A DNA stretch of 64,000 nucleotides from Halomonas socia (lineage in GTDB: Bacteria > Pseudomonadota > Gammaproteobacteria > Pseudomonadales > Halomonadaceae), in contig NZ_CP048812.1 of NCBI RefSeq assembly GCF_010977575.1, positions 1,922,001 through 1,986,000 on the forward strand, given 5' to 3'. The notes under the pieces are model-generated. The model ran no database searches. It was not told where the DNA came from and saw only the letters and a list, made by a program, of their open reading frames with translations. Positions 1 through 64,000 of this stretch are shown piece by piece; within the stretch, counting starts at the first letter, position 1; every line of letters starts with the position of its first letter. The position numbers were made by a program, and so were the translations under genes.

Positions 1-1424
1 TTCGGCGCGCACGCTGCGCCACCGCCGCCGATGTGTTCGAGGCCGATATCGGCATCCGGGACGGCGTGATCACGGCGCTGGGTAGCGGCCTTGCCGAGGG
101 ACTCGAGGAGATCGATGCCGCCGGCCGCTGGGTACTGCCGGGCGGTGTCGACGGGCACTGCCACCTGGACCAGCCCACCTCTGACGGCTCGAAGATGGCC
201 GACGACTTTCTCAGCGGTACCCGCTCGGCGGCCTGCGGGGGCACCACCACGGTCTTTCCGTTTGCCTGCCAGATGAAAGGCCAGAGCCTGCGTGCCGCCG
301 TCGACGACTATCACCAGCGTGCCGAGGGCAAGGCGTGTATCGACTACGCCTTCCATCTGATCGTGACCGACGCGACCCCCGAGGTGCTGGCCAATGAGCT
401 TCCAGCACTGATCCGCGAAGGTTACACCTCGTTCAAGATCTACATGACCTACGACGACCTGAAACTGTCGGACCGCGAAATCATCGACGTGCTGGCGGTG
501 GCCCGTGAGCATGGCGCCATGGTCATGGTGCACGCCGAGAATGCCGACTGTATCGCCTGGCTCACCGAGCGTCTGCTCGCCCATGGCCATACCGCCCCCC
601 GATACCATGCCGAGGCACGGCCGATGTTGGTAGAGCGTGAGGCCACCCATCGCGCCATTGCCTATGCCGAGTTGGTCGACGTGCCAATCCTGATCGTCCA
701 CGTCTCAGGGCGTGAGGCGATAGAGCAACTGCGCTGGGCGCACAGTCACGGCCTGCGTGTTTATGCCGAGACATGTCCTCAGTATCTGTTCCTGACCGCT
801 GACGACCTGGGCATTGATGACGATGATCATCACGGTGCCAAGTGCATCTGCAGTCCGCCGCCTCGCGACAAGGCCAATCAACAAGTGGTATGGGATGGCC
901 TGGAGAGTGGCGCCTTCCAGATTTTCTCCTCGGATCATGCCCCGTTCACCTTCGCCGGCCCACAAGGCAAGTTCGCGGCCGGCAGTGATGCTAGTTTTGA
1001 ACGCATCCCCAATGGCATCCCTGGGCTCGAAACGCGTCTTGCCCTGCTGTTCAGCCACGGGGTGGAAACGGGCCGCTTGACCATGCAGCAGTTCGTGGCA
1101 CTCACTGCCACCAATGTGGCGCGCATGTATGGCCTCTACCCGCGCAAGGGCTCGATCGCCGTCGGCGCCGATGCCGACCTGGTGATCTGGGAGACCGGCC
1201 TGGATCGGCGTATTCGCAACAGCGACCTGCATCACGGCGTGGACTACACCCCCTACGAGGGCATACCGGTGTCGGCTTGGCCGGAGTTGACACTGTCACG
1301 TGGCGAGGTGGTGTGGCGCGACGGCGACTATCTGGGCGTCGCCGGCCGCGGCCAGTTCCTCCCCTGCGCCTTGCCTGCGCCGGCTCGGCCCAAGCCGCGG
1401 CCGCCGGGAGGTGGTGCGTGGTAA
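1..1424 (+). CDS. hydA: Hydantoinase/dihydropyrimidinase-family amidohydrolase (5' end cut by window)
   Basis: Cyclic-amide hydrolase of the D-hydantoinase/dihydropyrimidinase group, cytoplasmic, expected to open hydantoin or dihydropyrimidine-type rings. The reading frame is open to the left edge of the window. An internal GTG at position 33 could be called as a start, but the residues before it (ending TAADVFEADIGI) fit the family, so the true start lies outside. Visible motifs are the metal-binding HCHLDQP (near 155-175), SFKIYMTYDD with the lysine expected to be carbamylated, HAEN (near 532), ETCPQYLFL and SSDHAPF with the catalytic Asp (near 931). The second motif residue is Cys (HCH) rather than the usual Thr (HTH). 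It is followed directly by tctB-tctA-tctC and a second amidohydrolase, suggesting uptake and hydrolysis of a cyclic nitrogen compound. The exact substrate cannot be read from sequence. Confidence 0.85.
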   Translation, partial: RRARCATAADVFEADIGIRDGVITALGSGLAEGLEEIDAAGRWVLPGGVDGHCHLDQPTSDGSKMADDFLSGTRSAACGGTTTVFPFACQMKGQSLRAAVDDYHQRAEGKACIDYAFHLIVTDATPEVLANELPALIREGYTSFKIYMTYDDLKLSDREIIDVLAVAREHGAMVMVHAENADCIAWLTERLLAHGHTAPRYHAEARPMLVEREATHRAIAYAELVDVPILIVHVSGREAIEQLRWAHSHGLRVYAETCPQYLFLTADDLGIDDDDHHGAKCICSPPPRDKANQQVVWDGLESGAFQIFSSDHAPFTFAGPQGKFAAGSDASFERIPNGIPGLETRLALLFSHGVETGRLTMQQFVALTATNVARMYGLYPRKGSIAVGADADLVIWETGLDRRIRNSDLHHGVDYTPYEGIPVSAWPELTLSRGEVVWRDGDYLGVAGRGQFLPCALPAPARPKPRPPGGGAW

Positions 1425-1479
1425 GCCGTTCACACATGCCCGAACGCCTCGAGGCGCTGATAGCGAGCGGGGTGTCCCT

Positions 1480-1953
1480 ATGAACTCACGCACATGGCCT
1501 GGGGGGCGCCTGATCGAGTCGCTGCTGGCACTCGCGGTGATCACGGTGGGGATGATGTTTCTGCGTATCGTGCACAGCACGCCGCCGCCCTTTGGCGACC
1601 CGGGCGATATCGGGTCGGCGGCGTTCTTCCCCGGCTTGATCGCACTGCTGGTGACCGGTCTGGGCGTGGTGCTGCTACTGTCCGCCTGGCGGCCAATGTC
1701 CTCGGTGGCGTTCGAGTCTGGACACACCGCCCGGGCGCTAGTGGCCTATGCGGTGATGGTGGCCATGGCCGTATCGATTCGGTTCCTGGGGATCTGGCTG
1801 GTCACCATGCTGGCCGTGCCGCTGCTGGCACTATGCTTCGGCGAACGCCGCTGGTATGTGCTGCTGGCGCTGGCGGTAGTGCCGCCGACGCTGGTGATCC
1901 ACCTCTTCGAGGGTGTCATGGGGGTCTACTTCCCCAGGGGGGTGCTGCTTTGA
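1480..1953 (+). CDS. tctB: Tripartite tricarboxylate transporter small membrane subunit TctB
   Basis: Small integral membrane subunit of a tripartite tricarboxylate-type (TTT) transporter, working with the large permease TctA and the periplasmic binding protein TctC. The protein has 157 residues, the usual TctB size, with four predicted hydrophobic segments and the family-like PGDIGSAAFFPGLIALL stretch near the start of the soluble loop. The ATG at 1480 was chosen because upstream in-frame codons run into the hydantoinase gene and give non-family sequence. Its stop overlaps the TTG start of tctA, so the two are translationally coupled. Gene order here is B-A-C rather than the more common C-B-A. 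Confidence 0.85.
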   Translation: MNSRTWPGGRLIESLLALAVITVGMMFLRIVHSTPPPFGDPGDIGSAAFFPGLIALLVTGLGVVLLLSAWRPMSSVAFESGHTARALVAYAVMVAMAVSIRFLGIWLVTMLAVPLLALCFGERRWYVLLALAVVPPTLVIHLFEGVMGVYFPRGVLL

Positions 1954-3488
1954 TCGACCTGGCGGTGCTGCAGCAGGGGCTTGCCATGCTGGCCAGTCCG
2001 TGGACCTTCCTGGCCTTGTCGGCGGGGCTTGCCGGCGGCATCCTGATCGGCGCCCTGCCGGGACTCACGGCTACCATGGCGGTGGCGGTGCTGGCGCCCT
2101 TCACCTTCTTCATGGAGGCGACCATTGGCATCCCCTTCCTGCTGGGGATCTACAAGGGGGCCATCTACGGCGGCTCGATCCCCGCCATTCTGGTCAATAC
2201 TCCTGGCACTGCGGCGGCGGCGGCCACCGCCCGCGATGGCTATGCGCTGACGCAGCAGGGCAAATCCCGCAAGGCCTTGGAGCTGAGCTTGTACAGCTCG
2301 ATGGTGGCGGATTTCCTGGCGACTCTGGTCTTGATCATGGTCGCCATCCCCCTGGCCGGTATCGCGATTCGCTTTGGTTCACCGGAGTTCGCACTACTCT
2401 ACCTGATCGCCTTGACCATGATCGCCACGGTCAGCGGTGAAAACTTCCTCAAGGGCCTGATCGCCGCGGGTCTAGGGCTGCTGGTCGCGTCCATCGGGCT
2501 CGACCCGATGTCGGGCTACCAGCGCTTCACCTTCGGCAATACCGATCTGCTGGGGGGCGTGTCACTGATTCCGCTGCTGATCGGCATGTTCGCGCTTAGC
2601 GAGATTCTCATGCAGCTGACGCACCCCCCGGGGCGGATGCGCGATGCCGGGCAGGCGGTGGAACACGGCGGGGAAAGGCTCAAGTGGGCAGAGTTCTGGG
2701 AACTGCGACCGACCATCCTGCGTTCGACCTCGCTGGGTACCTTTCTGGGAGCGTTGCCGGGCCTGGGCGCTGAAATCGCCTGCTGGATCGCCTATGGCCT
2801 GGCCCGCGGGCGCTCCCGCGAACCGGAAAAGTTCGGCAAGGGCTCGCTGGAGGGCCTGGCAGCGGCAGAGTCCGGCAACAACGCCGTGGTGCCCGCGGCG
2901 CTGATTCCCATGACCGTGTTCGGTATTCCCGGTGACACCATTACCGCGGTATTGATCGGCGCGCTGATGGCGCAAGGCATGATGCCGGGACCGCTGCTGA
3001 TTCAACAGAACCCCGGCTTTCTATTCGGGCTGTTTCTGGTGCTGCTGGTCACTAACGTGCTGCTGCTGATATTCGGTTTGGCGGCGATTCGCTGGCTGAA
3101 GCAGGTCACGCGGATCCCGCCCACGGTGCTCTATCCCTGCGTCCTGCTGCTTTGCGTGTGCGGCGCCTATGCGGTCAATTCCAGCACCTTCGATCTGCTG
3201 ATTCTGGTGGTTGGCGGTGGCCTGGGCTACGTGATGCGCCGCACCCACTTTCCCATTGCCCCGCTGATCATCGGACTGCTGCTGGGGCCGGGTTTCGAGA
3301 GCGCCGTGCGTCAGTCGCTGGCGTTCTCCAACGGCAGCCTGGCGATCTTCTGGTCGCGGCCAGGCAGCCTCACCCTGCTGATCCTGCTAGCGCTGGTCAT
3401 CTTCACGATGGCATGGCGCGGCCTAGTGAAAGCAGGTGTTATCCGCAAGCGTTCCACGTCCCACCCACCCAAGTCCAACAACACCTGA
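1950..3488 (+). CDS. tctA: Tripartite tricarboxylate transporter large permease TctA
   Basis: Large membrane permease of the TTT transporter, inner membrane, about 512 residues with roughly a dozen hydrophobic segments. Family hallmarks include the glycine/proline-rich GILIGALPGLTATMAVA near the N-terminus, YGGSIPAILVNTPGTAAAAAT, and the second inverted copy LGTFLGALPGLGAEIACW with ESGNNAVVPAALIPM. The TTG at 1950 was chosen as start: it overlaps the tctB stop (TTGA) and gives the normal family length. A longer in-frame extension starting at 1494 lies wholly inside tctB in another frame and is not real. The substrate is presumably a carboxylate or ureide linked to the flanking hydrolases (inference). 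Confidence 0.88.
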   Translation: MIDLAVLQQGLAMLASPWTFLALSAGLAGGILIGALPGLTATMAVAVLAPFTFFMEATIGIPFLLGIYKGAIYGGSIPAILVNTPGTAAAAATARDGYALTQQGKSRKALELSLYSSMVADFLATLVLIMVAIPLAGIAIRFGSPEFALLYLIALTMIATVSGENFLKGLIAAGLGLLVASIGLDPMSGYQRFTFGNTDLLGGVSLIPLLIGMFALSEILMQLTHPPGRMRDAGQAVEHGGERLKWAEFWELRPTILRSTSLGTFLGALPGLGAEIACWIAYGLARGRSREPEKFGKGSLEGLAAAESGNNAVVPAALIPMTVFGIPGDTITAVLIGALMAQGMMPGPLLIQQNPGFLFGLFLVLLVTNVLLLIFGLAAIRWLKQVTRIPPTVLYPCVLLLCVCGAYAVNSSTFDLLILVVGGGLGYVMRRTHFPIAPLIIGLLLGPGFESAVRQSLAFSNGSLAIFWSRPGSLTLLILLALVIFTMAWRGLVKAGVIRKRSTSHPPKSNNT

Positions 3489-3499
3489 GGCACATAACC

Positions 3500-4468
3500 A
3501 TGTCCCGTCCCCTCCTGTCCCGTACCTTGCTGGCCGCATCACTCGCCGCGGCTGCCATCCTTACCACTGGCCAGGTCCTCGCCGAAGAGAGCCACCTGCC
3601 CGATGAGCCGATCCGCTTCGTCACGCCCTATCCTGCAGGGGGCTCCCACTCCCTGCATGCCGGTATCATTACCGCGGTTGGCGAGGAGTTTCTGGGCCGA
3701 CCGCTGATCTCGGTGATTCGCGGCGGGGGCGGCGGTGCGGTGGCCGCCGCCGAGGTGGCCGGCAGTACGCCGGACGGCACTATGCTGCTGTTTGGTGACC
3801 CGACCATCAATTCATTGCGCCCACAGGTCGAAGACCTGCCCTATGAGATGGATGACTTCGTGCCAGTGGCTCGCATCAACTACAGCCCGGCGATTTTCGT
3901 TACCACACCCGACCAACCCTTCCAGAGCATTGGTGAATTGGTCGAGCACGCCGAAGATAATCCCGGCGAGGTGGTCTACAGTTCCGACAACCGCAATGGC
4001 TTCACCTACACGGTCTTCGAGATGCTCAAGGCGACGGCCGATATCGAGATGCGAGGCGTCGAACTGGGCGGAGGCGGGCCTGCGGTGACCCAGCTGCTGG
4101 GCGGCAACACCATGGCTTACGCCGGTGATCCCAGCGTGGTGGGTGAGCATCTCGAAGCGGGGAGTCTGGTCGGCCTATGTGTCACGGACACCGAGCGTTT
4201 CGACGCCTACGCGGATATCCCCACTTGCCAGGAAGAGGGCCACGACGTGGTCTTCCAGTTCTGGCGTGGGGTGATGGCACCGGCCGACACGCCGGCCGAG
4301 GTCGTGGCAGAGCTCAGTGACGGCTTCCAGCGCTTGACCGAAGATGAAGGCTTTCTGCGCCTGATAGGCCAGATTGGCTCCGGCATCCAGTTCCTTGGCC
4401 ACGAGGAGTTCGCTGAAGCGCTGGCGGCCGAGCAAGCCGCCCTGCGCGACGCGTATCTCGATGACTAA
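3500..4468 (+). CDS. tctC: TctC/Bug-family periplasmic substrate-binding protein
   Basis: Extracytoplasmic solute receptor that delivers substrate to TctAB. The protein has 322 residues with a clear Sec signal peptide ending near TTGQVLAEE. The mature protein starts IRFVTPYPAGGSHSLHAG, the Bug-family ligand loop, although the Asp common in carboxylate-binding Bug proteins (PAGGxxD) is not obvious here. Later family features include GSTPDGTMLLFGDPT and GGGGPAVTQLLGG. It starts 11 bases after the tctA stop and ends 64 bases before the next amidohydrolase. An upstream in-frame extension from 3152 overlaps tctA and is rejected. Confidence 0.88.
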   Translation: MSRPLLSRTLLAASLAAAAILTTGQVLAEESHLPDEPIRFVTPYPAGGSHSLHAGIITAVGEEFLGRPLISVIRGGGGGAVAAAEVAGSTPDGTMLLFGDPTINSLRPQVEDLPYEMDDFVPVARINYSPAIFVTTPDQPFQSIGELVEHAEDNPGEVVYSSDNRNGFTYTVFEMLKATADIEMRGVELGGGGPAVTQLLGGNTMAYAGDPSVVGEHLEAGSLVGLCVTDTERFDAYADIPTCQEEGHDVVFQFWRGVMAPADTPAEVVAELSDGFQRLTEDEGFLRLIGQIGSGIQFLGHEEFAEALAAEQAALRDAYLDD

Positions 4469-4532
4469 CTCGACGCCTCACAGCACAGGAGAGTGTCGGC
4501 GGCCCCTACCCTGGGGCCGTCGACCGTTCGTG

Positions 4533-6053
4533 ATGACACATAACGCTGATAAGACCACGACGCTGATGGGCGTCCTACCGCTCAGTGAGAACGGCACCCA
4601 TGTCCTGCCATCGCCGATGGATATCGTTATCCGCGGGGGCAGCATTGAGGCGATACGGCCAGCGGGGGAGGCTCCCCCGGGAGGCGACACTGTCGATGTT
4701 TCGGGCACCCTGGCCGTGCCGGGCTTCATCAATGGCCACCACCACTCCCATGAGAATTTCCACAAGGGGCGCTACGACCGGCTGCCCCTAGAGCTGTGGA
4801 TGAACTACGTGCGGCCGACAAAGCCCCTGCCGTTGACGCCCGACGACGTCTACCTGCGCACGCTGGTGGGTGCCTGCCAGGCGCTGCTTTCAGGCACCAC
4901 CTGTATCGTCGACGACTTCAACGCCTCGCCGGTGCTCGACCGCGACCACCTCGAGGCCGCACTCGCCGCCTATGACGATATCGGTATCCGTGCACTGCTC
5001 GGCCCCACGCTCTTTGATGTGCCATTCCACGAGAGCGTACCGTTTGTTCACGAGGAGTGCAGCCCAGAGACGCTGGCCAGCCTGGCGCCGAGCAAGGTGA
5101 CCCCTGCGGCAGACTATCTGCGCCTGGTCGAGTCGCTCTCGGTGACGCGTCATCCTCGGGATAACCGCGTAGGTGTGCTACTTGCGCCCTCCGCGCCGCA
5201 GCGCTGCAGCGATAGCCTGCTCGGCGAGGTCAGGGCCCTGGCCGACCGAACCGGACTGCCGGTGATCATCCACGTCCAGGAAACCCGCCTCCAGGCGGCC
5301 TCGGCCTGGCACCAGCGAGGCAAGACGCTGTTCCAGCATCTCGATGATCTGGGCTTTCTGGCACGGGGGACCTCGCTGATTCACGCGGTGTGGCTGACCC
5401 CTGACGATATCGCGCGGATTGCCGCCAGCGGCGCCAGCGTGCAGCACAACCCCAACAGCAACCTCAAGCTGGGCTCCGGGCTGATGCCCATGCGTGCGCT
5501 GCTGGACGCCGGGGTCAATGTGAGCCTGGGGACCGACGGCTGCGGCTCCCTAGAGTCCACCGACATGCTCAGGGTGGTGGCCAACACCGCGCTGATTCAC
5601 AAGCTGCGCGGCGACGACTATCGGCACTGGGTTGGCGCCGAGGAGGCGCTGGAGGCCGCTACCCTGGGCGGCGCCCGGGCGCTGGGCATGGAGCAGCAAC
5701 TGGGGCGGATAACGACCGGCATGCGCGCCGACCTGGTGCTCTACCGGCTGGATGCGACGGCCTTCACGCCGCTCAATGACCCGCTGCGCCAGCTGGTGTT
5801 TGGAGAGAGCGGTAGCGGGATCCATTCGGTATGGGTGGAAGGCGAGCGGGTCGTCGCTGATGGCAAGCTGACGCGGCTCGACCAGCATGAGGTATCACGG
5901 CGTATCGATCAGGCCATGCAGCGGCTGAAGCCAGCCATCGAGGCCGCAGAGGAGATGACCGAGACGCTGCGGCCTGCCTACGAGCGCATCTGGTCTCGCT
6001 GCCAGGCGCTTCCCCTGGCGCCGGACACCATCTCGGCGCGGTTCGACAAATGA
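4533..6053 (+). CDS. Metal-dependent amidohydrolase/deaminase (AtzB/TrzA/cytosine-deaminase-like)
   Basis: Cytoplasmic amidohydrolase-superfamily enzyme of about 506 residues, closest in pattern to the aminohydrolase/deaminase branch (atrazine-pathway hydrolases, 8-oxoguanine deaminase, SsnA). Motifs seen in order are PGFINGHHHSHENFHKG (metal ligands HxH), HVQET, IHAVWL, HNPNSNLKLGSG and LGTDGCGS with the catalytic Asp. The start is uncertain: ATG 4533 is chosen, GTG 4530 is adjacent, and an ATG near 4462 would overlap the end of tctC; none has a strong ribosome site. It ends in an ATGA overlap with ygjV. Together with the upstream hydantoinase and TTT transporter it suggests stepwise degradation of a cyclic amine/amide. 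The substrate is unknown. Confidence 0.75.
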   Translation: MTHNADKTTTLMGVLPLSENGTHVLPSPMDIVIRGGSIEAIRPAGEAPPGGDTVDVSGTLAVPGFINGHHHSHENFHKGRYDRLPLELWMNYVRPTKPLPLTPDDVYLRTLVGACQALLSGTTCIVDDFNASPVLDRDHLEAALAAYDDIGIRALLGPTLFDVPFHESVPFVHEECSPETLASLAPSKVTPAADYLRLVESLSVTRHPRDNRVGVLLAPSAPQRCSDSLLGEVRALADRTGLPVIIHVQETRLQAASAWHQRGKTLFQHLDDLGFLARGTSLIHAVWLTPDDIARIAASGASVQHNPNSNLKLGSGLMPMRALLDAGVNVSLGTDGCGSLESTDMLRVVANTALIHKLRGDDYRHWVGAEEALEAATLGGARALGMEQQLGRITTGMRADLVLYRLDATAFTPLNDPLRQLVFGESGSGIHSVWVEGERVVADGKLTRLDQHEVSRRIDQAMQRLKPAIEAAEEMTETLRPAYERIWSRCQALPLAPDTISARFDK

Positions 6054-6571
6054 GCCTTGTGTGGCTGGGTATTCAGCTGCTCGGCGGTGTGGCGGCGCTG
6101 CTCGGGGTCCTGGCCTTTCAGTGCCGCCATGATATTCGCATGCTGGTGATGCTATCGGGCTCATGCCTGGTATGGAGCTTGCACTTTTTCCTCTTGGCAC
6201 AGCCCACGGCGGCACTGCTCAATTTGATCACGGCCGTACGCAATCTGGTTGGCATTCGCTGTCGCGGAGGCTGGTTCGCGGCGGGCTTTATTGGTCTGTA
6301 TCTGGTCACTGGGAGTTACAGCTGGCAGAGTGGGTGGGATATCTTGCCGGTCGTGGCGGTGATCTCGGGAAGCGTCGGCGTCTTCTTTCTTGCTGGCCTG
6401 CCCCGACGCGGGGCGCTGCTGATTGGCAGCCTGCTGTGGCTGGTGTTCAACTGGCAAGCTGGGTCGATCCCAGGGGTTCTGGTGATGTTTGCTGACGGCG
6501 TCTCCAACAGCTGGCGAATTTATCACCTAAGACTTCAGGCCCCGCGCAGCGAGCTTTCAGACAGGAGCTAG
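6050..6571 (+). CDS. ygjV: YgjV-family inner membrane protein
   Basis: Small membrane protein of 173 residues with about six hydrophobic segments, resembling the uncharacterised YgjV family (N-terminal GGVAALLGVLAFQCRHD, then WSLHFFLLAQPTAALLNLITAVRN). The function is not known. It overlaps the upstream amidohydrolase by four bases (ATGA) and may be co-transcribed with it. The stop codon TAG is partly supplied by the insertion sequence that follows: the TA is the target dinucleotide and the G is the first base of the element. Removing the element still leaves TAG, so the protein is unaltered. Confidence 0.75.
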   Translation: MSLVWLGIQLLGGVAALLGVLAFQCRHDIRMLVMLSGSCLVWSLHFFLLAQPTAALLNLITAVRNLVGIRCRGGWFAAGFIGLYLVTGSYSWQSGWDILPVVAVISGSVGVFFLAGLPRRGALLIGSLLWLVFNWQAGSIPGVLVMFADGVSNSWRIYHLRLQAPRSELSDRS

Positions 6572-6594
6572 TGTGGTGTTTCAAAAGTACCAGC
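6571..6594 (+). repeat. IS630 left inverted repeat
   Basis: Left end of the element. It pairs with the reverse complement of 7744-7767: GTGTGGTGT matches perfectly, then TTCAAAAGT aligns with CTCACAAGT, and similarity fades further in. Confidence 0.8.
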
Positions 6595-6643
6595 CATAAT
6601 GTTTGGTCTATACTGCCGATTCATATCACTCTGGGAGGCAAAC

Positions 6644-7741
6644 ATGAAGACAGGCCGCCCCGCGACACCGATTACTCTGACCGAATGGGAGCATGCCGAG
6701 CTCGCTCGCCGAGTCAGGCAACGTAAAGGCCCTTCCGATGGGCGCATTCGTGCCAAGATTATCCTGGGCTGCGCCAACGGCGAGTCAGGGGCAGCCATTG
6801 CCCGGCGCCTTGGTATCGGCGTCCATACTGTCTCTCGCTGGCGAGTCCGCTTCGGCCGGTGGCGGCTTGATGGTTTGAATGATGAACCCCGCTCGGGCCG
6901 GCCGAGAAGCATCAGTGACGAACAAGTTCAGGAGGTCATTGATCGCGCTACCCAAACCCAGCCCGATAATGCCAGCCACTGGAGTACTCGGCAGATGAGC
7001 GAGGCCGTTGGCATCTCTCCCGCCAGCGTGCAGCGAATCTGGCATGCCTTCGGGCTCAAGCCACATAAAGAGAAGACCTTCAAACTTTCCACGGACCCGG
7101 CCTTCGTCGATAAAGTGCACGATATCGTTGGCCTGTATATGAACCCACCGGACCGAGCATTAGTGCTATCGGTTGATGAGAAGAGCCAGATTCAAGCGCT
7201 AAACCGGACCCAACCGGGACTGCCCTTGACCTTCGGAAAGCCTGAAACACACACCCATGACTACAAGCGCCATGGTACGACATCGCTGTTCGCTGCCTTG
7301 GACATTGCAACGGGCAAGGTCATTGGGCGACTCAAGCGTCGTCATCGCAGTGCGGAGTTTCTGGAGTTCCTCAATGCCATCGACAGGGATGTGCCAACAT
7401 GTCTGGATATTCACCTCATCATGGATAATTACGGAACCCACAAGACCGATAAAGTGAAAGCCTGGTTGGCAGAGAGGCCACGCTATCATATCCATTTCAC
7501 CCCGACCTCAGCGTCTTGGCTGAATTTGGTGGAACGCTTTTTCTCAACAATCAGCGAAAAATGGATCAAGCGGCAAGCGCACACCAGCGTGAACGATTTG
7601 GAAGACTCGATCCGGCATTATCTAGCGATTTACAACGAGGATCCCAAGCCGTTCAAGTGGCGAAAATCGGCGGATGACATTATCGCTTCCGTTGGCAGAG
7701 CCGCTGCATCACTAAATCGGCAGAAAGGCCGAGGCAATTAA
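6644..7741 (+). CDS. IS630-family DDE transposase
   Basis: Cut-and-paste transposase of 365 residues. The N-terminal half holds helix-turn-helix domains ([20 protein letters not shown], and a second at [20 protein letters not shown]). The C-terminal half holds the DDE catalytic core: Asp in [12 protein letters not shown], Asp in IMDNYGTHK and Glu in [10 protein letters not shown]. The ATG at 6644 follows a GGGAGG ribosome site. The upstream in-frame ATG at 6599 lacks one and would start almost in the terminal repeat. No frameshift is seen, so the transposase is probably functional. Confidence 0.93.
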
Positions 7742-7743
7742 TG

Positions 7744-7767
7744 GCCCTAACTTGTGAGACACCACAC
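7744..7767 (-). repeat. IS630 right inverted repeat
   Basis: Right end of the element, reading GTGTGGTGTCTCACAAGT on the minus strand and followed by the duplicated TA at 7768-7769. Confidence 0.8.
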
Positions 7768-7843
7768 TAGGTCCTTTGGGCCGGCCGGGCGTTTCAGCAA
7801 TCCATATCGTAAGCACGTAGACGGGCAGGGTGGTTTTACGACG

Positions 7844-8578
7844 ATGACATCCCACTCACCTCATCTGGTGGTATTCACCGGTGCCGGCATCAGTGCCGAG
7901 AGCGGCATCCAGACCTTTCGCGCCAGCGACGGCCTGTGGGCCGATCATGCCATCGAAGACGTGGCCACGCCCCAGGCCTGGCGGTGTGACCCCGAGCGGG
8001 TGTTGCGCTTCTACGATGCGCGTCGCCCCCAGGTGCGCCGCGCACGACCCAATGCCGCCCATCAGGCGCTGGCCGGGCTCGAGAAACTGGGCTTTCGGGT
8101 CAGCGTGATTACCCAGAACATCGACGACCTCCACGAGCGTGCCGGCTCCCGTGACGTGCTGCATCTCCACGGCGAGATTCTCAAGGCGCGCTCCAGCGTC
8201 GATGAGCGCATGCGCTATCCGCTGCCGCGTGGCGGCATCAAGCTTGGTGATATCTGTGACAAGGGCAGCCAGCTGCGCCCCGACGTGGTGTGGTTCGGCG
8301 AGCCGGTGCCGCGCTATATAGAAGCCTGCGAGACCGTCGAGCAGGCCGATCTGCTGTTGGTGGTCGGCACCTCGCTGGCGGTGATGCCTGCCGCGGCGCT
8401 GCTCGAGCGGGCACCGCTGGATGCCGAGGTGATCCTGGTCGACCCGGCCGCCGAGCAACTGGCGCCGCCTGGCGTTGCGGCGCTGGCCCAGCCTGCCGGG
8501 CGCGGCGTCACGACGCTGGTGCGCCACTGGTCGCGGGAGGGCCGCCTGTGGCTGCCGGAGACGCTGCTCGAGGCGTGA
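7844..8578 (+). CDS. cobB: Sirtuin NAD-dependent protein deacylase (CobB-like, no zinc cysteines)
   Basis: SIR2-family NAD-dependent deacylase, cytoplasmic, 244 residues. Motifs are GAGISAESGIQTFR (NAD site), TQNIDDLHERAG, catalytic His in LHGEI, VVWFGEPVP and VVGTSLAV. The FYDARRPQ segment carries the Tyr-x-x-Arg pair typical of sirtuins that also remove acidic acyl groups (desuccinylase-like). The region that normally holds the four zinc-binding cysteines is short and contains a single Cys (GDICDKGS), so this is a zinc-less variant. ATG 7844 gives the family start MTSHSPHLVVFTGAG. An upstream in-frame codon at 7754 would begin inside the IS end and is rejected. The neighbours give no functional link. 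Confidence 0.85.
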   Translation: MTSHSPHLVVFTGAGISAESGIQTFRASDGLWADHAIEDVATPQAWRCDPERVLRFYDARRPQVRRARPNAAHQALAGLEKLGFRVSVITQNIDDLHERAGSRDVLHLHGEILKARSSVDERMRYPLPRGGIKLGDICDKGSQLRPDVVWFGEPVPRYIEACETVEQADLLLVVGTSLAVMPAAALLERAPLDAEVILVDPAAEQLAPPGVAALAQPAGRGVTTLVRHWSREGRLWLPETLLEA

Positions 8579-8680
8579 GGGATTTTCCCCGGTCTGCGCT
8601 TTAGGGCATTATTAGCGGTCTAATCAACGCTGCGGATGGGCCGCGTCGCCCGGCGGACCACATCGTAAGGACACGCCATC

Positions 8681-9622
8681 ATGCTGTTTTTCGAACGCCT
8701 CAATCGCCTCTTCCCGGTGTGGGCGATCCTCTTCGCCGCCCTCGCAATCATCATGCCGCCGCTGTTCACCAGTCACGCGGGAAAGATCCAGGTGCTGCTG
8801 GCGACCATCATGTTCGCCATGGGGCTGACGCTGTCCAAGCAGGACTTCCTCGGTGTGATCAAGGCGCCGCTGCCGGTGGGCATCGGCGTGCTGCTGCAAT
8901 TCGTGGTGATGCCGCTGGCGGCACTCGGTGTCTCGCTGGCACTGGGCCTGTCGCCGGAGCTGACCACCGGTATGGTGTTGGTGGGCGCAACGGCCGGCGG
9001 CACCGCCTCCAACGTGATGACCTGGCTGGCCGACGGGCGGGTGGCGCTATCGGTGTCGATGACGCTGGTCTCGACCCTGGCCTCGGTGGTGATGACGCCA
9101 TTGATCGCCTGGCTGTTGGTCGGGCAGATAGTCGAAGTGCCGGTGTGGAGCATGCTGTCGAGCATTGCCCAGTTGGTGATCGCACCGGTAGCGGCAGGGG
9201 TGGTGGTGCATCATCTTGTGGGTCGCCACATCGAACGCATCGAGCCGGCCCTGGCGACGCTTGCCATGTTCGCCATCGTGATGATCATTGCCATCGTCGT
9301 GGCACTCAACGCCGGCCGCCTGGCGAGTCTCGGGCCAGTGGTGGCCGTAGCGGTGATTGCCCACAACGCCATCGGCCTGGGCGGCGGCTACTTCGTCAGC
9401 CGGCTGTGCGGCCTCGACCAGCGTACCGCTCGCACCGTCTCCATCGAGGTCGGCATGCAGAATTCGGGGCTCGCCGTGGCACTCGCCAACCAGTTCTTCA
9501 GCGCCGGGGCGGCGCTGCCCGGCGCGCTGTTCTCTGTGTGGCACAACGTCTCCGGCTCGCTGATGGCGGGCTACTGGAAGCGCCGCCCCGCGGCGACGTC
9601 GAGTGTCTCCGAGACCCCCTGA
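8681..9622 (+). CDS. Bile acid:sodium symporter (BASS)-family transporter
   Basis: Membrane transporter of 313 residues with about nine to ten hydrophobic segments, of the BASS/YocS-PanS group that moves organic anions (for example pantoate or keto acids) with sodium. Motifs are FAMGLTLSKQDF, GATAGGTASNVMTWLADG (crossover motif) and EVGMQNSGLAVALA (second crossover). A GTAAGGA ribosome site lies ahead of ATG 8681. It follows the sirtuin by 102 bases and is probably a separate transcript. The substrate cannot be assigned from the sequence, but sodium coupling fits a halophile. Confidence 0.85.
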   Translation: MLFFERLNRLFPVWAILFAALAIIMPPLFTSHAGKIQVLLATIMFAMGLTLSKQDFLGVIKAPLPVGIGVLLQFVVMPLAALGVSLALGLSPELTTGMVLVGATAGGTASNVMTWLADGRVALSVSMTLVSTLASVVMTPLIAWLLVGQIVEVPVWSMLSSIAQLVIAPVAAGVVVHHLVGRHIERIEPALATLAMFAIVMIIAIVVALNAGRLASLGPVVAVAVIAHNAIGLGGGYFVSRLCGLDQRTARTVSIEVGMQNSGLAVALANQFFSAGAALPGALFSVWHNVSGSLMAGYWKRRPAATSSVSETP

Positions 9623-9679
9623 GGTGCCTCGGCGGGCAGGCATGCTAGAATGCCCGCCCGCTTATTTCCCAGGTGCGCC

Positions 9680-10465
9680 ATGTACGAAGACGTCTCGCTA
9701 GATCCACGCGTGGTCGACGGCGAGGGCCGTGATCCGGCCGGCGGTTATGAGCGTCCGCCACGGCGCGAATTCAAGGCCCGCGGCAGCTTCGTCGAACGCT
9801 GTGAGGGCTGCAACCTGCCGACCCTCAACTGCCTGTGTGCCTTCCGGGTCGAGGCACAGAGTCGCGCCCGGGTGTGGCTGCTGACCCACCCGCTGGAGCA
9901 CCACAAGCCGACCAATACCGGGCGGCTGATCGGCGATGTACTGTCCGCCACCCGGGTCTTCACCTGGTACCGCACCGCCCCCGATGCAGACTTGCTGGCG
10001 CTGCTCGACGACCCGCGCTATGCGCCCTTCGTGATCTTCCCCGACGACCAGCCGGACTACGTCGAGCGGGTGGTGGGCATGTCGGCAGTGGAGCGTGCCA
10101 AGCTGCAGGCGAGGATTCCGGTCTTCATCATCATCGACGGCACCTGGCGTCAGGCGCGACGCATCTTTCGCAAGAGCCCCTACCTCGACCGGCTGCCGGT
10201 ACTGCCGCTGCGGACCCAGCGACAGACCCGCTACCGGCTGCGCAAGCCGGCCTCCCAGGCCCATCTGTGCACCGCGGAAGTGGCCATCGAACTGCTGCGT
10301 CAGGCCGGCGACAGCGACGCCGCCGAGGTGCTCGACGACTACTTCGACGCCTTCAACGACAGCTACGCTTCGAGCCGCACCTATCACAAGATCGAGCAGC
10401 TCACGCCGGCCATGCGCCGGCTGCTGTCACGCCAGCGTCGGGATACGACTTCAACTGCCGAATAG
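9680..10465 (+). CDS. tapT: tRNA-uridine aminocarboxypropyltransferase TapT (DTW domain)
   Basis: DTW-domain enzyme that makes acp3U at position 47 of tRNA using S-adenosylmethionine. It has 261 residues. Cysteine motifs CEGCNLPTLNCLC near residue 35-50 and the signature IIDGTWRQARRI (DTW) are visible, along with LLTHPLEHHKPTNTG near the N-terminal third. ATG 9680 was chosen because it follows AGGTG at normal spacing. An in-frame ATG at 9650 sits in a small hairpin-like sequence and has no ribosome site. Its 3' end overlaps the convergent TraB-family gene by 15 bases. Confidence 0.88.
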   Translation: MYEDVSLDPRVVDGEGRDPAGGYERPPRREFKARGSFVERCEGCNLPTLNCLCAFRVEAQSRARVWLLTHPLEHHKPTNTGRLIGDVLSATRVFTWYRTAPDADLLALLDDPRYAPFVIFPDDQPDYVERVVGMSAVERAKLQARIPVFIIIDGTWRQARRIFRKSPYLDRLPVLPLRTQRQTRYRLRKPASQAHLCTAEVAIELLRQAGDSDAAEVLDDYFDAFNDSYASSRTYHKIEQLTPAMRRLLSRQRRDTTSTAE

Positions 10466-11692
10466 TGCCCCGGCGATGCGGAAGCCGGCCACCCAGGTGC
10501 CGGCCGCCGAGCCCAGGGTGGCGAGCAGGAACACCAGCAGCGTGCGCGACACCCGGTTGCGCCACCAGCCTTTCAACGAGGTGACGTCGTGACGCAGGTG
10601 GGCGAAGTCGCCGACCTTGGGCTTGCGCATGAACAGCTCGACCCCGGCGGCGACGAAGCCGGCGCCGATGGTGGGGTTGAGCGAGGTCAGCGGGGCGGCG
10701 AAGAAAGTCGCCAGGATGGTCACCGGATGGGCCAGGGCGATGGTGGTGGCCGCCGCCGACAGCACGCCGTTGATCAGGAACCACTCGCCGACCAGCTGCC
10801 AGCCGAGTTCGGTATTGCGCGAAAAGCCGATCGCGAAGCCGGTCAGTACCAGCACGGTGATCGCCCAGGGCAGCAGCTTCCAGATCTTGGAGCGCGGTGG
10901 CGTGGCTTCCAGCGCCTCGCGTTCGACGCGCGGCTCGTCGGGCAGAGGCGTGTCGAGATGTTCGGCCATGCCCTTGAGGTGGCCGGCACCGATCACCACC
11001 AGCACGTGGCGGTAGCGCCCAGGCGGGCTCTCCTCGCCGAGACGCAGGGCCATGTAGCGGTCGCGTTCGCTGATCAGCGGCGTGAAGAGCGACTCGGACT
11101 GCTCGGCGAACTCGTTGAAGGTCGACTCCAGCACGTCGCCCTCCTTGAGCCGTTCGATCTCGGCGGCGGAGACCTCCTGGCGCGACATGACGCTGCCCAG
11201 CAGCCCCGAGAACAGTGAGAAGCGCTGCCACCAGGGCACATTGGCGTAGATGCGCTTGAGGGTGATGCCGACGTCGCGGTCGATCAGCAGCAGCGGCAGG
11301 TCGTGGCGCTGGGTCTCCTCCAGCGCGGCGCGCATCTCGGCGCCGGGCTCGATGCCCGACTGCTCGGCGACGCGCTGCTGGAAGGCCCCCAGCGCCAGGC
11401 TGGCGGCGACCATGCCAGCCTTGCCCTGGCGAAAGATCTCGAACAGGTCCTGGCCGGCCAGGGCATCGGGCTCCACCAGGCTGTGGTGGCGCGAGGCGCA
11501 CAGCTCGATGGCCACCGCGTCGAAGTCGCCGGAACGGATCAGCGCGCGCACCTCGTCGGCGCTCTCCTTGGAGACGTGGGCGGTGCCCAACAGGGTGTAG
11601 CGGGTATCGCCCAGCTGCCGGGTCTGGCGAGGCCCGCCGTTGGTCGCTGCGGCCGTCTCGGCGCTGGCGGTGAGATCCTGAGGGTCGGTCAT
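10451..11692 (-). CDS. TraB-family membrane protein
   Basis: Protein of 413 residues with an N-terminal TraB/PrgY-type domain (LLGTAHVSKES with the G-x-x-H motif, AIELCASRH with Glu, VIGAGHLKGM) and a C-terminal part with several hydrophobic segments (roughly residues 260-400). Members of this superfamily are predicted to be related to metalloproteases or erythromycin-esterase-like folds, but no activity is established. It is not the conjugation protein of the same name. ATG at 11692 was selected because upstream codons give a low-complexity extension and no ribosome site. Downstream of trkH on the same strand with a 204-bp gap, in which no other feature was seen. Confidence 0.8.
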   Translation of the reverse strand: MTDPQDLTASAETAAATNGGPRQTRQLGDTRYTLLGTAHVSKESADEVRALIRSGDFDAVAIELCASRHHSLVEPDALAGQDLFEIFRQGKAGMVAASLALGAFQQRVAEQSGIEPGAEMRAALEETQRHDLPLLLIDRDVGITLKRIYANVPWWQRFSLFSGLLGSVMSRQEVSAAEIERLKEGDVLESTFNEFAEQSESLFTPLISERDRYMALRLGEESPPGRYRHVLVVIGAGHLKGMAEHLDTPLPDEPRVEREALEATPPRSKIWKLLPWAITVLVLTGFAIGFSRNTELGWQLVGEWFLINGVLSAAATTIALAHPVTILATFFAAPLTSLNPTIGAGFVAAGVELFMRKPKVGDFAHLRHDVTSLKGWWRNRVSRTLLVFLLATLGSAAGTWVAGFRIAGALFGS

Positions 11693-11896
11693 GAAGGCTC
11701 GCTGTGACGACAAAATGATCAGGCGATTATCCACGAAAGCCGCTGGCCACGCCAAACCTGGGGTTCACCAAGCCATGACAAGCTTTATTGCCTCTAGCGA
11801 GGGACGCCGGGGGCAGGTCGAATAGGAGGTTCTATATCAGTGCCGAGCGGTGCTGGAAGCTGTGATTATCTTGTCTGGATGGTGGTTCAACGGCGA

Positions 11897-13345
11897 CTAG
11901 CGGCGCCAGAAGGCGGGGGTGAAGAGCACCAGCACGGTGAATATCTCCAGGCGGCCGAGGATCATCGCCAGCACCAGGATCCACTTGGCCAGGTCGGGTA
12001 GCTCTCCGTAGTGGCTGGCGGCCTCGCCCAGCGCCGGGCCGAGGTTGTTGAGGGTCGAGGCGACGCTGGACCAGGCAGTGACCTGATCGACGCCGGTGGC
12101 CATCACCCCGATCAGCATCAGGAAGAACAGCATCACGTAGACCGAGAAGAAGCCCCACACCGCCTGGGCGATGCTGTCGGGCACGCTGACCTTGCCGACC
12201 TTGACCGCGATCACCGCGTTGGGGTGGATCAGGCGCATCACTTCGCGCATGCCCTGCTTGAGGATCAGGATGATACGGATCACCTTCATGCCGCCGCCGG
12301 TGGAGCCCGAGCAGCCGCCGACGAAGGCGGCGACGAACAGCAGGAAGGGCAGGGCGCCGGGCCATGCCGAGAATTCGGCAACACTGAAACCGGAGGTGGT
12401 GGCGATGGCGATCGCCTGGAACAGCCCATTGCGCAGTCCTGCACTGCCACTATAGGTGGCCGTCAGCCACAGCGTAAGCACGCTGATCACGCTCAGGCCG
12501 AACAGGAATAGCAGCAAGAAGCTCGCCTCCGGGTCGCGCAGGTACTGGGATAGGCGCTTCTCGCGCCAGGCAGCGAAGTGCAGGCTATAGCTCATTGCCG
12601 AGGCGATCATGAACAATATGCAGATCAGTTCGATGGTGGCGCTGTCGAAATGCCCGATACTAGCATCGTGAGTGGAGAAACCGCCCAACGCCACGGTCGA
12701 GAAACCGTGGCCGATGGCATCGAACCAGTCCATGCCGGCGGCCCAGTAGGCGAGAATACAGGTCAGCGTCAGGCTGGCGTAGATGTACCACAGCGCCTTG
12801 GCGGTCTCGGTGATGCGCGGGGTCAGCTTGGAGTCCTTGAGCGGCCCGGGGATCTCGGTGCGGTACAGTGCCATGCCGCCCACGCCCAGCGTTGGCAGGA
12901 TCGCCACTGCCAGCACCACGATGCCCATGCCACCTAGCCACTGCAGCTGCTGGCGGTAGTAGCGCACCGCTTCGGGCAGGAAGTCGATACCGGTAATCAC
13001 CGTGGCGCCGGTGGTGGTCAACCCCGAGAACGACTCGAAGACCGCATCGGTGACCGATAGCGCATAGGGGCCGTCGAGCATCAGCGGCAGCGAGCCGAAG
13101 GTGCCGAGTACCGTCCAGAACAGCGCCGCGATCAGGAAGCCGTCGCGGGTGCGCAGCTCCTTGTGCGCATAGCGATTGGGCAGGTAGAGCAGGGCGCCGG
13201 TAGCCACGGTGATCGCCATGGCGATGGCAAAGGCGTCCCACACACCGTCGTTGAACAGCAGTGAGATCAGGATCGGCGGCACCAGGGTCAGGCTGAACAG
13301 CATCAGCAGCAGTCCCAGGATGCGTAGAATCACGCGCAGGCTCAT
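11897..13345 (-). CDS. trkH: Trk potassium uptake transmembrane subunit TrkH
   Basis: Potassium-translocating membrane subunit, 482 residues, built of four M1-P-M2 repeats. The four pore-loop filter segments are recognisable: SGLTTTGATV, STVALGGFST, IATTSGFSV and STLNNLGPAL, each with the central filter glycine. The GGCSGSTGGGMKV loop that gates the pore is also present. It lies 43 bases downstream of trkA, so the pair is probably one operon. In a halophile this system supports potassium accumulation under osmotic stress. Antisense reading frames across this gene are not credible. Confidence 0.95.
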   Translation of the reverse strand: MSLRVILRILGLLLMLFSLTLVPPILISLLFNDGVWDAFAIAMAITVATGALLYLPNRYAHKELRTRDGFLIAALFWTVLGTFGSLPLMLDGPYALSVTDAVFESFSGLTTTGATVITGIDFLPEAVRYYRQQLQWLGGMGIVVLAVAILPTLGVGGMALYRTEIPGPLKDSKLTPRITETAKALWYIYASLTLTCILAYWAAGMDWFDAIGHGFSTVALGGFSTHDASIGHFDSATIELICILFMIASAMSYSLHFAAWREKRLSQYLRDPEASFLLLFLFGLSVISVLTLWLTATYSGSAGLRNGLFQAIAIATTSGFSVAEFSAWPGALPFLLFVAAFVGGCSGSTGGGMKVIRIILILKQGMREVMRLIHPNAVIAVKVGKVSVPDSIAQAVWGFFSVYVMLFFLMLIGVMATGVDQVTAWSSVASTLNNLGPALGEAASHYGELPDLAKWILVLAMILGRLEIFTVLVLFTPAFWRR

Positions 13346-13388
13346 GCCGTCACGCTCCTTGTCAGGGCATCCACGCCTGGTTCCCCCA

Positions 13389-14761
13389 TCAGAAGAATGT
13401 CAGTCCGACCTGGAATAGCCGCTCCACGTCGCGGATGCGGCGCTTGTCGACCACGAACAGGATGACGTGATCGCCGGACTCCACCACCACGTCGTCGTGG
13501 GCGATCAGTACCTCCTTGCCGCGCACGATGGCACCGATGGTGGTGCCGCTTGGCAGGTCGATCTCATCGATGGCGCGCCCCACCACCTTGGACGAGCGCG
13601 AGTCGCCGTGGGCGATGGCCTCGATGGCCTCGGCGGCGCCGCGGCGCAGCGAGTGGACGTTGACGATATCGCCGCGCCGCACGTGGGTCAGCAGGCTGCC
13701 GATGGTGGCCTGCTGCGGCGAGATGGCGATGTCGATCTCGCCGCCCTGCACCAGGTCGACGTAGGCGGCGTTGTTGATCAGCGTCAGCACCTTCTTGGCG
13801 CCCAGCCGCTTGGCCAGCATCGACGACATGATGTTGACCTCATCGTCGTTGGTCAGCGCGCAGAAGATGTCGCAGTCCTCGATATTCTCCTCCTCGAGCA
13901 GCCGCTTGCTAGTGGCACTGCCGTGCAGCACCACGGTGCGGTCGAGGCGCTCGGAGAGCTGGGTGCAGCGCTCCAGGCCGTGCTCGATGATCTTGACCTG
14001 GTGGCTGTGCTCGAGGTGCTCGGCGAGGCGTTCGCCGATGTTGCCGCCGCCGGCGATCACCACCCGGCGGAAGTCGCGGTCGAGGCGGCGCAGCTCGCTC
14101 ATCACCGCGCGGATATCGCGCCGGGCGGCGATGAAGAACACCTCGTCGTCGGCTTCGATCACGGTGTCGCCGCGCGGGATGATCGGCCGGTTGCGGCGGT
14201 AGATGGCCGCTACCCGGGTGTCGACGTTGGGCATGTGGCGGCGCAGGAAGCCCAGCTCTTGGCCCACCAGCGGCCCGCCATAGAAGGCCTTGACCGCCAC
14301 CAGTTGGGCCTGGCCGCCGGCGAATTCCAGCACCTGCAGGGCGCCGGGGTACTCGATCAGGCGGCGGATATGGTCGGTGACCACCTGCTCGGGCTAATCA
14401 GCACGTCGATGGGCACTGCCTCGTGGGCGAACAGCCCCTTGCGGGTCAGGTAGGCGGTGGCGCGGACGCGGGCAATCTTGGTGGGGGTGCGAAACAGGGT
14501 GTGCGCGACCTGGCAGGCGATCATGTTGACTTCGTCGGAGTTGGTCACCGCGATCAGCATGTCGGCGTCTTCGCAGCCGGCCTGGCGCAGCACCATGGGA
14601 TAGGAGGCGGGGCCGGACACGGTGCGGATATCCAGGCGGTTATGCAGGTCGCGCAGCCGCCCGCCGTCGGTATCGACCACGGTAATGTCGTTCTCTTCGT
14701 GGGCGAGATGTTCGGCCAGGGTGCCGCCGACCTGTCCGGCACCGAGAATGATGATCTTCAT
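13389..14761 (-). pseudogene. trkA: trkA, Trk potassium channel regulatory subunit, interrupted by a single-base frameshift
   Basis: Cytoplasmic NAD-binding gating protein of the Trk system, normally about 458 residues with two RCK-N/RCK-C repeats. The first part (from ATG 14761: [19 protein letters not shown]) and the second part (ending at 13389, containing [17 protein letters not shown]) lie in adjacent frames. The break is near 14390-14396: the reading goes from VLISP into SRWSP, whereas one added base would give [16 protein letters not shown] and restore the family sequence. The lesion is one missing base in a CCCG(G)AG context. Either a true frameshift or a sequencing indel is possible; intact trkH and similar lesions elsewhere in the window favour the latter. 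Confidence 0.88.
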
Positions 14762-14842
14762 GCCACGCCTGTTCCCCTGCGATGCGTCGGCACAGCATAA
14801 ACCAGCCGCCTGGCGAAGGACAGGCGGCGGCGCGGCGTGGGA

Positions 14843-15052
14843 TCAGTTGCTCTCCAGGGTGAAGCCGACCTTGATGGTCACCTGCCAGTGGGCGATGCGG
14901 CCGTGCTCGATATGCCCGCGGGTCTCGGTGACCTCGAACCAGCGCATGTCGTGGAGGGTCTGGTTGGCGCGAGCGATGGCTTGGGCCACGGCATCCTCGA
15001 TGCTCTCGCTGGAGGATCCGGTCAGCTCGATATGCTTGTAGATGTGCGACAT
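14843..15052 (-). CDS. Dodecin family protein
   Basis: Small flavin-binding protein of 69 residues, expected to form a hollow dodecamer that stores or buffers flavins. The sequence [20 protein letters not shown] and the [13 protein letters not shown] segment with the conserved Trp and the TRG turn match dodecins, and it ends with a VTIKVGF strand. ATG 15052 follows a good GAGGAG ribosome site. It stands between rsmB and trkA on the same strand. Confidence 0.88.
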
Positions 15053-15152
15053 GGCGTGACTCCTCGTATGGATCATTGCTAATAAAGCATGCATTGCACT
15101 CATGCCCAGTATAGGACGCCAGGCGCGCCCCGGGGCAAGCCCGGGGTGCCGG

Positions 15153-16482
15153 TCAGGCGCGAGTCTTTTCGAGTCGCGCGTAGAAGAAGCCGTCGTGGCC
15201 GGCCTCGCGGGGCAGCAACTGGCGGCCGTCGCCGGCCGGGCGGCCCCAGGCCACCTTGTCGGGGTGGTGACGCGGGCATCCGCGGTGCGGGCCAGAAAGG
15301 CCTTGATCTGCTCGCTGTTCTCCTCGGGAACACCGAGCAGGTGGCATAGACCAGGGTGCCGCCGGGAGCCAGGGTCTGCCACAGGCGGTCGAGCAGGCGC
15401 CCCTGCAGCGTGGCTAGTGCGGCGATGTCCTCGGCGCGGCGCAGTCGCTTGATATCCGGGTGGCGGCGAATCACGCCGCTGCCCGAGCAGGGGGCGTCGA
15501 GCAGGATGGCGTCGAAGCGGTCCGCATCCCGGCCTTCCAACTGGGTGGCGTCGGCGTGCTCGACGCGTGCCGTCAGCCCCAGTCGTGCCAGGGTCTCGCT
15601 GACGCGGGTCAGGCGCTGGGCATCGCTGTCCAGTGCCGTGAGGTCAATGTCGAAGGCCTCAAGCAGATGGGCGGTCTTGCCGCCGGGGGCGCAGCAGGCG
15701 TCGAGCACCCGCGCCCCGGGGCGTGGAGCCAGGGCTGGGCCGAGCAGCTCCACGGCGAGCTGGGCGGCCTCGTCCTGGACGCTGACAACACCGTCGGTGA
15801 ACCCCGGCAGTGCCTTGACGTCGCAGGCGGTATCCAGGGTCAGGCCGTCGGGGGCGAACTCGCAGGGGCGGCTTTCGAGTCCGCTCTCCAGCAGGCGCTC
15901 GCGATACACCTCGCGGCTGACCCGGCGGCGATTGATACGCAGCGTCATCGGCCCGGGGGTATTGTTGGCGATGGCGATCTCGCGCCAGTCGTCGGGCCAC
16001 GCCTGGCGCAGCGCCTTGAGCAGCCAGGCCGGATGCAGCAGGGCGACGCAGGGGTCGCGGTCGACCTTGGCTTGCAGCGCGCTCTGCTCGCGCTGCAGGC
16101 GGCGCAGGCAGCCGTTGAGCACCCGGGTGGCCCAGGCCTTGCCGAGCAGCCGCGCGGCGCCGGCGGTCTCGCCTACCGCGGCGTGGGCCGGAATGCGCAG
16201 GTAGAGCAGCTGGTAGATGCCGACCAGCAGCAGCGCCTGGACGTCACGGTCGCGGGCCTTGAAGGGGCTGCGCAGCAGCTCGTCGGCGAGCGCCTCGAGG
16301 CGCGGCAGAGTGCGACACACGCCGTAGCACAGGGCACGGAACAGCGCGCGGTCGCGAGGCAATACGTCGCCGTCGTCGAGGGCGGCAAGCGAGCCCTTGG
16401 CATCGATCACCGGCAGCAGGGCGCGGGCGGCGGCGGCACGCAGCTGCTGGCCGCTGCCTTGAGGCGTGGGCGCGTCGTTCAT
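15153..16482 (-). pseudogene. rsmB: rsmB, 16S rRNA m5C967 methyltransferase, with two single-base frameshifts
   Basis: SAM-dependent RsmB/Sun methyltransferase: N-terminal NusB-like RNA-binding domain (about residues 1-140) followed by the methyltransferase domain with LDACCAPGGKTAHLLE and catalytic DAPCSGSG. The frame runs well to YATCSVFP (near 15330). Expected [22 protein letters not shown] continues in the next frame, and DKVAWGRP...[15 protein letters not shown] in the third, ending at 15153. Both breaks are one missing base, in CCCG(G)AGG near 15328 and CCCCG(G)ACA near 15257. The corrected protein would be about 443 residues. It overlaps the corrected fmt stop by one base. The clean homology in all three frames argues for sequencing indels over decay. 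Confidence 0.88.
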
Positions 16483-17464
16483 CAGGGCGTCTCCGGGGGG
16501 ATAGCGGGGTACCGGCGGCGAAGCGCTCGCCGCGGGCCTTGAGTAGCTCACGCATTGGCAGCGCCTTGCCGCCGGGCAACTGGGCCTGGGTGACGCGCAG
16601 CACCTCGCTACCCTCGGCGCCGCAGGCAATGCGCAGGGCATCTTCGTCGCTTTGCAGCAGGGTGCCCGGCGGCGCCTGCTGAAGGTCGTCGTCGCGGCGC
16701 TCGCCGACAGCGGCCAACCACAGCCGCAGGCGCTCGTCGCCCAGCGTGCACCAGGCCACCGGCCAGGGATTGAAGGCACGCACCTTGGCGGCAAGGCGTG
16801 CCGCCGGCTGGCGGAAGTCGAGCTCGGCCTCGGCCTTGGACAGCTTGGCGGCGTAGGTGATGCCCGCCTCGGGCTGCGGCGTGGCGCTAAGGCCCTCGCC
16901 GGCCAGGGCGTCGAGGGCCGTGACGATCGCCTCGCCGCCCTGTGCTGCCAGGGTATCGTGCAGCTCGCCGCCGGTGGTGGCGGCGGTGATCGGCGTGCGC
17001 CGTTCGAGCAGCATGGCGCCGGTATCGAGGCCGGCATCCATCTGCATGATGGTCACGCCGCTCTCACGGTCGCCGGCCTCGATGGCGCGCTGGATCGGCG
17101 CCGCCCCGCGCCAGCGCGGCAGCAGTGAGGCGTGCACGTTGAGGCAGCCGAGCCGGGGCGTGTCGAGCACCGCCTGGGGCAGGATCAGGCCGTAGGCGAC
17201 CACCACCATGATGTCGGCCTTGATGGCGGCCAGCTCGGCCTGGGCCGCAGGATCCTTGAACGACAGCGGCTGATGCACCGGCAGTGCGTGCGCCTGGGCC
17301 AGCGCCTTGACCGGACTGGGCATGAGCTTGCGGCCGCGACCGGCGGGACGATCGGGCTGGGTGTAGACGGCCACCACCCGGTGCTGGCTGTCGAGCAGCG
17401 CCGCCAGGCTCGCGGCGGCAAAGTCGGGGGTGCCGGCGAAGATCACGCGTAGCGCTTGGGGCAT
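16482..17464 (-). CDS. fmt: Methionyl-tRNA formyltransferase Fmt (3' end frameshifted)
   Basis: Transfers formyl from 10-formyl-THF to initiator Met-tRNA. Start ATG 17464 gives MPQALRVIFAGTPDFAA. Motifs are YGLILPQAVLD, LNVHASLLPRWRGAAPIQ (catalytic HxSLLP) and MDAGLDTGAML, and the C-terminal OB-like domain ends near ERFAAGTPL. In the sequence as given the frame then runs on through rsmB to 16244, adding about 80 non-family residues. Adding one C to the C6 run at about 16495-16500 would give PLSPPETP followed by TGA at 16482-16484, overlapping the rsmB ATG by one base. The corrected length is about 327 residues. Operon: def-fmt-rsmB. Confidence 0.88.
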
Positions 17465-17590
17465 GCGGTAGGGCCTCGAGAAGTCGGATATGGCGCATGA
17501 CAGGCGATCGGCCACCCGCGGGCGGCGTCCCGATCCATGCGCAATGCGGCCCGCAGCGCTGCTGCGAGCCGGCGGGGCATCAGGCGGGCG

Positions 17591-18103
17591 TCAGGCGTCC
17601 TGCATCAGCTTGTGGCGCTTCTGCATCTTCTTGAGTACCCGTTCGCGCTTGAGCGGCGACAGGTAGTCGACGAACAGCACCCCTTCGAGGTGGTCGTATT
17701 CGTGCTGGATGCAGTGTGCCAGCAAGCCGTCGGCCTCGAGCTCATAGGGCTGGCCGTCGCGATCCAGCGCCTTGAGATGCACGCCCAGGGCACGCGGCAC
17801 CTCGGCGTAATATTCGGGGATCGACAGGCAGCCTTCCTGGAGCGGCTCGCGTTCGTCGCCGAGGGGCGTGTACTCGGGGTTGATCAGCACCCGAGGATCA
17901 CTCTGGTCGTCGCTGACGTCCATCACGATCACGCGGCGATGCACGTCGACCTGGGTGGCTGCCAGGCCGATGCCGCGAGCGTGGTACATGGTCTCGAACA
18001 TGTCGTCGACCAGCCGGCGCACCTCGTCGTCTACCGTGGCAACCGGTGCGGCCTTGGTGCGCAGGCGCTCGTCAGGAAATTCGAGGATGGGTAACTTGGC
18101 CAT
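17591..18103 (-). CDS. def: Peptide deformylase
   Basis: Removes the N-formyl group from nascent proteins in the cytoplasm. It has 170 residues with all three signature motifs: [15 protein letters not shown] (metal Cys) and QHEYDHLEG (metal His pair and catalytic Glu). First gene of the def-fmt-rsmB operon, so the formylation and deformylation enzymes are co-expressed. It is transcribed divergently from the LysM gene, with a candidate promoter in the 157-base gap. Confidence 0.95.
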
Positions 18104-18147
18104 GGCGTTGAAATCACCGTTATGCTGTTATCAAAGGATATGGCCAT

Positions 18148-18176
18148 ATTGTAGTGGGCGGCCGCGTGCAGTGAAA
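18148..18176 (-). promoter_or_regulatory. Candidate sigma70 promoter for def-fmt-rsmB
   Basis: On the minus strand a TACAAT -10-like box (18148-18153) lies 17 bases downstream of TTTCAC (18171-18176), about 45 bases upstream of the def start. The -10 box is good and the -35 box is weak. Confidence 0.35.
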
Positions 18177-18260
18177 CCGCCGGTTGCGTTTTGCGCCATG
18201 CATGGCTGCACATAAGAGCGATAAAGCCGTTGGACGCGACGGTGCCAGGGGGACGACAGG

Positions 18261-19352
18261 ATGAACACGAGTGAGGCGAGGCGGGGAGCGTGGCATGGCT
18301 GGCTCGCAGGGTGGGGGCTGCTGGCCATGATGCTGAGCCTGCCGGCCATGGGGCAAGGGCTCAGCGACGCCGGGCTGCGCGGCGATGCGCCGGATCGCTA
18401 TACGGTGGTGCGCGGTGACACCCTGTGGGATATCTCGGGGCGCTTCCTGCGCCACCCCTGGCAGTGGCCCGAGGTGTGGGAGGTCAACCCGCAGATCCGC
18501 AATCCCCACCTCATCTACCCCGGCGATACGGTCTACCTCTACTACCAGGACGGTCGGCCGCGGCTCGGCCTGGAGCGCGGGCGCGGCGAAGTCCGGCTGT
18601 CGCCGGAGGTGCGCCGTACTCCACGGCGCGAAGCGGTGCCGCCGCTGCCGCTGGGGCGGGTCGAGAATTTCCTTACCGAGTACCGCGTGCTCGACGACCC
18701 GGCGCTGGCCGACGAGCAGGCCTACGTGGTGGGCGGTGATGATCGCCGCCTGATCAGTGGTGCCGGTGATCGCATCTATGCCCGCGGCGATTTAGCAGAC
18801 CACGGCCGGCTGGGCATCTATCGCCTCGGCGAGCGTTACGAGGATAGCGTCACCGGCGAGTTCCTGGGGCTCGAACTGGTCGGCGTCGGCCAGGCACGCT
18901 GGCTGCGCAGCGAGGGTGACATCGCTACCCTCGACGTACTGAATGCCAACCAGGAAGTGCGCAACGGCGACCTGGTGCTGCCGCTGGAGGGCGGCGAGCT
19001 GCTCACCGAATTCATGCCGCGGGCGCCGCAGCGTGCGGTGGACGGGCGGCTGCTGGCAGTGCCTGGCGGCGTCCAGTTCATCGGCCGGCTGCAGGTGGTG
19101 GCGCTGGACCGCGGCCGTCGCGATGGCCTAACCCCGGGCCACGTGCTGAGCGTCGAGCAGCGCGGCGAACTGATCACCGACCCGGTCACCAACGAGTCGC
19201 TGCGCCTGCCCGGCGAAGAGGCCGGCCTGGTGATGGTATTCAAGAGCTACGACAGGATGAGCTATGCGCTGGTAATGCGCGCCAGCCGCAGCCTGGCGGT
19301 GGGTGATCGGATCTTCAACCCCGACAGCAGCGCCACGCTAGCGCAGCGCTAA
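18261..19352 (+). CDS. LysM peptidoglycan-binding domain protein
   Basis: Exported protein of 363 residues with an N-terminal signal peptide (hydrophobic stretch LLAMMLSLPAMGQG) and one LysM domain (about residues 46-96: YTVVRGDTLWDISGRFLRHP, then NPHLIYPGDTVYLY). The remainder, about 260 residues, has no motif I can name and is probably a beta-rich periplasmic domain. This gene lies just upstream of dprA, next to def, an arrangement often seen in gammaproteobacteria. The likely role is at the cell wall; its partner is unknown. Confidence 0.82.
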   Translation: MNTSEARRGAWHGWLAGWGLLAMMLSLPAMGQGLSDAGLRGDAPDRYTVVRGDTLWDISGRFLRHPWQWPEVWEVNPQIRNPHLIYPGDTVYLYYQDGRPRLGLERGRGEVRLSPEVRRTPRREAVPPLPLGRVENFLTEYRVLDDPALADEQAYVVGGDDRRLISGAGDRIYARGDLADHGRLGIYRLGERYEDSVTGEFLGLELVGVGQARWLRSEGDIATLDVLNANQEVRNGDLVLPLEGGELLTEFMPRAPQRAVDGRLLAVPGGVQFIGRLQVVALDRGRRDGLTPGHVLSVEQRGELITDPVTNESLRLPGEEAGLVMVFKSYDRMSYALVMRASRSLAVGDRIFNPDSSATLAQR

Positions 19353-19378
19353 CAGCACCGATACAGGGAGGAGAGCGC

Positions 19379-20452
19379 ATGACGGCCAGGGAGTGGCTGA
19401 TTCTCGCGGCGCTACCCGGGCTTGGCCCGCGGCGCCTGGCGCAGTTGGCCGAGGCCGCCCCGGCGTGGCCCGACGGCTGGCTGGCGGCGATGCCCGAACC
19501 GGCGCGCAGCCATCTGCGGCTTTGGCTCCACCACCCCGCGCGCAGTCCACTGCAGGTCCAGCTCGATGCGGCGCTGAGCTGGGAAGCCGCGGCCGACCAC
19601 CATCACCTGCTGACCCCCGCCCACGACCACTGGCCCGCGCTGCTGGCGCAGATACCCGACCCGCCACCGGTACTCTGGGCCAGCGGCGACCTGGCTGCGT
19701 TGGCGCCGCCGGGCCTGGCGATCGTTGGCTCGCGGCGTCCGAGCCGCGATGGCCTGCACAATGCCCAGCGCTTCGGCCGCGAACTCGCCGAGCAGGGCTG
19801 GTGCGTGATCAGTGGCATGGCCCTGGGCGTCGACGGTGCCGCCCAGCAGGCCGCACTGGATGCTGGCGGGCGTAGTGTGGCGGTGCTCGGCTGCGGGGTC
19901 GACGTGGTCTACCCCCAGCGTCATCGCCAGCTCTATGCCCGCCTGCGCGACGAAGGCGGCCTGCTGCTCGCCGAGCACCCCCCGGGTACTGCCGCTCATC
20001 CGTCGTTCTTTCCGCGTCGCAACCGCATCGTTACCGGTCTCGCGCACGGCGTGCTGGTAGTGGAGGCGGCCGAGAAGAGCGGCTCGCTGGTCAGTGCACG
20101 GCTGGCCACCGAGCAGAACCGCGAGGTGTTCGCGGTGCCCGGCTCGATCCACAACCCCCAGGCGCGTGGCTGTCTCGATCTGATCCGCGACGGCGCGGCG
20201 ATGGCCACTTGCCTGGCCGATATCCTCGGTGAACTGGGCCACTGGACGGCGCCCAGCCAGGCGCTGGCGTTTGCCGCTGCCGGCGAGCAGGACCCGCTGC
20301 TGGCTTGGCTCAGCGACCGTCCGACGCCGCTCGATGCGCTGGTAGCGCTGAGTGGCCACGACGTCAGCGACTGCCAGCTGCGGCTGCTCGAACTCGAGCT
20401 CGAGGGACTTGCCACCCAGGCAGTCGGCGGCTGGATCCGGTTACCGCGCTAG
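19379..20452 (+). CDS. dprA: DNA processing protein DprA
   Basis: Loads RecA on incoming single-stranded DNA during transformation. It has 357 residues: an N-terminal SAM-like part, the Rossmann core with LAIVGSRRPSRDG, VISGMALGVDGAAQQAAL, GCGVDVVYPQRH, FFPRRNRIVTGLAHGVLVVEA and SGSLVSARLATEQNREVFAVPG, and a C-terminal winged helix. A GGAGGAGAG ribosome site precedes ATG 19379. It lies 26 bases after the LysM gene and upstream of tsaC, the conserved dprA-tsaC neighbourhood. Confidence 0.95.
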   Translation: MTAREWLILAALPGLGPRRLAQLAEAAPAWPDGWLAAMPEPARSHLRLWLHHPARSPLQVQLDAALSWEAAADHHHLLTPAHDHWPALLAQIPDPPPVLWASGDLAALAPPGLAIVGSRRPSRDGLHNAQRFGRELAEQGWCVISGMALGVDGAAQQAALDAGGRSVAVLGCGVDVVYPQRHRQLYARLRDEGGLLLAEHPPGTAAHPSFFPRRNRIVTGLAHGVLVVEAAEKSGSLVSARLATEQNREVFAVPGSIHNPQARGCLDLIRDGAAMATCLADILGELGHWTAPSQALAFAAAGEQDPLLAWLSDRPTPLDALVALSGHDVSDCQLRLLELELEGLATQAVGGWIRLPR

Positions 20453-20520
20453 GGTTTATCACCGGCCTGGGCGGCCATGGTAGACTCTGGGCCCTGTGAT
20501 ATTGGCCTGGAGCCCCTGCC

Positions 20521-21090
20521 ATGCGTGAACGCGCGACACCTCGCATATCGACTGCCTTCGCCGCCAAGGCATTGGTGCGTGGTGAGCTGGTTGCCTACCC
20601 CACCGAGGCGGTCTGGGGGCTGGGCTGCGATCCCGCCAGCGGTGAGGCGCTGACCGCCCTGCTGCGGCTCAAGCAGCGCGACCCGGCCAAGGGCATGATT
20701 CTGGTGGCCGGCGATATCGCCCAGTTCGCGCCCTGGCTCGACGGCTTGCCAGCGGCACTGCACGCGCCGCTGGTGAGCAGCTGGCCGGGCCCCAACACCT
20801 GGCTGGTGCCGGACAACGGCCACAGCCACCCGCTGGTGCGCGGTGGTCACGACCGCGTCGCGCTGCGGGTCAGCGATCATCCGCTGGTACGCGAGTTGTG
20901 CACGGCGTTTGGCGGCCCCATCGTGTCGACCTCGGCCAATCCGGCCGGCGAGCCCGGGGCGCGTTCGGCGGATCAGGTCGATGCCTATTTCGGTGCCGCC
21001 CTGGCCGGCCTCGTCGAGGGCGAACTGGGCGGTCGCGAGGTGCCCAGCACCATTCGCGACCTGGTCAGCGGGCGGGTGCTGCGTGGCTGA
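20521..21090 (+). CDS. tsaC: Threonylcarbamoyl-AMP synthase TsaC (YrdC)
   Basis: Makes threonylcarbamoyl-AMP for the tRNA t6A37 modification. It has 189 residues, the short YrdC-only type without the Sua5 C-terminal domain. Visible motifs are VAYPTEAVWGLGCDP, LLRLKQRDPAKGMILV (KxR binding motif), PGPNTWLVP and PIVSTSANPAGEPG. It ends shortly before hemF, and the order dprA-tsaC-hemF-aroE is common in gammaproteobacteria. Confidence 0.93.
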   Translation: MRERATPRISTAFAAKALVRGELVAYPTEAVWGLGCDPASGEALTALLRLKQRDPAKGMILVAGDIAQFAPWLDGLPAALHAPLVSSWPGPNTWLVPDNGHSHPLVRGGHDRVALRVSDHPLVRELCTAFGGPIVSTSANPAGEPGARSADQVDAYFGAALAGLVEGELGGREVPSTIRDLVSGRVLRG

Positions 21091-21124
21091 GCGCGGCTCT
21101 CACTTTTATCCGAATTGCATATAG

Positions 21125-22868
<1,744 letters not shown>

Positions 22869-22873
22869 GTGAC

Positions 22874-23905
22874 ATGGCCGATTCGGCGCGGCACTGGCAC
22901 CTGGCGCGGCGCCCCGCGGGGCTGCCGGTGCCTACCGACTTCTCGCTGGGGGAGGTGCCGCTGCCGCCACTCTCACCGGGCCAGGTGGAGCTCGATCTGC
23001 ACTGGCTGTCGGTGGATCCCTACATGCGTACCCGCATGCAGCCCGAGGGCTATGGCTACCTGGCCAAATGGGGGCCGGGAACGCCGCTCTCCGCCTGGGG
23101 ACTAGGTCGTATCCTGCGTAGCCGTGGGCGCTGGCGTGAGGGCGACTGGGTAGTCGGCCACCTGCCAGTGGCCGACCGGGCGCGTCTTACGGTCCCCGAG
23201 CCTCAAGCCCTGCTGCCGCTGTGCTTGCCTGGCGAGACCCCATCCCCCGAGCGCTGGCTCCACGCCCGCGGCATGACCGGCTTCACCGCCTGGCTGGGCA
23301 TACGCCACTACGGCCGGCCCAGGTCCGGCGAGACGCTGCTGGTGTCGGCCGCCGCCGGCGCGGTGGGCAGCCTGGCCGTGCAGTTTGCCCAGCGTGAGGG
23401 GGCGAGGGTGATCGGCAGCGCCGGCAGCGGCGCCAAGCGCGACTGGCTGAAAGAGACCCTGGGGGTTGACACGGTTCTCGACGACCGCGATACCGAAGGC
23501 TTCGCAGACGCCCTGGCCACGGCTGCCCCGGAGGGGATCGATATGGATTTCGAGAACCTCGGCGGGCCGGTCTTCGAAGCGGCCATCGAGGGGCTGCGCC
23601 CCGGCGGGCGAGTGGTGCTGTGTGGCCTGGTCAGTCAGTACCACGACCCCGAACCGCGCCGAGCGCCACCCAACCTGGCACGCCTGCCGGCGATCGGCGC
23701 GCGGCTGATGCCTTTCGTGGTACCCGGCCACGAATTCGAGCACTGGGCACGTTTTCAGGCCGACATAGCCGAACTCGATCCGCTGGCTCCCCTCGATATA
23801 GTCGACGGGCTTGACGCCTGGCCGCAGGCTTTCTGCGGCCTCTTCACCGGCAAGGGGATTGGTAAGCGAGTGGTGCGGCTTAGGCCTGACCGTCCCGGAT
23901 ATTGA
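22874..23905 (+). CDS. Zinc-independent medium-chain NADP-dependent oxidoreductase (CurA/YncB-like)
   Basis: MDR-superfamily reductase of 343 residues, expected to reduce activated double bonds of enones with NADPH. It shows the family N-terminus (RHWHLARRPAGLPVP), SVDPYMRTRM, SAAAGAVGSLAVQFA (nucleotide loop) and the GGRVVLCGLVSQY region. It starts five bases after the aroE stop. The last eight or so codons overlap the convergent kinase gene by 26 bases, and the C-terminal RLRPDRPGY tail may have been altered by the arrival of the neighbouring cluster. Confidence 0.82.
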   Translation: MADSARHWHLARRPAGLPVPTDFSLGEVPLPPLSPGQVELDLHWLSVDPYMRTRMQPEGYGYLAKWGPGTPLSAWGLGRILRSRGRWREGDWVVGHLPVADRARLTVPEPQALLPLCLPGETPSPERWLHARGMTGFTAWLGIRHYGRPRSGETLLVSAAAGAVGSLAVQFAQREGARVIGSAGSGAKRDWLKETLGVDTVLDDRDTEGFADALATAAPEGIDMDFENLGGPVFEAAIEGLRPGGRVVLCGLVSQYHDPEPRRAPPNLARLPAIGARLMPFVVPGHEFEHWARFQADIAELDPLAPLDIVDGLDAWPQAFCGLFTGKGIGKRVVRLRPDRPGY

Positions 23906-25217
23906 CGAAGTAGGCATCTGAGCCGATCTGGCCCCCCTTGAGGGCAACCTCGAGACCGTCGAAGGTCGGCTCATCACTATGGGCACGACACAGCGGTGAG
24001 CCGGGTGTCTCCGGCAGGGGCAGGCGGGTCGTCAGGGCGTGGACCTGCAGCTCGCGCAGGGCGTGGCTGGATGTGTCGCCACCGGCAATGGCGACCCGGC
24101 GCAATCCATGTGTCTCGACCAGTCGGCGCAGCAATTGACCCAGCGTACGGCCGATGCGGCGGCGTGCCTGGGGCCCTCCTTGTTCCACCGCCGAGGCATT
24201 CGTCTCGGGCCCCATGGCGGTATGCAGGATCACGCTCGTATCATTTACCAGGGCGTCATTGGCCGCCTCCATCGCGGCCTGGATGATGCCTTCGCTGCTC
24301 TCGTCGCTGATTAGGCCGGCCACGTCCAAGGGGATGGAGCGGAAGCCGTTGGCTTCGGCCCAGCGGATCTGGCGGGCGGTAACCTCCGAGCAACTCCCCG
24401 ACACCACGGCGATTCGATCCACCGCTCCCGGCGGTGTGAAAGGGGGCGCCGTGGCTGGAGCGCGCTGCTGCTGGCGCCAGGCATCCAGCAGTGCGTACTC
24501 GACACCGGACGAGCCCACCACATAGCTACCCCGGGGCTTCCGGGTGCGCCAGAGCTGGTGTCCGACCTCGGTCTGGTGCCGCGAGTCGAGCACATCGTAG
24601 AGCAGTACCTGATAGACGTCTCTCAGTCGGTCGATGCGCTCGTCGACATCCGGTTGCGCGAGACACAGGATGTCCGCGAGTCCGATGGACAGTGCGGTCT
24701 GGTCGGCCAGGTGCCGACGAAGATCGGCCTCACCCATGGGGGTGACCGGATGGCGGCACATCACCGGATGACGGTCGAGGCGATGCACTTCGCCCTGGAA
24801 CACGGCGAAGTGCTGGCCGAAGACGGTATAGCGCTTCAGTTGCGGGGCGCCCACCACCAAGGGCACGCATGCCTGGTCGAACAGCGCCTGGCCGATCTCC
24901 AGGGCGCGGCCGATATTACCGACCTCAGGCGCGCTATCGAAGGTCGAGCAAATCTTGTAGTGGCAGAGTTCGGCCTCGAGTGAGTGCAGCCAGGTGAGAG
25001 CGTGATGCAGATGATCGTCCATCCACTCGGGCGTCTCGCTGCGGCTGTTACCGGCCAGCCCGATCGCGCGGCAATCGGCGAAACTGACAAGCTGCTCGGC
25101 GTTGGGCGGGTCGAGGAACAGTACGGTAGGGATGCCGCCGAGGCTCAAGGCCTCCATGACGTCGGTGGAGCCGGTCAGGTCATCGCCATAGTAGGACAGC
25201 AGCGGGGAGATCGTCAT
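23880..25217 (-). CDS. oiaK: DUF1537 four-carbon acid sugar kinase, probable 3-oxo-isoapionate kinase
   Basis: Kinase of the four-carbon acid sugar family (DUF1537), 445 residues. The N-terminal substrate domain opens with YYGDDLTGSTDVMEAL (the conserved DDLTGS). The C-terminal nucleotide-binding domain includes VVSGSCSEVTARQI and VAIAGGDTSSHALREL. It overlaps the RuBisCO-like gene by one base (TGATG), so the two are coupled. In described D-apionate pathways OiaK phosphorylates 3-oxo-isoapionate before a RuBisCO-like enzyme acts. The assignment here rests on this pairing plus an ApnO-like dehydrogenase in the same operon; related kinases act on threonate, erythronate or denovo sugars, so specificity is inferred. 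Confidence 0.78.
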   Translation of the reverse strand: MTISPLLSYYGDDLTGSTDVMEALSLGGIPTVLFLDPPNAEQLVSFADCRAIGLAGNSRSETPEWMDDHLHHALTWLHSLEAELCHYKICSTFDSAPEVGNIGRALEIGQALFDQACVPLVVGAPQLKRYTVFGQHFAVFQGEVHRLDRHPVMCRHPVTPMGEADLRRHLADQTALSIGLADILCLAQPDVDERIDRLRDVYQVLLYDVLDSRHQTEVGHQLWRTRKPRGSYVVGSSGVEYALLDAWRQQQRAPATAPPFTPPGAVDRIAVVSGSCSEVTARQIRWAEANGFRSIPLDVAGLISDESSEGIIQAAMEAANDALVNDTSVILHTAMGPETNASAVEQGGPQARRRIGRTLGQLLRRLVETHGLRRVAIAGGDTSSHALRELQVHALTTRLPLPETPGSPLCRAHSDEPTFDGLEVALKGGQIGSDAYFVNIRDGQA

Positions 25218-26482
25218 CAGCGAAAAGTCTCCATGGCCTGGGCGAGTTCACGGTGTTCGCGGGCGAAGTCGATCAGGTCTACACCTGACACGGCGGCCTC
25301 CCAGGCCTGGCGCAGGCTGGCAACCCCGCCAGCGATGCCGCCGGGGTGGGCCATGATGCCACCGCCGCAACAGTAGATCAGGTCGGTGTTGCCCAGGGCG
25401 GCATGGGTATCCGCCACCTGGGCGGCGCTCTGCCCCGAGGAGAAGACCGGCATCACCGTGTAGTCCGGTGCCGAGGCTCCGAACAGCGGTGTCTGGCAGG
25501 CCCGGGCACTGGCGATGACGCTGTCATCCTCCTCGCTGAACTTGTTGCGCAGGCCGTTGACGTGTATGTGGTCGACGCCCGCCAGGCGCCACATTTTGTG
25601 GTAGGCGCTGAAGTCCATGCCGATATGTGGCGAGCGGCTGTAGAGCCCCCAGCCGGCCCGGTGGCCGTGCAGGGCGACCTGGCAGTGGCGGCGAAGCTGG
25701 GTGACGCCGGCCAGACCGACGCTGTTGATCGCGACCATGACGCAGGTGCCGCCGGCGGCCACCACGTAGTCGTGGTGCCCGCGCATCTCATCGATGTCGC
25801 CGCTGATGTTGAAGGCATACATCACCTTCTTGCCGGTGCGTTCGGCATGGGCATTGATCAGCGGCATGATGGCGTCGACCCTTGCCTTGAGCGGGCTATG
25901 CGGACCGTTGGCCTGGAGCTCGTCATCCTTGATGAAGTCGATGCCGCCCTCGATCAGTTGCTCGACCATCTCGGCGGTCTGGGCTGGTGTTAGGCCGACG
26001 CTGGGTTTGATAATGGTGCCAATCAGCGGCCCACTCTCGATGCCGCTGAGCCGGCGAGTCCCTGTAGTACCGAACTGTGGGCCCGGATACGCATCGACGA
26101 AGGCTGAGGGAAGTTCGAGGTCGAGCAACTTCAGTGCCGAGAACTCCTTCAGCTCGAAGAGGTTGCCGGCTACCGTAGAGCTCAGGTTGGGCAGCGAGGG
26201 TCCGAGGTTCTCGAGGGGCCAGGAGATTTCGACCAGGGCGCGCCGGTAGCGGTGCGCGGCGATCGGCGCCAGGTCGGCGCGCATGGGTAGCGAGGGCTGG
26301 TCGACTACCTCCAGGCGTTGGATGGACTCGACCCGAGCGCCGTGCGCCTCACGCAAGGTATCGGTCTCGCTGGCCAGGCGGGTGAAGGTGCCCGATGACT
26401 GTTCTCCTGCCATCACTTGGGCGGCATGCTCGAGATCATAGGGGGTTTCGATGAAGTAGCGGGCGTGGATTCTGGCACTCAT
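25217..26482 (-). CDS. RuBisCO-like protein, probable 3-oxo-isoapionate-4-phosphate decarboxylase or transcarboxylase/hydrolase
   Basis: RuBisCO large-chain superfamily protein of 421 residues, not a carbon-fixing RuBisCO. Active-site segments are kept in modified form: GTIIKPSVGLTP (the second active-site Lys of RuBisCO is Ser here), GGIDFIKDDE with the carbamylated Lys and metal acids, HGHRAG, VDHIHVNGL, SSGQS and CCGGGIMAHPGG. The neighbours (DUF1537 kinase, ApnO-like dehydrogenase, TRAP transporter) match described D-apionate gene clusters, where two RLP types exist: OiaX (decarboxylase giving L-erythrulose 1-phosphate) and OiaT (transcarboxylase/hydrolase giving 3-phosphoglycerate and glycolate). 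No erythrulose-phosphate isomerase gene lies nearby, which mildly favours OiaT (inference). Confidence 0.82.
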   Translation of the reverse strand: MSARIHARYFIETPYDLEHAAQVMAGEQSSGTFTRLASETDTLREAHGARVESIQRLEVVDQPSLPMRADLAPIAAHRYRRALVEISWPLENLGPSLPNLSSTVAGNLFELKEFSALKLLDLELPSAFVDAYPGPQFGTTGTRRLSGIESGPLIGTIIKPSVGLTPAQTAEMVEQLIEGGIDFIKDDELQANGPHSPLKARVDAIMPLINAHAERTGKKVMYAFNISGDIDEMRGHHDYVVAAGGTCVMVAINSVGLAGVTQLRRHCQVALHGHRAGWGLYSRSPHIGMDFSAYHKMWRLAGVDHIHVNGLRNKFSEEDDSVIASARACQTPLFGASAPDYTVMPVFSSGQSAAQVADTHAALGNTDLIYCCGGGIMAHPGGIAGGVASLRQAWEAAVSGVDLIDFAREHRELAQAMETFR

Positions 26483-26513
26483 CGTAAGGCTCCGTGGCTA
26501 TGTGAGGCGTGGC

Positions 26514-27788
26514 TCAATAGAGCAGGTCGCGCAGAAACAGGGAGATCGCTGGTACATAGGTGATCAGCATCAAGCAGGTGATGATGGTCAGCACCGGCGG
26601 CAGCAGGTAGCGGAACAGATGCTCCACTGGCAGCTTGGCCACTTGAGCGGCGGCAAAGAGGTTGACGCCAAGCGGCGGGGTGAACATGCCGAGGGCCAGG
26701 TTGACCACGATGATGATGCCGAAATGTACTGGATCGATGCCGAAGCCGATAGCGATGGGCGCCAGGATCGGAGCCAGGATCAGGATGGCAGCTGAGGTCT
26801 CGATGAACATCCCGACCACCAGCAGCAGCATGTTGATCGCCAGCAGGAAGGTATAGCGGTTGTCGAAGGCACTCTGGGACCAGGCGCCGATGTCTGTGGC
26901 CAGCCCCGAGCGGCCGATGACGAAACTCAGGGCAGAGGCCGCGGCAATGATCAGCATAACGGCGCCCGCTGACATGGCGCTCTCGCGAAAGATCCTGGGC
27001 AGATCCTGCAGGGCGATGGTGCGATAGACCACCATGCCCAGGAACAGGCCGTAGGCGACTGCCACGGCGGAGGCCTCGGTTGGCGTGAAGATGCCACCGT
27101 AGATACCGCCGATGATGATCACGGGCATCAACAGGGCGAGAAAGGCACTGCGAAAGGCAGGCCATATTGGACTGCGCAACTCGCCATCTTGGGTGCCGTA
27201 CCCTTTGATGCGGCACCAGATAGCGATCATCACAATCAGTGCGGTGCCGATCAACAGCCCAGGGCCGAAGCCGGCCATGAATAGTTGGGTGATCGAGGTC
27301 TCGGTGCTGACGCCATACAGGATCAATGGCACCGAGGGGGGGATGATGATGCCGAGTTCCGACGAAGAGGCCTGGACCGATGCAGCCATAGGGGGTGGAT
27401 AGCCGCGCTGCACCATGGCGGGAATCAGGATGGCACCGATGGCGAAGGTGGTGGCTACGCTGGAACCCGAGATGGCCGCGAAGAGCATGCAGGTAACCAC
27501 GCAAGTGCAGGCCAGTCCGCCCTGGATGCCCCCGACCAGGGAGCGGGCGAACTCCACCATGCGTGCGGCGATCCCGCCGTTGCTCATGATATTGCCGGCG
27601 AGGATGAAGAAGGGAACGGCCATGAGCGGAAAGCTGTCGAGACCTACGAACATCCGCTGGGGCACAACCTGGAGGGGGACGTTGGTAAAGAAATAAAGGC
27701 CCGTGGCGGCGGCTAGGGCAATCGCCACGGCGATGGGTATCGACAGGGCGAAGAGCCCGACCAGCACGGAGCCGATGGCGAAGTTCAT
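26514..27788 (-). CDS. dctM: TRAP transporter large permease DctM
   Basis: Large membrane subunit of a sodium-driven TRAP transporter, 424 residues, about a dozen hydrophobic segments. Typical features include PFFILAGNIMSNGGIAARMVEFARSLVG-type sequence near residue 60, AISGSSVATTFAIG, and SSELGIIIPPSVPLILYG. The ATG at 27788 overlaps the dctQ stop. It lies 31 bases upstream of the RuBisCO-like gene in one operon. It probably imports D-apionate or a related branched sugar acid (inference from neighbours). Confidence 0.92.
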   Translation of the reverse strand: MNFAIGSVLVGLFALSIPIAVAIALAAATGLYFFTNVPLQVVPQRMFVGLDSFPLMAVPFFILAGNIMSNGGIAARMVEFARSLVGGIQGGLACTCVVTCMLFAAISGSSVATTFAIGAILIPAMVQRGYPPPMAASVQASSSELGIIIPPSVPLILYGVSTETSITQLFMAGFGPGLLIGTALIVMIAIWCRIKGYGTQDGELRSPIWPAFRSAFLALLMPVIIIGGIYGGIFTPTEASAVAVAYGLFLGMVVYRTIALQDLPRIFRESAMSAGAVMLIIAAASALSFVIGRSGLATDIGAWSQSAFDNRYTFLLAINMLLLVVGMFIETSAAILILAPILAPIAIGFGIDPVHFGIIIVVNLALGMFTPPLGVNLFAAAQVAKLPVEHLFRYLLPPVLTIITCLMLITYVPAISLFLRDLLY

Positions 27789-28315
27789 GGGTTTTCTCCT
27801 GCCTGATGTTCACCGAGGGTGGGCGTACGCGAGGCGTGGCGGTGTTCTCGTTCCCGTTCGAACTGGCGTGCGATGACGGCAATGGCGGCGATGGCGCAGC
27901 CCACGGGGATGGCAGCGTAGAACCACGACATGGAGATCTCGAGCATGGCGATCTGCTGGCGGGAGACCCTCACTGTGATGAGATAGCCCTGCCAGACCAG
28001 CAGCCCCAGTAGCGTCAACACCGCAGCGCATACCAGGCGTTGGCCGTGAATGCGCAGATGTGCCGGAAGGCGAGAGATGAATAGGCCGATGGCGATCATG
28101 GCGCCGTGCCAGAAGGCGGCAGCACTGACTAGGAACATGCTCCAGATGATCAGGCCGCGGGCGAGGATTTCCGACCAGGACGCTGGGTTGCCGAGAATGA
28201 AGCGCGTGAACACCTGGTAGAAGACCAAGGCCACGGCAATGGCCAGCAGGAGGGCCGCGAGATTATGAGTGAGCCTGACCAATCCCTGTGCCAGGGCAGT
28301 GAACAGAGAGAACAT
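27785..28315 (-). CDS. dctQ: TRAP transporter small permease DctQ
   Basis: Small membrane subunit with four hydrophobic segments, 176 residues; the segment FTRFILGNPASWSEILARGLIIW is the conserved DctQ motif region. ATG 28315 was preferred over an in-frame ATG at 28333 because GAGGAG sits eight bases ahead of it, whereas the upstream one has none. The C-terminus overlaps dctM by four bases. Confidence 0.88.
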   Translation of the reverse strand: MFSLFTALAQGLVRLTHNLAALLLAIAVALVFYQVFTRFILGNPASWSEILARGLIIWSMFLVSAAAFWHGAMIAIGLFISRLPAHLRIHGQRLVCAAVLTLLGLLVWQGYLITVRVSRQQIAMLEISMSWFYAAIPVGCAIAAIAVIARQFEREREHRHASRTPTLGEHQAGENP

Positions 28316-28341
28316 TAGGGCGCTCCTCGTCATCCGGGAAA

Positions 28342-28365
28342 CGGCGCCTCCCCGGGGAGGCGCCG
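28342..28365. other. Perfect 24-nt palindromic hairpin between dctP and dctQ
   Basis: The core GGCGCCTCCCC is followed directly by its exact reverse complement, with one more pair at each end. There is no T-run on either strand, so it is unlikely to be a full terminator. Located just 3' of dctP, it may stabilise the dctP message or attenuate read-through so that the binding protein is made in excess over the membrane subunits (inference). Confidence 0.6.
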
Positions 28366-28375
28366 CGATCAGGCG

Positions 28376-29368
28376 TCACTGGGTGTTGCGGATACGCTCC
28401 AGCAAGTCACCGTTGAACTCACCGGCGAAACGGTCATAAACGGGTTGCACGGCGCTGCGGAATTGCTCGTAGTCGATCTCGTCGACCACCTGCATGCCGT
28501 TCTCGCGCAGCAACTCGACGCCCTCGGCCTCGATGCGTGCGACCGACTCGCGAGAGGCCTGGGCCGCCACCTGGGCTGCCTGGCGGAACCAACCCTGCTG
28601 CTCCTCGGTGAGACCATCCCAGTAGATCTGCGACATCACCACCGCGGTTGGCGAATAGACGTGGCCGGTCAGGGTCAGGTGGTCCTGGATTTCCCAGATG
28701 CTGTTGACGGTCAGAATGGGGGTTGGATTCTCCTGTCCATCGATGGTGCCCTGCTGTAGCGCGGTGATCACTTCGGTCCATGACAGCGGGGCTGGCGCTG
28801 CGCCCAGCTCGCGGAAGGTCTCCAGGTGTACCCGATTCTCCATAGTGCGGATCTTCATGCCCTTCATGTCCTCGGGCGTTTCCACCGGACGCAGGCTGTT
28901 GGTCAGATGGCGAAAACCGTTCTCGGCCCAGGCCAGGCCAATCAGCCCCTCGCTCTCGAACTCTGCCAGCAGTTCCTGACCAATCTCGCCATCGAGTACG
29001 GCATGGGCATGCTCGTAGTCACGGAACAGGAAGGGGAAGTCGAGGGCATAGATTTCAGGAATAAAATTACCGATAGGCCCTGTCGAGGTCAGCGTCAGCT
29101 CCACCGAGCCGATCTGCAGTCCTTCCAGGACGTCCCGCTCGCCTCCCATGGCGCTGGCAGGTTGCAGGGTGATCTTGAACTCCCCATCGCTGAGGCGCTC
29201 GATCTCCTCAGCGAAGGCGCGGCCGGCGTCGCCATAATGCGAGCTCAGCGGTGGGGTGAAGGCCAAGTTCATCTCCTGAATGGCAAAGGCAGCTCCGCCA
29301 AACAGCAGCGGCAGTGAGAAGGCCAAGGCGATGGCAGCGGTGGTCTTGTTGGTGGCGTTAGTGTTCAT
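28376..29368 (-). CDS. dctP: TRAP transporter substrate-binding protein DctP
   Basis: Periplasmic receptor of 330 residues with a signal peptide ending near FGGAAFA. The mature part shows family features: LAFTPPLSSHYGDAG, IGSVELTLTSTGPIGNF, and MKIRTMENRVHLETFRELGAAPAPL with the Arg that clamps a substrate carboxylate, then GTIDGQENPTPILT. The ribosome site AGGAG precedes ATG 29368. A carboxylate ligand fits a sugar acid such as apionate. It is the second gene of the operon, 50 bases after apnO. Confidence 0.92.
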   Translation of the reverse strand: MNTNATNKTTAAIALAFSLPLLFGGAAFAIQEMNLAFTPPLSSHYGDAGRAFAEEIERLSDGEFKITLQPASAMGGERDVLEGLQIGSVELTLTSTGPIGNFIPEIYALDFPFLFRDYEHAHAVLDGEIGQELLAEFESEGLIGLAWAENGFRHLTNSLRPVETPEDMKGMKIRTMENRVHLETFRELGAAPAPLSWTEVITALQQGTIDGQENPTPILTVNSIWEIQDHLTLTGHVYSPTAVVMSQIYWDGLTEEQQGWFRQAAQVAAQASRESVARIEAEGVELLRENGMQVVDEIDYEQFRSAVQPVYDRFAGEFNGDLLERIRNTQ

Positions 29369-29418
29369 GGTGGCTCCTGATCATTGTCGTTATGTTGGGT
29401 GGGGGCCGAGGAAGGCCC

Positions 29419-30246
29419 TCAGGTGATGCGGCGTATGCTTTCGGTGATCTCCTTGGGCTCGAAGACACGCTTCCAGTCATCTCGCATCAGCTGTGGTTTG
29501 GCGTTCTCTATGGCCTTGTTACAGGCATCTGAGAAAACGCCAGGCTGCTCTTCGAAGGTCACTGCGGCGAGAATATTCAAGTGGCCAAGCAGGAAGTCTC
29601 TGGCGCACTCCCTGTCCACTCCCCGCGCCACGACCTCATCCATCGCTTCGCGCATTACCGCCAGCAGGGTGGCGCAGACGGTTTCCGACAGGCCCGGCTC
29701 GAGCAGTGCCATCTGCTCTACTGAGACGCGGTGCGAGCGCACCACCGGGGCATAGATGATTTTGGCGACGTCCTCGCCCAGTGCATACAGCTCCTCGGGA
29801 CCCTGCATCAGGGCACTGACGATATGCTGTTTGGCCAGGTGACCGCCGAAGAAGTCACGTTTGGCCTCTGGGTCTGTCTCGTCATTGAAGATCGGTGGGT
29901 GGCAGGGGTGGGTCACGAAGTAGACCAAGTCATCACGCTTCGGCAGATGGCCGGCGAAGGGGGCGGCGGCATCCAGGGTGACTACCATGGTGCCGCTGGC
30001 CATGAGTGGCGAGAGTTCTTCGGCGATACGACCGACCAGGTTATCGGGTACCGCTAGGATCACAATCTGGGCGCCAGGTACGGCCTGCTCCACGTCCACG
30101 CAGTGAACGCCGAGTCCCTGATCGAGTCGTTTTCGTCCGGCATCGCTGACCTCCACATGATGGACGTCGTAGTCGGATCGCTGCAGGTTGCTGGACAAGC
30201 GATAGCCCATCTTGCCGCCCGCACCGATCAGCGCAATTTTGACCAT
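29419..30246 (-). CDS. apnO: Probable D-apionate oxidoisomerase (phosphogluconate dehydrogenase C-terminal-domain family)
   Basis: NAD(P)-binding dehydrogenase of 275 residues. The Rossmann start MVKIALIGAGGKMGYRL carries the dinucleotide motif, and the catalytic C-terminal helical domain includes THPCHPPIFND, YAPVVRSHRVSVEQMALLEPGLSETV and EQPGVFSDACNKAIENAKP. The Rossmann plus PGDH-like C-terminal architecture and the operon partners (DUF1537 kinase, RuBisCO-like protein, TRAP transporter) match the described D-apionate oxidoisomerase, which oxidises and rearranges D-apionate to 3-oxo-isoapionate. ATG 30246 follows AGGAGT. First gene of the operon, divergent from the GntR-type regulator. 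Specificity is inferred from context. Confidence 0.75.
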   Translation of the reverse strand: MVKIALIGAGGKMGYRLSSNLQRSDYDVHHVEVSDAGRKRLDQGLGVHCVDVEQAVPGAQIVILAVPDNLVGRIAEELSPLMASGTMVVTLDAAAPFAGHLPKRDDLVYFVTHPCHPPIFNDETDPEAKRDFFGGHLAKQHIVSALMQGPEELYALGEDVAKIIYAPVVRSHRVSVEQMALLEPGLSETVCATLLAVMREAMDEVVARGVDRECARDFLLGHLNILAAVTFEEQPGVFSDACNKAIENAKPQLMRDDWKRVFEPKEITESIRRIT

Positions 30247-30330
30247 GTGAGACTCCTGATTTAGAGGTTTCACCGCAACCAAGGCGGTGGTGTCGACGGG
30301 CTGCTAAGGCGTGGGAAGAATTTGCCCGAC

Positions 30331-30363
30331 AACTGGTATGATGACATAATATCAATTCCAGTT
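30331..30363. promoter_or_regulatory. Inverted repeat in divergent promoter region, candidate operator
   Basis: AACTGG (30331-30336) and CCAGTT (30358-30363) form a perfect inverted repeat with an AT-rich centre; an inner TGAT/ATCA pair shares nearly the same axis. It sits in the 241-bp space between apnO and the GntR-type gene, where promoters of both must lie. It is a reasonable binding site for the adjacent regulator. Confidence 0.5.
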
Positions 30364-30487
30364 AGTCAAACGCTGCTTTAGTCGTATTTGAGGGTCAGTG
30401 CCCGCAGCGGATAGACTGCTAACGCGTTTGCGCCGCTGGATATACGTCTGGATTGACCATCGTCCAGAGGCTTGTGAGGAGAAAAAC

Positions 30488-31204
30488 ATGGACCCGACAC
30501 CCAAGATCACTCGGCGCAAGCTGTCCGACGAGGTCTTCGATAGGCTCTACGAGATGATTGAGTCAGGGCGATGCCGTCCTGGAGATACTCTGCCCTCGGA
30601 GCGGGAGTTGATGGATAGCTACGGGGTGGGGCGGCCGGCAATACGCGAGGCGATGCAATCGCTTGAGAGGATAGGCTTGGTAGAGATCAACCATGGCCAA
30701 CGTCCGAGAGTGCTGCAGCCTACGGCCATGGGGCTGATTGCCCAGATCGACCTGACTGCCCGCCATATGTTGGCCAGTTCTCCGCAGTCGCTGGAGCAGT
30801 TAAAGGAAGCAAGGACATTCTTCGAGCTGGGCATGGTCGAGAAGGCGGCGCGTCAGGCTACGCCTGAGGATGTGGTGAGGTTGCGAGAGCTAGTATCGGC
30901 GCAGCGGCGCTACCTGAACGAGGATGCTGCAGCTTTCGTGAAAGCCGACATGGCCTTTCATACGGCGATTACCGCGATGACGCTCAATCCCATTTTCACG
31001 GCCACCAGCCAAGCGATGCTAGGTTGGTTAGCGCGCTTTCATTCTAGTCTCTTGCACTGGGAAGGAAATGAGTCGATTACGATCATGGAGCATGAGCGTA
31101 TTGTCGATCGTATCGAGGCTGGTGAGCCTGAGCAGGCGGTCTACGAGATGCAGAAGCACCTCGAACGGGCGCGGGCACTTTATGCATTGGACAAACCGAC
31201 ATAG
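30488..31204 (+). CDS. GntR/FadR-family transcriptional regulator (NanR-like)
   Basis: DNA-binding regulator of 238 residues. The N-terminal winged helix (about residues 8-78) has LPSERELMDSYGVGRPAIREAMQ, and the C-terminal FCD helical ligand domain carries the acidic/His metal-binding residues (ADMAFHTAIT, with EHERIVDRI downstream). The RPAIREA and NHGQRPRV wording is close to the NanR subgroup. A GAGGAGAAA ribosome site precedes ATG 30488. It is divergent from the apionate-type operon and probably its pathway-specific repressor (inference). Confidence 0.85.
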   Translation: MDPTPKITRRKLSDEVFDRLYEMIESGRCRPGDTLPSERELMDSYGVGRPAIREAMQSLERIGLVEINHGQRPRVLQPTAMGLIAQIDLTARHMLASSPQSLEQLKEARTFFELGMVEKAARQATPEDVVRLRELVSAQRRYLNEDAAAFVKADMAFHTAITAMTLNPIFTATSQAMLGWLARFHSSLLHWEGNESITIMEHERIVDRIEAGEPEQAVYEMQKHLERARALYALDKPT

Positions 31205-31231
31205 CTGATACGGACCAGTCAGGAGTTGCTC

Positions 31232-31313
31232 TCAGCGCATCTCGACGTAAAACCTGAACACGTACATCACCGACAGCAGCATGCCGCCCGTTGACAAGAA
31301 GCGGGTAGTGCTG
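31232..31313 (-). pseudogene. Decayed partial copy of the small membrane protein gene found at 38339
   Basis: The segment aligns with the 3' end of the 85-residue gene at 38339-38432, including a 21-base exact block (31268-31288 against 38387-38407), the shared TCAGCGC end and CGACGTA/TGACGTA. Relative to the good copy it has a 12-base deletion, a one-base insertion and many substitutions, so it cannot encode the protein. It marks the left border of the ABC transporter cassette. Confidence 0.72.
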
Positions 31314-31343
31314 GCTTTTGAGTCGAAGCACTTTGAAGACGCG

Positions 31344-31382
31344 CGCCCTGCCGGGCCTGGTCCGGCGGGGCGTCGTCGTTTT
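31344..31382 (+). terminator. Rho-independent terminator after the GntR-type gene
   Basis: An 11-pair stem (CGCCCTGCCGG at 31344-31354 with CCGGCGGGGCG at 31362-31372, one G-T pair) and a seven-base loop, followed by CGTCGTTTT. It insulates the regulator from the ABC operon. Confidence 0.6.
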
Positions 31383-31410
31383 CCCATGGCCGTTGCGTTT
31401 AATCGAGCGT

Positions 31411-31439
31411 TTGACGCCTCTCCCGGGCTTTCCTAGCCT
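31411..31439 (+). promoter_or_regulatory. Candidate promoter of the ABC transporter operon
   Basis: TTGACG (31411-31416) and TAGCCT (31434-31439) are separated by 17 bases, 50 bases upstream of the binding-protein gene. The -35 box is good and the -10 box is poor, so this is tentative. Confidence 0.3.
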
Positions 31440-31490
31440 GGCCAGAAGTCTTTATTGCAAAGGCGCCTAATCTCCGAATAACAACGCACA

Positions 31491-33125
31491 ATGAGGCAGA
31501 TAACAGTGAAAAATATTGCAGCGACGCGTTTTAAGAGAACGCTTCTAGCGAGTGCCATGGGCCTAGCCGCGGCGTCACTCAGCGCTCAGACGCTGGCCCA
31601 GGAGCGGGTGGCTTCGATCGACCTGATGACCACCACCGAATCCTACGACCCGATCCGCTACGAGGCGGCCTTCATCATCGCCGAGCGCTGGGAAGAGCTG
31701 GGTTTCGACGTCAATGTCCAGCCCACCGAGTTCAGCACCGCCCTGGAGCGGTTCTACGATCAGCAGGACTTCGACGTCACCATCCTCGGTTGGACCGGCC
31801 GCACCGACCGCCTCGACCCGCAGTTCTTCCTCAGCACCCTCGACTCGCGCCAGGCTAACCCCGGCGGCAACAATCCGGGTGGCTATGACAACCCCGAGTT
31901 CGATGCGCTGTTCGACCAGCAGTCCCAGGCCTTCGACCCGGATGAGCGCCAGCAACTGGTGATGGAAATGCAGGAGCTCTACAAGCCGGATGCGCCGCTG
32001 GTGGTGCTGTTCCACCGCGACGAGGTGGTGGCCTACAACCACGAGGCCTTCGACGGTTTCGAGCCGATGGCCGGCGAGGGCCTGTACAGCGAGTGGGGGC
32101 CGATGGAAGCCCAGCCGGTAGGGGACCGTCGCACCCTGCGTATCGGCGGCCCCCAGGAGCCCGACAACCTCAACCCGCTGGCGTCCACCTCGGTGTGGGG
32201 CTGGAAGTGGATGCGCCTCTACTATGATCGCCTGGTGCGCCTCTCCGCCGACGTCGAGCCGCTGCCCTGGGCCGCCGAAGAGGTCGAGCAGGTCGACGAC
32301 ACCACTGTGGCGGTGACCCTGCGCGAGGGGATGACCTTCCACGATGGCGAGTCGGTCACCGCCGACGACGTGGCCTTCACCTTCAATTACTATCTCGACC
32401 AGGACTACAGCTACTTCAACTCCTATCTCGATACGCTGGAGTCTGCCGAGGTCATCGACGGTAGCACCGTACATTTCCACCTCAGCGAACCGTCGGCATC
32501 GTTCGCCAGCATCACGTTGTCGCAGATCCCTATCCTGCCCGAGCATATCTGGTCCGAGATCGACGATGCCTCGACACTGAGTCCCGATGAGGTGCCCACC
32601 GTGGGTTCCGGGCCCTTCCAGTTCGAGCGTTTCGACCGCGGCGAATTCATGGCCATCAGCAAGTTTGACGACCATTTCCATGCTGACGAGATCGCCGTGG
32701 ACGGCGTCGAGTTCATCATCTATGCCGACATGGAAGGCGTCTACACTGGCCTGCAGACCGGCGAGATTGATCTCACCGCCTGGCGCATGGAGCCTGGCCA
32801 GATCAGCCTGGCCGAGAGCGAGGACCACCTCACCGTGGTCAACGTACCCGACTTCGGTTACTACCACATGACCTACAACCTGCGCCGCGCCCCCCTCGAC
32901 GATCGCGCCGTGCGTCGTGCGCTGACCATGGCCAGCGACCGCGAGCGGATGGTCGATGTGCTGCTCGACGGCCGCGGCGAGGTGGGCTCCAGCGTGATCG
33001 CGCCGGTCAACACCTTCTGGCATGAGGCCTTCATCGAGCGCTTCGACTTCGATATGGACGCCGCCCGTGCCGAGCTGGAAGAGGCCGGCTACGCCTGGGA
33101 CGAGGACGGTCGCCTGGTGCGCTGA
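31491..33125 (+). CDS. Circularly permuted family-5 (peptide/nickel type) ABC transporter substrate-binding protein
   Basis: Exported protein of 544 residues, signal peptide ending near ASLSAQTLAQ. The domain order is reversed relative to DppA/OppA. Residues about 40-205 are the normally C-terminal lobe: IIAERWEELGFDVNVQP, FDVTILGWTGRTDRLDPQFF, GGYDNPEFDALFDQQ and APLVVLFHRDEVVAYN. Then residues about 215-544 read as the canonical N-terminus and middle: TLRIGGPQEPDNLNPLAS, LREGMTFHDGESVTADDV, IPILPEHIW and VPTVGSGPFQFERF, ending AELEEAGYAWDEDGRLVR just where the missing lobe would follow. ATG 31491 lacks a ribosome site; GTG 31506 has GAGG nine bases ahead and may be the true start. First gene of the operon with two permeases and a fused ATPase. 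Confidence 0.9.
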   Translation: MRQITVKNIAATRFKRTLLASAMGLAAASLSAQTLAQERVASIDLMTTTESYDPIRYEAAFIIAERWEELGFDVNVQPTEFSTALERFYDQQDFDVTILGWTGRTDRLDPQFFLSTLDSRQANPGGNNPGGYDNPEFDALFDQQSQAFDPDERQQLVMEMQELYKPDAPLVVLFHRDEVVAYNHEAFDGFEPMAGEGLYSEWGPMEAQPVGDRRTLRIGGPQEPDNLNPLASTSVWGWKWMRLYYDRLVRLSADVEPLPWAAEEVEQVDDTTVAVTLREGMTFHDGESVTADDVAFTFNYYLDQDYSYFNSYLDTLESAEVIDGSTVHFHLSEPSASFASITLSQIPILPEHIWSEIDDASTLSPDEVPTVGSGPFQFERFDRGEFMAISKFDDHFHADEIAVDGVEFIIYADMEGVYTGLQTGEIDLTAWRMEPGQISLAESEDHLTVVNVPDFGYYHMTYNLRRAPLDDRAVRRALTMASDRERMVDVLLDGRGEVGSSVIAPVNTFWHEAFIERFDFDMDAARAELEEAGYAWDEDGRLVR

Positions 33126-33222
33126 GTGCATCGCAACACCATCCCCATCATAGGTGCCTGCCGCCACCCCGCGCTGCCCACAAGGCCGCGCGGGGTGAAC
33201 GGCCGTTCACAGCGAGTCCGTC

Positions 33223-34203
33223 ATGTCGTCACGCAGAAGCTACCTGATACGCCGTGTGCTGCACGGCTTCATGGCGCTGTTCATCATCGCCACCCTGCTG
33301 TTCTTCCTGTTTCGTCTGGGGCTACCCGACCCCACCGCAGCGCTGATCACCGAGGGCCTGAACCCCGAGGAGCGCGAGCGGATCCGCGCCAGCTTCGGCC
33401 TCGACCGGCCGATCTGGGAGCAGTATTTCATCTATCTGGCGAATATCGTCCAGGGCGATTTCGGCTACTCCTTCCACTACCGCGCGCCGGTAGCGGATAT
33501 CATCTGGGAGCGGCTCGGCAACACCATGATCCTGATGCTGCCGGCCATCGTGCTGGCCTATGCGGTGGGTGCACCGCTGGGCGCCTGGCTATCGTGGCGG
33601 CGTGGCAGTCGTGCTGATACCAGCGGTATCTTCGTCGGCCTGATGTTCCGCTCGGCGCCGATGTTCTGGACCGGCATGATCGCCATCCTGGTGTTCGGCA
33701 TCGCCCTCGGCTGGCTGCCCACCAGCGGCATGCGCACGTTGCCCTACGAAGCGTCGGGCTTTTTCGACAAGATATTCACCTTGGACTTCCTGCACCACCT
33801 GATCCTGCCGGCGTTGGTGGTGGCGCTCTACTATCTGGGCTCGCCGCTGCTGATCATGCGCAACACCATGCTCGAGGTGTACGGCGAGGACTTCATCGAG
33901 ATGGCCCGCGCCAAGGGCCTGCCGGAGCGTCGCATCCTTTATGCTCACGCCGCGCGCAACGCGCTGCTGCCGGTGGTCACCCAACTGGCGGTGACCGTGG
34001 GTCTGGCCGCTGGTGGCCAGGTGGTGGTGGAGGTGGTGTTCTCGTGGCCGGGGCTGGGGCGTGAAATCCTCAACTCGGTGCGTACCTCCGACTTCCCCCT
34101 TGCCCAGGCCAGCTTCCTGGTGATGGCGGCCTTCGTCATCACCCTCAACCTGCTGGTCGATATCCTTTACACCATGCTGGACCCGAGGGTGAGCTTCAAA
34201 TGA
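33223..34203 (+). CDS. Peptide-type ABC transporter permease, DppB-like
   Basis: Inner-membrane permease of 326 residues, six predicted hydrophobic segments, normal family length. N-terminus YLIRRVLHGFMALFIIATLLFF, the FGLDRPIWEQYFIYLANIVQGDFGYSFHYR periplasmic stretch, and the cytoplasmic EAA-type loop DFIEMARAKGLPERRILYAHAARNALLPV that contacts the ATPase. It overlaps the next permease by ATGA. Unlike its partner it has no extra domain. It lies 97 bases after the binding-protein gene. Confidence 0.92.
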   Translation: MSSRRSYLIRRVLHGFMALFIIATLLFFLFRLGLPDPTAALITEGLNPEERERIRASFGLDRPIWEQYFIYLANIVQGDFGYSFHYRAPVADIIWERLGNTMILMLPAIVLAYAVGAPLGAWLSWRRGSRADTSGIFVGLMFRSAPMFWTGMIAILVFGIALGWLPTSGMRTLPYEASGFFDKIFTLDFLHHLILPALVVALYYLGSPLLIMRNTMLEVYGEDFIEMARAKGLPERRILYAHAARNALLPVVTQLAVTVGLAAGGQVVVEVVFSWPGLGREILNSVRTSDFPLAQASFLVMAAFVITLNLLVDILYTMLDPRVSFK

Positions 34204-35936
34204 ACCGATCACGACTGATGAAAAGCGCCCAGGAGCCGCTGCGGGCGATCCTCGGTGACCGGCTGGCGCTGGTGGGTCTGGCGGTGCTGTTGTCGATCAT
34301 CTCCATGGCACTGTTCGCGCCGGTGCTCTCCACTCATGCACCGTTGGCGGTCAACGAGCGTGAAGAGGGCTCGCTGTTCACGCGCAGCGTCGACGGCAAC
34401 CAGGTGCGCTGGCGAGCCTCGCCGCCGCTCGGCGAAGCAACGCTTAACGCCGCCGACTATCGCGATGGCCTGGGCATGGCGGTGGGCCGCGACGGTGTGG
34501 TGTGGCGCTATGCGGGCGGTGACTGGTCGCGCCTCGATACGCCGCTCACTGCGACCCTGAATGCGGTCAATATCCGCGAAGATGGGGCGACTTTGGTGGC
34601 CGGCGCCGAGGGTACGGTGGCGCTGTGGACGCCGGACGATGCCTGGCAGACCTTCGACATGCCCGAGCCGCTGGGCGTCAACGGCATTGCCTGGCGCGAC
34701 GCAGGTACCGCGCTGCTGGTCGGCGGCGGCGAAACCATCTGGCGGCTAGATCTGGAGAGTGGTGAGGTCGAGTCGCTGCAGAGTCCGGTGGGACGCGGCT
34801 TCGACCTCAACGGTGTGGCGTTGGATGTCGACGGCAGCGCCTGGCTGGTAGGTGACCGCGGTCTGGCACTGCGCCTCGAGCCCGACGACGACACCCCGAG
34901 TCTGGAGCGGCTGCCCGGCAACCGTGAGCTGAATCACATCCATATCGCCGACAGCGGCGCCGGCCTGATTGTTGGTGAACGAGGCACCCTGCTGGTCCGC
35001 GACGCCGCCGAGGGCAGTTGGCAGAGCCAGGACGCCCCTGACTCTCGCGCGATGCGCTCAGGTTGGATCACCGACGACGGTCATGCCTTCGCGGTGGGGC
35101 GCAGCGGCATTGTCTTCGAGCGCGAGCCCGGCGGCGACTGGCAACTGATGCCCAGCGACGAGGAGCGTCACCTGCGTACGCTAATGGTCACCGATGACAA
35201 CTACTTTGCGCTGGGCTCGGATCGCTTCGTCAATCGCCTGGCCCCGCCCTCCGGAGAGCACTGGTTCGGTACCGACCACCTCGGTCGCGACCTCTATAGC
35301 CAGAATGTTCACGGCTCGCAGATCGCGCTGCTGGTAGGCTTTCTGGGTGCCGCCCTGGTGGTGCTGATCGGCGCCAACGTCGGGCTCGTGGCCGGCTATT
35401 TCCGCGGGCGCACCGAAACTGTGCTGATGCGTACCGTTGATGTGATGTATGGCATCCCCTTCGAGCCCTTCGCACTGATTCTGGTGCTGCTGTTCGAGCC
35501 CAGCCTGTTCATTGTGATCCTCGCCGTGTCGCTGCTCACCTGGCGCACCGTGGCGCGGTTGATCCGCTCTCAGGTGCTGAGCCTGCGCGAGCGGCCCTTC
35601 GTCAAGGCAGCGCGGGTCGCCGGCGCCTCCGACCTGCGCATCATGTACCTGCATATCTTCCCCAACGTGATGCCGCTAGTGTTTCTCGAGTTGGCCATCA
35701 TCGTCGGGGTGTCGATTATCGCCGAGGCGACGCTGTCGTTCCTCGGGCTGGGGCCGCCGCAGTCGATCTCCTGGGGCGGCATCCTGCACAACGCGCGGCT
35801 CTCCGGGGCCTGGCGCGAGGCTTGGTGGTGGAACCTGCCCCCTGGGCTGCTGATCATGATCACGGTGCTCTCCGTGTTCTTCATCTCCCGCTCGCTCGAG
35901 CTGGTGGCCAACCCGCGACTGAGGGCACGTCGATGA
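34200..35936 (+). CDS. DppC-like ABC permease with a seven-bladed beta-propeller inserted in the first periplasmic loop
   Basis: The protein has 578 residues, almost twice the roughly 300 of normal DppC proteins. TM1 lies near residues 22-44 and the canonical HWFGTDHLGRDLYS resumes at residue 354, followed by the rest of the permease with EAA loop FVKAARVAGASDLRIMYLHIFPN. Between them, residues about 55-350 hold seven repeats of the form xxVGxxGxVxR...W..L at about 92, 131, 170, 213, 254, 295 and 335 (for example MAVGRDGVVWRYAGGDW, LIVGERGTLLVRDAAEG, FAVGRSGIVFEREPGGDW). This resembles YCF48/BNR propeller blades. The topology places the propeller in the periplasm. It has ATGA overlaps on both sides, and base composition matches the neighbours. 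Function of the insert unknown. Confidence 0.9.
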   Translation: MNRSRLMKSAQEPLRAILGDRLALVGLAVLLSIISMALFAPVLSTHAPLAVNEREEGSLFTRSVDGNQVRWRASPPLGEATLNAADYRDGLGMAVGRDGVVWRYAGGDWSRLDTPLTATLNAVNIREDGATLVAGAEGTVALWTPDDAWQTFDMPEPLGVNGIAWRDAGTALLVGGGETIWRLDLESGEVESLQSPVGRGFDLNGVALDVDGSAWLVGDRGLALRLEPDDDTPSLERLPGNRELNHIHIADSGAGLIVGERGTLLVRDAAEGSWQSQDAPDSRAMRSGWITDDGHAFAVGRSGIVFEREPGGDWQLMPSDEERHLRTLMVTDDNYFALGSDRFVNRLAPPSGEHWFGTDHLGRDLYSQNVHGSQIALLVGFLGAALVVLIGANVGLVAGYFRGRTETVLMRTVDVMYGIPFEPFALILVLLFEPSLFIVILAVSLLTWRTVARLIRSQVLSLRERPFVKAARVAGASDLRIMYLHIFPNVMPLVFLELAIIVGVSIIAEATLSFLGLGPPQSISWGGILHNARLSGAWREAWWWNLPPGLLIMITVLSVFFISRSLELVANPRLRARR

Positions 35937-38251
35937 CCGCATCTCCATTATTGACCGTCGATGACCTGGCTATTCACTACCGCACCGGGGCGGGCCCCGT
36001 TCAGGCCGTGGACGGGGTGAGCTTCACCCTCGCTCCTGGCGAGGCGCTGGGCCTGGTGGGCGAGTCGGGCTGCGGCAAGACCACTGCCGCCAAGGCCATG
36101 CTGCGGCTGCTGCCGCCCAACGGCGAGGTGCCGCGAGGGCATATCGACTTCGCAGGACGCGACCTGCTGGGCCTCGATCCGGAGGCCATGCGTCGGGTGC
36201 GCTGGGACGAGATCGCCTGGATCTCCCAGGCGGCGATGAATGCCCTCGACCCGGTCTACACCGTCGGCGAGCAGATTCTCGAGGCGATGCGGGCGCACCG
36301 CAAGATCGAGCGCAAGGCGGCCTGGGCCCACGCCGAGCAGCTGTTCCGCGACGTCGGCATCGACCCCGGGCGACTCTCTGCCTATCCCCACGAGATGAGC
36401 GGCGGCATGAAGCAGCGTGCGGTAATCGCCATGGCGTTGGCGCTGGACCCGCAGCTGATCGTCGCCGACGAGCCGACTACCGCGCTCGATGTGGTGACCC
36501 AGGCACAGATCCTGTCGCGGCTGACCAAGCTGCGCCGCGAGCGTGGTCTGGCGCTGATGTTCATTACCCACGACATCTCGGTGGTGGTGCAGACCTGCGA
36601 CCGGGTGGCGGTAATGTACGGCGGTCACATCATGGAAACCGGGCCGGTACGCGAGGTTTTCGCCAGCCCCTTCCACCCCTACACCATGGGCCTGACCAAC
36701 GCCTTCCCGACGCTCGAGGGCGCGCAGCGCGAGCTGATCTCGATTCCCGGCAGCCCGCCGAACCTGCTCGATCCGCCTCCCGGCTGTCGCTTCGCCGAAC
36801 GCTGCCCCTTCGCTACCCAGCGTTGCACGTCGGAGATGCCGGCGCTGGTCGCTGTCGGCGAGGGGCGCCAGGCGGCCTGTCACTATCCCGAACAGGCCGT
36901 CGATTTTCGCCAGCGGGCGGCCAAGAACCAAACCTGGCAGATCGCTGGCGAGCGCCTCGGCGAGCAGGTCCAGGGGGCGGGCAGCCTGGAGCGGCGCATG
37001 AGCGAGACGACGATTCTCGAGGTCGAGGGCCTCAAGAAGTACTTCCCGGTGGAGCAGGGCTTCCTCGATGGCCTGCGTGGCAAGCGCAAGGAGCGTAAGG
37101 TCCACGCCGTCGACGACATCGATTTCGAGCTGCGCGAGGGCGAAATCCTGGGGCTGGCCGGCGAGTCGGGCTCGGGCAAGACCACCACCGGCGAGATGCT
37201 GGTGCGGCTGCAGGACGTCACTGCCGGCGAGATCCGCTTCGACGGCGTTAATATCGCCGCGCTCAAGGGGCCAGCGCTCAAGGCGTTTCGACGCAGCGCG
37301 CAGATGATCTTCCAAGACCCCTACCAGACCCTCAATCCACGCTTCACCATCCACGATATCGTCGCCGAGCCGCTGATCATCCACCGCCTGGCCGAGGGCG
37401 ATGCGCTGGAGCAGCGGGTGGTCGAGTCGCTGGAGCGCGCCGGACTCAAGCCGGCCAGTGCCTATCAGGATCGCTTCCCCCATGAGCTCTCCGGTGGGCA
37501 GCGGCAGCGGGTGGCCATCGCCCGCGGGATCATCCTCGAGCCGCGCTTCATGGTCGCCGACGAGCCGGTGTCGATGCTCGATGTGTCGATCCGCGCCGGG
37601 GTGCTCAACCTGATGCGGCGCTTCCGCAATGAGCTGGGCATCTCCTTCGTCTACGTCAGTCACGATCTGCCGACCATTCGCTATGTCGCTGACCGCACCG
37701 CGATCATGTACCTCGGCGAGATCGTCGAGGTGGGGCCCACCGATACCCTGATCCGCGAGCGAAAGCACCCCTACACCCAACTGCTGCTGGATGCCAGCCC
37801 CGAGCCCAATCCGGAGGTGGTCAAGCCACCGTTGGAGAGCGCTGGCGAGATCCCCAGTGCGGTGGAGCCGCCCAACGGCTGCCACTTCCACACCCGCTGT
37901 CCCAAGGCCATGGCCCACTGCGGCTGGGAGGGGCGTGACGTTGCCACGGCGCTCAGCGAATGGCGCATTCGCGGCGGAGAACCACAGCAGTTGGCCGGGG
38001 CCAGCGTGATGGGGTTGAAGGCGCAGCTGGCGCTGGTTGATGGCGCCGATGAGGCGGCGGCCCGCGAGGAGCTGCAAGCGATCCTCTCGGCCAAGCATCC
38101 GTCGCTGTGGCAGGCGGCGCGGGTCGAGGCGCGGGAAGGTAGCCTGAGCGTGCAGTTCAGCGCCCAGGCTTCGCCCAAGCGGCGTCTGATCGCCCGCGAG
38201 CACCAGGTGGCCTGCTATCTTTACGAGGAGGTGGCAGATAGTGGGGCATGA
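35933..38251 (+). CDS. Fused DppD-DppF-type ABC transporter ATPase with expanded C-terminus
   Basis: Single polypeptide of 772 residues with two ABC domains. First half: Walker A GESGCGKTT, signature MSGGMKQRAVIAMAL, Walker B LIVADEPTTALDV, and the oligopeptide C-terminal motif CRFAERCPFATQRC. Second half begins near residue 356 (an internal ATG at 36998) and has GESGSGKTT, signature LSGGQRQRVAIARG, Walker B FMVADEPVSMLDV and CHFHTRCPKAMAHCGW. About 90 residues (665-755) are inserted between that Cys cluster and the terminal HQVACYLYEE, which normally is much closer. A real fusion is the simplest reading. Loss of an intervening stop through an indel cannot be excluded, given other indels in the window. 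Confidence 0.88.
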   Translation: MTASPLLTVDDLAIHYRTGAGPVQAVDGVSFTLAPGEALGLVGESGCGKTTAAKAMLRLLPPNGEVPRGHIDFAGRDLLGLDPEAMRRVRWDEIAWISQAAMNALDPVYTVGEQILEAMRAHRKIERKAAWAHAEQLFRDVGIDPGRLSAYPHEMSGGMKQRAVIAMALALDPQLIVADEPTTALDVVTQAQILSRLTKLRRERGLALMFITHDISVVVQTCDRVAVMYGGHIMETGPVREVFASPFHPYTMGLTNAFPTLEGAQRELISIPGSPPNLLDPPPGCRFAERCPFATQRCTSEMPALVAVGEGRQAACHYPEQAVDFRQRAAKNQTWQIAGERLGEQVQGAGSLERRMSETTILEVEGLKKYFPVEQGFLDGLRGKRKERKVHAVDDIDFELREGEILGLAGESGSGKTTTGEMLVRLQDVTAGEIRFDGVNIAALKGPALKAFRRSAQMIFQDPYQTLNPRFTIHDIVAEPLIIHRLAEGDALEQRVVESLERAGLKPASAYQDRFPHELSGGQRQRVAIARGIILEPRFMVADEPVSMLDVSIRAGVLNLMRRFRNELGISFVYVSHDLPTIRYVADRTAIMYLGEIVEVGPTDTLIRERKHPYTQLLLDASPEPNPEVVKPPLESAGEIPSAVEPPNGCHFHTRCPKAMAHCGWEGRDVATALSEWRIRGGEPQQLAGASVMGLKAQLALVDGADEAAAREELQAILSAKHPSLWQAARVEAREGSLSVQFSAQASPKRRLIAREHQVACYLYEEVADSGA

Positions 38252-38254
38252 AAC

Positions 38255-38296
38255 GCCAGCGCCTCGCGGGGTTGCCGCGAGGCGCTGGCTACGTTT
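38255..38296 (+). terminator. Strong rho-independent terminator of the ABC operon
   Basis: A perfect 15-pair stem (38255-38269 with 38275-38289, starting GCCAGCGCC) and a five-base loop, four bases after the ATPase stop, followed by TACGTTT. Confidence 0.75.
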
Positions 38297-38338
38297 CGTG
38301 GTGGGCTCGCAGGGTGTCTACAAAGCAAGCCCGCTTAA

Positions 38339-38596
38339 TCAGCGCTTCTTGACGTAGAGCCCGATCATGCACAGCACCACCCCCAGCACCGACAGCAGCA
38401 TGCCGCCGTTGACCAGCAGCGGGTAGCGCTCCAGCCAGGAGACGAACGGCTGCGGGGTGTCACGACATACGCCGTCGTGATAGTCCCAGTAGCCGCCGGA
38501 GAGGGTGCACTCGCGCACGTCGCCGAGTTCCCAGAAATAGACGCCCATCAGCACGATGATGGGCACGATCAGTAGCAGTAGTCCAAGTCGAAGCAT
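38339..38596 (-). CDS. Small membrane protein of unknown function
   Basis: The protein has 85 residues with two hydrophobic segments (about residues 3-22 and 61-80) and a middle loop carrying two cysteines (CTLSGGYWDYHDGVC), probably periplasmic and possibly disulfide-linked. It ends in a basic tail, YVKKR. I do not recognise the family. It is 15 bases downstream of the M48 protease gene on the same strand, so the two may be co-transcribed. A decayed copy of its 3' end lies at 31232-31313. Confidence 0.68.
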   Translation of the reverse strand: MLRLGLLLLIVPIIVLMGVYFWELGDVRECTLSGGYWDYHDGVCRDTPQPFVSWLERYPLLVNGGMLLSVLGVVLCMIGLYVKKR

Positions 38597-38611
38597 CGGG
38601 TCGGGGGCGTC

Positions 38612-39415
38612 TTAGCCAGGGCGCTGGCAGTTGGGTTGGCGTCCGGCGCTGCGCGCCTGCTCGTAGCGCGACAGGGCGTCGTCCATGTTGGACTCGAGCC
38701 CGGCCATGCGCTGGCCCTGGCTGGGGTGGGTCGACATCCACACGGGTGGCTGGCCGCCGCTGGCCGCCTGCATGTTCTCCCACAGTGTCATGCTGGCGCG
38801 CGGGTCGAAGCCGGCCTCGGCCATCAGTTGCAGGCCGATCACATCCGCTTCGCTCTCGTGGCGACGCGAGAAGGGCAGTAGGATGCCGTACTGCGCGCCA
38901 GCGCCGAGCAGGCCGAGCATCTGCTCGCCCTGGGGACCCTGCAGGCCGGCCACCGAGGACAGCACCGACATACCGGCCTGGGTCGCCGACTGGGTCGAGA
39001 CCCGCTCGTTGGCATGACTGGCCATCACGTGGCCCATCTCGTGGCCGACCACCGCGGCGACCTGGTCCTGGTCGGTGGCGATGTCGAGCAGCCCGGTGTG
39101 GATGCCCATGTAGCCGCCGGGCAGGGCGAAGGCGTTGGCCGAGTCATCCTCGAACACGCGGATCTGCCAGTTGTAGTCGCGGTCACTCCCCGACAGCTCG
39201 GCCACCAGCGCGTCGGCGATACACTCGGCGTAGCGCGCGTGGGCACCGCCGACCACCGTCAGATCCTCCTGATACTGTTCGAAGGCCTGCTGCCCCATCT
39301 GGTTGAGCTGCTCATCCGAGTAGAGGGTGAATTGCTGCCGCCCGGTGGGCGAGCTGGCGCAGGCGGCGAGCGATACGCACAGCGCGCCAATGGCGAGTCG
39401 GGGGATCCAGCGCAT
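38612..39415 (-). CDS. M48-family metalloprotease lipoprotein
   Basis: Zinc protease of 267 residues anchored as a lipoprotein: signal sequence ALCVSLAACASS contains the lipobox LAAC. The catalytic motif is VVGHEMGHVMASHANER, with the third ligand expected in SRRHESEADVIGLQLM. It resembles the YcaL/LoiP-type outer-membrane quality-control proteases. ATG 39415 has GAGG upstream and starts the signal sequence; an in-frame start at 39475 would place 20 extra residues before it. It is divergent from the DUF815 ATPase gene. Confidence 0.92.
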   Translation of the reverse strand: MRWIPRLAIGALCVSLAACASSPTGRQQFTLYSDEQLNQMGQQAFEQYQEDLTVVGGAHARYAECIADALVAELSGSDRDYNWQIRVFEDDSANAFALPGGYMGIHTGLLDIATDQDQVAAVVGHEMGHVMASHANERVSTQSATQAGMSVLSSVAGLQGPQGEQMLGLLGAGAQYGILLPFSRRHESEADVIGLQLMAEAGFDPRASMTLWENMQAASGGQPPVWMSTHPSQGQRMAGLESNMDDALSRYEQARSAGRQPNCQRPG

Positions 39416-39520
39416 GATCAAACGTCCTCGTAGTCCATCCGTAGGCAGTGGACGAAAGCCACTGATCTGCCACAAGATACCCGGATACCCACCAAGGTCA
39501 ACCAGAGGGAGACTCCATCA

Positions 39521-40384
39521 ATGGATGCCGAGCTGTCCGCGCGACTCGCCAAGCTGCTCGATCGCGTCGAGGCCTTCTTGCCGCCCCCGCCGCCGCGCAT
39601 CGACTGGACGCGTGACGTGGCGGCGCTGTGGCAACGCCACCCACTGGGTGGACAACTCCTGCCGGTGCCGGTTCGCGATGCGGCAACCCTCGACGACCTG
39701 CTCGGAGTGGAGCGGCAGAAGCGCGCGCTGCTCGCCAACAGCCGCGCCTTTCTGCAGGGCCTGCCGGCCAACCACGCGCTGTTGTGGGGTTCGCGCGGCA
39801 GTGGCAAGTCGTCGATGGTGCGTGCACTGCTCAATACCCTGGCCGGCGAGGGGCTGCGCTTGATCCAGGTCGATCGTCACGACCTGGTCGGGCTGCCGGG
39901 GCTGGTTCAGCAACTGCGCGACCAGCCGCAGCGCTTCGTGGTCTACTGCGACGATCTCTCGTTCGAGGCCAACGACGACGCCTACAAGGCGCTCAAGAGC
40001 GTGCTCGATGGCACCCTGACCGGGCCGCCGGACAACGTGCTGCTCTACGCCACCTCCAACCGCCGCCACCTGCTGCCGGAGTCGCTGGCCGATAACCAGG
40101 ACACCCAACTGGTCGGCGATGAGCTGCATCATGGCGATGCCGTCGAGGAGAAGATCTCGCTATCGGATCGCTTCGGCCTGTGGCTGGCGTTTCACCCCTT
40201 CAACCAGGCCACCTATCTCGAGGTGTGCGAACACTGGGTGTCGCGGCTGGGCAGTGCTGACGACTGGCACGCCGAGGCCCGCGAGGCGGCGATCCGCTTC
40301 GCTACCCTGCGCGGCGGTCGCAGCGGCCGCGCCGCCTGGCAGTTCGCCTGCCAGTGGATCGGCGAGCAGCGCCTGGACGCGTAG
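39521..40384 (+). CDS. DUF815-family AAA-type ATPase
   Basis: Predicted P-loop ATPase of 287 residues. Walker A GSRGSGKSSM near residue 90, Walker B VVYCDDLSFE near 145, sensor-like LLYATSNRRHLLPE, and the conserved EEKISLSDRFGLWLAFHPF region typical of DUF815. Cytoplasmic; the biological role is not established. GAGGGAG precedes ATG 39521. Its 3' end faces the convergent lipoprotein gene eight bases away. Confidence 0.85.
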   Translation: MDAELSARLAKLLDRVEAFLPPPPPRIDWTRDVAALWQRHPLGGQLLPVPVRDAATLDDLLGVERQKRALLANSRAFLQGLPANHALLWGSRGSGKSSMVRALLNTLAGEGLRLIQVDRHDLVGLPGLVQQLRDQPQRFVVYCDDLSFEANDDAYKALKSVLDGTLTGPPDNVLLYATSNRRHLLPESLADNQDTQLVGDELHHGDAVEEKISLSDRFGLWLAFHPFNQATYLEVCEHWVSRLGSADDWHAEAREAAIRFATLRGGRSGRAAWQFACQWIGEQRLDA

Positions 40385-40392
40385 CGCTAGCC

Positions 40393-41016
40393 TTAGGAGG
40401 TGGGCGTCAGGCTGCCGTCTGGATTGACGCTGAAGCGCACCGTCGGCATCCATAGCCCCGGCGGCAGGCTGACCCCCAGCCCGCGCACGCCGCCGGGGGT
40501 AATGGCAAGCTCGCTGCCAGGCGGCAGCTCGCCGCGGTTGGCCAATTGGCTTGCCAGTTGCACCATCGGCGCGAAGCGCTGGCGGTCGCCGAGCACGTCG
40601 AAGCTCACCGGCAGGCGCAGGTCGGCGTCGTCGCCCGGGGTGAGGGCCACGCGCTCATCGTAGTTGCCGCTGATCGGTTCGGCGTCGGGGACGTCGAGGG
40701 TCCAGCGGAAGCCGTTGAGCTCCACCGGTGGCATGCCCCGTGGCAGCCCCAGGCCCATGGCCAGGGTGGCCTGCACCGGCAGGCTGCCGGCGCCCAGGCT
40801 GGAGGCGATCAGCGAGGTGATGTCGGAGGTATCGAGGCCGGCGCGGATGGCGTAGGGGCCGATGCGCACGTCCTCCACGCCCAGTGAGGTCACTGCCAGG
40901 CGCATCGCGAACAGGCTGGTCTGGGGCATCGCCAGGCAACCGGCCAGCAGCAGCGCCAGGCCGGTGGGCAGCAGCAGGCGCCAGCGGCGGCGCAGACGAA
41001 AGACAGCAAACGACAT
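40393..41016 (-). CDS. Predicted lipoprotein of unknown function (possibly LEA14-like)
   Basis: The protein has 207 residues with a basic N-terminus and lipobox LALLLAGC, followed by a soluble domain rich in beta strands (for example VEDVRIGPYAIRAGLD and ELNGFRWTLDVPDAEPISGNYD). The WTLDVPDAEPISG phrase loosely resembles LEA14/WHy-type lipoproteins, but I would not assign it firmly. ATG 41016 was preferred over GTG 41022 because AGGAGT is correctly spaced only for the ATG. Confidence 0.65.
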   Translation of the reverse strand: MSFAVFRLRRRWRLLLPTGLALLLAGCLAMPQTSLFAMRLAVTSLGVEDVRIGPYAIRAGLDTSDITSLIASSLGAGSLPVQATLAMGLGLPRGMPPVELNGFRWTLDVPDAEPISGNYDERVALTPGDDADLRLPVSFDVLGDRQRFAPMVQLASQLANRGELPPGSELAITPGGVRGLGVSLPPGLWMPTVRFSVNPDGSLTPTS

Positions 41017-41146
41017 GATCACGGACTCCTGAGCATGGAATAATGGCCGGGGCGCTGTTGAGAGCGGTCGCGGGGCGCGCGGATTTTAGGGCCAGTGTAG
41101 CTGGCTGCCAAGTGATTTTGTGCCAACCAACTGCTAAGGAAAGCCG

Positions 41147-41596
41147 ATGATGGCGAGATGGAAAACACCGCTGCTGGGCTTTGTGCTGGCCCTGCTGGTG
41201 ACGACCCTGAGCGGGTCGCTGATCCAGACCCAGTTCAATCTGGCGGCGATTGCCGCGCTGGGGGCGGAGATCAGCCTGACCACGCGGCTGGGGACCAGTG
41301 CGCAGGATCTGCTCGGCTTCGCCCCGCTGTATGCGGCGATGGTTGCGGTGGCACTGGCCGTGGCGCTGCCATTGGCGACCCTTGGCTGGCGCTGGTTGCC
41401 GCTGCCTCCCGGCCTGTTGTATCCCCTGGCCGCCGCGCTGGGCCTGTGGCTGGCCTTCACCATCGCCGATGCGCTGGCGCCGATGCCGACCCTGATCGCC
41501 GCGACGCGTAGCCTCTCGGGGACGCTGGCGATGCTCGGCGGTGCTGCCCTGGGCGGCCTGGTATATGCCTGCTGCCGTGCAGGGAGGACGTCATGA
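41147..41596 (+). CDS. Small integral membrane protein, TIGR-type unknown
   Basis: The protein has 149 residues with four hydrophobic segments and very few charged residues after the N-terminal MMARWK. No recognisable motif. It overlaps the sugar-dehydrogenase-family gene by four bases (ATGA), so the pair is probably co-translated, and it may be a membrane partner of that exported protein (inference only). Confidence 0.7.
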   Translation: MMARWKTPLLGFVLALLVTTLSGSLIQTQFNLAAIAALGAEISLTTRLGTSAQDLLGFAPLYAAMVAVALAVALPLATLGWRWLPLPPGLLYPLAAALGLWLAFTIADALAPMPTLIAATRSLSGTLAMLGGAALGGLVYACCRAGRTS

Positions 41597-42684
41597 AGCG
41601 CTTGGGTCCGTGGCTTGCCGCGCCGCTGCTGGTGGGGTTGGCTCATGCCGACTATCGCCTCGAGACCGTGGTCGAAGGCCTCGAGCATCCCTGGTCGCTG
41701 GCGTTTCTGCCCGATGGTGGCATGCTGGTTACCGAGCGGCCGGGACGGCTGCGGCTGGTCGACACCGATGGCGAGCTGCGCGAGGCGCCGGTAGCCGGGG
41801 TGCCCGAGGTGTTCGCCGAGGCCCAGGCGGGGCTGTTCGAGGTGATGCTGGCGCCGGACTTCGCCGACAGCGGGCTGCTCTACCTGAGCTACGCCTATGG
41901 CGACCTGAGTGCCAACAACACCTGCCTGGGCCGGGCGCGCTTCAACGGAGAGGGGCTCAGCGCCGGCGAGGTGCTGTTCTGCGCCTCCCCCGCCAAGCGC
42001 GGCGCCTCCCACTACGGCGGGCGCATGGCGCTGCTGCCCGACGAGACGCTGGTGCTGACCTTGGGCGATGGCTTCGACTATCGCGAGCAGGCGCAGAACG
42101 CCGGCAATCATCTGGGTAGCCTGGTGCGCCTGACACTCGACGGCCGGGTGCCCGACGACAACCCCTTCCTCGGCGACGGTAGCGCGCGGCCCGAGCTGTA
42201 TAGCATCGGCCATCGCAACGTGCAGGGCATCGTCTATGATGACGAGCGCGACGAGTTGCTGATCAACGAGCACGGCCCGCGCGGCGGCGACGAGCTCAAC
42301 CGCATCCAGCCCGGCGCCAACTACGGTTGGCCGCTGACCAGCCATGGCGTCGACTACACCGGGGCGCGGATCACCCCGTTTCGCGAGCTGCCGGCCTTCA
42401 CGCCGCCGCTGCTGCACTGGACGCCGTCGATCGCGCCGTCGGGCATGGCGCTCTACCGCGGCGACGCCTTTCCCGACTGGCAGGGCGACCTGTTCGTCTC
42501 GGCGCTGGCCGGCCAGCAGGTGCGCCGATTGATTCGCGAGGAGGGGCGGGTGGTCGAGCAGCAGGCGCTGTTCGAGGAGCTCGGCGCGCGCATTCGCGAC
42601 GTGCGCGTCGGCCCCGATGGCTATCTCTACCTGCTCACCGATCACGCCGAGGGCGCGCTAGTGAGGGTCGTGCCGGAGGAGTGA
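41593..42684 (+). CDS. PQQ-dependent sugar (aldose) dehydrogenase family protein
   Basis: Exported six-bladed beta-propeller protein of the glucose/sorbosone dehydrogenase (YliI/Asd) family, 363 residues, short signal peptide ending VGLAHA. Family signatures include LEHPWSLAFLPDGGMLVTERPGRLR, LEVMLAPDF-type sequence, SHYGGRMALLPD (the His common at the catalytic site), IGHRNVQGIVYD, NEHGPRGGDELNRIQPGANYGWP and SIAPSGMALYRGDAFP. It probably oxidises aldose sugars in the periplasm with PQQ. Convergent with der. Confidence 0.9.
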   Translation: MKRLGPWLAAPLLVGLAHADYRLETVVEGLEHPWSLAFLPDGGMLVTERPGRLRLVDTDGELREAPVAGVPEVFAEAQAGLFEVMLAPDFADSGLLYLSYAYGDLSANNTCLGRARFNGEGLSAGEVLFCASPAKRGASHYGGRMALLPDETLVLTLGDGFDYREQAQNAGNHLGSLVRLTLDGRVPDDNPFLGDGSARPELYSIGHRNVQGIVYDDERDELLINEHGPRGGDELNRIQPGANYGWPLTSHGVDYTGARITPFRELPAFTPPLLHWTPSIAPSGMALYRGDAFPDWQGDLFVSALAGQQVRRLIREEGRVVEQQALFEELGARIRDVRVGPDGYLYLLTDHAEGALVRVVPEE

Positions 42685-42701
42685 GCTGTCGCCGTGGGCC
42701 C

Positions 42702-44105
42702 TCAGCGGCGGTTCTTGCGCGCTTCCTTGGTGCGGCCCAGCTCGCGCTTCTTGGCCTTCTCGCGGTTGCTGGCCCCGGCGTTGCTGTCATAGGGGTTCTT
42801 GCCGGAGCGGAACTCGAAGCGGATCGGCGTGCCGCGCACCTTGAGCACCTTGCGGAAGGTGTTGGTCAAGTAACGCTTGTAGGCATCCGGCAGCGACTCG
42901 GTCTGGTTGCCGTGAACCACGATGATCGGCGGATTGCTGCCGCCCTGGTGGGCCATGCGCAGCTTGATGCGCCGGCCGTGGACCAGCGGCGGCTGATGCT
43001 CGCCGACCGCGTCCTGGAGGATGCTGGTCAGGCGATTGGTCGACCAGTGGCTGTTGGCGGAGGCGAAGGCGCGGTCGATGGAGGGATAGAGATCGCCCAC
43101 CGCGGTACCGTGCAGCGCCGAGATGAAGTGCAGCTCGGCGTAGTCGGCGAAGCCCAGACGGCGCTTGATCTCGGCGCGCATCTTGTCCTTGGCCTCGGCC
43201 TCCAGGCCGTCCCACTTGTTGACCGCCAGCACCAGCGCCCGGCCGCTGCTCAGCACGTAGTCGAGTAGGTGCAGGTCCTGCTCGACCAGGCCGCTGCGGG
43301 CGTCGAGCACCATGATCGCCACGTGGCACTCCTTGATCGCCTCGAGGGTCTTGATGATCGAGAATTTCTCGGCAATCTGGCTGACGTTCTTGCGCCGCCG
43401 CACACCGGCGGTATCCACCAGCACATAGGGCTTGCCGCGGCGCTCGAAGGGGATCTCGATGGCGTCGCGGGTGGTGCCGGCCTCATCGAAGACCACCACC
43501 CGCTCCTCGCCGAGCAGGCGATTGACCAGGGTCGACTTGCCGACGTTGGGACGGCCGATCACGCCGATGCGAACACCATTGCTGAGATCGGTCGGGGCGG
43601 CGTTGGCCTCGCGCTCGGGAAACGGTGCCAGCACCTCGTCGATCAGGGTGGTGACGTTGCGGCCGTGGGCGGCGGCAATGGGATGCGGATCGCCGAGTCC
43701 CAACTGCCAGAAGTCGGCCATCGCCGAGTGCTCTTCGAGGCCGTCGGTCTTGTTGACCACCAGCCAGGTCTTCTTCTGGTTGACCCGCAAGTGGTTGGCG
43801 ATCGCCTCGTCGGCGGCGATCAGGCCGGCGCGGGCGTCGACCATGAACAGCACGATGTCGGCCTCGTCGATGGCGAGTAGCGACTGCTCGGCCATGGCCG
43901 CGTCGATGCCATCCTCGTCGCCGCTGATGCCGCCGGTGTCGATGACCGTGTAGGTCTTGTCGCCCAGTGCGCCGTTACCGTACTTGCGGTCGCGGGTGAG
44001 GCCGGGGAAATCGGCCACCAGGGCGTCCCGCGAGCGGGTCAGGCGGTTGAAAAGAGTGGACTTGCCGACATTGGGTCGGCCGACCAGAGCGATGACTGGG
44101 TTCAT
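42702..44105 (-). CDS. der: Ribosome biogenesis GTPase Der (EngA)
   Basis: Tandem GTPase needed for 50S assembly, 467 residues. Two G domains each with [13 protein letters not shown] or DTAG switch motifs and NKTD/NKWD, followed by a KH-like C-terminal domain and a basic tail ([16 protein letters not shown]). It overlaps bamB by ATGA, in the conserved order hisS-yfgM-bamB-der. Confidence 0.97.
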
Positions 44106-45253
44106 TGTGTCTCGCGAATCTGCAGGGCTTCGAGGCGCCCGTCGTTGGCCAGGGCGTAGACCCAGCGGCCGTCGGTCAGCGGGCGCAGGCTGAGGCCCGA
44201 GCGGTTGACCCGGGTGCGGCCGATGAAATCGCCGCTGTTGCGGTCGAGCAGGTGCACATAGCCTTCGAAGTCACCGAACACCAGCTTGTTGTCGGCCAGC
44301 GCCGGGGCGGTGATCCAGCGGCCTTCGAGGTCCTCGGAGCGCCACAGCAGACGGCCGGAGAGGGCGTCGAGGGCGAGGATGTGGCTCGCTTCGTTGACCG
44401 TGTAGAGGGTATCGCCGACCAGCAGCGGCGAGAGGTAGCTAGAGTGCTCGCGCTCCCACAGGATCTCGCCGGAGGTCGCCTCCATGGCCACCAGGCGGCC
44501 GTTGTAGCTGGTCACATAGAGGCGCCCGTCGGGGGTCAGCAGCGGCTGGCCGTCGAGGTCCACCAGGCGGTCGACCTCGGTGCGGCCCTGGGGCACGGCG
44601 ATGCGCATCTCCATCAGCGGCTGGCCGCTGCGGTTGTCGAGGGTCGCCAGGCGGCCGTTGGCAAAGCCGACGAAGGTTACCGGGTCGATGACCTGGGGCG
44701 TGCCGGTGCCGCGCAGGGTGAGAGCCGGCTGCGAACTGGTGTGGACCCACACCTCGTTGCCGCTGCTGCGGTCCAGGGCGGTGACGTTACCGTCGACGCT
44801 CTGCACGACGAGCAGCTGCTGGTTGGCCTGGGGTGCGGCCAGCACCTCGCTGGAGACGCGGGTACGCCAGACGACGTCACCGTCGTTCTGGCTCAGCGCC
44901 AGCACCTCGCCGTTGCGGGTGCCCAGGTAGACCTGGCCGGCAATGGCGTTGAGGCCGCTGGAGACCGGGGTGTCGAGATCCGTGCGCCACAGGGTGTCGC
45001 CGCTCTCGGCGTCCAGCGCATAGACCTCGCCGCGCTCGTCGGCGGCGAAGATCACGCCGTCTTCGCGACTCGGCGCGATGGGGTAGGTGGCGCGCCCCAG
45101 GCCACGTCCGACGCGCTGACTCCAGGCGGTGCTGAAGCTGGCCTGCTCATCGAAACTGGTCAGTTCCTTGGGCGGATACTGCGGCTCCACCTTGCCAGCA
45201 CAGCCGGCCAGCAGGGCCAGCGCCGCGGCGGCGATCACGAGGGTCGATTTCAT
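44102..45253 (-). CDS. bamB: Outer membrane protein assembly factor BamB
   Basis: Lipoprotein of the BAM complex that helps insert beta-barrel proteins. It has 383 residues with signal sequence [12 protein letters not shown] (lipobox LLAGC) and an eight-bladed PQQ-like propeller with repeated W-R and V-F-A-D motifs ([54 protein letters not shown]). It overlaps yfgM and der by four bases each, so the three are translationally linked. Confidence 0.96.
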
Positions 45254-45909
45254 AGGGTGGCATCCTCCGCACCGAGGTTGTCGAGCTTGAGTTGTACGCC
45301 GTACAGCGACTGGCCGTGTTCCACGGCCAGTGCCATGGCCTGGCGATAGGCGTCGCGGGCTTCGTCATCGCGCTCCAGGGCAACGAAGGCGTCGCCGCGG
45401 ATATCCTCGCGCTGGGCCGATAGCGAGTCGGGCAGGCCGCCGTCGAGCACCTCGAGGGCGGCCTCGGGGTTGCCGTCGGCGATCTGTACCCGTGCCAGGC
45501 GCAGCCGCGCCAGGGCCTGGACGTAGTCGCGGGCATTGCCGTCGATGACGTCGCCGAGCGCGGCACGCGCCGCGGCCAGGTCGCCCTCGGCGACTGCCAG
45601 GCGCGCCTCGATCAACTGCGCCAGATCGGCGTAGAGGGTGCGGCCATGGTTGTCGGTGATTTCGTCGATCAGCCCGCGCGCCTCGGCACGCCCACCCTCG
45701 TCGAGCTCGGGGTCGGCGGCCAGGCTGAGCAGCTGCTGATAGCGCAGCGAGGCGGCCTCGGCCTGGTTATCCTGATAGTTCTGCCAGGCGTTCCAGCCCA
45801 GCACGCCGGAGATGGCGATTACCACCCCGGCAATCAGCGAGGTGCCATTCTGCTTCCACCAGGCCTTGATGGCATCAAGCTGTTCTTCTTCGCTTCTCAG
45901 CTCCGCCAC
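45250..45909 (-). CDS. yfgM: YfgM-like TPR protein, periplasmic chaperone/ancillary SecYEG factor
   Basis: Inner-membrane anchored protein of 219 residues: N-terminal cytosolic MAELRSEEEQLDAIKAWWKQNG, one transmembrane segment (about residues 22-42) and a periplasmic TPR-like domain. In E. coli YfgM associates with SecYEG and PpiD. Position between hisS and bamB supports the identification. Confidence 0.92.
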   Translation of the reverse strand: MAELRSEEEQLDAIKAWWKQNGTSLIAGVVIAISGVLGWNAWQNYQDNQAEAASLRYQQLLSLAADPELDEGGRAEARGLIDEITDNHGRTLYADLAQLIEARLAVAEGDLAAARAALGDVIDGNARDYVQALARLRLARVQIADGNPEAALEVLDGGLPDSLSAQREDIRGDAFVALERDDEARDAYRQAMALAVEHGQSLYGVQLKLDNLGAEDATL

Positions 45910-45963
45910 GGGCGGTCTCCTCTAAATCGGAATGCGTGCCACGGCGCCGTTGCGCCGCGGCGA

Positions 45964-47253
45964 TCAAGCAACGTTCAGCAGTTCGCACAGCGCCGCGGCC
46001 AGGCCGTCACGCGGCAGGCTGCACTGTTGGCGATCGTCGCGCAGGAATTTCACGGTAACCGTGCCCCCGGCGAGTTCATCCTCGCCCAGCAGCAGCGCCA
46101 GCCGTGCGCCGCTCTTGTCGGCCTTCTTGATCTGGCTCTTGAAGCTGCCGCCGCCGCAGTGTACCTGAACGCGCAGCGCAGGTAGCGCCTCGCGCAGCGT
46201 CTCGCCGAGCAGCAGCGCCTCGCGGCCGGCAGCGGCGTCCATGCCCAGCAGGTAGAGATCGAGGGCCGGGGTGGCCTCAGTGGGCACCAGGTCGAGGGTC
46301 TCGAGCAGCAGGATCAGCCGCTCGATGCCCATGGCGAAGCCCACCGCCGGGGTCGGCTTGCCGCCCAGCTGCTCGACCAGGCCGTCGTAGCGGCCGCCGG
46401 CGCACACCGTGCCCTGGCTGCCCAGCGCGCTGGTGGTCCACTCGAACACGGTGCGCGAGTAGTAGTCGAGACCGCGCACCAGCCGCGGGTTGATCACATA
46501 GCCGATGCCGGCGGCATCGAGGGTCGCGGTAAGCGCCTCGAAGTGCTCGCGGGACTCGGCGTCGAGGTGATCCATCAGCTGCGGCGCGGCGTCGAGCATC
46601 ACCGCCATGTCGGGGTTCTTCGAGTCGAGGATACGCAGCGGGTTGCTGGTGAGGCGCCGCCGCGAGTCCTCGTCGAGCAGCTCGAGGTGCTGCTCGAAGT
46701 AGGCCACCAGGGTCTCGCGGTAGGCGGCACGCGCCTGCAGCGAGCCAAGCGAGTTGAGTTCCAGGGTGACGTGCTCGAGCAGGCCGAGCTGTTTCCACAG
46801 CCGCGCCGAGAGCAGGATCAGCTCGGCGTCGATGTCCGGCCCTTCGAGGCCGAAGGTCTCGACACCGACCTGGTGGAACTGCCGATAGCGGCCCTTCTGC
46901 GGGCGCTCGTGGCGAAACATCGGCCCCTGGTACCAGAGCCGCTGGGTCTGGTTGTGCAGCAGGCCGTGCTGCATGGCGGCGCGCACGCAGCTGGCGGTGC
47001 CCTCCGGGCGCAGGGTGAGGCTGTCGCCGTTGCGGTCGTCGAAGGTGTACATCTCCTTCTCGACGATATCGGTAACCTCGCCGATGGAGCGCGCGAACAG
47101 CGCGGTCTGCTCGACGATCGGCATGCGCATCTCGGCATAGCCGTAGCGCTGCATCAGTCCCTGCACCTGGGCCTCGAAATACTGCCAGTACGGCGACTGG
47201 TCGGGCAGCAGGTCATTCATGCCACGAATGGCCTGGATCTTCTTGTCGCTCAA
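45964..47253 (-). CDS. hisS: Histidyl-tRNA synthetase
   Basis: Class II synthetase, about 429 residues. Motif 1 region near MNDLLPDQS, motif 2 near [21 protein letters not shown], histidine-binding [15 protein letters not shown] and motif 3 [11 protein letters not shown]. The start is set at TTG 47253: AAGGAG lies six bases upstream, and the resulting [17 protein letters not shown] matches the family N-terminus. The alternative ATG at 47271 has no ribosome site and would contain the AAGGAG inside its own coding sequence. It follows ispG by 28 bases. Confidence 0.95.
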
Positions 47254-47281
47254 CGCTTGCTCCTTACTCATCGCCGGGCAC

Positions 47282-48397
47282 TCAGGCGTCCCTGGCGAGC
47301 ACGTCCTGTTCGGCCTGCTCCTTGAGGCGTACCCGCTCCCGAATCAGACGCTCGAGGTCGTCGATCAGGTGGTCGTTACGCAGCTTGCTGGCCGGTTTGC
47401 CGTCGATGTAGACGAGATTGGCGGGGCTGCCGCCGGTCAGGCCGACGTCGACTTCCTTGGCCTCGCCGGGGCCGTTGACCACGCAGCCGATCACCGACAC
47501 GTCGAGCGGGGTCATGACGTCCTCGAGGCGCTCCTCGAGGGCGTTCATGGTGCCGATCACGTCGAAGTTCTGGCGCGAGCAACTGGGGCAGGCGATGAAA
47601 TTGATGCCCTTGCTGCGCAACCGCAGGCTCTTGAGCATGTCGAAGCCGACCTTGATCTCCTCGACCGGGTCGGCGGCCAGCGACACGCGGATGGTGTCGC
47701 CGATGCCGTCCATCAGCAGCATGCCCAGGCCGATCGACGACTTGACGGTGCCCGAGCGCAGCCCGCCGGCCTCGGTGATACCGAGGTGCAGCGGCTGCTC
47801 GATGCGGCTGGCCAGGTCGCGATAGGCGGCTACCGCCATGAACACGTCGGAGGCCTTGACGCTGACCTTGAAGTCGGGAAAGTCGAGGCGCTCGAGGTGG
47901 TCGATATGGCGCATCGCCGATTCGACCAGCGCCGCCGAGGTCGGCTCGCCGTACTTCTTCTGCAGATCCTTCTCCAGGGAGCCGGCGTTGACGCCGATGC
48001 GGATCGGGATGCCGTTGTCGCGGGCTGCCGAGACCACCGCTCGGACGCGTTCCTCGCGGCCGATGTTGCCGGGGTTGATGCGCAGGCAGTCGACGCCCAG
48101 TTCGGCAACGCGCAGGGCGATCTTGTAGTCGAAGTGGATGTCGGCGACCAGCGGTACCGCCACTTCGCGCTTGATCTTGCCGAAGGCTTCGGCGGCGTCC
48201 ATGTCGGGCACCGAGACGCGCACGATATCGGCACCGGCGGCCTCGAGCTGGCGGATCTGCGCCACCGTGGCGGCCACATCGAGGGTGTCGGTATTGGTCA
48301 TGCTCTGCACCGAGATCGGCGCACCGCCGCCCACCGGTACCCTGCCGACGTGGATCTGGCGTGACTGACGACGTGTGATTGGAGACTGAGCGTGCAT
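47282..48397 (-). CDS. ispG: (E)-4-hydroxy-3-methylbut-2-enyl-diphosphate synthase IspG
   Basis: Iron-sulfur enzyme of the MEP isoprenoid pathway, 371 residues from ATG 48397 ([18 protein letters not shown]). It has the TIM-barrel with [24 protein letters not shown]-type sequence and LRINPGNIG, and the 4Fe-4S ligands in ACPSCSRQ and [10 protein letters not shown]. An in-frame start at 48433 would overlap the rodZ 3' end and lacks support. In the conserved rodZ-ispG-hisS order. Confidence 0.96.
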
Positions 48398-48407
48398 AGT
48401 GACTAGG

Positions 48408-49469
48408 TCATTCTCCCAGGGTGAAGCGGGCAACGTTGTTGCTGCCGGCGTAGCCGGTCAGGTCGACCTGTTCGCCGAGATAGCGCAGCTCGACGCCGGT
48501 CACGTTGCCTACGGTGAGACGGAAGGGCGGCTCGCCCTCGACGGTGGCCTGGGTGCCGGGCTCCTGCAGGCCGACGAACACGCGCTGGTTGCCGGCATCG
48601 AATATCTCGGTCCAGGACTGCTCGTTGAAGGTCAGCTGCAATACGCCAGGGTCGGCGGCGCCGGTGTCATCGGCGGCGTCGGCCTCCTCGACCTCGGCGC
48701 TGGCCGCTTCGGCCAGATCGCCGACGGCCGGCTCGTCGTCGCTCGTGGCATCGTCAGCGGCATCCGTGTCGGTGGCCGCCTCGACCAGTGCCGGGTCTTC
48801 GACCAGCGGCTCGGCGGTCGGTTCATCGGCGGGGGCGTCGAGCGGCGGCTCCTCGGCCAGCAGCGGGTCATCGCCGGCGGGGCCATCGAGCGGGGCGTCG
48901 TCGACCAGCCCCAGGTCGCTTTCATCATCGGGTAGCGGCGGCAGCGGCTCACTGCCGGAGGCGAGGTCCTCTTCGCCTTCGGTGATGGTGGTGCCGTCGA
49001 GGGTGTCGACGGCTACCGGTTCGCCGCCGCCCATGCCCAGCAGGTCGGTGCCTTCACGGCTCTGCCACCACAGCAGGGTAAGGCCGAGCAGCGCCACGAT
49101 CACCAACAGGGTGACCAGCTTGAATAGCCAGGCACCGAGCTTGGAGGGTGGCTTGGTGACGTGCACCGGGGTCACCTTGCGCTCGGCCTCGGCGCTGCCG
49201 AAGCGCGCATTGTAGGCGGCGACGACCGGCTTGTCGTCGATGCCCAGCAGCCGTGAGTAGGCGCGCAGGTAGCCGCGGCGGTAGGCGGCCACCGGCACTT
49301 CGTCGTAGCTGTCGCTCTCCAGGCCGCGCACCACCGCCGGGCGCAGGTTGAGGGCGGTGGCCACCTCGTCGAGGGGCATGCCCTGGCGCTCGCGTTCGCG
49401 CTTGAGCATATCGCCGGGTGACGATTGGGGGGCAAAGTCCGCTACGTCGTTATCGTGAGTGTCGCTCAT
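48408..49469 (-). CDS. rodZ: RodZ-like cytoskeleton protein
   Basis: Rod-shape factor linking MreB to the membrane, 353 residues. Cytoplasmic helix-turn-helix (about residues 18-95; [24 protein letters not shown]), one transmembrane segment (113-135), then a very acidic periplasmic linker (about residues 155-265, dominated by Asp, Glu, Ala and Pro) and a C-terminal DUF4115 domain ([13 protein letters not shown], ending in beta strands). The acidity of the linker fits a halophile. Flanked by pilW and ispG. Confidence 0.93.
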
Positions 49470-49499
49470 GGCTGAGCATCCTTCGTCAATATTCGGTGA

Positions 49500-50246
49500 T
49501 CAGGGTGCATGACCCAGGGCATTGAGCTGCTCGGTGAAGAAACGCCGGTTCTCGCTGTCGTCGCGCGCATCGGCGATGTCGCGGGCCAGTTCGAGACTGG
49601 CCGGCGTAGTGCCGGCCAGGCGCATGAACGATTGCAGCTGTTCCCAGGCCCGCGCATGGTTGCCCCGGGCATATTCGATCTCGGCCAACGTGAAATAACT
49701 GCGCGGGCTACGCGAGTCGATGGCCTGGGCGCGCTCGAGGTTGGTGACTGCCGCGCCGAGATTGCCCATTTCGCGCTGGCACTGCCCCAGATTGGCGAAC
49801 AGTTGGGCGCGATTGTCGTATTGGGTATCGTGAGTGGCCTGCTCGAGCTGCGTGCAGGCCTCTCTCAGGCGGCCCTGGTCATACAGGAAGGCCGCATAGT
49901 TGTTGCGCGCCCGAGTGTAGCCGGCATCGGCCGAGAGGGCGCGTTGGAAGTGTTCGTCGGCGAGTTCGTCCTCGCCCTGGCGCTGATAGACCATGGCCAG
50001 CGCCTGCAGCGTCTCGGGGTCGTTGGGCGCCATCGCCAGGGCACGGTTCAAGGCGCCCTGGGCGCGCGGGAGGTTGTCGCGTTCGAGGTAGGCCATGCCC
50101 AGCTGGGTGTAGGCTTCGGCCGGATTGGTGCCGCTGTCCGGCTGTGCCGGTTGGCTGCTGCAGCCGGTCAGCCAGGCGGCGCCGAGCAGGCCGATCAGTA
50201 GCGGCCGTAGCGAGCGGCATCCTGGCTGGGTGTAGCGACGAATCAT
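49500..50246 (-). CDS. pilW: Type IV pilus biogenesis/stability lipoprotein PilW (PilF)
   Basis: Outer-membrane lipoprotein pilotin with TPR repeats that helps PilQ secretin assembly. It has 248 residues, signal sequence ending GAAWLTGCSS (lipobox LTGC) and about six TPR units (AYTQLGMAYLERDNLPRAQ, ARNNYAAFLYDQGRLREA, and others). ATG 50246 follows GAGAGG. The start at 50264 would add six residues before that site. Encoded between rlmN and rodZ, its usual place. Confidence 0.92.
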   Translation of the reverse strand: MIRRYTQPGCRSLRPLLIGLLGAAWLTGCSSQPAQPDSGTNPAEAYTQLGMAYLERDNLPRAQGALNRALAMAPNDPETLQALAMVYQRQGEDELADEHFQRALSADAGYTRARNNYAAFLYDQGRLREACTQLEQATHDTQYDNRAQLFANLGQCQREMGNLGAAVTNLERAQAIDSRSPRSYFTLAEIEYARGNHARAWEQLQSFMRLAGTTPASLELARDIADARDDSENRRFFTEQLNALGHAP

Positions 50247-50376
50247 CGAATCCTCTCGGCGCATGGGAGTAAGGTCGCATCGGGCAGCCGTGCGGAAGCT
50301 GCAATGTGCAACAACAGCTTGAAAAACCTACCCATCAAAGCGCTGTGTCCGGTTGAAGTCAAGGTCGCCACCCGCC

Positions 50377-51504
50377 TCAGTCGGCGTCGAGCTGAATCGA
50401 TTGAATATAGCGGGCGTGGCGCTTGGTGCGATCCTTGACGCGACCCACCAACTGGCCGCAGGCGGCATCGATGTCGTCGCCGCGGGTGGTGCGAACCGGG
50501 GCATTGTAGCCCAGCTCGTAGAGCCATTGCTGAAAGCGCATCACCTGGTTGCGCGACGGCTTCTCATACCCTGAGTGCGGGAAGGGGTTGAACGGGATCA
50601 GGTTGATCTTGCACGGCAGTTCGCGCAGCAGTTCGGCCAGCTGGGTGGCGTGCTGCTGCTGGTCGTTGACGTCCTTGATCAGGGTGTATTCGATGGTCAC
50701 CACGCGGGCGCTGTCACACTTGGCCAGGTAGCGATGGCAGGCGTCGAGCAGGGCGCGGATGTTGTACTTGCGGTTGATCGGCACCAGCTCGCTGCGCAGC
50801 TCGTCGGTGGCGGCATGCAGCGAGATCGCCAGGCTCACGTCGATGTCGTCACCCAGCTTGTCGAGCATCGGCACCACGCCCGAGGTGGACAGGGTAACGC
50901 GACGCTTGGACAGGCCGTAGGCGCTGTCGTCGAGCATCAGCTTCATCGCCGGCACCACATTGTCGTAGTTCATCAGCGGTTCGCCCATGCCCATCATCAC
51001 CACATTGGTGACGGCACGCTGGGCGGTATCCTTCTGCGGCCCCGCGCTGCGGCTGGCGACCCACACCTGGCCGATGATCTCGGCGGAGGTAAGGTTGCGC
51101 TGAAAGCCCTGCTTGCCGGTGGAGCAGAAGCTGCAGTCCAGCGAGCAGCCGACCTGGGACGACACGCACAGGGTGCGGCGCGAGCCGTTGTCGGCGGGAA
51201 TCAGCACGGTCTCGACGTAGCTGCCGTCCTCCACCTCGAGCACCCACTTGCGGGTGCCGTCGCTGGAGGTGCCTTCATAGACCACCCCCGGCCCGCGGAT
51301 CTCGGCGACCTCGGCCAGCCGCGCGCGCAGCGCCTTGGAGAGGTTGGTCATGGCCTCGAAGTCGTCGCAGCCTTCGTGGTGGATCCACTTCATGACCTGC
51401 GCGGCACGGAACTTCTTCTCGCTGATGGAGAGAAAGAAGGCCTCCATCTGCTCACGAGACAGGCCCAGCAGGTTGGTGCGTTGGGGAGCGGTAGTGGCAG
51501 TCAT
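50377..51504 (-). CDS. rlmN: Dual-specificity rRNA/tRNA methyltransferase RlmN
   Basis: Radical SAM enzyme that methylates A2503 of 23S rRNA and A37 of some tRNAs. It has 375 residues; cluster motif [29 protein letters not shown], and the catalytic Cys near the C-terminus in DIDAACGQL, together with [11 protein letters not shown]. In the conserved order ndk-rlmN-pilW. Confidence 0.97.
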
Positions 51505-51570
51505 GGCAGTCAGCGAGTCGGTGGGGCAGGGGGCGCTGGGCGCCCCTGCGGGAAGGCGTGACGCGCTTCC

Positions 51571-51996
51571 TCAGCGCGGGCAGATCTCGTCGGCACCAAA
51601 GAAGTAGGCGATCTCGCGCTCGGCCGAGGCGGCGGAGTCGGAGCCGTGCACGGCGTTGGCGTCGATGGACTGGGCGAAGTCGGCGCGAATGGTACCGGCG
51701 GCGGCTTCCTTGGGATTGGTGGCGCCCATCAGCTCGCGGTTCTTGGCAATCGCGCCTTCGCCTTCGAGCACCTGCACCACCACCGGGCCGGAGGTCATGA
51801 AGCCGACCAGGTCACCAAAGAAGGGACGCTCCTTGTGCTCGGCGTAGAAACCGCCGGCCTTGCCTTCATCGAGATGCAGCATCTTGGCGGCGACGACCTG
51901 AAGGCCGGCCTTCTCGAAGCGTGCAATGATCTCGCCAATGGCGTTCTTGGCGACGGCATCGGGCTTGATGATGGACAGGGTGCGTTCGGTAGCCAT
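51571..51996 (-). CDS. ndk: Nucleoside diphosphate kinase
   Basis: Balances NTP pools; 141 residues from ATG 51996 ([18 protein letters not shown]). It has the active site [20 protein letters not shown] with the phospho-His, and RADFAQS. Longer in-frame starts upstream give non-family sequence. Confidence 0.97.
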
Positions 51997-52232
51997 GGGA
52001 CGTGTCTCCGTTGGGTGGTGTGAAACGGGCAGTGTGAAAAAGAAAGGGTGCAATCGGCTCATCGCGGATGACATCGCGCCGCCCGCGGCAGCCATGACGA
52101 GCATGGAGCCGCGGACGGCGCGACGTGAATCAGGATCGGCGCAAGGGCTGGCGGTGCGAGCGCCGCCGTTCCGATTAGCCGCGCATTATAGCGCTTTCCC
52201 GTGGCATCCAACAATCATCGCGCCGCGGCGCC

Positions 52233-52559
52233 TCATACGGTGAAGCTTTCGCCGCAGCCGCACTGGTCCTTGACGTTGGGGTTGTTGAAGCGGAAGAAAC
52301 GGTTGAGCCCTTCCGAGACATAGTCGACTTCGCTGCCGTCGAGCATCTCCAGCGCCTCGGGGGCGACGAAGACACGTGCGCCGTGCTCCTCGAAGGACAC
52401 GTCGTTGGCGGCGGCTTCGTCGGCGAAGTCGAGCACGTAGCTGTAGCCCGAGCAGCCGCTGGGCTTGACCGTGACGCGCAGGCCAAGGCCCTGACCACGC
52501 TCCTCCAGCACCTGCTGGATCTGCTGGGCGGCGGCGGTAGTGATCGAAAGATGGGCCAT
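52233..52559 (-). CDS. iscA: Iron-sulfur cluster assembly protein IscA
   Basis: A-type Fe-S carrier of 108 residues. The three metal ligands are present: TSGC-like PSGCSGYSYVLDF and the C-terminal KDQCGCGESFTV. The NPNVKDQCGCGESF tail matches IscA more closely than ErpA. ATG 52559 follows a purine-rich AAGGAGG site. It is separated from iscS by 85 bases with no iscU between them. Confidence 0.92.
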   Translation of the reverse strand: MAHLSITTAAAQQIQQVLEERGQGLGLRVTVKPSGCSGYSYVLDFADEAAANDVSFEEHGARVFVAPEALEMLDGSEVDYVSEGLNRFFRFNNPNVKDQCGCGESFTV

Positions 52560-52644
52560 GATGTTGCCTCCTTGAGAAACGCTGCCCGATGGCAGCCACT
52601 CTAGCATAAAGGGCGTTGCATGAAGGGTGTCGACGGCTCGCCGT

Positions 52645-53793
52645 TCAGCGGCGCAGCGCGGTGATGGCGTGGCGCAGTTCGTGGATGGCGGTGTCGACAT
52701 CCTCGTGCCGGGTAAAGCGGCCGAAGCTGAAGCGCAGCGAGGCCAGTGCCCGGGAGCGCGGTACGCCGATACCCTTCAGTACATAAGATGGCTCGACGCT
52801 CGCCGAGTTGCAGGCCGAGCCGGTCGAGATCGCCAGATGGCGCAGCGCCATCAGCAGCGACTCGCCGTCGACGCCGTCGAAGGCCAGGTTGACGATGTTG
52901 GGCACCGCCACCTCGACCGCGGTATTGCGATGCACGCCGTCGAGGTCGGCAAGCCCGGCCAGGAATCGGTCGCGCAGTTCAGTGATGTGGCGTTGGTCGG
53001 CCTCGCCCTCGGCGGCGGCCAGGGCGAAGGCCTCGCCCATGCCGACGATCTGGTGGGTGGCCAGGGTGCCGGAACGCATGCCGCGCTCGTGGCCGCCGCC
53101 GTGGATCAGCGCTTCGAGGCGGATATCCGGGCTGCGCCGCACGTAGAGGGCGCCGATGCCCTTGGGGCCGTAGAGCTTGTGCGCCGACAGCGACAGCAGA
53201 TCGATGCCCATGGCGGCGACGTCCAGCGGCAGCTTGCCGGCGGCCTGGGCGGCATCGACATGGAAGGCCGCGCCGCGGGCGTGGCTGACCTCGGCCAGCG
53301 CGGCCAGGTCGTTGATCACCCCGAGCTCGTTGTTGACCGCCATCAGCGACACCAGCACGGTGTCGTCGCGCAGCGCCTCGGCCAGCTGGGTGGGCGTGAT
53401 GCGCCCGTCGGGCTGCGGATCGAGCCAGGTTACCTCGAAACCTTCGGCCTCCAGTGCCTTGGCGGTATCGACGATCGCCTTGTGTTCGATGTGCGAGGTC
53501 ACCAGATGGCGCCCGCGGGCGCGATTGGCGCGCATGAAGCCGATCAGCGCCAAGTTGTTGGCCTCGGTGGCGCCGCTGGTCCAGACGATCTCGCGCGGGT
53601 CGGCGCCGATCAGGTCGGCGACCTGGCGCCGCGCACCTTCCACCGCCTGCTCCGCCAGCCAGCCGGGCATATGGCTGCGCGAGGCGGGATTGGCGAAGGT
53701 GCCGTCCATGGTCAGGTGGCGGGCCATGATCTCGGCGACGCGGGGGTCGACCGGGGTGGTGGCGGCGTAGTCGAGGTAGACCGGAGCGCTCAT
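52645..53793 (-). CDS. iscS: Cysteine desulfurase IscS
   Basis: PLP enzyme that mobilises sulfur from cysteine; 382 residues from ATG 53793 ([19 protein letters not shown]). Motifs are [42 protein letters not shown] (PLP Lys), [12 protein letters not shown] and [11 protein letters not shown] with the catalytic Cys. The usual E. coli IscS C-terminus (about 404 residues) is shortened. It overlaps iscR by four bases. Confidence 0.93.
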
Positions 53794-54260
53794 GGCGGCG
53801 ACACCGCGATGGTGGCGTCGTCGGTGCGGCGCCGCTGGCGCGCGGCGATATGCTGCACTTCGTGGCGCTCGACCAGGGTGCCGAGGGTGATGCCGTCGAG
53901 GAAGCCGTGGATTTCCTGGGACAGCTCGCACCATAGGTGATGGGTCAGGCACACATCGCCGCGCTGACAGTCGGACAGCCCCTGGCAGCGGGTCGCATCC
54001 ACCGATTCATTGACCGCGTCGATCACCCGTGCCACCGAGATGCTGGCCGGCGGATGAGCCAACTGGTAGCCGCCGCCGGGGCCGCGCACGCTCTTGACCA
54101 GCTGAGCCCGGCGCAGGCGGGCGAACAGCTGCTCGAGGTACGACAGCGAGATCTCCTGACGCTTGGAGATATCGGCCAGGCAAGAGGGACCCTGCCTGGC
54201 GTTGAGGGCCAAGTCGAGCATCGCGGTGACGGCGTAGCGTCCTTTGGTGGTCAAGCGCAT
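53790..54260 (-). CDS. iscR: Rrf2-family Fe-S regulator IscR
   Basis: Fe-S sensing repressor of the isc genes. It has 156 residues; winged helix at [19 protein letters not shown], wing motif [14 protein letters not shown], and three cluster cysteines in [20 protein letters not shown]. Start ATG 54260 matches the family. First gene of the short iscR-iscS-iscA group. Confidence 0.95.
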
Positions 54261-54297
54261 AGGGTCATCGCAGCCTGATGGCGGATCGCAAAGCGCC

Positions 54298-54327
54298 ATT
54301 ATGGGAAAAACCCAGCACCCCGGTCAA
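54298..54327 (-). promoter_or_regulatory. Candidate promoter of iscR-iscS-iscA
   Basis: Minus-strand TTGACC (54322-54327) and CATAAT (54298-54303) with an 18-base spacer containing a T-run, about 38 bases upstream of iscR. A plausible sigma70 promoter; no clear IscR operator consensus was recognised. Confidence 0.5.
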
Positions 54328-54347
54328 CTTTAGCCGCTCTGCCTGGC

Positions 54348-55187
54348 TCAGCGGTTGTCGCCGCCATCACCGGGTGGTTGCTCGTCGCGCGGCGGGCAGC
54401 AGCTGTCGACGTCGTCGAGAATCTCGGCGAAGTCCTCGTCGCGCAGTTCCGGCAGGCGGCCATCGCGATAGCTGGCGTCGAGCTTGCGCAGCGTGCCGCA
54501 CATCTGCTCGATGCGCTCGTCGACGGCGTGCATATGGTCGAGCATTGCCTGCATCGAGCGCGCCACCGGGTCGGGCATGTCCTGGCTGACCCCGTAGGCA
54601 TCGAAGCCGAACTTCTGGCAGATCGCTTCGCGGCGTGCCGGGTCGACGTCGAGTGCCGCCTCGACGTCGGGATCGGCGCGCTTGACGACCTTGCCGGGAA
54701 TGCCGACCACGGTGGCGCCGGCCGGCACCTCCTTGGTGACCACTGCGTTGGAGCCCACCTTGGCGCCGGCGCCGACGCTGAACGGGCCGAGGATCTTGGC
54801 GCCGGCACCGACGATCACGCCGTCGCCCAGCGTCGGGTGGCGCTTGCCCTTGTTCCAGCTGGTGCCACCCAGGGTCACGCCCTGGTAGAGGGTAACGTCG
54901 TTGCCGATCTCGGCGGTCTCACCGATCACCACGCCCATGCCGTGGTCGATGAAGAAGCGCCGGCCGATGGTCGCGCCGGGGTGGATCTCGATGCCGGTCA
55001 ACCAGCGCGAGAAGGTCGACAGGGTGCGCGCCAGCCACTTGAGGTTCTTCTGCCACAGCCAGTGGCCGCAGCGGTGCAGCAGCAAGGCGTGCAGGCCGGG
55101 GTAGTTGGTCAGCACTTCGAGGAAGTTGCGCGCCGCGGGGTCGCGGGCGAACACGCTGTTGATGTCTTCACGCAGTCGGGCAAGCAT
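54348..55187 (-). CDS. cysE: Serine O-acetyltransferase CysE
   Basis: First step of cysteine synthesis from serine, 279 residues. It has the N-terminal helical region with [21 protein letters not shown] and the hexapeptide left-handed beta helix ([24 protein letters not shown], with further repeats such as [14 protein letters not shown]). The C-terminal tail, about 80 residues after the helix, is longer and more acidic than in short plastid-like SATs and ends in [11 protein letters not shown]. Cysteine feeds IscS, which fits its position beside iscR. Confidence 0.95.
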
Positions 55188-55288
55188 GCGGCAATCCTTG
55201 AATGACGGTGAGCCGGTCGCGCAGGCGCGGCCGTAGGCGGCTAAGTTCATTATTGGGCTGGGGTCGGCCCCCTGCAAGGCAGCGCTGG

Positions 55289-56065
55289 CTAGCCTCGCGG
55301 GGGCTCGCTACAGTGTTTTTCCACCGCGCTGAGCATGCCGCGCAGGATGTTGACTTCCATCTGGTCGGGGCGTGCACGCAGATAGAGGCGGCGCAGTCGC
55401 GCCATCAGGTGGCGCGGCTTGGTCGGATCGTGGAAGTCGACGTCGATCAGCACCCGTTCGAGATGCTCGAAGAAGCGCTCGAGGTCGGCATGGCTGGCCG
55501 GCGGGTTGTCCCAGGCTACGCCGAAGGGCTGGTTCTGCTCGGTGATCTCCGGCGCCTCGCTGTGCTCGGCGGCGAGCCATGCCAGGCGGCACTCGTAGGC
55601 CAGCACCTGCACCGCGGTGGCCAGATTGAGAGAGCTGAACTCGGGATTGGAGGGGATATGCACATGGGCGTGGCAGCGTTGCAGCTCGGCGTTGGTCAGG
55701 CCGCTGTCCTCGCGGCCGAACACCAGCGCCACCCGGGTGCCGTCGCCGGCCAACTCGCCGGGCAAGCGCTCGCCAAGCTGGCGCGGCGCCAGCATCGGCC
55801 ACGGCAGGGTGCGCGAGCGGGCGCTGGCGCCCACCACCAGGCTGCAGTCGGCGACCGCTTCCTCCAAGGTCTCGACCCGCCGCGCCGCGGCGAGAATGGT
55901 ATCGGCGCCGGAGGCGCGGGAAATCGCTTCCGCCGAGCGGTGCTCGCTGCGCGGTGCCACCAGTGCCAGGTCGCCGAGCCCCATGTTCTTCATGGCGCGT
56001 GCGGTGCCGCCGAGATTGCCGGGGTGGCTGGTGCCGATCAGCACGATGCGGATGGAGTCGAGCAT
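55289..56065 (-). CDS. trmJ: tRNA (cytidine/uridine-2'-O-)-methyltransferase TrmJ
   Basis: SPOUT-class enzyme methylating position 32 of tRNA, 258 residues from ATG 56065. Motifs are [41 protein letters not shown] and [22 protein letters not shown] (the SAM-binding knot). It is upstream of cysE on the same strand and divergent from suhB, an arrangement common in gammaproteobacteria. Confidence 0.95.
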
Positions 56066-56261
56066 GGAGAGCCTTGGCGCAGTGCATTCAGGGCGCATAG
56101 TCTAGCATGACGGTGGCGCGCTGCGCAGGCCGGAGGCGTCGACGATGGCCCCCGACGGCGCTTTCTGCTAGCATGCGCGGCGTCGCCCGTCAGCCCTGTC
56201 TCACCGCGGCTCAATCGTGCAACATGTTCTTTAACAGCTACCGACTCCTCAAGGCCCGATC

Positions 56262-57056
56262 ATGCATCCGATGGTCCAATTCGGGTTGCGCGCTGCGCGC
56301 AGCGCCGCCGAACAGTTTCTGCGCATTCGTGAGCGTATCGAGAACGCCCACGAAGAACACAATCTCGAGCGTCTGCTGGAAGACACGGCTCGCAACGCCG
56401 AGACCCTGATTGCCCGTCAGCTGGCGCGGGGCTATCCGCAGCACGGCATCTCAGGCCGCTATACCCCGCACCGTGAAGGCGAGGGGGAAGGCCGCGACGT
56501 GCAGTGGGTGATCGAGCCCTTCCACGGCTACTCCAACCTCAGCGTGGCCAGCGCCGGCTTCGCCCTGTCGCTGGTATGTCTGGTCAAGGGGCGCCCCGAG
56601 CACGCCGTGGTGATCTGTCCGTTCAGTGACGACGAATTCCTCGCCAGTCGTGGCCGCGGTGCCCAGTACAACGGCAAGCGCATCCGAGTGCCCAAGACCT
56701 CGGCAATCGGCGGCGCACGGATCGCCATGAGCCTGCCCGAGAGCTGGCTGCGCCCGCGCCACCTGCCGGCCTATCTGACGCTGATCCAGCAACTCGGCCC
56801 GCAGATCGAGGTGCAGCGCGCCACCGGCAGCGGCCTGCTGGACATTGTCGAGCTGGCCTCCGGGCGCGCCGATGCCGCCTTTGTGCTGGGTCTCGAGGAG
56901 CAGGACAAGCTGGTCGGTACGCTGCTGCTCAAGGAAGCCGGCGCACTGATGGGTAGCCTCGACGGCCGCCCGAGCATCGACACCGAAGGCCAGTTGATGG
57001 CCGCCAGCCCGCGCCTCTACAAGGCGCTGGTGCAGCAGCTGGCGCCGCACTTTTAA
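56262..57056 (+). CDS. suhB: SuhB-like inositol-monophosphatase family protein with degenerate active site
   Basis: The protein has 264 residues and aligns with SuhB from MHPMVQFGLRAARSAAEQ to the end. In active family members the metal ligands are Glu in the EE(S/H) motif, Asp-Pro-hydrophobic-Asp-Gly and a Trp-Asp near the C-terminus. Here the corresponding segments read ISGRYTPH, WVIEPFHGYSN and LEEQDKLVG, so most ligands are replaced (E lost, D to E, D to H, W lost). Phosphatase activity is therefore doubtful. In E. coli SuhB also works as an rRNA antitermination factor bound to NusA, a role independent of catalysis, and this may be the retained function (inference). Confidence 0.88.
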   Translation: MHPMVQFGLRAARSAAEQFLRIRERIENAHEEHNLERLLEDTARNAETLIARQLARGYPQHGISGRYTPHREGEGEGRDVQWVIEPFHGYSNLSVASAGFALSLVCLVKGRPEHAVVICPFSDDEFLASRGRGAQYNGKRIRVPKTSAIGGARIAMSLPESWLRPRHLPAYLTLIQQLGPQIEVQRATGSGLLDIVELASGRADAAFVLGLEEQDKLVGTLLLKEAGALMGSLDGRPSIDTEGQLMAASPRLYKALVQQLAPHF

Positions 57057-57110
57057 GCAAGCACTGAGCGCCCCGCACCTAGCACCCAGTAAGGTGGAGC
57101 CGGCGCTCAA

Positions 57111-57143
57111 GGCCTGAGTTGTACGGGACTCAGGCCGTTAAGT
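57111..57143 (+). terminator. Rho-independent terminator of suhB
   Basis: A nine-pair stem GGCCTGAGT / ACTCAGGCC (57111-57119 and 57128-57136) with an eight-base loop, followed by GTTAAGTTT, 55 bases after the suhB stop. Confidence 0.6.
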
Positions 57144-57144
57144 T

Positions 57145-57372
57145 TCAGCCTGAATAACCATAGCGTCCTTTATGACGGTCGTAGCTCGCCCGGATACGCG
57201 CCTTCAGGGGCGCGTACCGATCGTTGGCCCCCAAAGCCCTGACCTGGTAGTGGAGCGTGCTGCGCGGTAGTTCTGCCGCACCATCCGCAGCTTGAACCAC
57301 TCGTCGTATCGATTGCTCATAGAAACATCCCGAAGGTTGGATTGGGTGTCCAACTTGGGGGGGAGCACAAGC
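57145..57372 (-). pseudogene. Remnant of an IS3-family insertion sequence (end plus broken orfB fragment)
   Basis: On the minus strand the piece begins near 57372 with a sequence resembling an IS3-family terminal end (CCCCCCCAAGTTGGACA), followed within 60 bases by a short coding fragment, SNRYDEWFKLRMVRQNYRAA. After a one-base frame change this continues RSTLHYQVRAL, KARIRASYDRHKGRYGY and a stop at 57145-57147. The HKGRYGY phrase is typical of IS3 OrfB just before the integrase core. The element lacks orfA, the DDE core and its right end, so it is dead. The rest of the gap 57373-57642 contains no gene or clear signal that I can support. Confidence 0.6.
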
Positions 57373-57642
57373 CTGCCTGGGATGGGCATGTTAAAGTTGA
57401 GATCTTCCTTCAATTACAAAGGGTTTTGCCATGTGCAGTGTAAAATCCGGCGGTGGCTGCCCTCTACCTGGACGAGCGTACTCGCTTATCGAGATCTGCC
57501 TTAGTGCTCACTGTCTGCCTAGCGCGGTATCGTTTTTGCCTGCTCGTGGGGTCGGGCAGGTATTCGCTTGCCTCGCTGACGCCTGCCGGGTGCGAGGAGA
57601 TGTCTGCCACGACGGTGCTGGCCGGGGCTGGGAGGGGGCACC

Positions 57643-58762
57643 ATGATGCTGCGCTCCGTCTTCAGGAGCTGGGTCGATCACTACTTCTCAGACGAGGAGG
57701 CGGTGATCCTGCTGGTGGTGCTGGTGCTCGGCTTCGCTGCGGTGATCCTCTTCGGGCGCATGCTGGCGCCCTTCCTCACCTCGCTGGTCGTCGCCTTCCT
57801 GCTGCAGGGGGGAGTGAACTGGCTGGAGCGACGCCACGTGCCGCACCTGATGGCGGTGACACTGATATTTCTGATCTTTGTGGGGGGGCTGCTGGCGCTG
57901 GCCTTCGTCCTGATGCCGCTGATCTGGAACCAACTGGTGGGACTGGTGCAGGAGACGCCGCGCATATTCGCCAGCGGCCAGCAGCTTCTCGACGATCTCC
58001 AGGAGCGCTACCCTCACTTGGTCACCCCGGATCAGATCCAGGGCTGGATTGGTGTGGCCGGGCGTGAGATGACCCAGTTCGGCCAGCACGTCCTGACCCT
58101 GTCGCTGGCATCGCTCGGCAATGTGCTGGCACTGATCATCTACCTGGTGCTGGTGCCGATCCTGGTCTTCTTCCTGCTCAAGGATCGCGAGAAACTGGTG
58201 GGCTTCACCCTCTCGCTGCTGCCCCAGAAGCGCGCCCTGATGACCCGCATCTGGAACGAGATGGATGACCAGATAGCCAACTACGTGCGCGGCAAGTTCA
58301 TCGAGATCATCATCGTCGGCACGGTTTCCTTCATCACCTTCGCTTTCTTCGGGCTGCCCTACTCGGCGCTGCTGGCGGTGCTGGTGGGCTTCTCGGTGTT
58401 GGTGCCCTATATCGGGGCGGCGGTGGCAACCCTTCCGGTGGCAGCGGTGGCTGGCTTCCACTTCGGTATGAGTAATGAATTTCTCTACGTGCTGATCGCC
58501 TACGGCGTGATTCAGGCGCTGGACGGCAATGTGCTGGCGCCGGTTCTCTTCTCGGAAACCAACAATATCCACCCCGTCTCGATTATCGTGGCGGTGCTCT
58601 TCTTCGGGGGATCTGGGACTTCTGGGGATATTCTTCGCTATTCCCCTGGCGACCTTTCTCAAGGCACTGATCTATGCCTGGCCTTCGGGGATCCACCACT
58701 GCAACCCAGCAGCGGAGCCCGAATTGCTGGAAAAAGATAGCCCGATCCACTCAATTTCTTAA
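57643..58762 (+). CDS. AI-2E/PerM-family transporter, frameshifted near the C-terminus
   Basis: Inner-membrane protein of the AI-2E transporter (PerM/YdiK/TqsA) family with about seven to eight hydrophobic segments and the long central loop. Motifs are LVPILVFFLLKDREKLV, the GTVSFITFAFFGLPYSALLAVLVG stretch and FSVLVPYIGAAVATLPVA. At about 58605-58618 the frame changes from AVLFFGGSG to GLLGIFFAIPLATFLKALIYAWP, which continues to a stop at 58762; the uncorrected frame ends at 58740 with unrelated sequence. Two single-base deletions (after the G5 run and in CTGGG-ACT) would restore FFGG-I-W-GLLGIFFAIPL, the usual family wording. The substrate is unknown. Closely linked to the antiporter gene downstream. 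Confidence 0.8.
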
Positions 58763-58771
58763 GGCTGAGAG

Positions 58772-60478
58772 ATGGACTCCATCAATACCCTGTTTCTCCT
58801 CTCCGGGTTTCTTCTCGCCCTCAGTATCATGGCCAGCCGGCTGTCTCGCCTGTTCGGTCTACCGCTTCTGGTGCTCTTCCTGGGCCTCGGCATGCTGGCC
58901 GGTGAGCAAGGGATCCTGGGCATTCGCTTCGACGACTATCCGCTGGCGTTCACGATCACCCACCTGGCGCTGGCACTGATCCTGCTCGACGGCGGCCTGC
59001 GCACGCGGCTGACCACCTTCCGCGCCGCCTTCAAGCCGGCCCTGGCCCTGGCCTCCGTCGGGGTCTTTCTGACCAGCGGCATTACCGGGCTGCTCGCCAT
59101 GTGGATCTTCGATCTCAGCCTGATCGAGGGGCTGCTGATCGGCGCCATCGTGGGCTCCACCGATGCGGCGGCGGTGTTCTCGATGCTCAGCGGCAGGGGC
59201 GTCAATCTCAACGAGCGGGTGGGGGCGACCCTTGAGATCGAGTCGGGGACCAACGACCCCATGGCAATCTTCCTGACCATCATGCTGATCGAGCTGCTGG
59301 TCGGGGATATCGGCGGCATCGTCGAGACCGCGCTCTTCTTCGTCCAGCAGTTTGGGTTGGGGATCGTCATCGGCGTCGGGGGTGGCTGGCTGGTCGCCCG
59401 GCTGATGTGCTGGGTCGACCTGGAGCCGGGACTCTACGCCCTGCTCGCCCTGGCGTTGGGCTTCTGCGTGTTTGGCGTCACTAGCGTGCTGGGCGGCAGT
59501 GGCTTTCTGGCGATCTACCTGGCGGGCCTGATGATCGGCAACCAGCCGGGTAAGCACCTGAACTTTATCCTGCCCGTCAACGATGGCCTGGCGTGGCTGA
59601 GCCAGATCGGCCTTTTCCTGGTGCTGGGGCTGCTGGTCAACCCGAGCGAGCTGCTGGAGTTCGCGCTGCCGGCCGCGCTGCTGGGGCTGGCGCTGATCTT
59701 CGTGGCCCGGCCCCTGGCCGTGGTGCTGACTGTCAAGCCGTTCTTCAAGTTCCGCTGGCATGAGATCGGCTTCATCTCCTGGGTAGGGCTGCGCGGGGCG
59801 GTCCCCATCGTGCTGGCGATCTTCCCCGTGATCGGCGGCGTCGAGAACGCCTCGCTCTACTTCAACGCCGCCTTTGCCGTGGTGCTGATGTCGCTGCTGA
59901 TCCAGGGCGGCACCATCCCCCTGATGGCGCGTTGGATGAAGGTGGAGGTACCGCCGAGCGTGGAGCCCGACCAGCGCGGTCTGCTGGGCGTGCTACCCGA
60001 GAACGACTACGAGATGTTCGTCTACCGGGTCGAGAACGAGACACTGAACGACGTGCCCATTCGCATGCTGCGCTTCCCCTCGGGAGCGCTTATCTCGGCG
60101 TTGTTTCGCGAGAGCAGCATGCTGCACCCCAAGGGCAGCACGCGGCTGCAGTTGGGAGATGTGGTGTGCGTGATTGGGAGGGACCATGACCTTCCCGCCC
60201 TCAACAAGCTCTTCAGCGGCGAACAGCGCCTCAAGAAGAGCGAGGAGTTCTTCGGTCCCTTCACGATCGAGGCCGACGCCAAGATGAAGGAGATCGCCAA
60301 GGCCTATGGCCTCGCGATCACGCCCGGCGAAGGAGAGATGACGCTGGGGGACTTCATCTCCCAGCGGGTGGGAGGCCACCCCGTGGTGGGCGACGACGTC
60401 AGCTGGCACGGCATTCACTGGGTCGTTAGGGAGGTAGACGGTGATAAAATCAAGAGCATTGGGGTAAGGTTTTATTGA
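58772..60478 (+). CDS. nhaP2: NhaP2/CvrA-like potassium/proton antiporter (CPA1 family)
   Basis: The protein has 568 residues. The N-terminal part (about 1-390) has roughly a dozen membrane segments of the cation/proton antiporter type, including VGSTDAAAVFSML, ESGTNDPMAIFL (paired Asp region), GGSGFLAIYLAGLMIGN and GLRGAVPIVLAI. The C-terminal part contains a TrkA-C-like domain (MLHPKGSTRLQLGDVVCVIGR) and a CorC/HlyC-type domain. It probably exports potassium or sodium in exchange for protons, relevant to osmotic balance. It starts nine bases after the corrected PerM-like gene. Confidence 0.92.
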   Translation: MDSINTLFLLSGFLLALSIMASRLSRLFGLPLLVLFLGLGMLAGEQGILGIRFDDYPLAFTITHLALALILLDGGLRTRLTTFRAAFKPALALASVGVFLTSGITGLLAMWIFDLSLIEGLLIGAIVGSTDAAAVFSMLSGRGVNLNERVGATLEIESGTNDPMAIFLTIMLIELLVGDIGGIVETALFFVQQFGLGIVIGVGGGWLVARLMCWVDLEPGLYALLALALGFCVFGVTSVLGGSGFLAIYLAGLMIGNQPGKHLNFILPVNDGLAWLSQIGLFLVLGLLVNPSELLEFALPAALLGLALIFVARPLAVVLTVKPFFKFRWHEIGFISWVGLRGAVPIVLAIFPVIGGVENASLYFNAAFAVVLMSLLIQGGTIPLMARWMKVEVPPSVEPDQRGLLGVLPENDYEMFVYRVENETLNDVPIRMLRFPSGALISALFRESSMLHPKGSTRLQLGDVVCVIGRDHDLPALNKLFSGEQRLKKSEEFFGPFTIEADAKMKEIAKAYGLAITPGEGEMTLGDFISQRVGGHPVVGDDVSWHGIHWVVREVDGDKIKSIGVRFY

Positions 60479-60500
60479 CTCCCGTCACCACTGAAGAAAA

Positions 60501-60540
60501 CAACCGCCCCCGCAGCTTGTGCGGGGGCGGTTGCGTTTTT
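60501..60540. terminator. Bidirectional rho-independent terminator between nhaP2 and secF
   Basis: A perfect 14-pair stem CAACCGCCCCCGCA / TGCGGGGGCGGTTG with a five-base loop, followed by GCGTTTTT on the plus strand and by a T-run (TTTTC) on the minus strand. It serves both convergent transcripts. Confidence 0.85.
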
Positions 60541-60562
60541 GCTACTATCCAGCATCCAGTTG

Positions 60563-61480
60563 TCAGGGCAGCTCCTCCTCGGCCTCTGCCTCGGCGTCCT
60601 CCTTCTTGGCGGGGATCAGGTCCTCGCGCTTAAGCTTGACGGCGAGCAGCAGAGCCGCGGCCACATAGATGGAGGAGAAGGTGCCGACCACCACACCGAT
60701 GATCAGGGCGATGGAGAAGTAGTGGATCATGTCGCCGCCGAGCAGCAGCAGCGCTATCAGTACCAGCAAGGTGGTACCGGACGTCGCCAGCGTGCGCGAC
60801 AGGGTCAAGTTGATGGCTTCGTTGTAGATTGCCGGCATGTCATCGATACGCGACTTGCGTATCGTCTCGCGGATTCGGTCGTAGACCACGATGGTATCGT
60901 TCAGCGAATAGCCGATAACCGCCAACAGTGCGGCCAGCACGGTGAGGTCGAAGTCCAGCTGGAACAGCGAGAACACCCCGACCACGATGATCACATCGTG
61001 GATCAGTGCCAGCAGCGCGCCAATGGCGAACTTGTACTGGAAGCGGAAGGCCACGTAGAGCATCACGATGCCGAGTGCTACCAGCATGCCCATGCCGCTC
61101 TGGTCGCGCAGTTGCTCGCCGACCTGGGCGCCGACGAACTCGGCGCGAATCAGCTCGACCTCGGCGCCGTCGCCGCGCAGCAGGCTGACCACCTGTTGGC
61201 CGATATCGGCATCGAAGGCCTGCTGCAGGCGGATCAGGATCTCGTTGGAAGCGCCGAAGGTCTGTACCGAGACGTCGCGGAAGCCTTCGCCCTCCAGCGC
61301 CTGGCGCACCGTATCCAAGGCCGGGGCCGTGGCATAGCGCACCTCGACCAGCGTGCCGCCGGTGAAGTCGAGGCCGAGGTTAAGCTGCTGCACTACCAGC
61401 GAGCCGATCGACACCAGCAGCATGAGGGCTGAGATGGCAAACGCGATGCGGCGCTGGCCCATGAAATCGAACTGTCGCAT
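60563..61480 (-). CDS. secF: Protein translocase subunit SecF
   Basis: RND-type accessory membrane protein that drives late protein export with SecD. It has 305 residues and six hydrophobic segments; GLDFTGGTLVEVRY near the N-terminus and VIGYSLNDTIVVYDRIRE are hallmark motifs. ATG 61480 has GAGGAG at good spacing; an in-frame start at 61495 would overlap the secD stop. Confidence 0.96.
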   Translation of the reverse strand: MRQFDFMGQRRIAFAISALMLLVSIGSLVVQQLNLGLDFTGGTLVEVRYATAPALDTVRQALEGEGFRDVSVQTFGASNEILIRLQQAFDADIGQQVVSLLRGDGAEVELIRAEFVGAQVGEQLRDQSGMGMLVALGIVMLYVAFRFQYKFAIGALLALIHDVIIVVGVFSLFQLDFDLTVLAALLAVIGYSLNDTIVVYDRIRETIRKSRIDDMPAIYNEAINLTLSRTLATSGTTLLVLIALLLLGGDMIHYFSIALIIGVVVGTFSSIYVAAALLLAVKLKREDLIPAKKEDAEAEAEEELP

Positions 61481-61491
61481 CGAAGTACTCC

Positions 61492-63345
<1,854 letters not shown>

Positions 63346-63480
63346 GCAGGCCCTGCCTTGTAGCTGACTGACGGCGACGCTGACGCAGTGACGTGGCGTA
63401 TACCAGAAGGGTTCGGCGCTTGGACAGGTGCTGCGCCCGAGGGTTCGCTCGGACGCGGCACGCTGATGGTGCACCGCAAA

Positions 63481-63813
63481 TCAGATGGACTTGAGGGTGC
63501 CCTTGGGCAGCACGGCGGCCACGGCGTTCTTCTGCACGTTGATCTCGGTGCCTTCGGCGACTTCCATGGTGAAGAACTCGCTGTCGTCGCTGACCTTGGT
63601 GATGCGACCCAGCACGCCACCGCCGATCACCACTTCATCGCCCTTGGAGAGGCTCGAGACCAACTGCTTGTGCTGCTTGGCCCGCTTGGCCTGCGGGCGC
63701 CACAGCAGGAAGTAGAAGATGGCCACGAAACCGACCAGCATGATGATCTGGGCCATACCGCCACCGGCGGCGCCGCCTTCGGCATAGGCCGGCGAGATGA
63801 AGAAGTCCAGCAT
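63481..63813 (-). CDS. yajC: Preprotein translocase subunit YajC
   Basis: Small single-pass membrane protein of 110 residues that associates with SecDF. One transmembrane segment (IIMLVGFVAIFYFLLWRPQ) followed by a basic QAKRAKQHKQLVSSLSKGDEVV region and GGVLGRITKVSDD. Sits between tgt and secD as usual. Confidence 0.96.
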   Translation of the reverse strand: MLDFFISPAYAEGGAAGGGMAQIIMLVGFVAIFYFLLWRPQAKRAKQHKQLVSSLSKGDEVVIGGGVLGRITKVSDDSEFFTMEVAEGTEINVQKNAVAAVLPKGTLKSI

Positions 63814-63866
63814 GAGACGTTATCTCCTGAGAAACGAAAGGTTACGGCAAGGGTCAGCGCGCCGCG

Positions 63867-64000
63867 TCACTGCTCGGGGGCCGGAGGCACGGGCAGGCCG
63901 CGTCGCGCATAGAACATTTCCACGAAGTTCGCCAATGTACCCGCTTCGATAGCCCCGCGCAAACCGGCCATCAGTCGCTGGTAGTGGCGCAGGTTGTGGA
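63867..64000 (-). CDS. tgt: Queuine tRNA-ribosyltransferase Tgt, C-terminal end only
   Basis: Only the last 43 codons are inside the window: [20 protein letters not shown] and [19 protein letters not shown] followed by TGA at 63867-63869. This C-terminus is characteristic of tRNA-guanine transglycosylase, which starts queuosine insertion at the wobble position of some tRNAs. The order tgt-yajC-secD-secF confirms it. The start lies beyond 64000. Confidence 0.9.

Follow-up and report, generated by a model that had tools for sequence, protein, structure and literature searches.

A DppC-type permease with a predicted seven-bladed β-propeller in its TM1-TM2 loop, encoded with a circularly permuted binding protein

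A 64,000-nucleotide stretch of Halomonas socia DNA (the window) encodes what is very probably the DppC half of a type I importer of the Opp/Dpp family, in which the loop between the first and second transmembrane helices (TM1 and TM2) is predicted to fold as a complete seven-bladed β-propeller. The solute-binding protein (SBP) of the same operon is circularly permuted, which gives one transporter two topological changes, a domain insertion and a circular permutation. The best explanation overall, to which we assign a probability of roughly 0.5, is a Dpp importer whose propeller-bearing loop would act as a docking platform for the permuted binding protein. A propeller DppC paired with a permuted SBP offers a natural system for how a binding protein is held and released.

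The operon lies on the forward strand and contains the complete gene set of a type I ABC importer: the binding protein (544 aa; 31491..33125; identified by alignment with AppA), a DppB-type permease (326 aa; 33223..34203; Pfam BPD_transp_1 and BPD_transp_1_N), the DppC-type permease (578 aa; 34200..35936; open reading frame, Pfam, and AlphaFold2), and an ATPase gene in which two ABC domains of the DppD-DppF type are fused (35933..38251; ABC_tran and oligo_HPY, each in two stretches). The DppB and DppC genes overlap by four bases, ATGA (the DppB stop ends at 34203 and the DppC ATG begins at 34200), as do the DppC and ATPase genes (ATPase ATG at 35933, DppC stop ending at 35936). The same four components, including the fused double ATPase, occur in other bacterial carriers of the insert; beside the archaeal carrier operons, a search for the window's ATPase gave no match. 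DppB is 95.7-98.5% identical to that of the 16 other carriers in the family and 45-49% identical to that of the four archaeal carriers.

Within the 578-residue protein, Pfam recognizes OppC_N at residues 15-49 (28.8 bits; cut-off 23.9) and BPD_transp_1 at residues 394-575 (77.4 bits; cut-off 26.4), with weak propeller matches between them. These domains, together with a modeled core fold that is DppC-like, assign the protein to the Opp/Dpp-type permeases (DppC/OppC), and its scores stay below the NCBIfam equivalog thresholds for both Opp4C (237 versus 350 bits) and DppC (145 versus 483 bits). TM1 (residues 22-40; 34263..34319) was placed by hydropathy, N-terminal charge, and the OppC_N match. 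The permease core, carrying the EHWFGTDHLGRD motif and the BPD_transp_1 domain, occupies residues 353-578 (35256..35933).

Relative to an ordinary DppC, the extra stretch comprises some 300 residues, about 46-352 (34335..35255, linkers included), as delimited by conservation and by alignments with paralogs; in related genomes, alignments with paralogs lacking the insert begin no earlier than residue 328. The distance from the chosen Met to the GTD..GRD motif is 44-127 residues in 70 of 71 relatives measured (74 loci, L085-L158; the outlier, L099, has 240), compared with 355 in a carrier of the window's genus (L083). Third-position GC is 0.79 in the insert and 0.86 in the permease part. The 21 residues ahead of TM1 hold five Lys/Arg against two Asp/Glu, which argues for an N terminus inside the cell; this charge and the homology and fold match to DppC together indicate that the insert is periplasmic, and on the same grounds a cytoplasmic insert was ruled out. 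A sequence artifact or frame accident was likewise dismissed, the insert being open and conserved in 17 genomes of the family at 57-100% identity. The preliminary description of this DNA, a 578-residue DppC-like protein with a large in-frame, periplasmic insert of host-like composition bordered by overlapping genes, agrees with these results.

The AlphaFold2 model (19-row alignment) has a mean pLDDT of 86 over 578 aa, with ten-residue means of 80-95 across residues 61-340. Residues 57-340 (34368..35219) are modeled as 28 strands in the pattern two, six times four, and two, giving seven four-stranded blades around an axis; six blades are complete and the seventh is split, being closed by N-terminal strands. 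The solved structures that best match the model are E. coli DppBCDF and seven-bladed propellers (Foldseek and VIA), the highest Z scores belonging to virginiamycin B lyases, tied with many others. The preliminary description had proposed a complete propeller of seven sequence repeats, and the confident model bears out the fold. Six repeats are also clear in sequence, since in a leave-one-out profile test blades 1-6 each beat 300 of 300 shuffles, but 80 of 300 shuffles score as high as the last, C-terminal repeat, as expected if that unit is half a blade; the seventh is a composite blade seen in the model only.

The proposed likeness to YCF48/BNR propellers holds in a looser form. Profile matches of the insert include Ycf48 and PkwA structures, with a WD40 domain scoring better. 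All 17 inserts of the family match Ycf48 (PF14870) at E up to 0.1 (best, 9e-11), but the window's protein or insert reaches 20.7-23.9 bits, below the Pfam cut-off of 27. Inserts from an alphaproteobacterium (L080) and an archaeon (L084) failed to match the Ycf48 family at E up to 1, and that of L084 matched no Pfam family at this threshold. Searched alone against solved structures by sequence, the window's insert found a WD40 protein best, at E 0.034, and no strong propeller. Because of the subthreshold score, the better WD40 score, and the lack of a match in L080, we describe the insert as Ycf48/BNR-like rather than as Ycf48.

The insert was found in 17 of 275 genomes of the family, the remaining matches having E values of 4.8e-14 or weaker. 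These carriers comprise all five listed genomes of the window's genus, seven of a second genus, and five of a third. Among 369 genomes sampled from the class, the best match apart from that of the window itself had an E value of 2.1e-10; among 254 sampled from the phylum, the window's genome alone passed E 1e-15. Four alphaproteobacterial records carry the insert, among them two MAGs, one of Pararhodobacter (L080) and one of Rhodobacteraceae (L081), and the Nitratireductor plasmid pOM-1 (L167); two of 292 genomes in the order of L080 have it, L080's own included. Desulfurococcaceae archaeon AG1 (L084) encodes a relative of 585 residues whose insert is about as long, and four of 117 genomes in its order, its own included, match the L084 insert. 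The cross-taxon contig scan that yielded L080, L081, and L084 used two short patterns, and these carriers are thus an at-least figure. The insert is thus conserved and rare, and it seems to be shared by bacteria and archaea. The protein of L167 is annotated plainly as an "ABC transporter permease subunit," an annotation that can hide a receptor-like domain.

The binding protein matches the SBP_bac_5 profile at 252 bits in two stretches, with the C-terminal segment first rather than in the usual order. Residues 49-191 correspond to residues 366-503 of AppA (1xoc) and residues 216-535 to AppA 24-345, a circular permutation that makes specific the earlier remark that the operon's binding protein is rearranged. 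With no Cys in the first 40 residues, the N terminus lacks a lipobox cysteine. A permuted SBP lies upstream of the permeases in 24 of 24 fetched carriers with visible upstream DNA (17 family genomes, L080, L167, L221, and four archaea); in the twenty-fifth, L081, the contig starts within dppB. Across the 275 family genomes, full-length matches to the permuted SBP, among those listed, fall in the same 17 genomes that carry the insert, and the next listed match covers query residues 180-499; at most five candidates were scored per genome, so that weakly similar permuted proteins could be missed.

The converse pairing fails. Among plasmid records, 57 match the permuted SBP over at least 80% of the query, and in eight of nine plasmid loci with a permuted SBP, no more than 110 codons separate the upstream stop from the permease core (the ninth, L229, was unmeasurable), which leaves no room for an insert and implies a DppC of ordinary length. 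In the archaeal order of L084, weaker SBP matches covering about residues 14-515 also occur. Since permuted SBPs are paired with ordinary DppCs as well, the permutation extends to more systems than the propeller does. The idea that propeller and permuted SBP strictly go together was therefore rejected, being broken by the plasmid systems and with the weaker archaeal matches in agreement; the earlier question of whether the insert always accompanies a permuted binding protein is answered in one direction, by all 24 visible carriers.

Two trees of the permease core were built by a quick method. The first (118 rows, insert columns excluded, root not known) included 14 carriers: six of the 17 from the family, four alphaproteobacterial, and four archaeal. 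All 14 lie on one side of a branch with SH-aLRT support of 99, set with Thermoproteota DppCs. For the second (91 rows), 32 named permease rows and one duplicate were dropped from the 118-row set, and six of the nine permuted plasmid loci were taken (L228, L229, and L230 gave no row). The six propeller-less DppCs of permuted-binding-protein systems join the carriers at SH-aLRT 99, the carriers (96) and the six (92) forming neighboring groups. No insert-less row falls inside the carriers' clade in either the 118-row or the 91-row tree. This topology would suit a history in which the propeller was gained once within the permuted-binding-protein class and passed between domains of life.

Alternatively, the bacterial and archaeal inserts could be unrelated domains that this loop acquired independently, a reading compatible with the other alternatives weighed below. 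Profiles of the two sets of inserts show a weak similarity (69% probability, C-terminal half only), the L084 insert has no Pfam match at E up to 1, and other Thermoproteota DppCs hold different inserts in the same loop. We nevertheless regard separate gains as quite improbable: the sampled carriers form one clade on insert-free columns, and the inserts are similar in length and both end in PPS..H.(F/L)GT. The archaeal model moreover has three full blades and the same closure of N and C termini (residues 217-351 with 55-84, pLDDT about 62-80), though its residues 83-205 lack confident structure. This model matches Dpp/Opp chains and then, weakly, propellers, its weak matches including BamB.

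Conservation within the propeller is concentrated on one face. Across eight bacterial inserts, with strand limits taken from the model, 25 of 72 residues in the DA and BC loops are invariant as against six of 62 in the AB and CD loops, a difference in mean conservation that 2 of 10000 label shuffles reached. The invariant charged residues of this DA/BC face (34731..35168) are E178, R199, R220, R242, E260, R261, D281, R283, R301, E322, and R323, and all except E178 are in blades 4-7 or the loop entering blade 4. As far as that alignment can show, the four archaeal sequences do not retain them. In the bacteria, the conserved charged face would fit a protein partner. A study of Ycf48, also a seven-bladed propeller, describes six Arg residues that bind D1 through salt bridges to carboxylates (PMC10403576). 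We treat that patch as a possible functional parallel, homology with the charged face being only hypothetical; mapping one onto the other was rejected, as the repeats align in several registers.

Mean dN/dS was 0.093 for the insert and 0.007 for the permease part (28 pairs from eight family sequences; dS is about 1, hence both values are approximate), which points, to this approximation, to purifying selection on the insert. With its conservation in 17 genomes of the family, this supports the stable domain of the preliminary description. Insert identity within the family is 57-100%, the permease core being nearly invariant, so the propeller appears to change much faster than the core, and possibly more than would be anticipated for a core interface. 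Such speed, and the fact that sister systems manage without the insert, would suit a tolerated passenger whose value is mainly structural, in assembly or stability. We find this very unlikely given the approximate dN/dS of 0.093, the selective conservation of one face, and the absence of insert-less rows from a clade, in both trees, that spans two domains of life.

Our preferred reading, a tentative one at slightly less than even odds, is that the permuted binding protein docks on the propeller, which would act in the manner of MalF-P2. A structural report on the E. coli importer describes differences between DppB and DppC in TM1 and in the periplasmic regions TM1-TM2 and TM3-TM4, with a scoop motif that follows TM1 of DppB occupying the DppA cleft (PMC12136057). 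Judged from the position of this scoop, the DppB loop that acts on the binding protein has as its DppC counterpart the loop that houses the propeller, which favors docking. So do the permuted SBP that opens all 24 carrier operons with visible upstream DNA, the confinement of the listed full-length permuted SBPs to the same 17 of 275 family genomes as the insert, the single clade that the 14 sampled carriers form on insert-free columns (SH-aLRT 99 and 96), and the conserved charged face read beside the Arg patch through which Ycf48 binds partner carboxylates (PMC10403576). In the proposed mechanism, the propeller would be a permanent periplasmic platform on DppC, and the charged DA/BC face would hold a lobe of the permuted SBP beside or above the translocator; meanwhile the DppB scoop, in the equivalent loop opposite the propeller, would open the binding cleft. 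The propeller would thereby raise the local concentration of SBP and help to seal the release cavity, a mode of action like that of MalF-P2 without kinship to it. Weighing against docking, the archaeal carriers do not share the charged face, the propeller evolves fast relative to the core, and the fold itself names no partner; and the ordinary DppCs in eight of nine plasmid loci imply that docking of a permuted SBP does not require a propeller.

The same face could instead bind a substrate or anion near the central channel, making the propeller a second receptor, filter, or sensor. Invariant Arg, Glu, and Asp residues on the DA/BC face of the bacterial carriers would serve such a function, and the virginiamycin B lyases at the top of the Z ranking (tied with many) act on a ligand on a seven-bladed propeller. 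The fold is common, however, and a match to it says nothing of function, and the archaeal carriers retain the SBP but not the face residues; we therefore judge ligand binding a poor prospect.

Genes near the operon bear on a further alternative, in which the propeller recruits another partner in the periplasm or outer membrane (a peptidase, porin, or envelope protein) near the source or entry of substrate, leaving the SBP to the DppB scoop. Seven-bladed propellers are often protein-binding platforms, the charged face would suit a protein partner, and BamB is among the weak matches of the archaeal model. Peptidase- or amidohydrolase-type genes adjoin the permuted-SBP relatives in five of seven annotated plasmid loci (an M20, M28, or M81 peptidase, hydantoinase/oxoprolinase, creatininase, D-aminoacylase, or dipeptide epimerase), the other two having an amidohydrolase plus sugar or flavin genes; this suggests peptides or amides as substrates for much of the wider permuted-SBP class. 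Of the 16 other family carriers, 10 have an M48-peptidase-like gene and a P-loop gene downstream of the operon. These genes are absent beside it in the remaining six, in L080 and L167, and in the archaeal loci searched, a pattern that suggests a common chromosomal location and not partnership. Outside the transporter itself, no gene was seen to accompany every carrier, and archaea, which have the same domain, lack a Gram-negative outer membrane, which argues against a partner there. Recruitment of another partner thus seems unlikely to us.

Uptake of apionate or a sugar acid, as the window's upstream genes might suggest, was not supported: acid-sugar-like genes are not kept with the operon, only a kinase and a RuBisCO-like gene recurring near it in one of the 16 other family carriers (L201), and none near it in L080, L167, or the archaeal loci searched.

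Taken more widely, and with more doubt than we attach to docking itself, the carriers may represent a cross-domain Dpp class with a permuted SBP in which the propeller is a second extracytoplasmic receptor, capturing SBP or substrate through its charged face, so that the receptor is captive rather than freely diffusing; such a class would probably have passed between Thermoproteota and Proteobacteria.

In the open-access literature searched, a partial coverage that is not proof of absence, we found no description of a propeller in an ABC importer permease or of naturally permuted family-5 binding proteins, in keeping with the earlier statement that no transporter of this design was known. The periplasmic loops of type I importers are usually short and make contact with a mobile binding protein; to our knowledge, few permeases carry a large folded insert of the MalF-P2 kind. 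MalF-P2 differs from the window's insert in fold and in transmembrane loop. What the two have in common is that a permease subunit carries a large folded insert on its periplasmic side; in MalF the insert comprises residues 91-271, and one segment of it contacts MalE (PMC3150292). MalF is a different permease and its insert is not a propeller, so the resemblance would be functional and hypothetical. With Ycf48/HCF136, the insert shares a seven-bladed propeller and an Arg-rich face, which in Ycf48 is a binding face (PMC10403576), at a weak profile relation; Ycf48/HCF136 is a photosystem II assembly factor and is not inside a permease. E. coli DppC in DppABCDF (8z1w/8z1y), unlike the window's DppC, has no propeller, and solved family-5 binding proteins have the opposite segment order to the window's SBP. 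Closer relatives are found among Thermoproteota DppCs, which adjoin the carriers' clade in both trees and in 11 of 29 fetched loci, with open frames of 442-512 residues, have a large insert in the same TM1-TM2 loop, roughly 200 residues long and without propeller repeats by eye. The permuted SBP, finally, is common to the window and to Dpp systems on plasmids of Halalkalicoccus, Natrononativus, Ketogulonicigenium, Roseomonas, Maritalea, Haladaptatus, Halorussus, and Microvirga, which in seven annotated loci have separate ATPase genes in place of the window's fused one.

The propeller-bearing DppC gene lies in an operon whose ATPase gene (35933-38251) encodes two ABC domains in one fusion; the match to DppF-type models ends near residue 665 of 773, beyond which the product continues for about 100 residues to its C-terminus. 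The operons of the four archaeal carriers of the insert (L084, L218, L219 and L220) consist of genes for the binding protein, DppB and DppC, and no match to the window ATPase was found in the DNA fetched around them. The ATPases of these carriers may therefore be shared or encoded elsewhere.

Downstream of the ABC operon (38612-40384) are a gene on the minus strand and another on the plus strand, which we take to be M48-peptidase-like and P-loop genes, respectively. Both recur downstream of the operon in 10 of the 16 other carriers within the family, and the pair probably marks a common chromosomal site. Upstream, divergent from a presumed GntR regulator, lies a set (23880-31204) that resembles an acid-sugar (apionate-like) catabolic cluster; its members, named from sequence features, are presumably a DUF1537-like kinase, a RuBisCO-like protein, a TRAP transporter and an oxidoreductase. 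Across the same 16 genomes, only the kinase and RuBisCO-like genes were found again near the operon, in a single carrier (L201).

Circularly permuted family-5 binding proteins are also held by haloarchaeal and alphaproteobacterial plasmids (L222-L230), where peptidase or hydantoinase genes often adjoin them; 57 plasmid records match the window binding protein with at least 80% of the query covered.

The TM1-TM2 loop of Thermoproteota DppC accommodates different inserts, of roughly 200 residues, in 11 of 29 fetched loci (L168, L169, L177, L179-L183, L189, L190 and L193), and inspection of these 11 by eye revealed no propeller repeats. Three Halomonadaceae proteins of about 600 residues (L067, L068 and L069) contain many VGxxG propeller repeats, and have an RRRFFRQ N-terminus that we assume to be Tat-like. 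The insert shares 34-35% identity with these proteins across about 240 residues.
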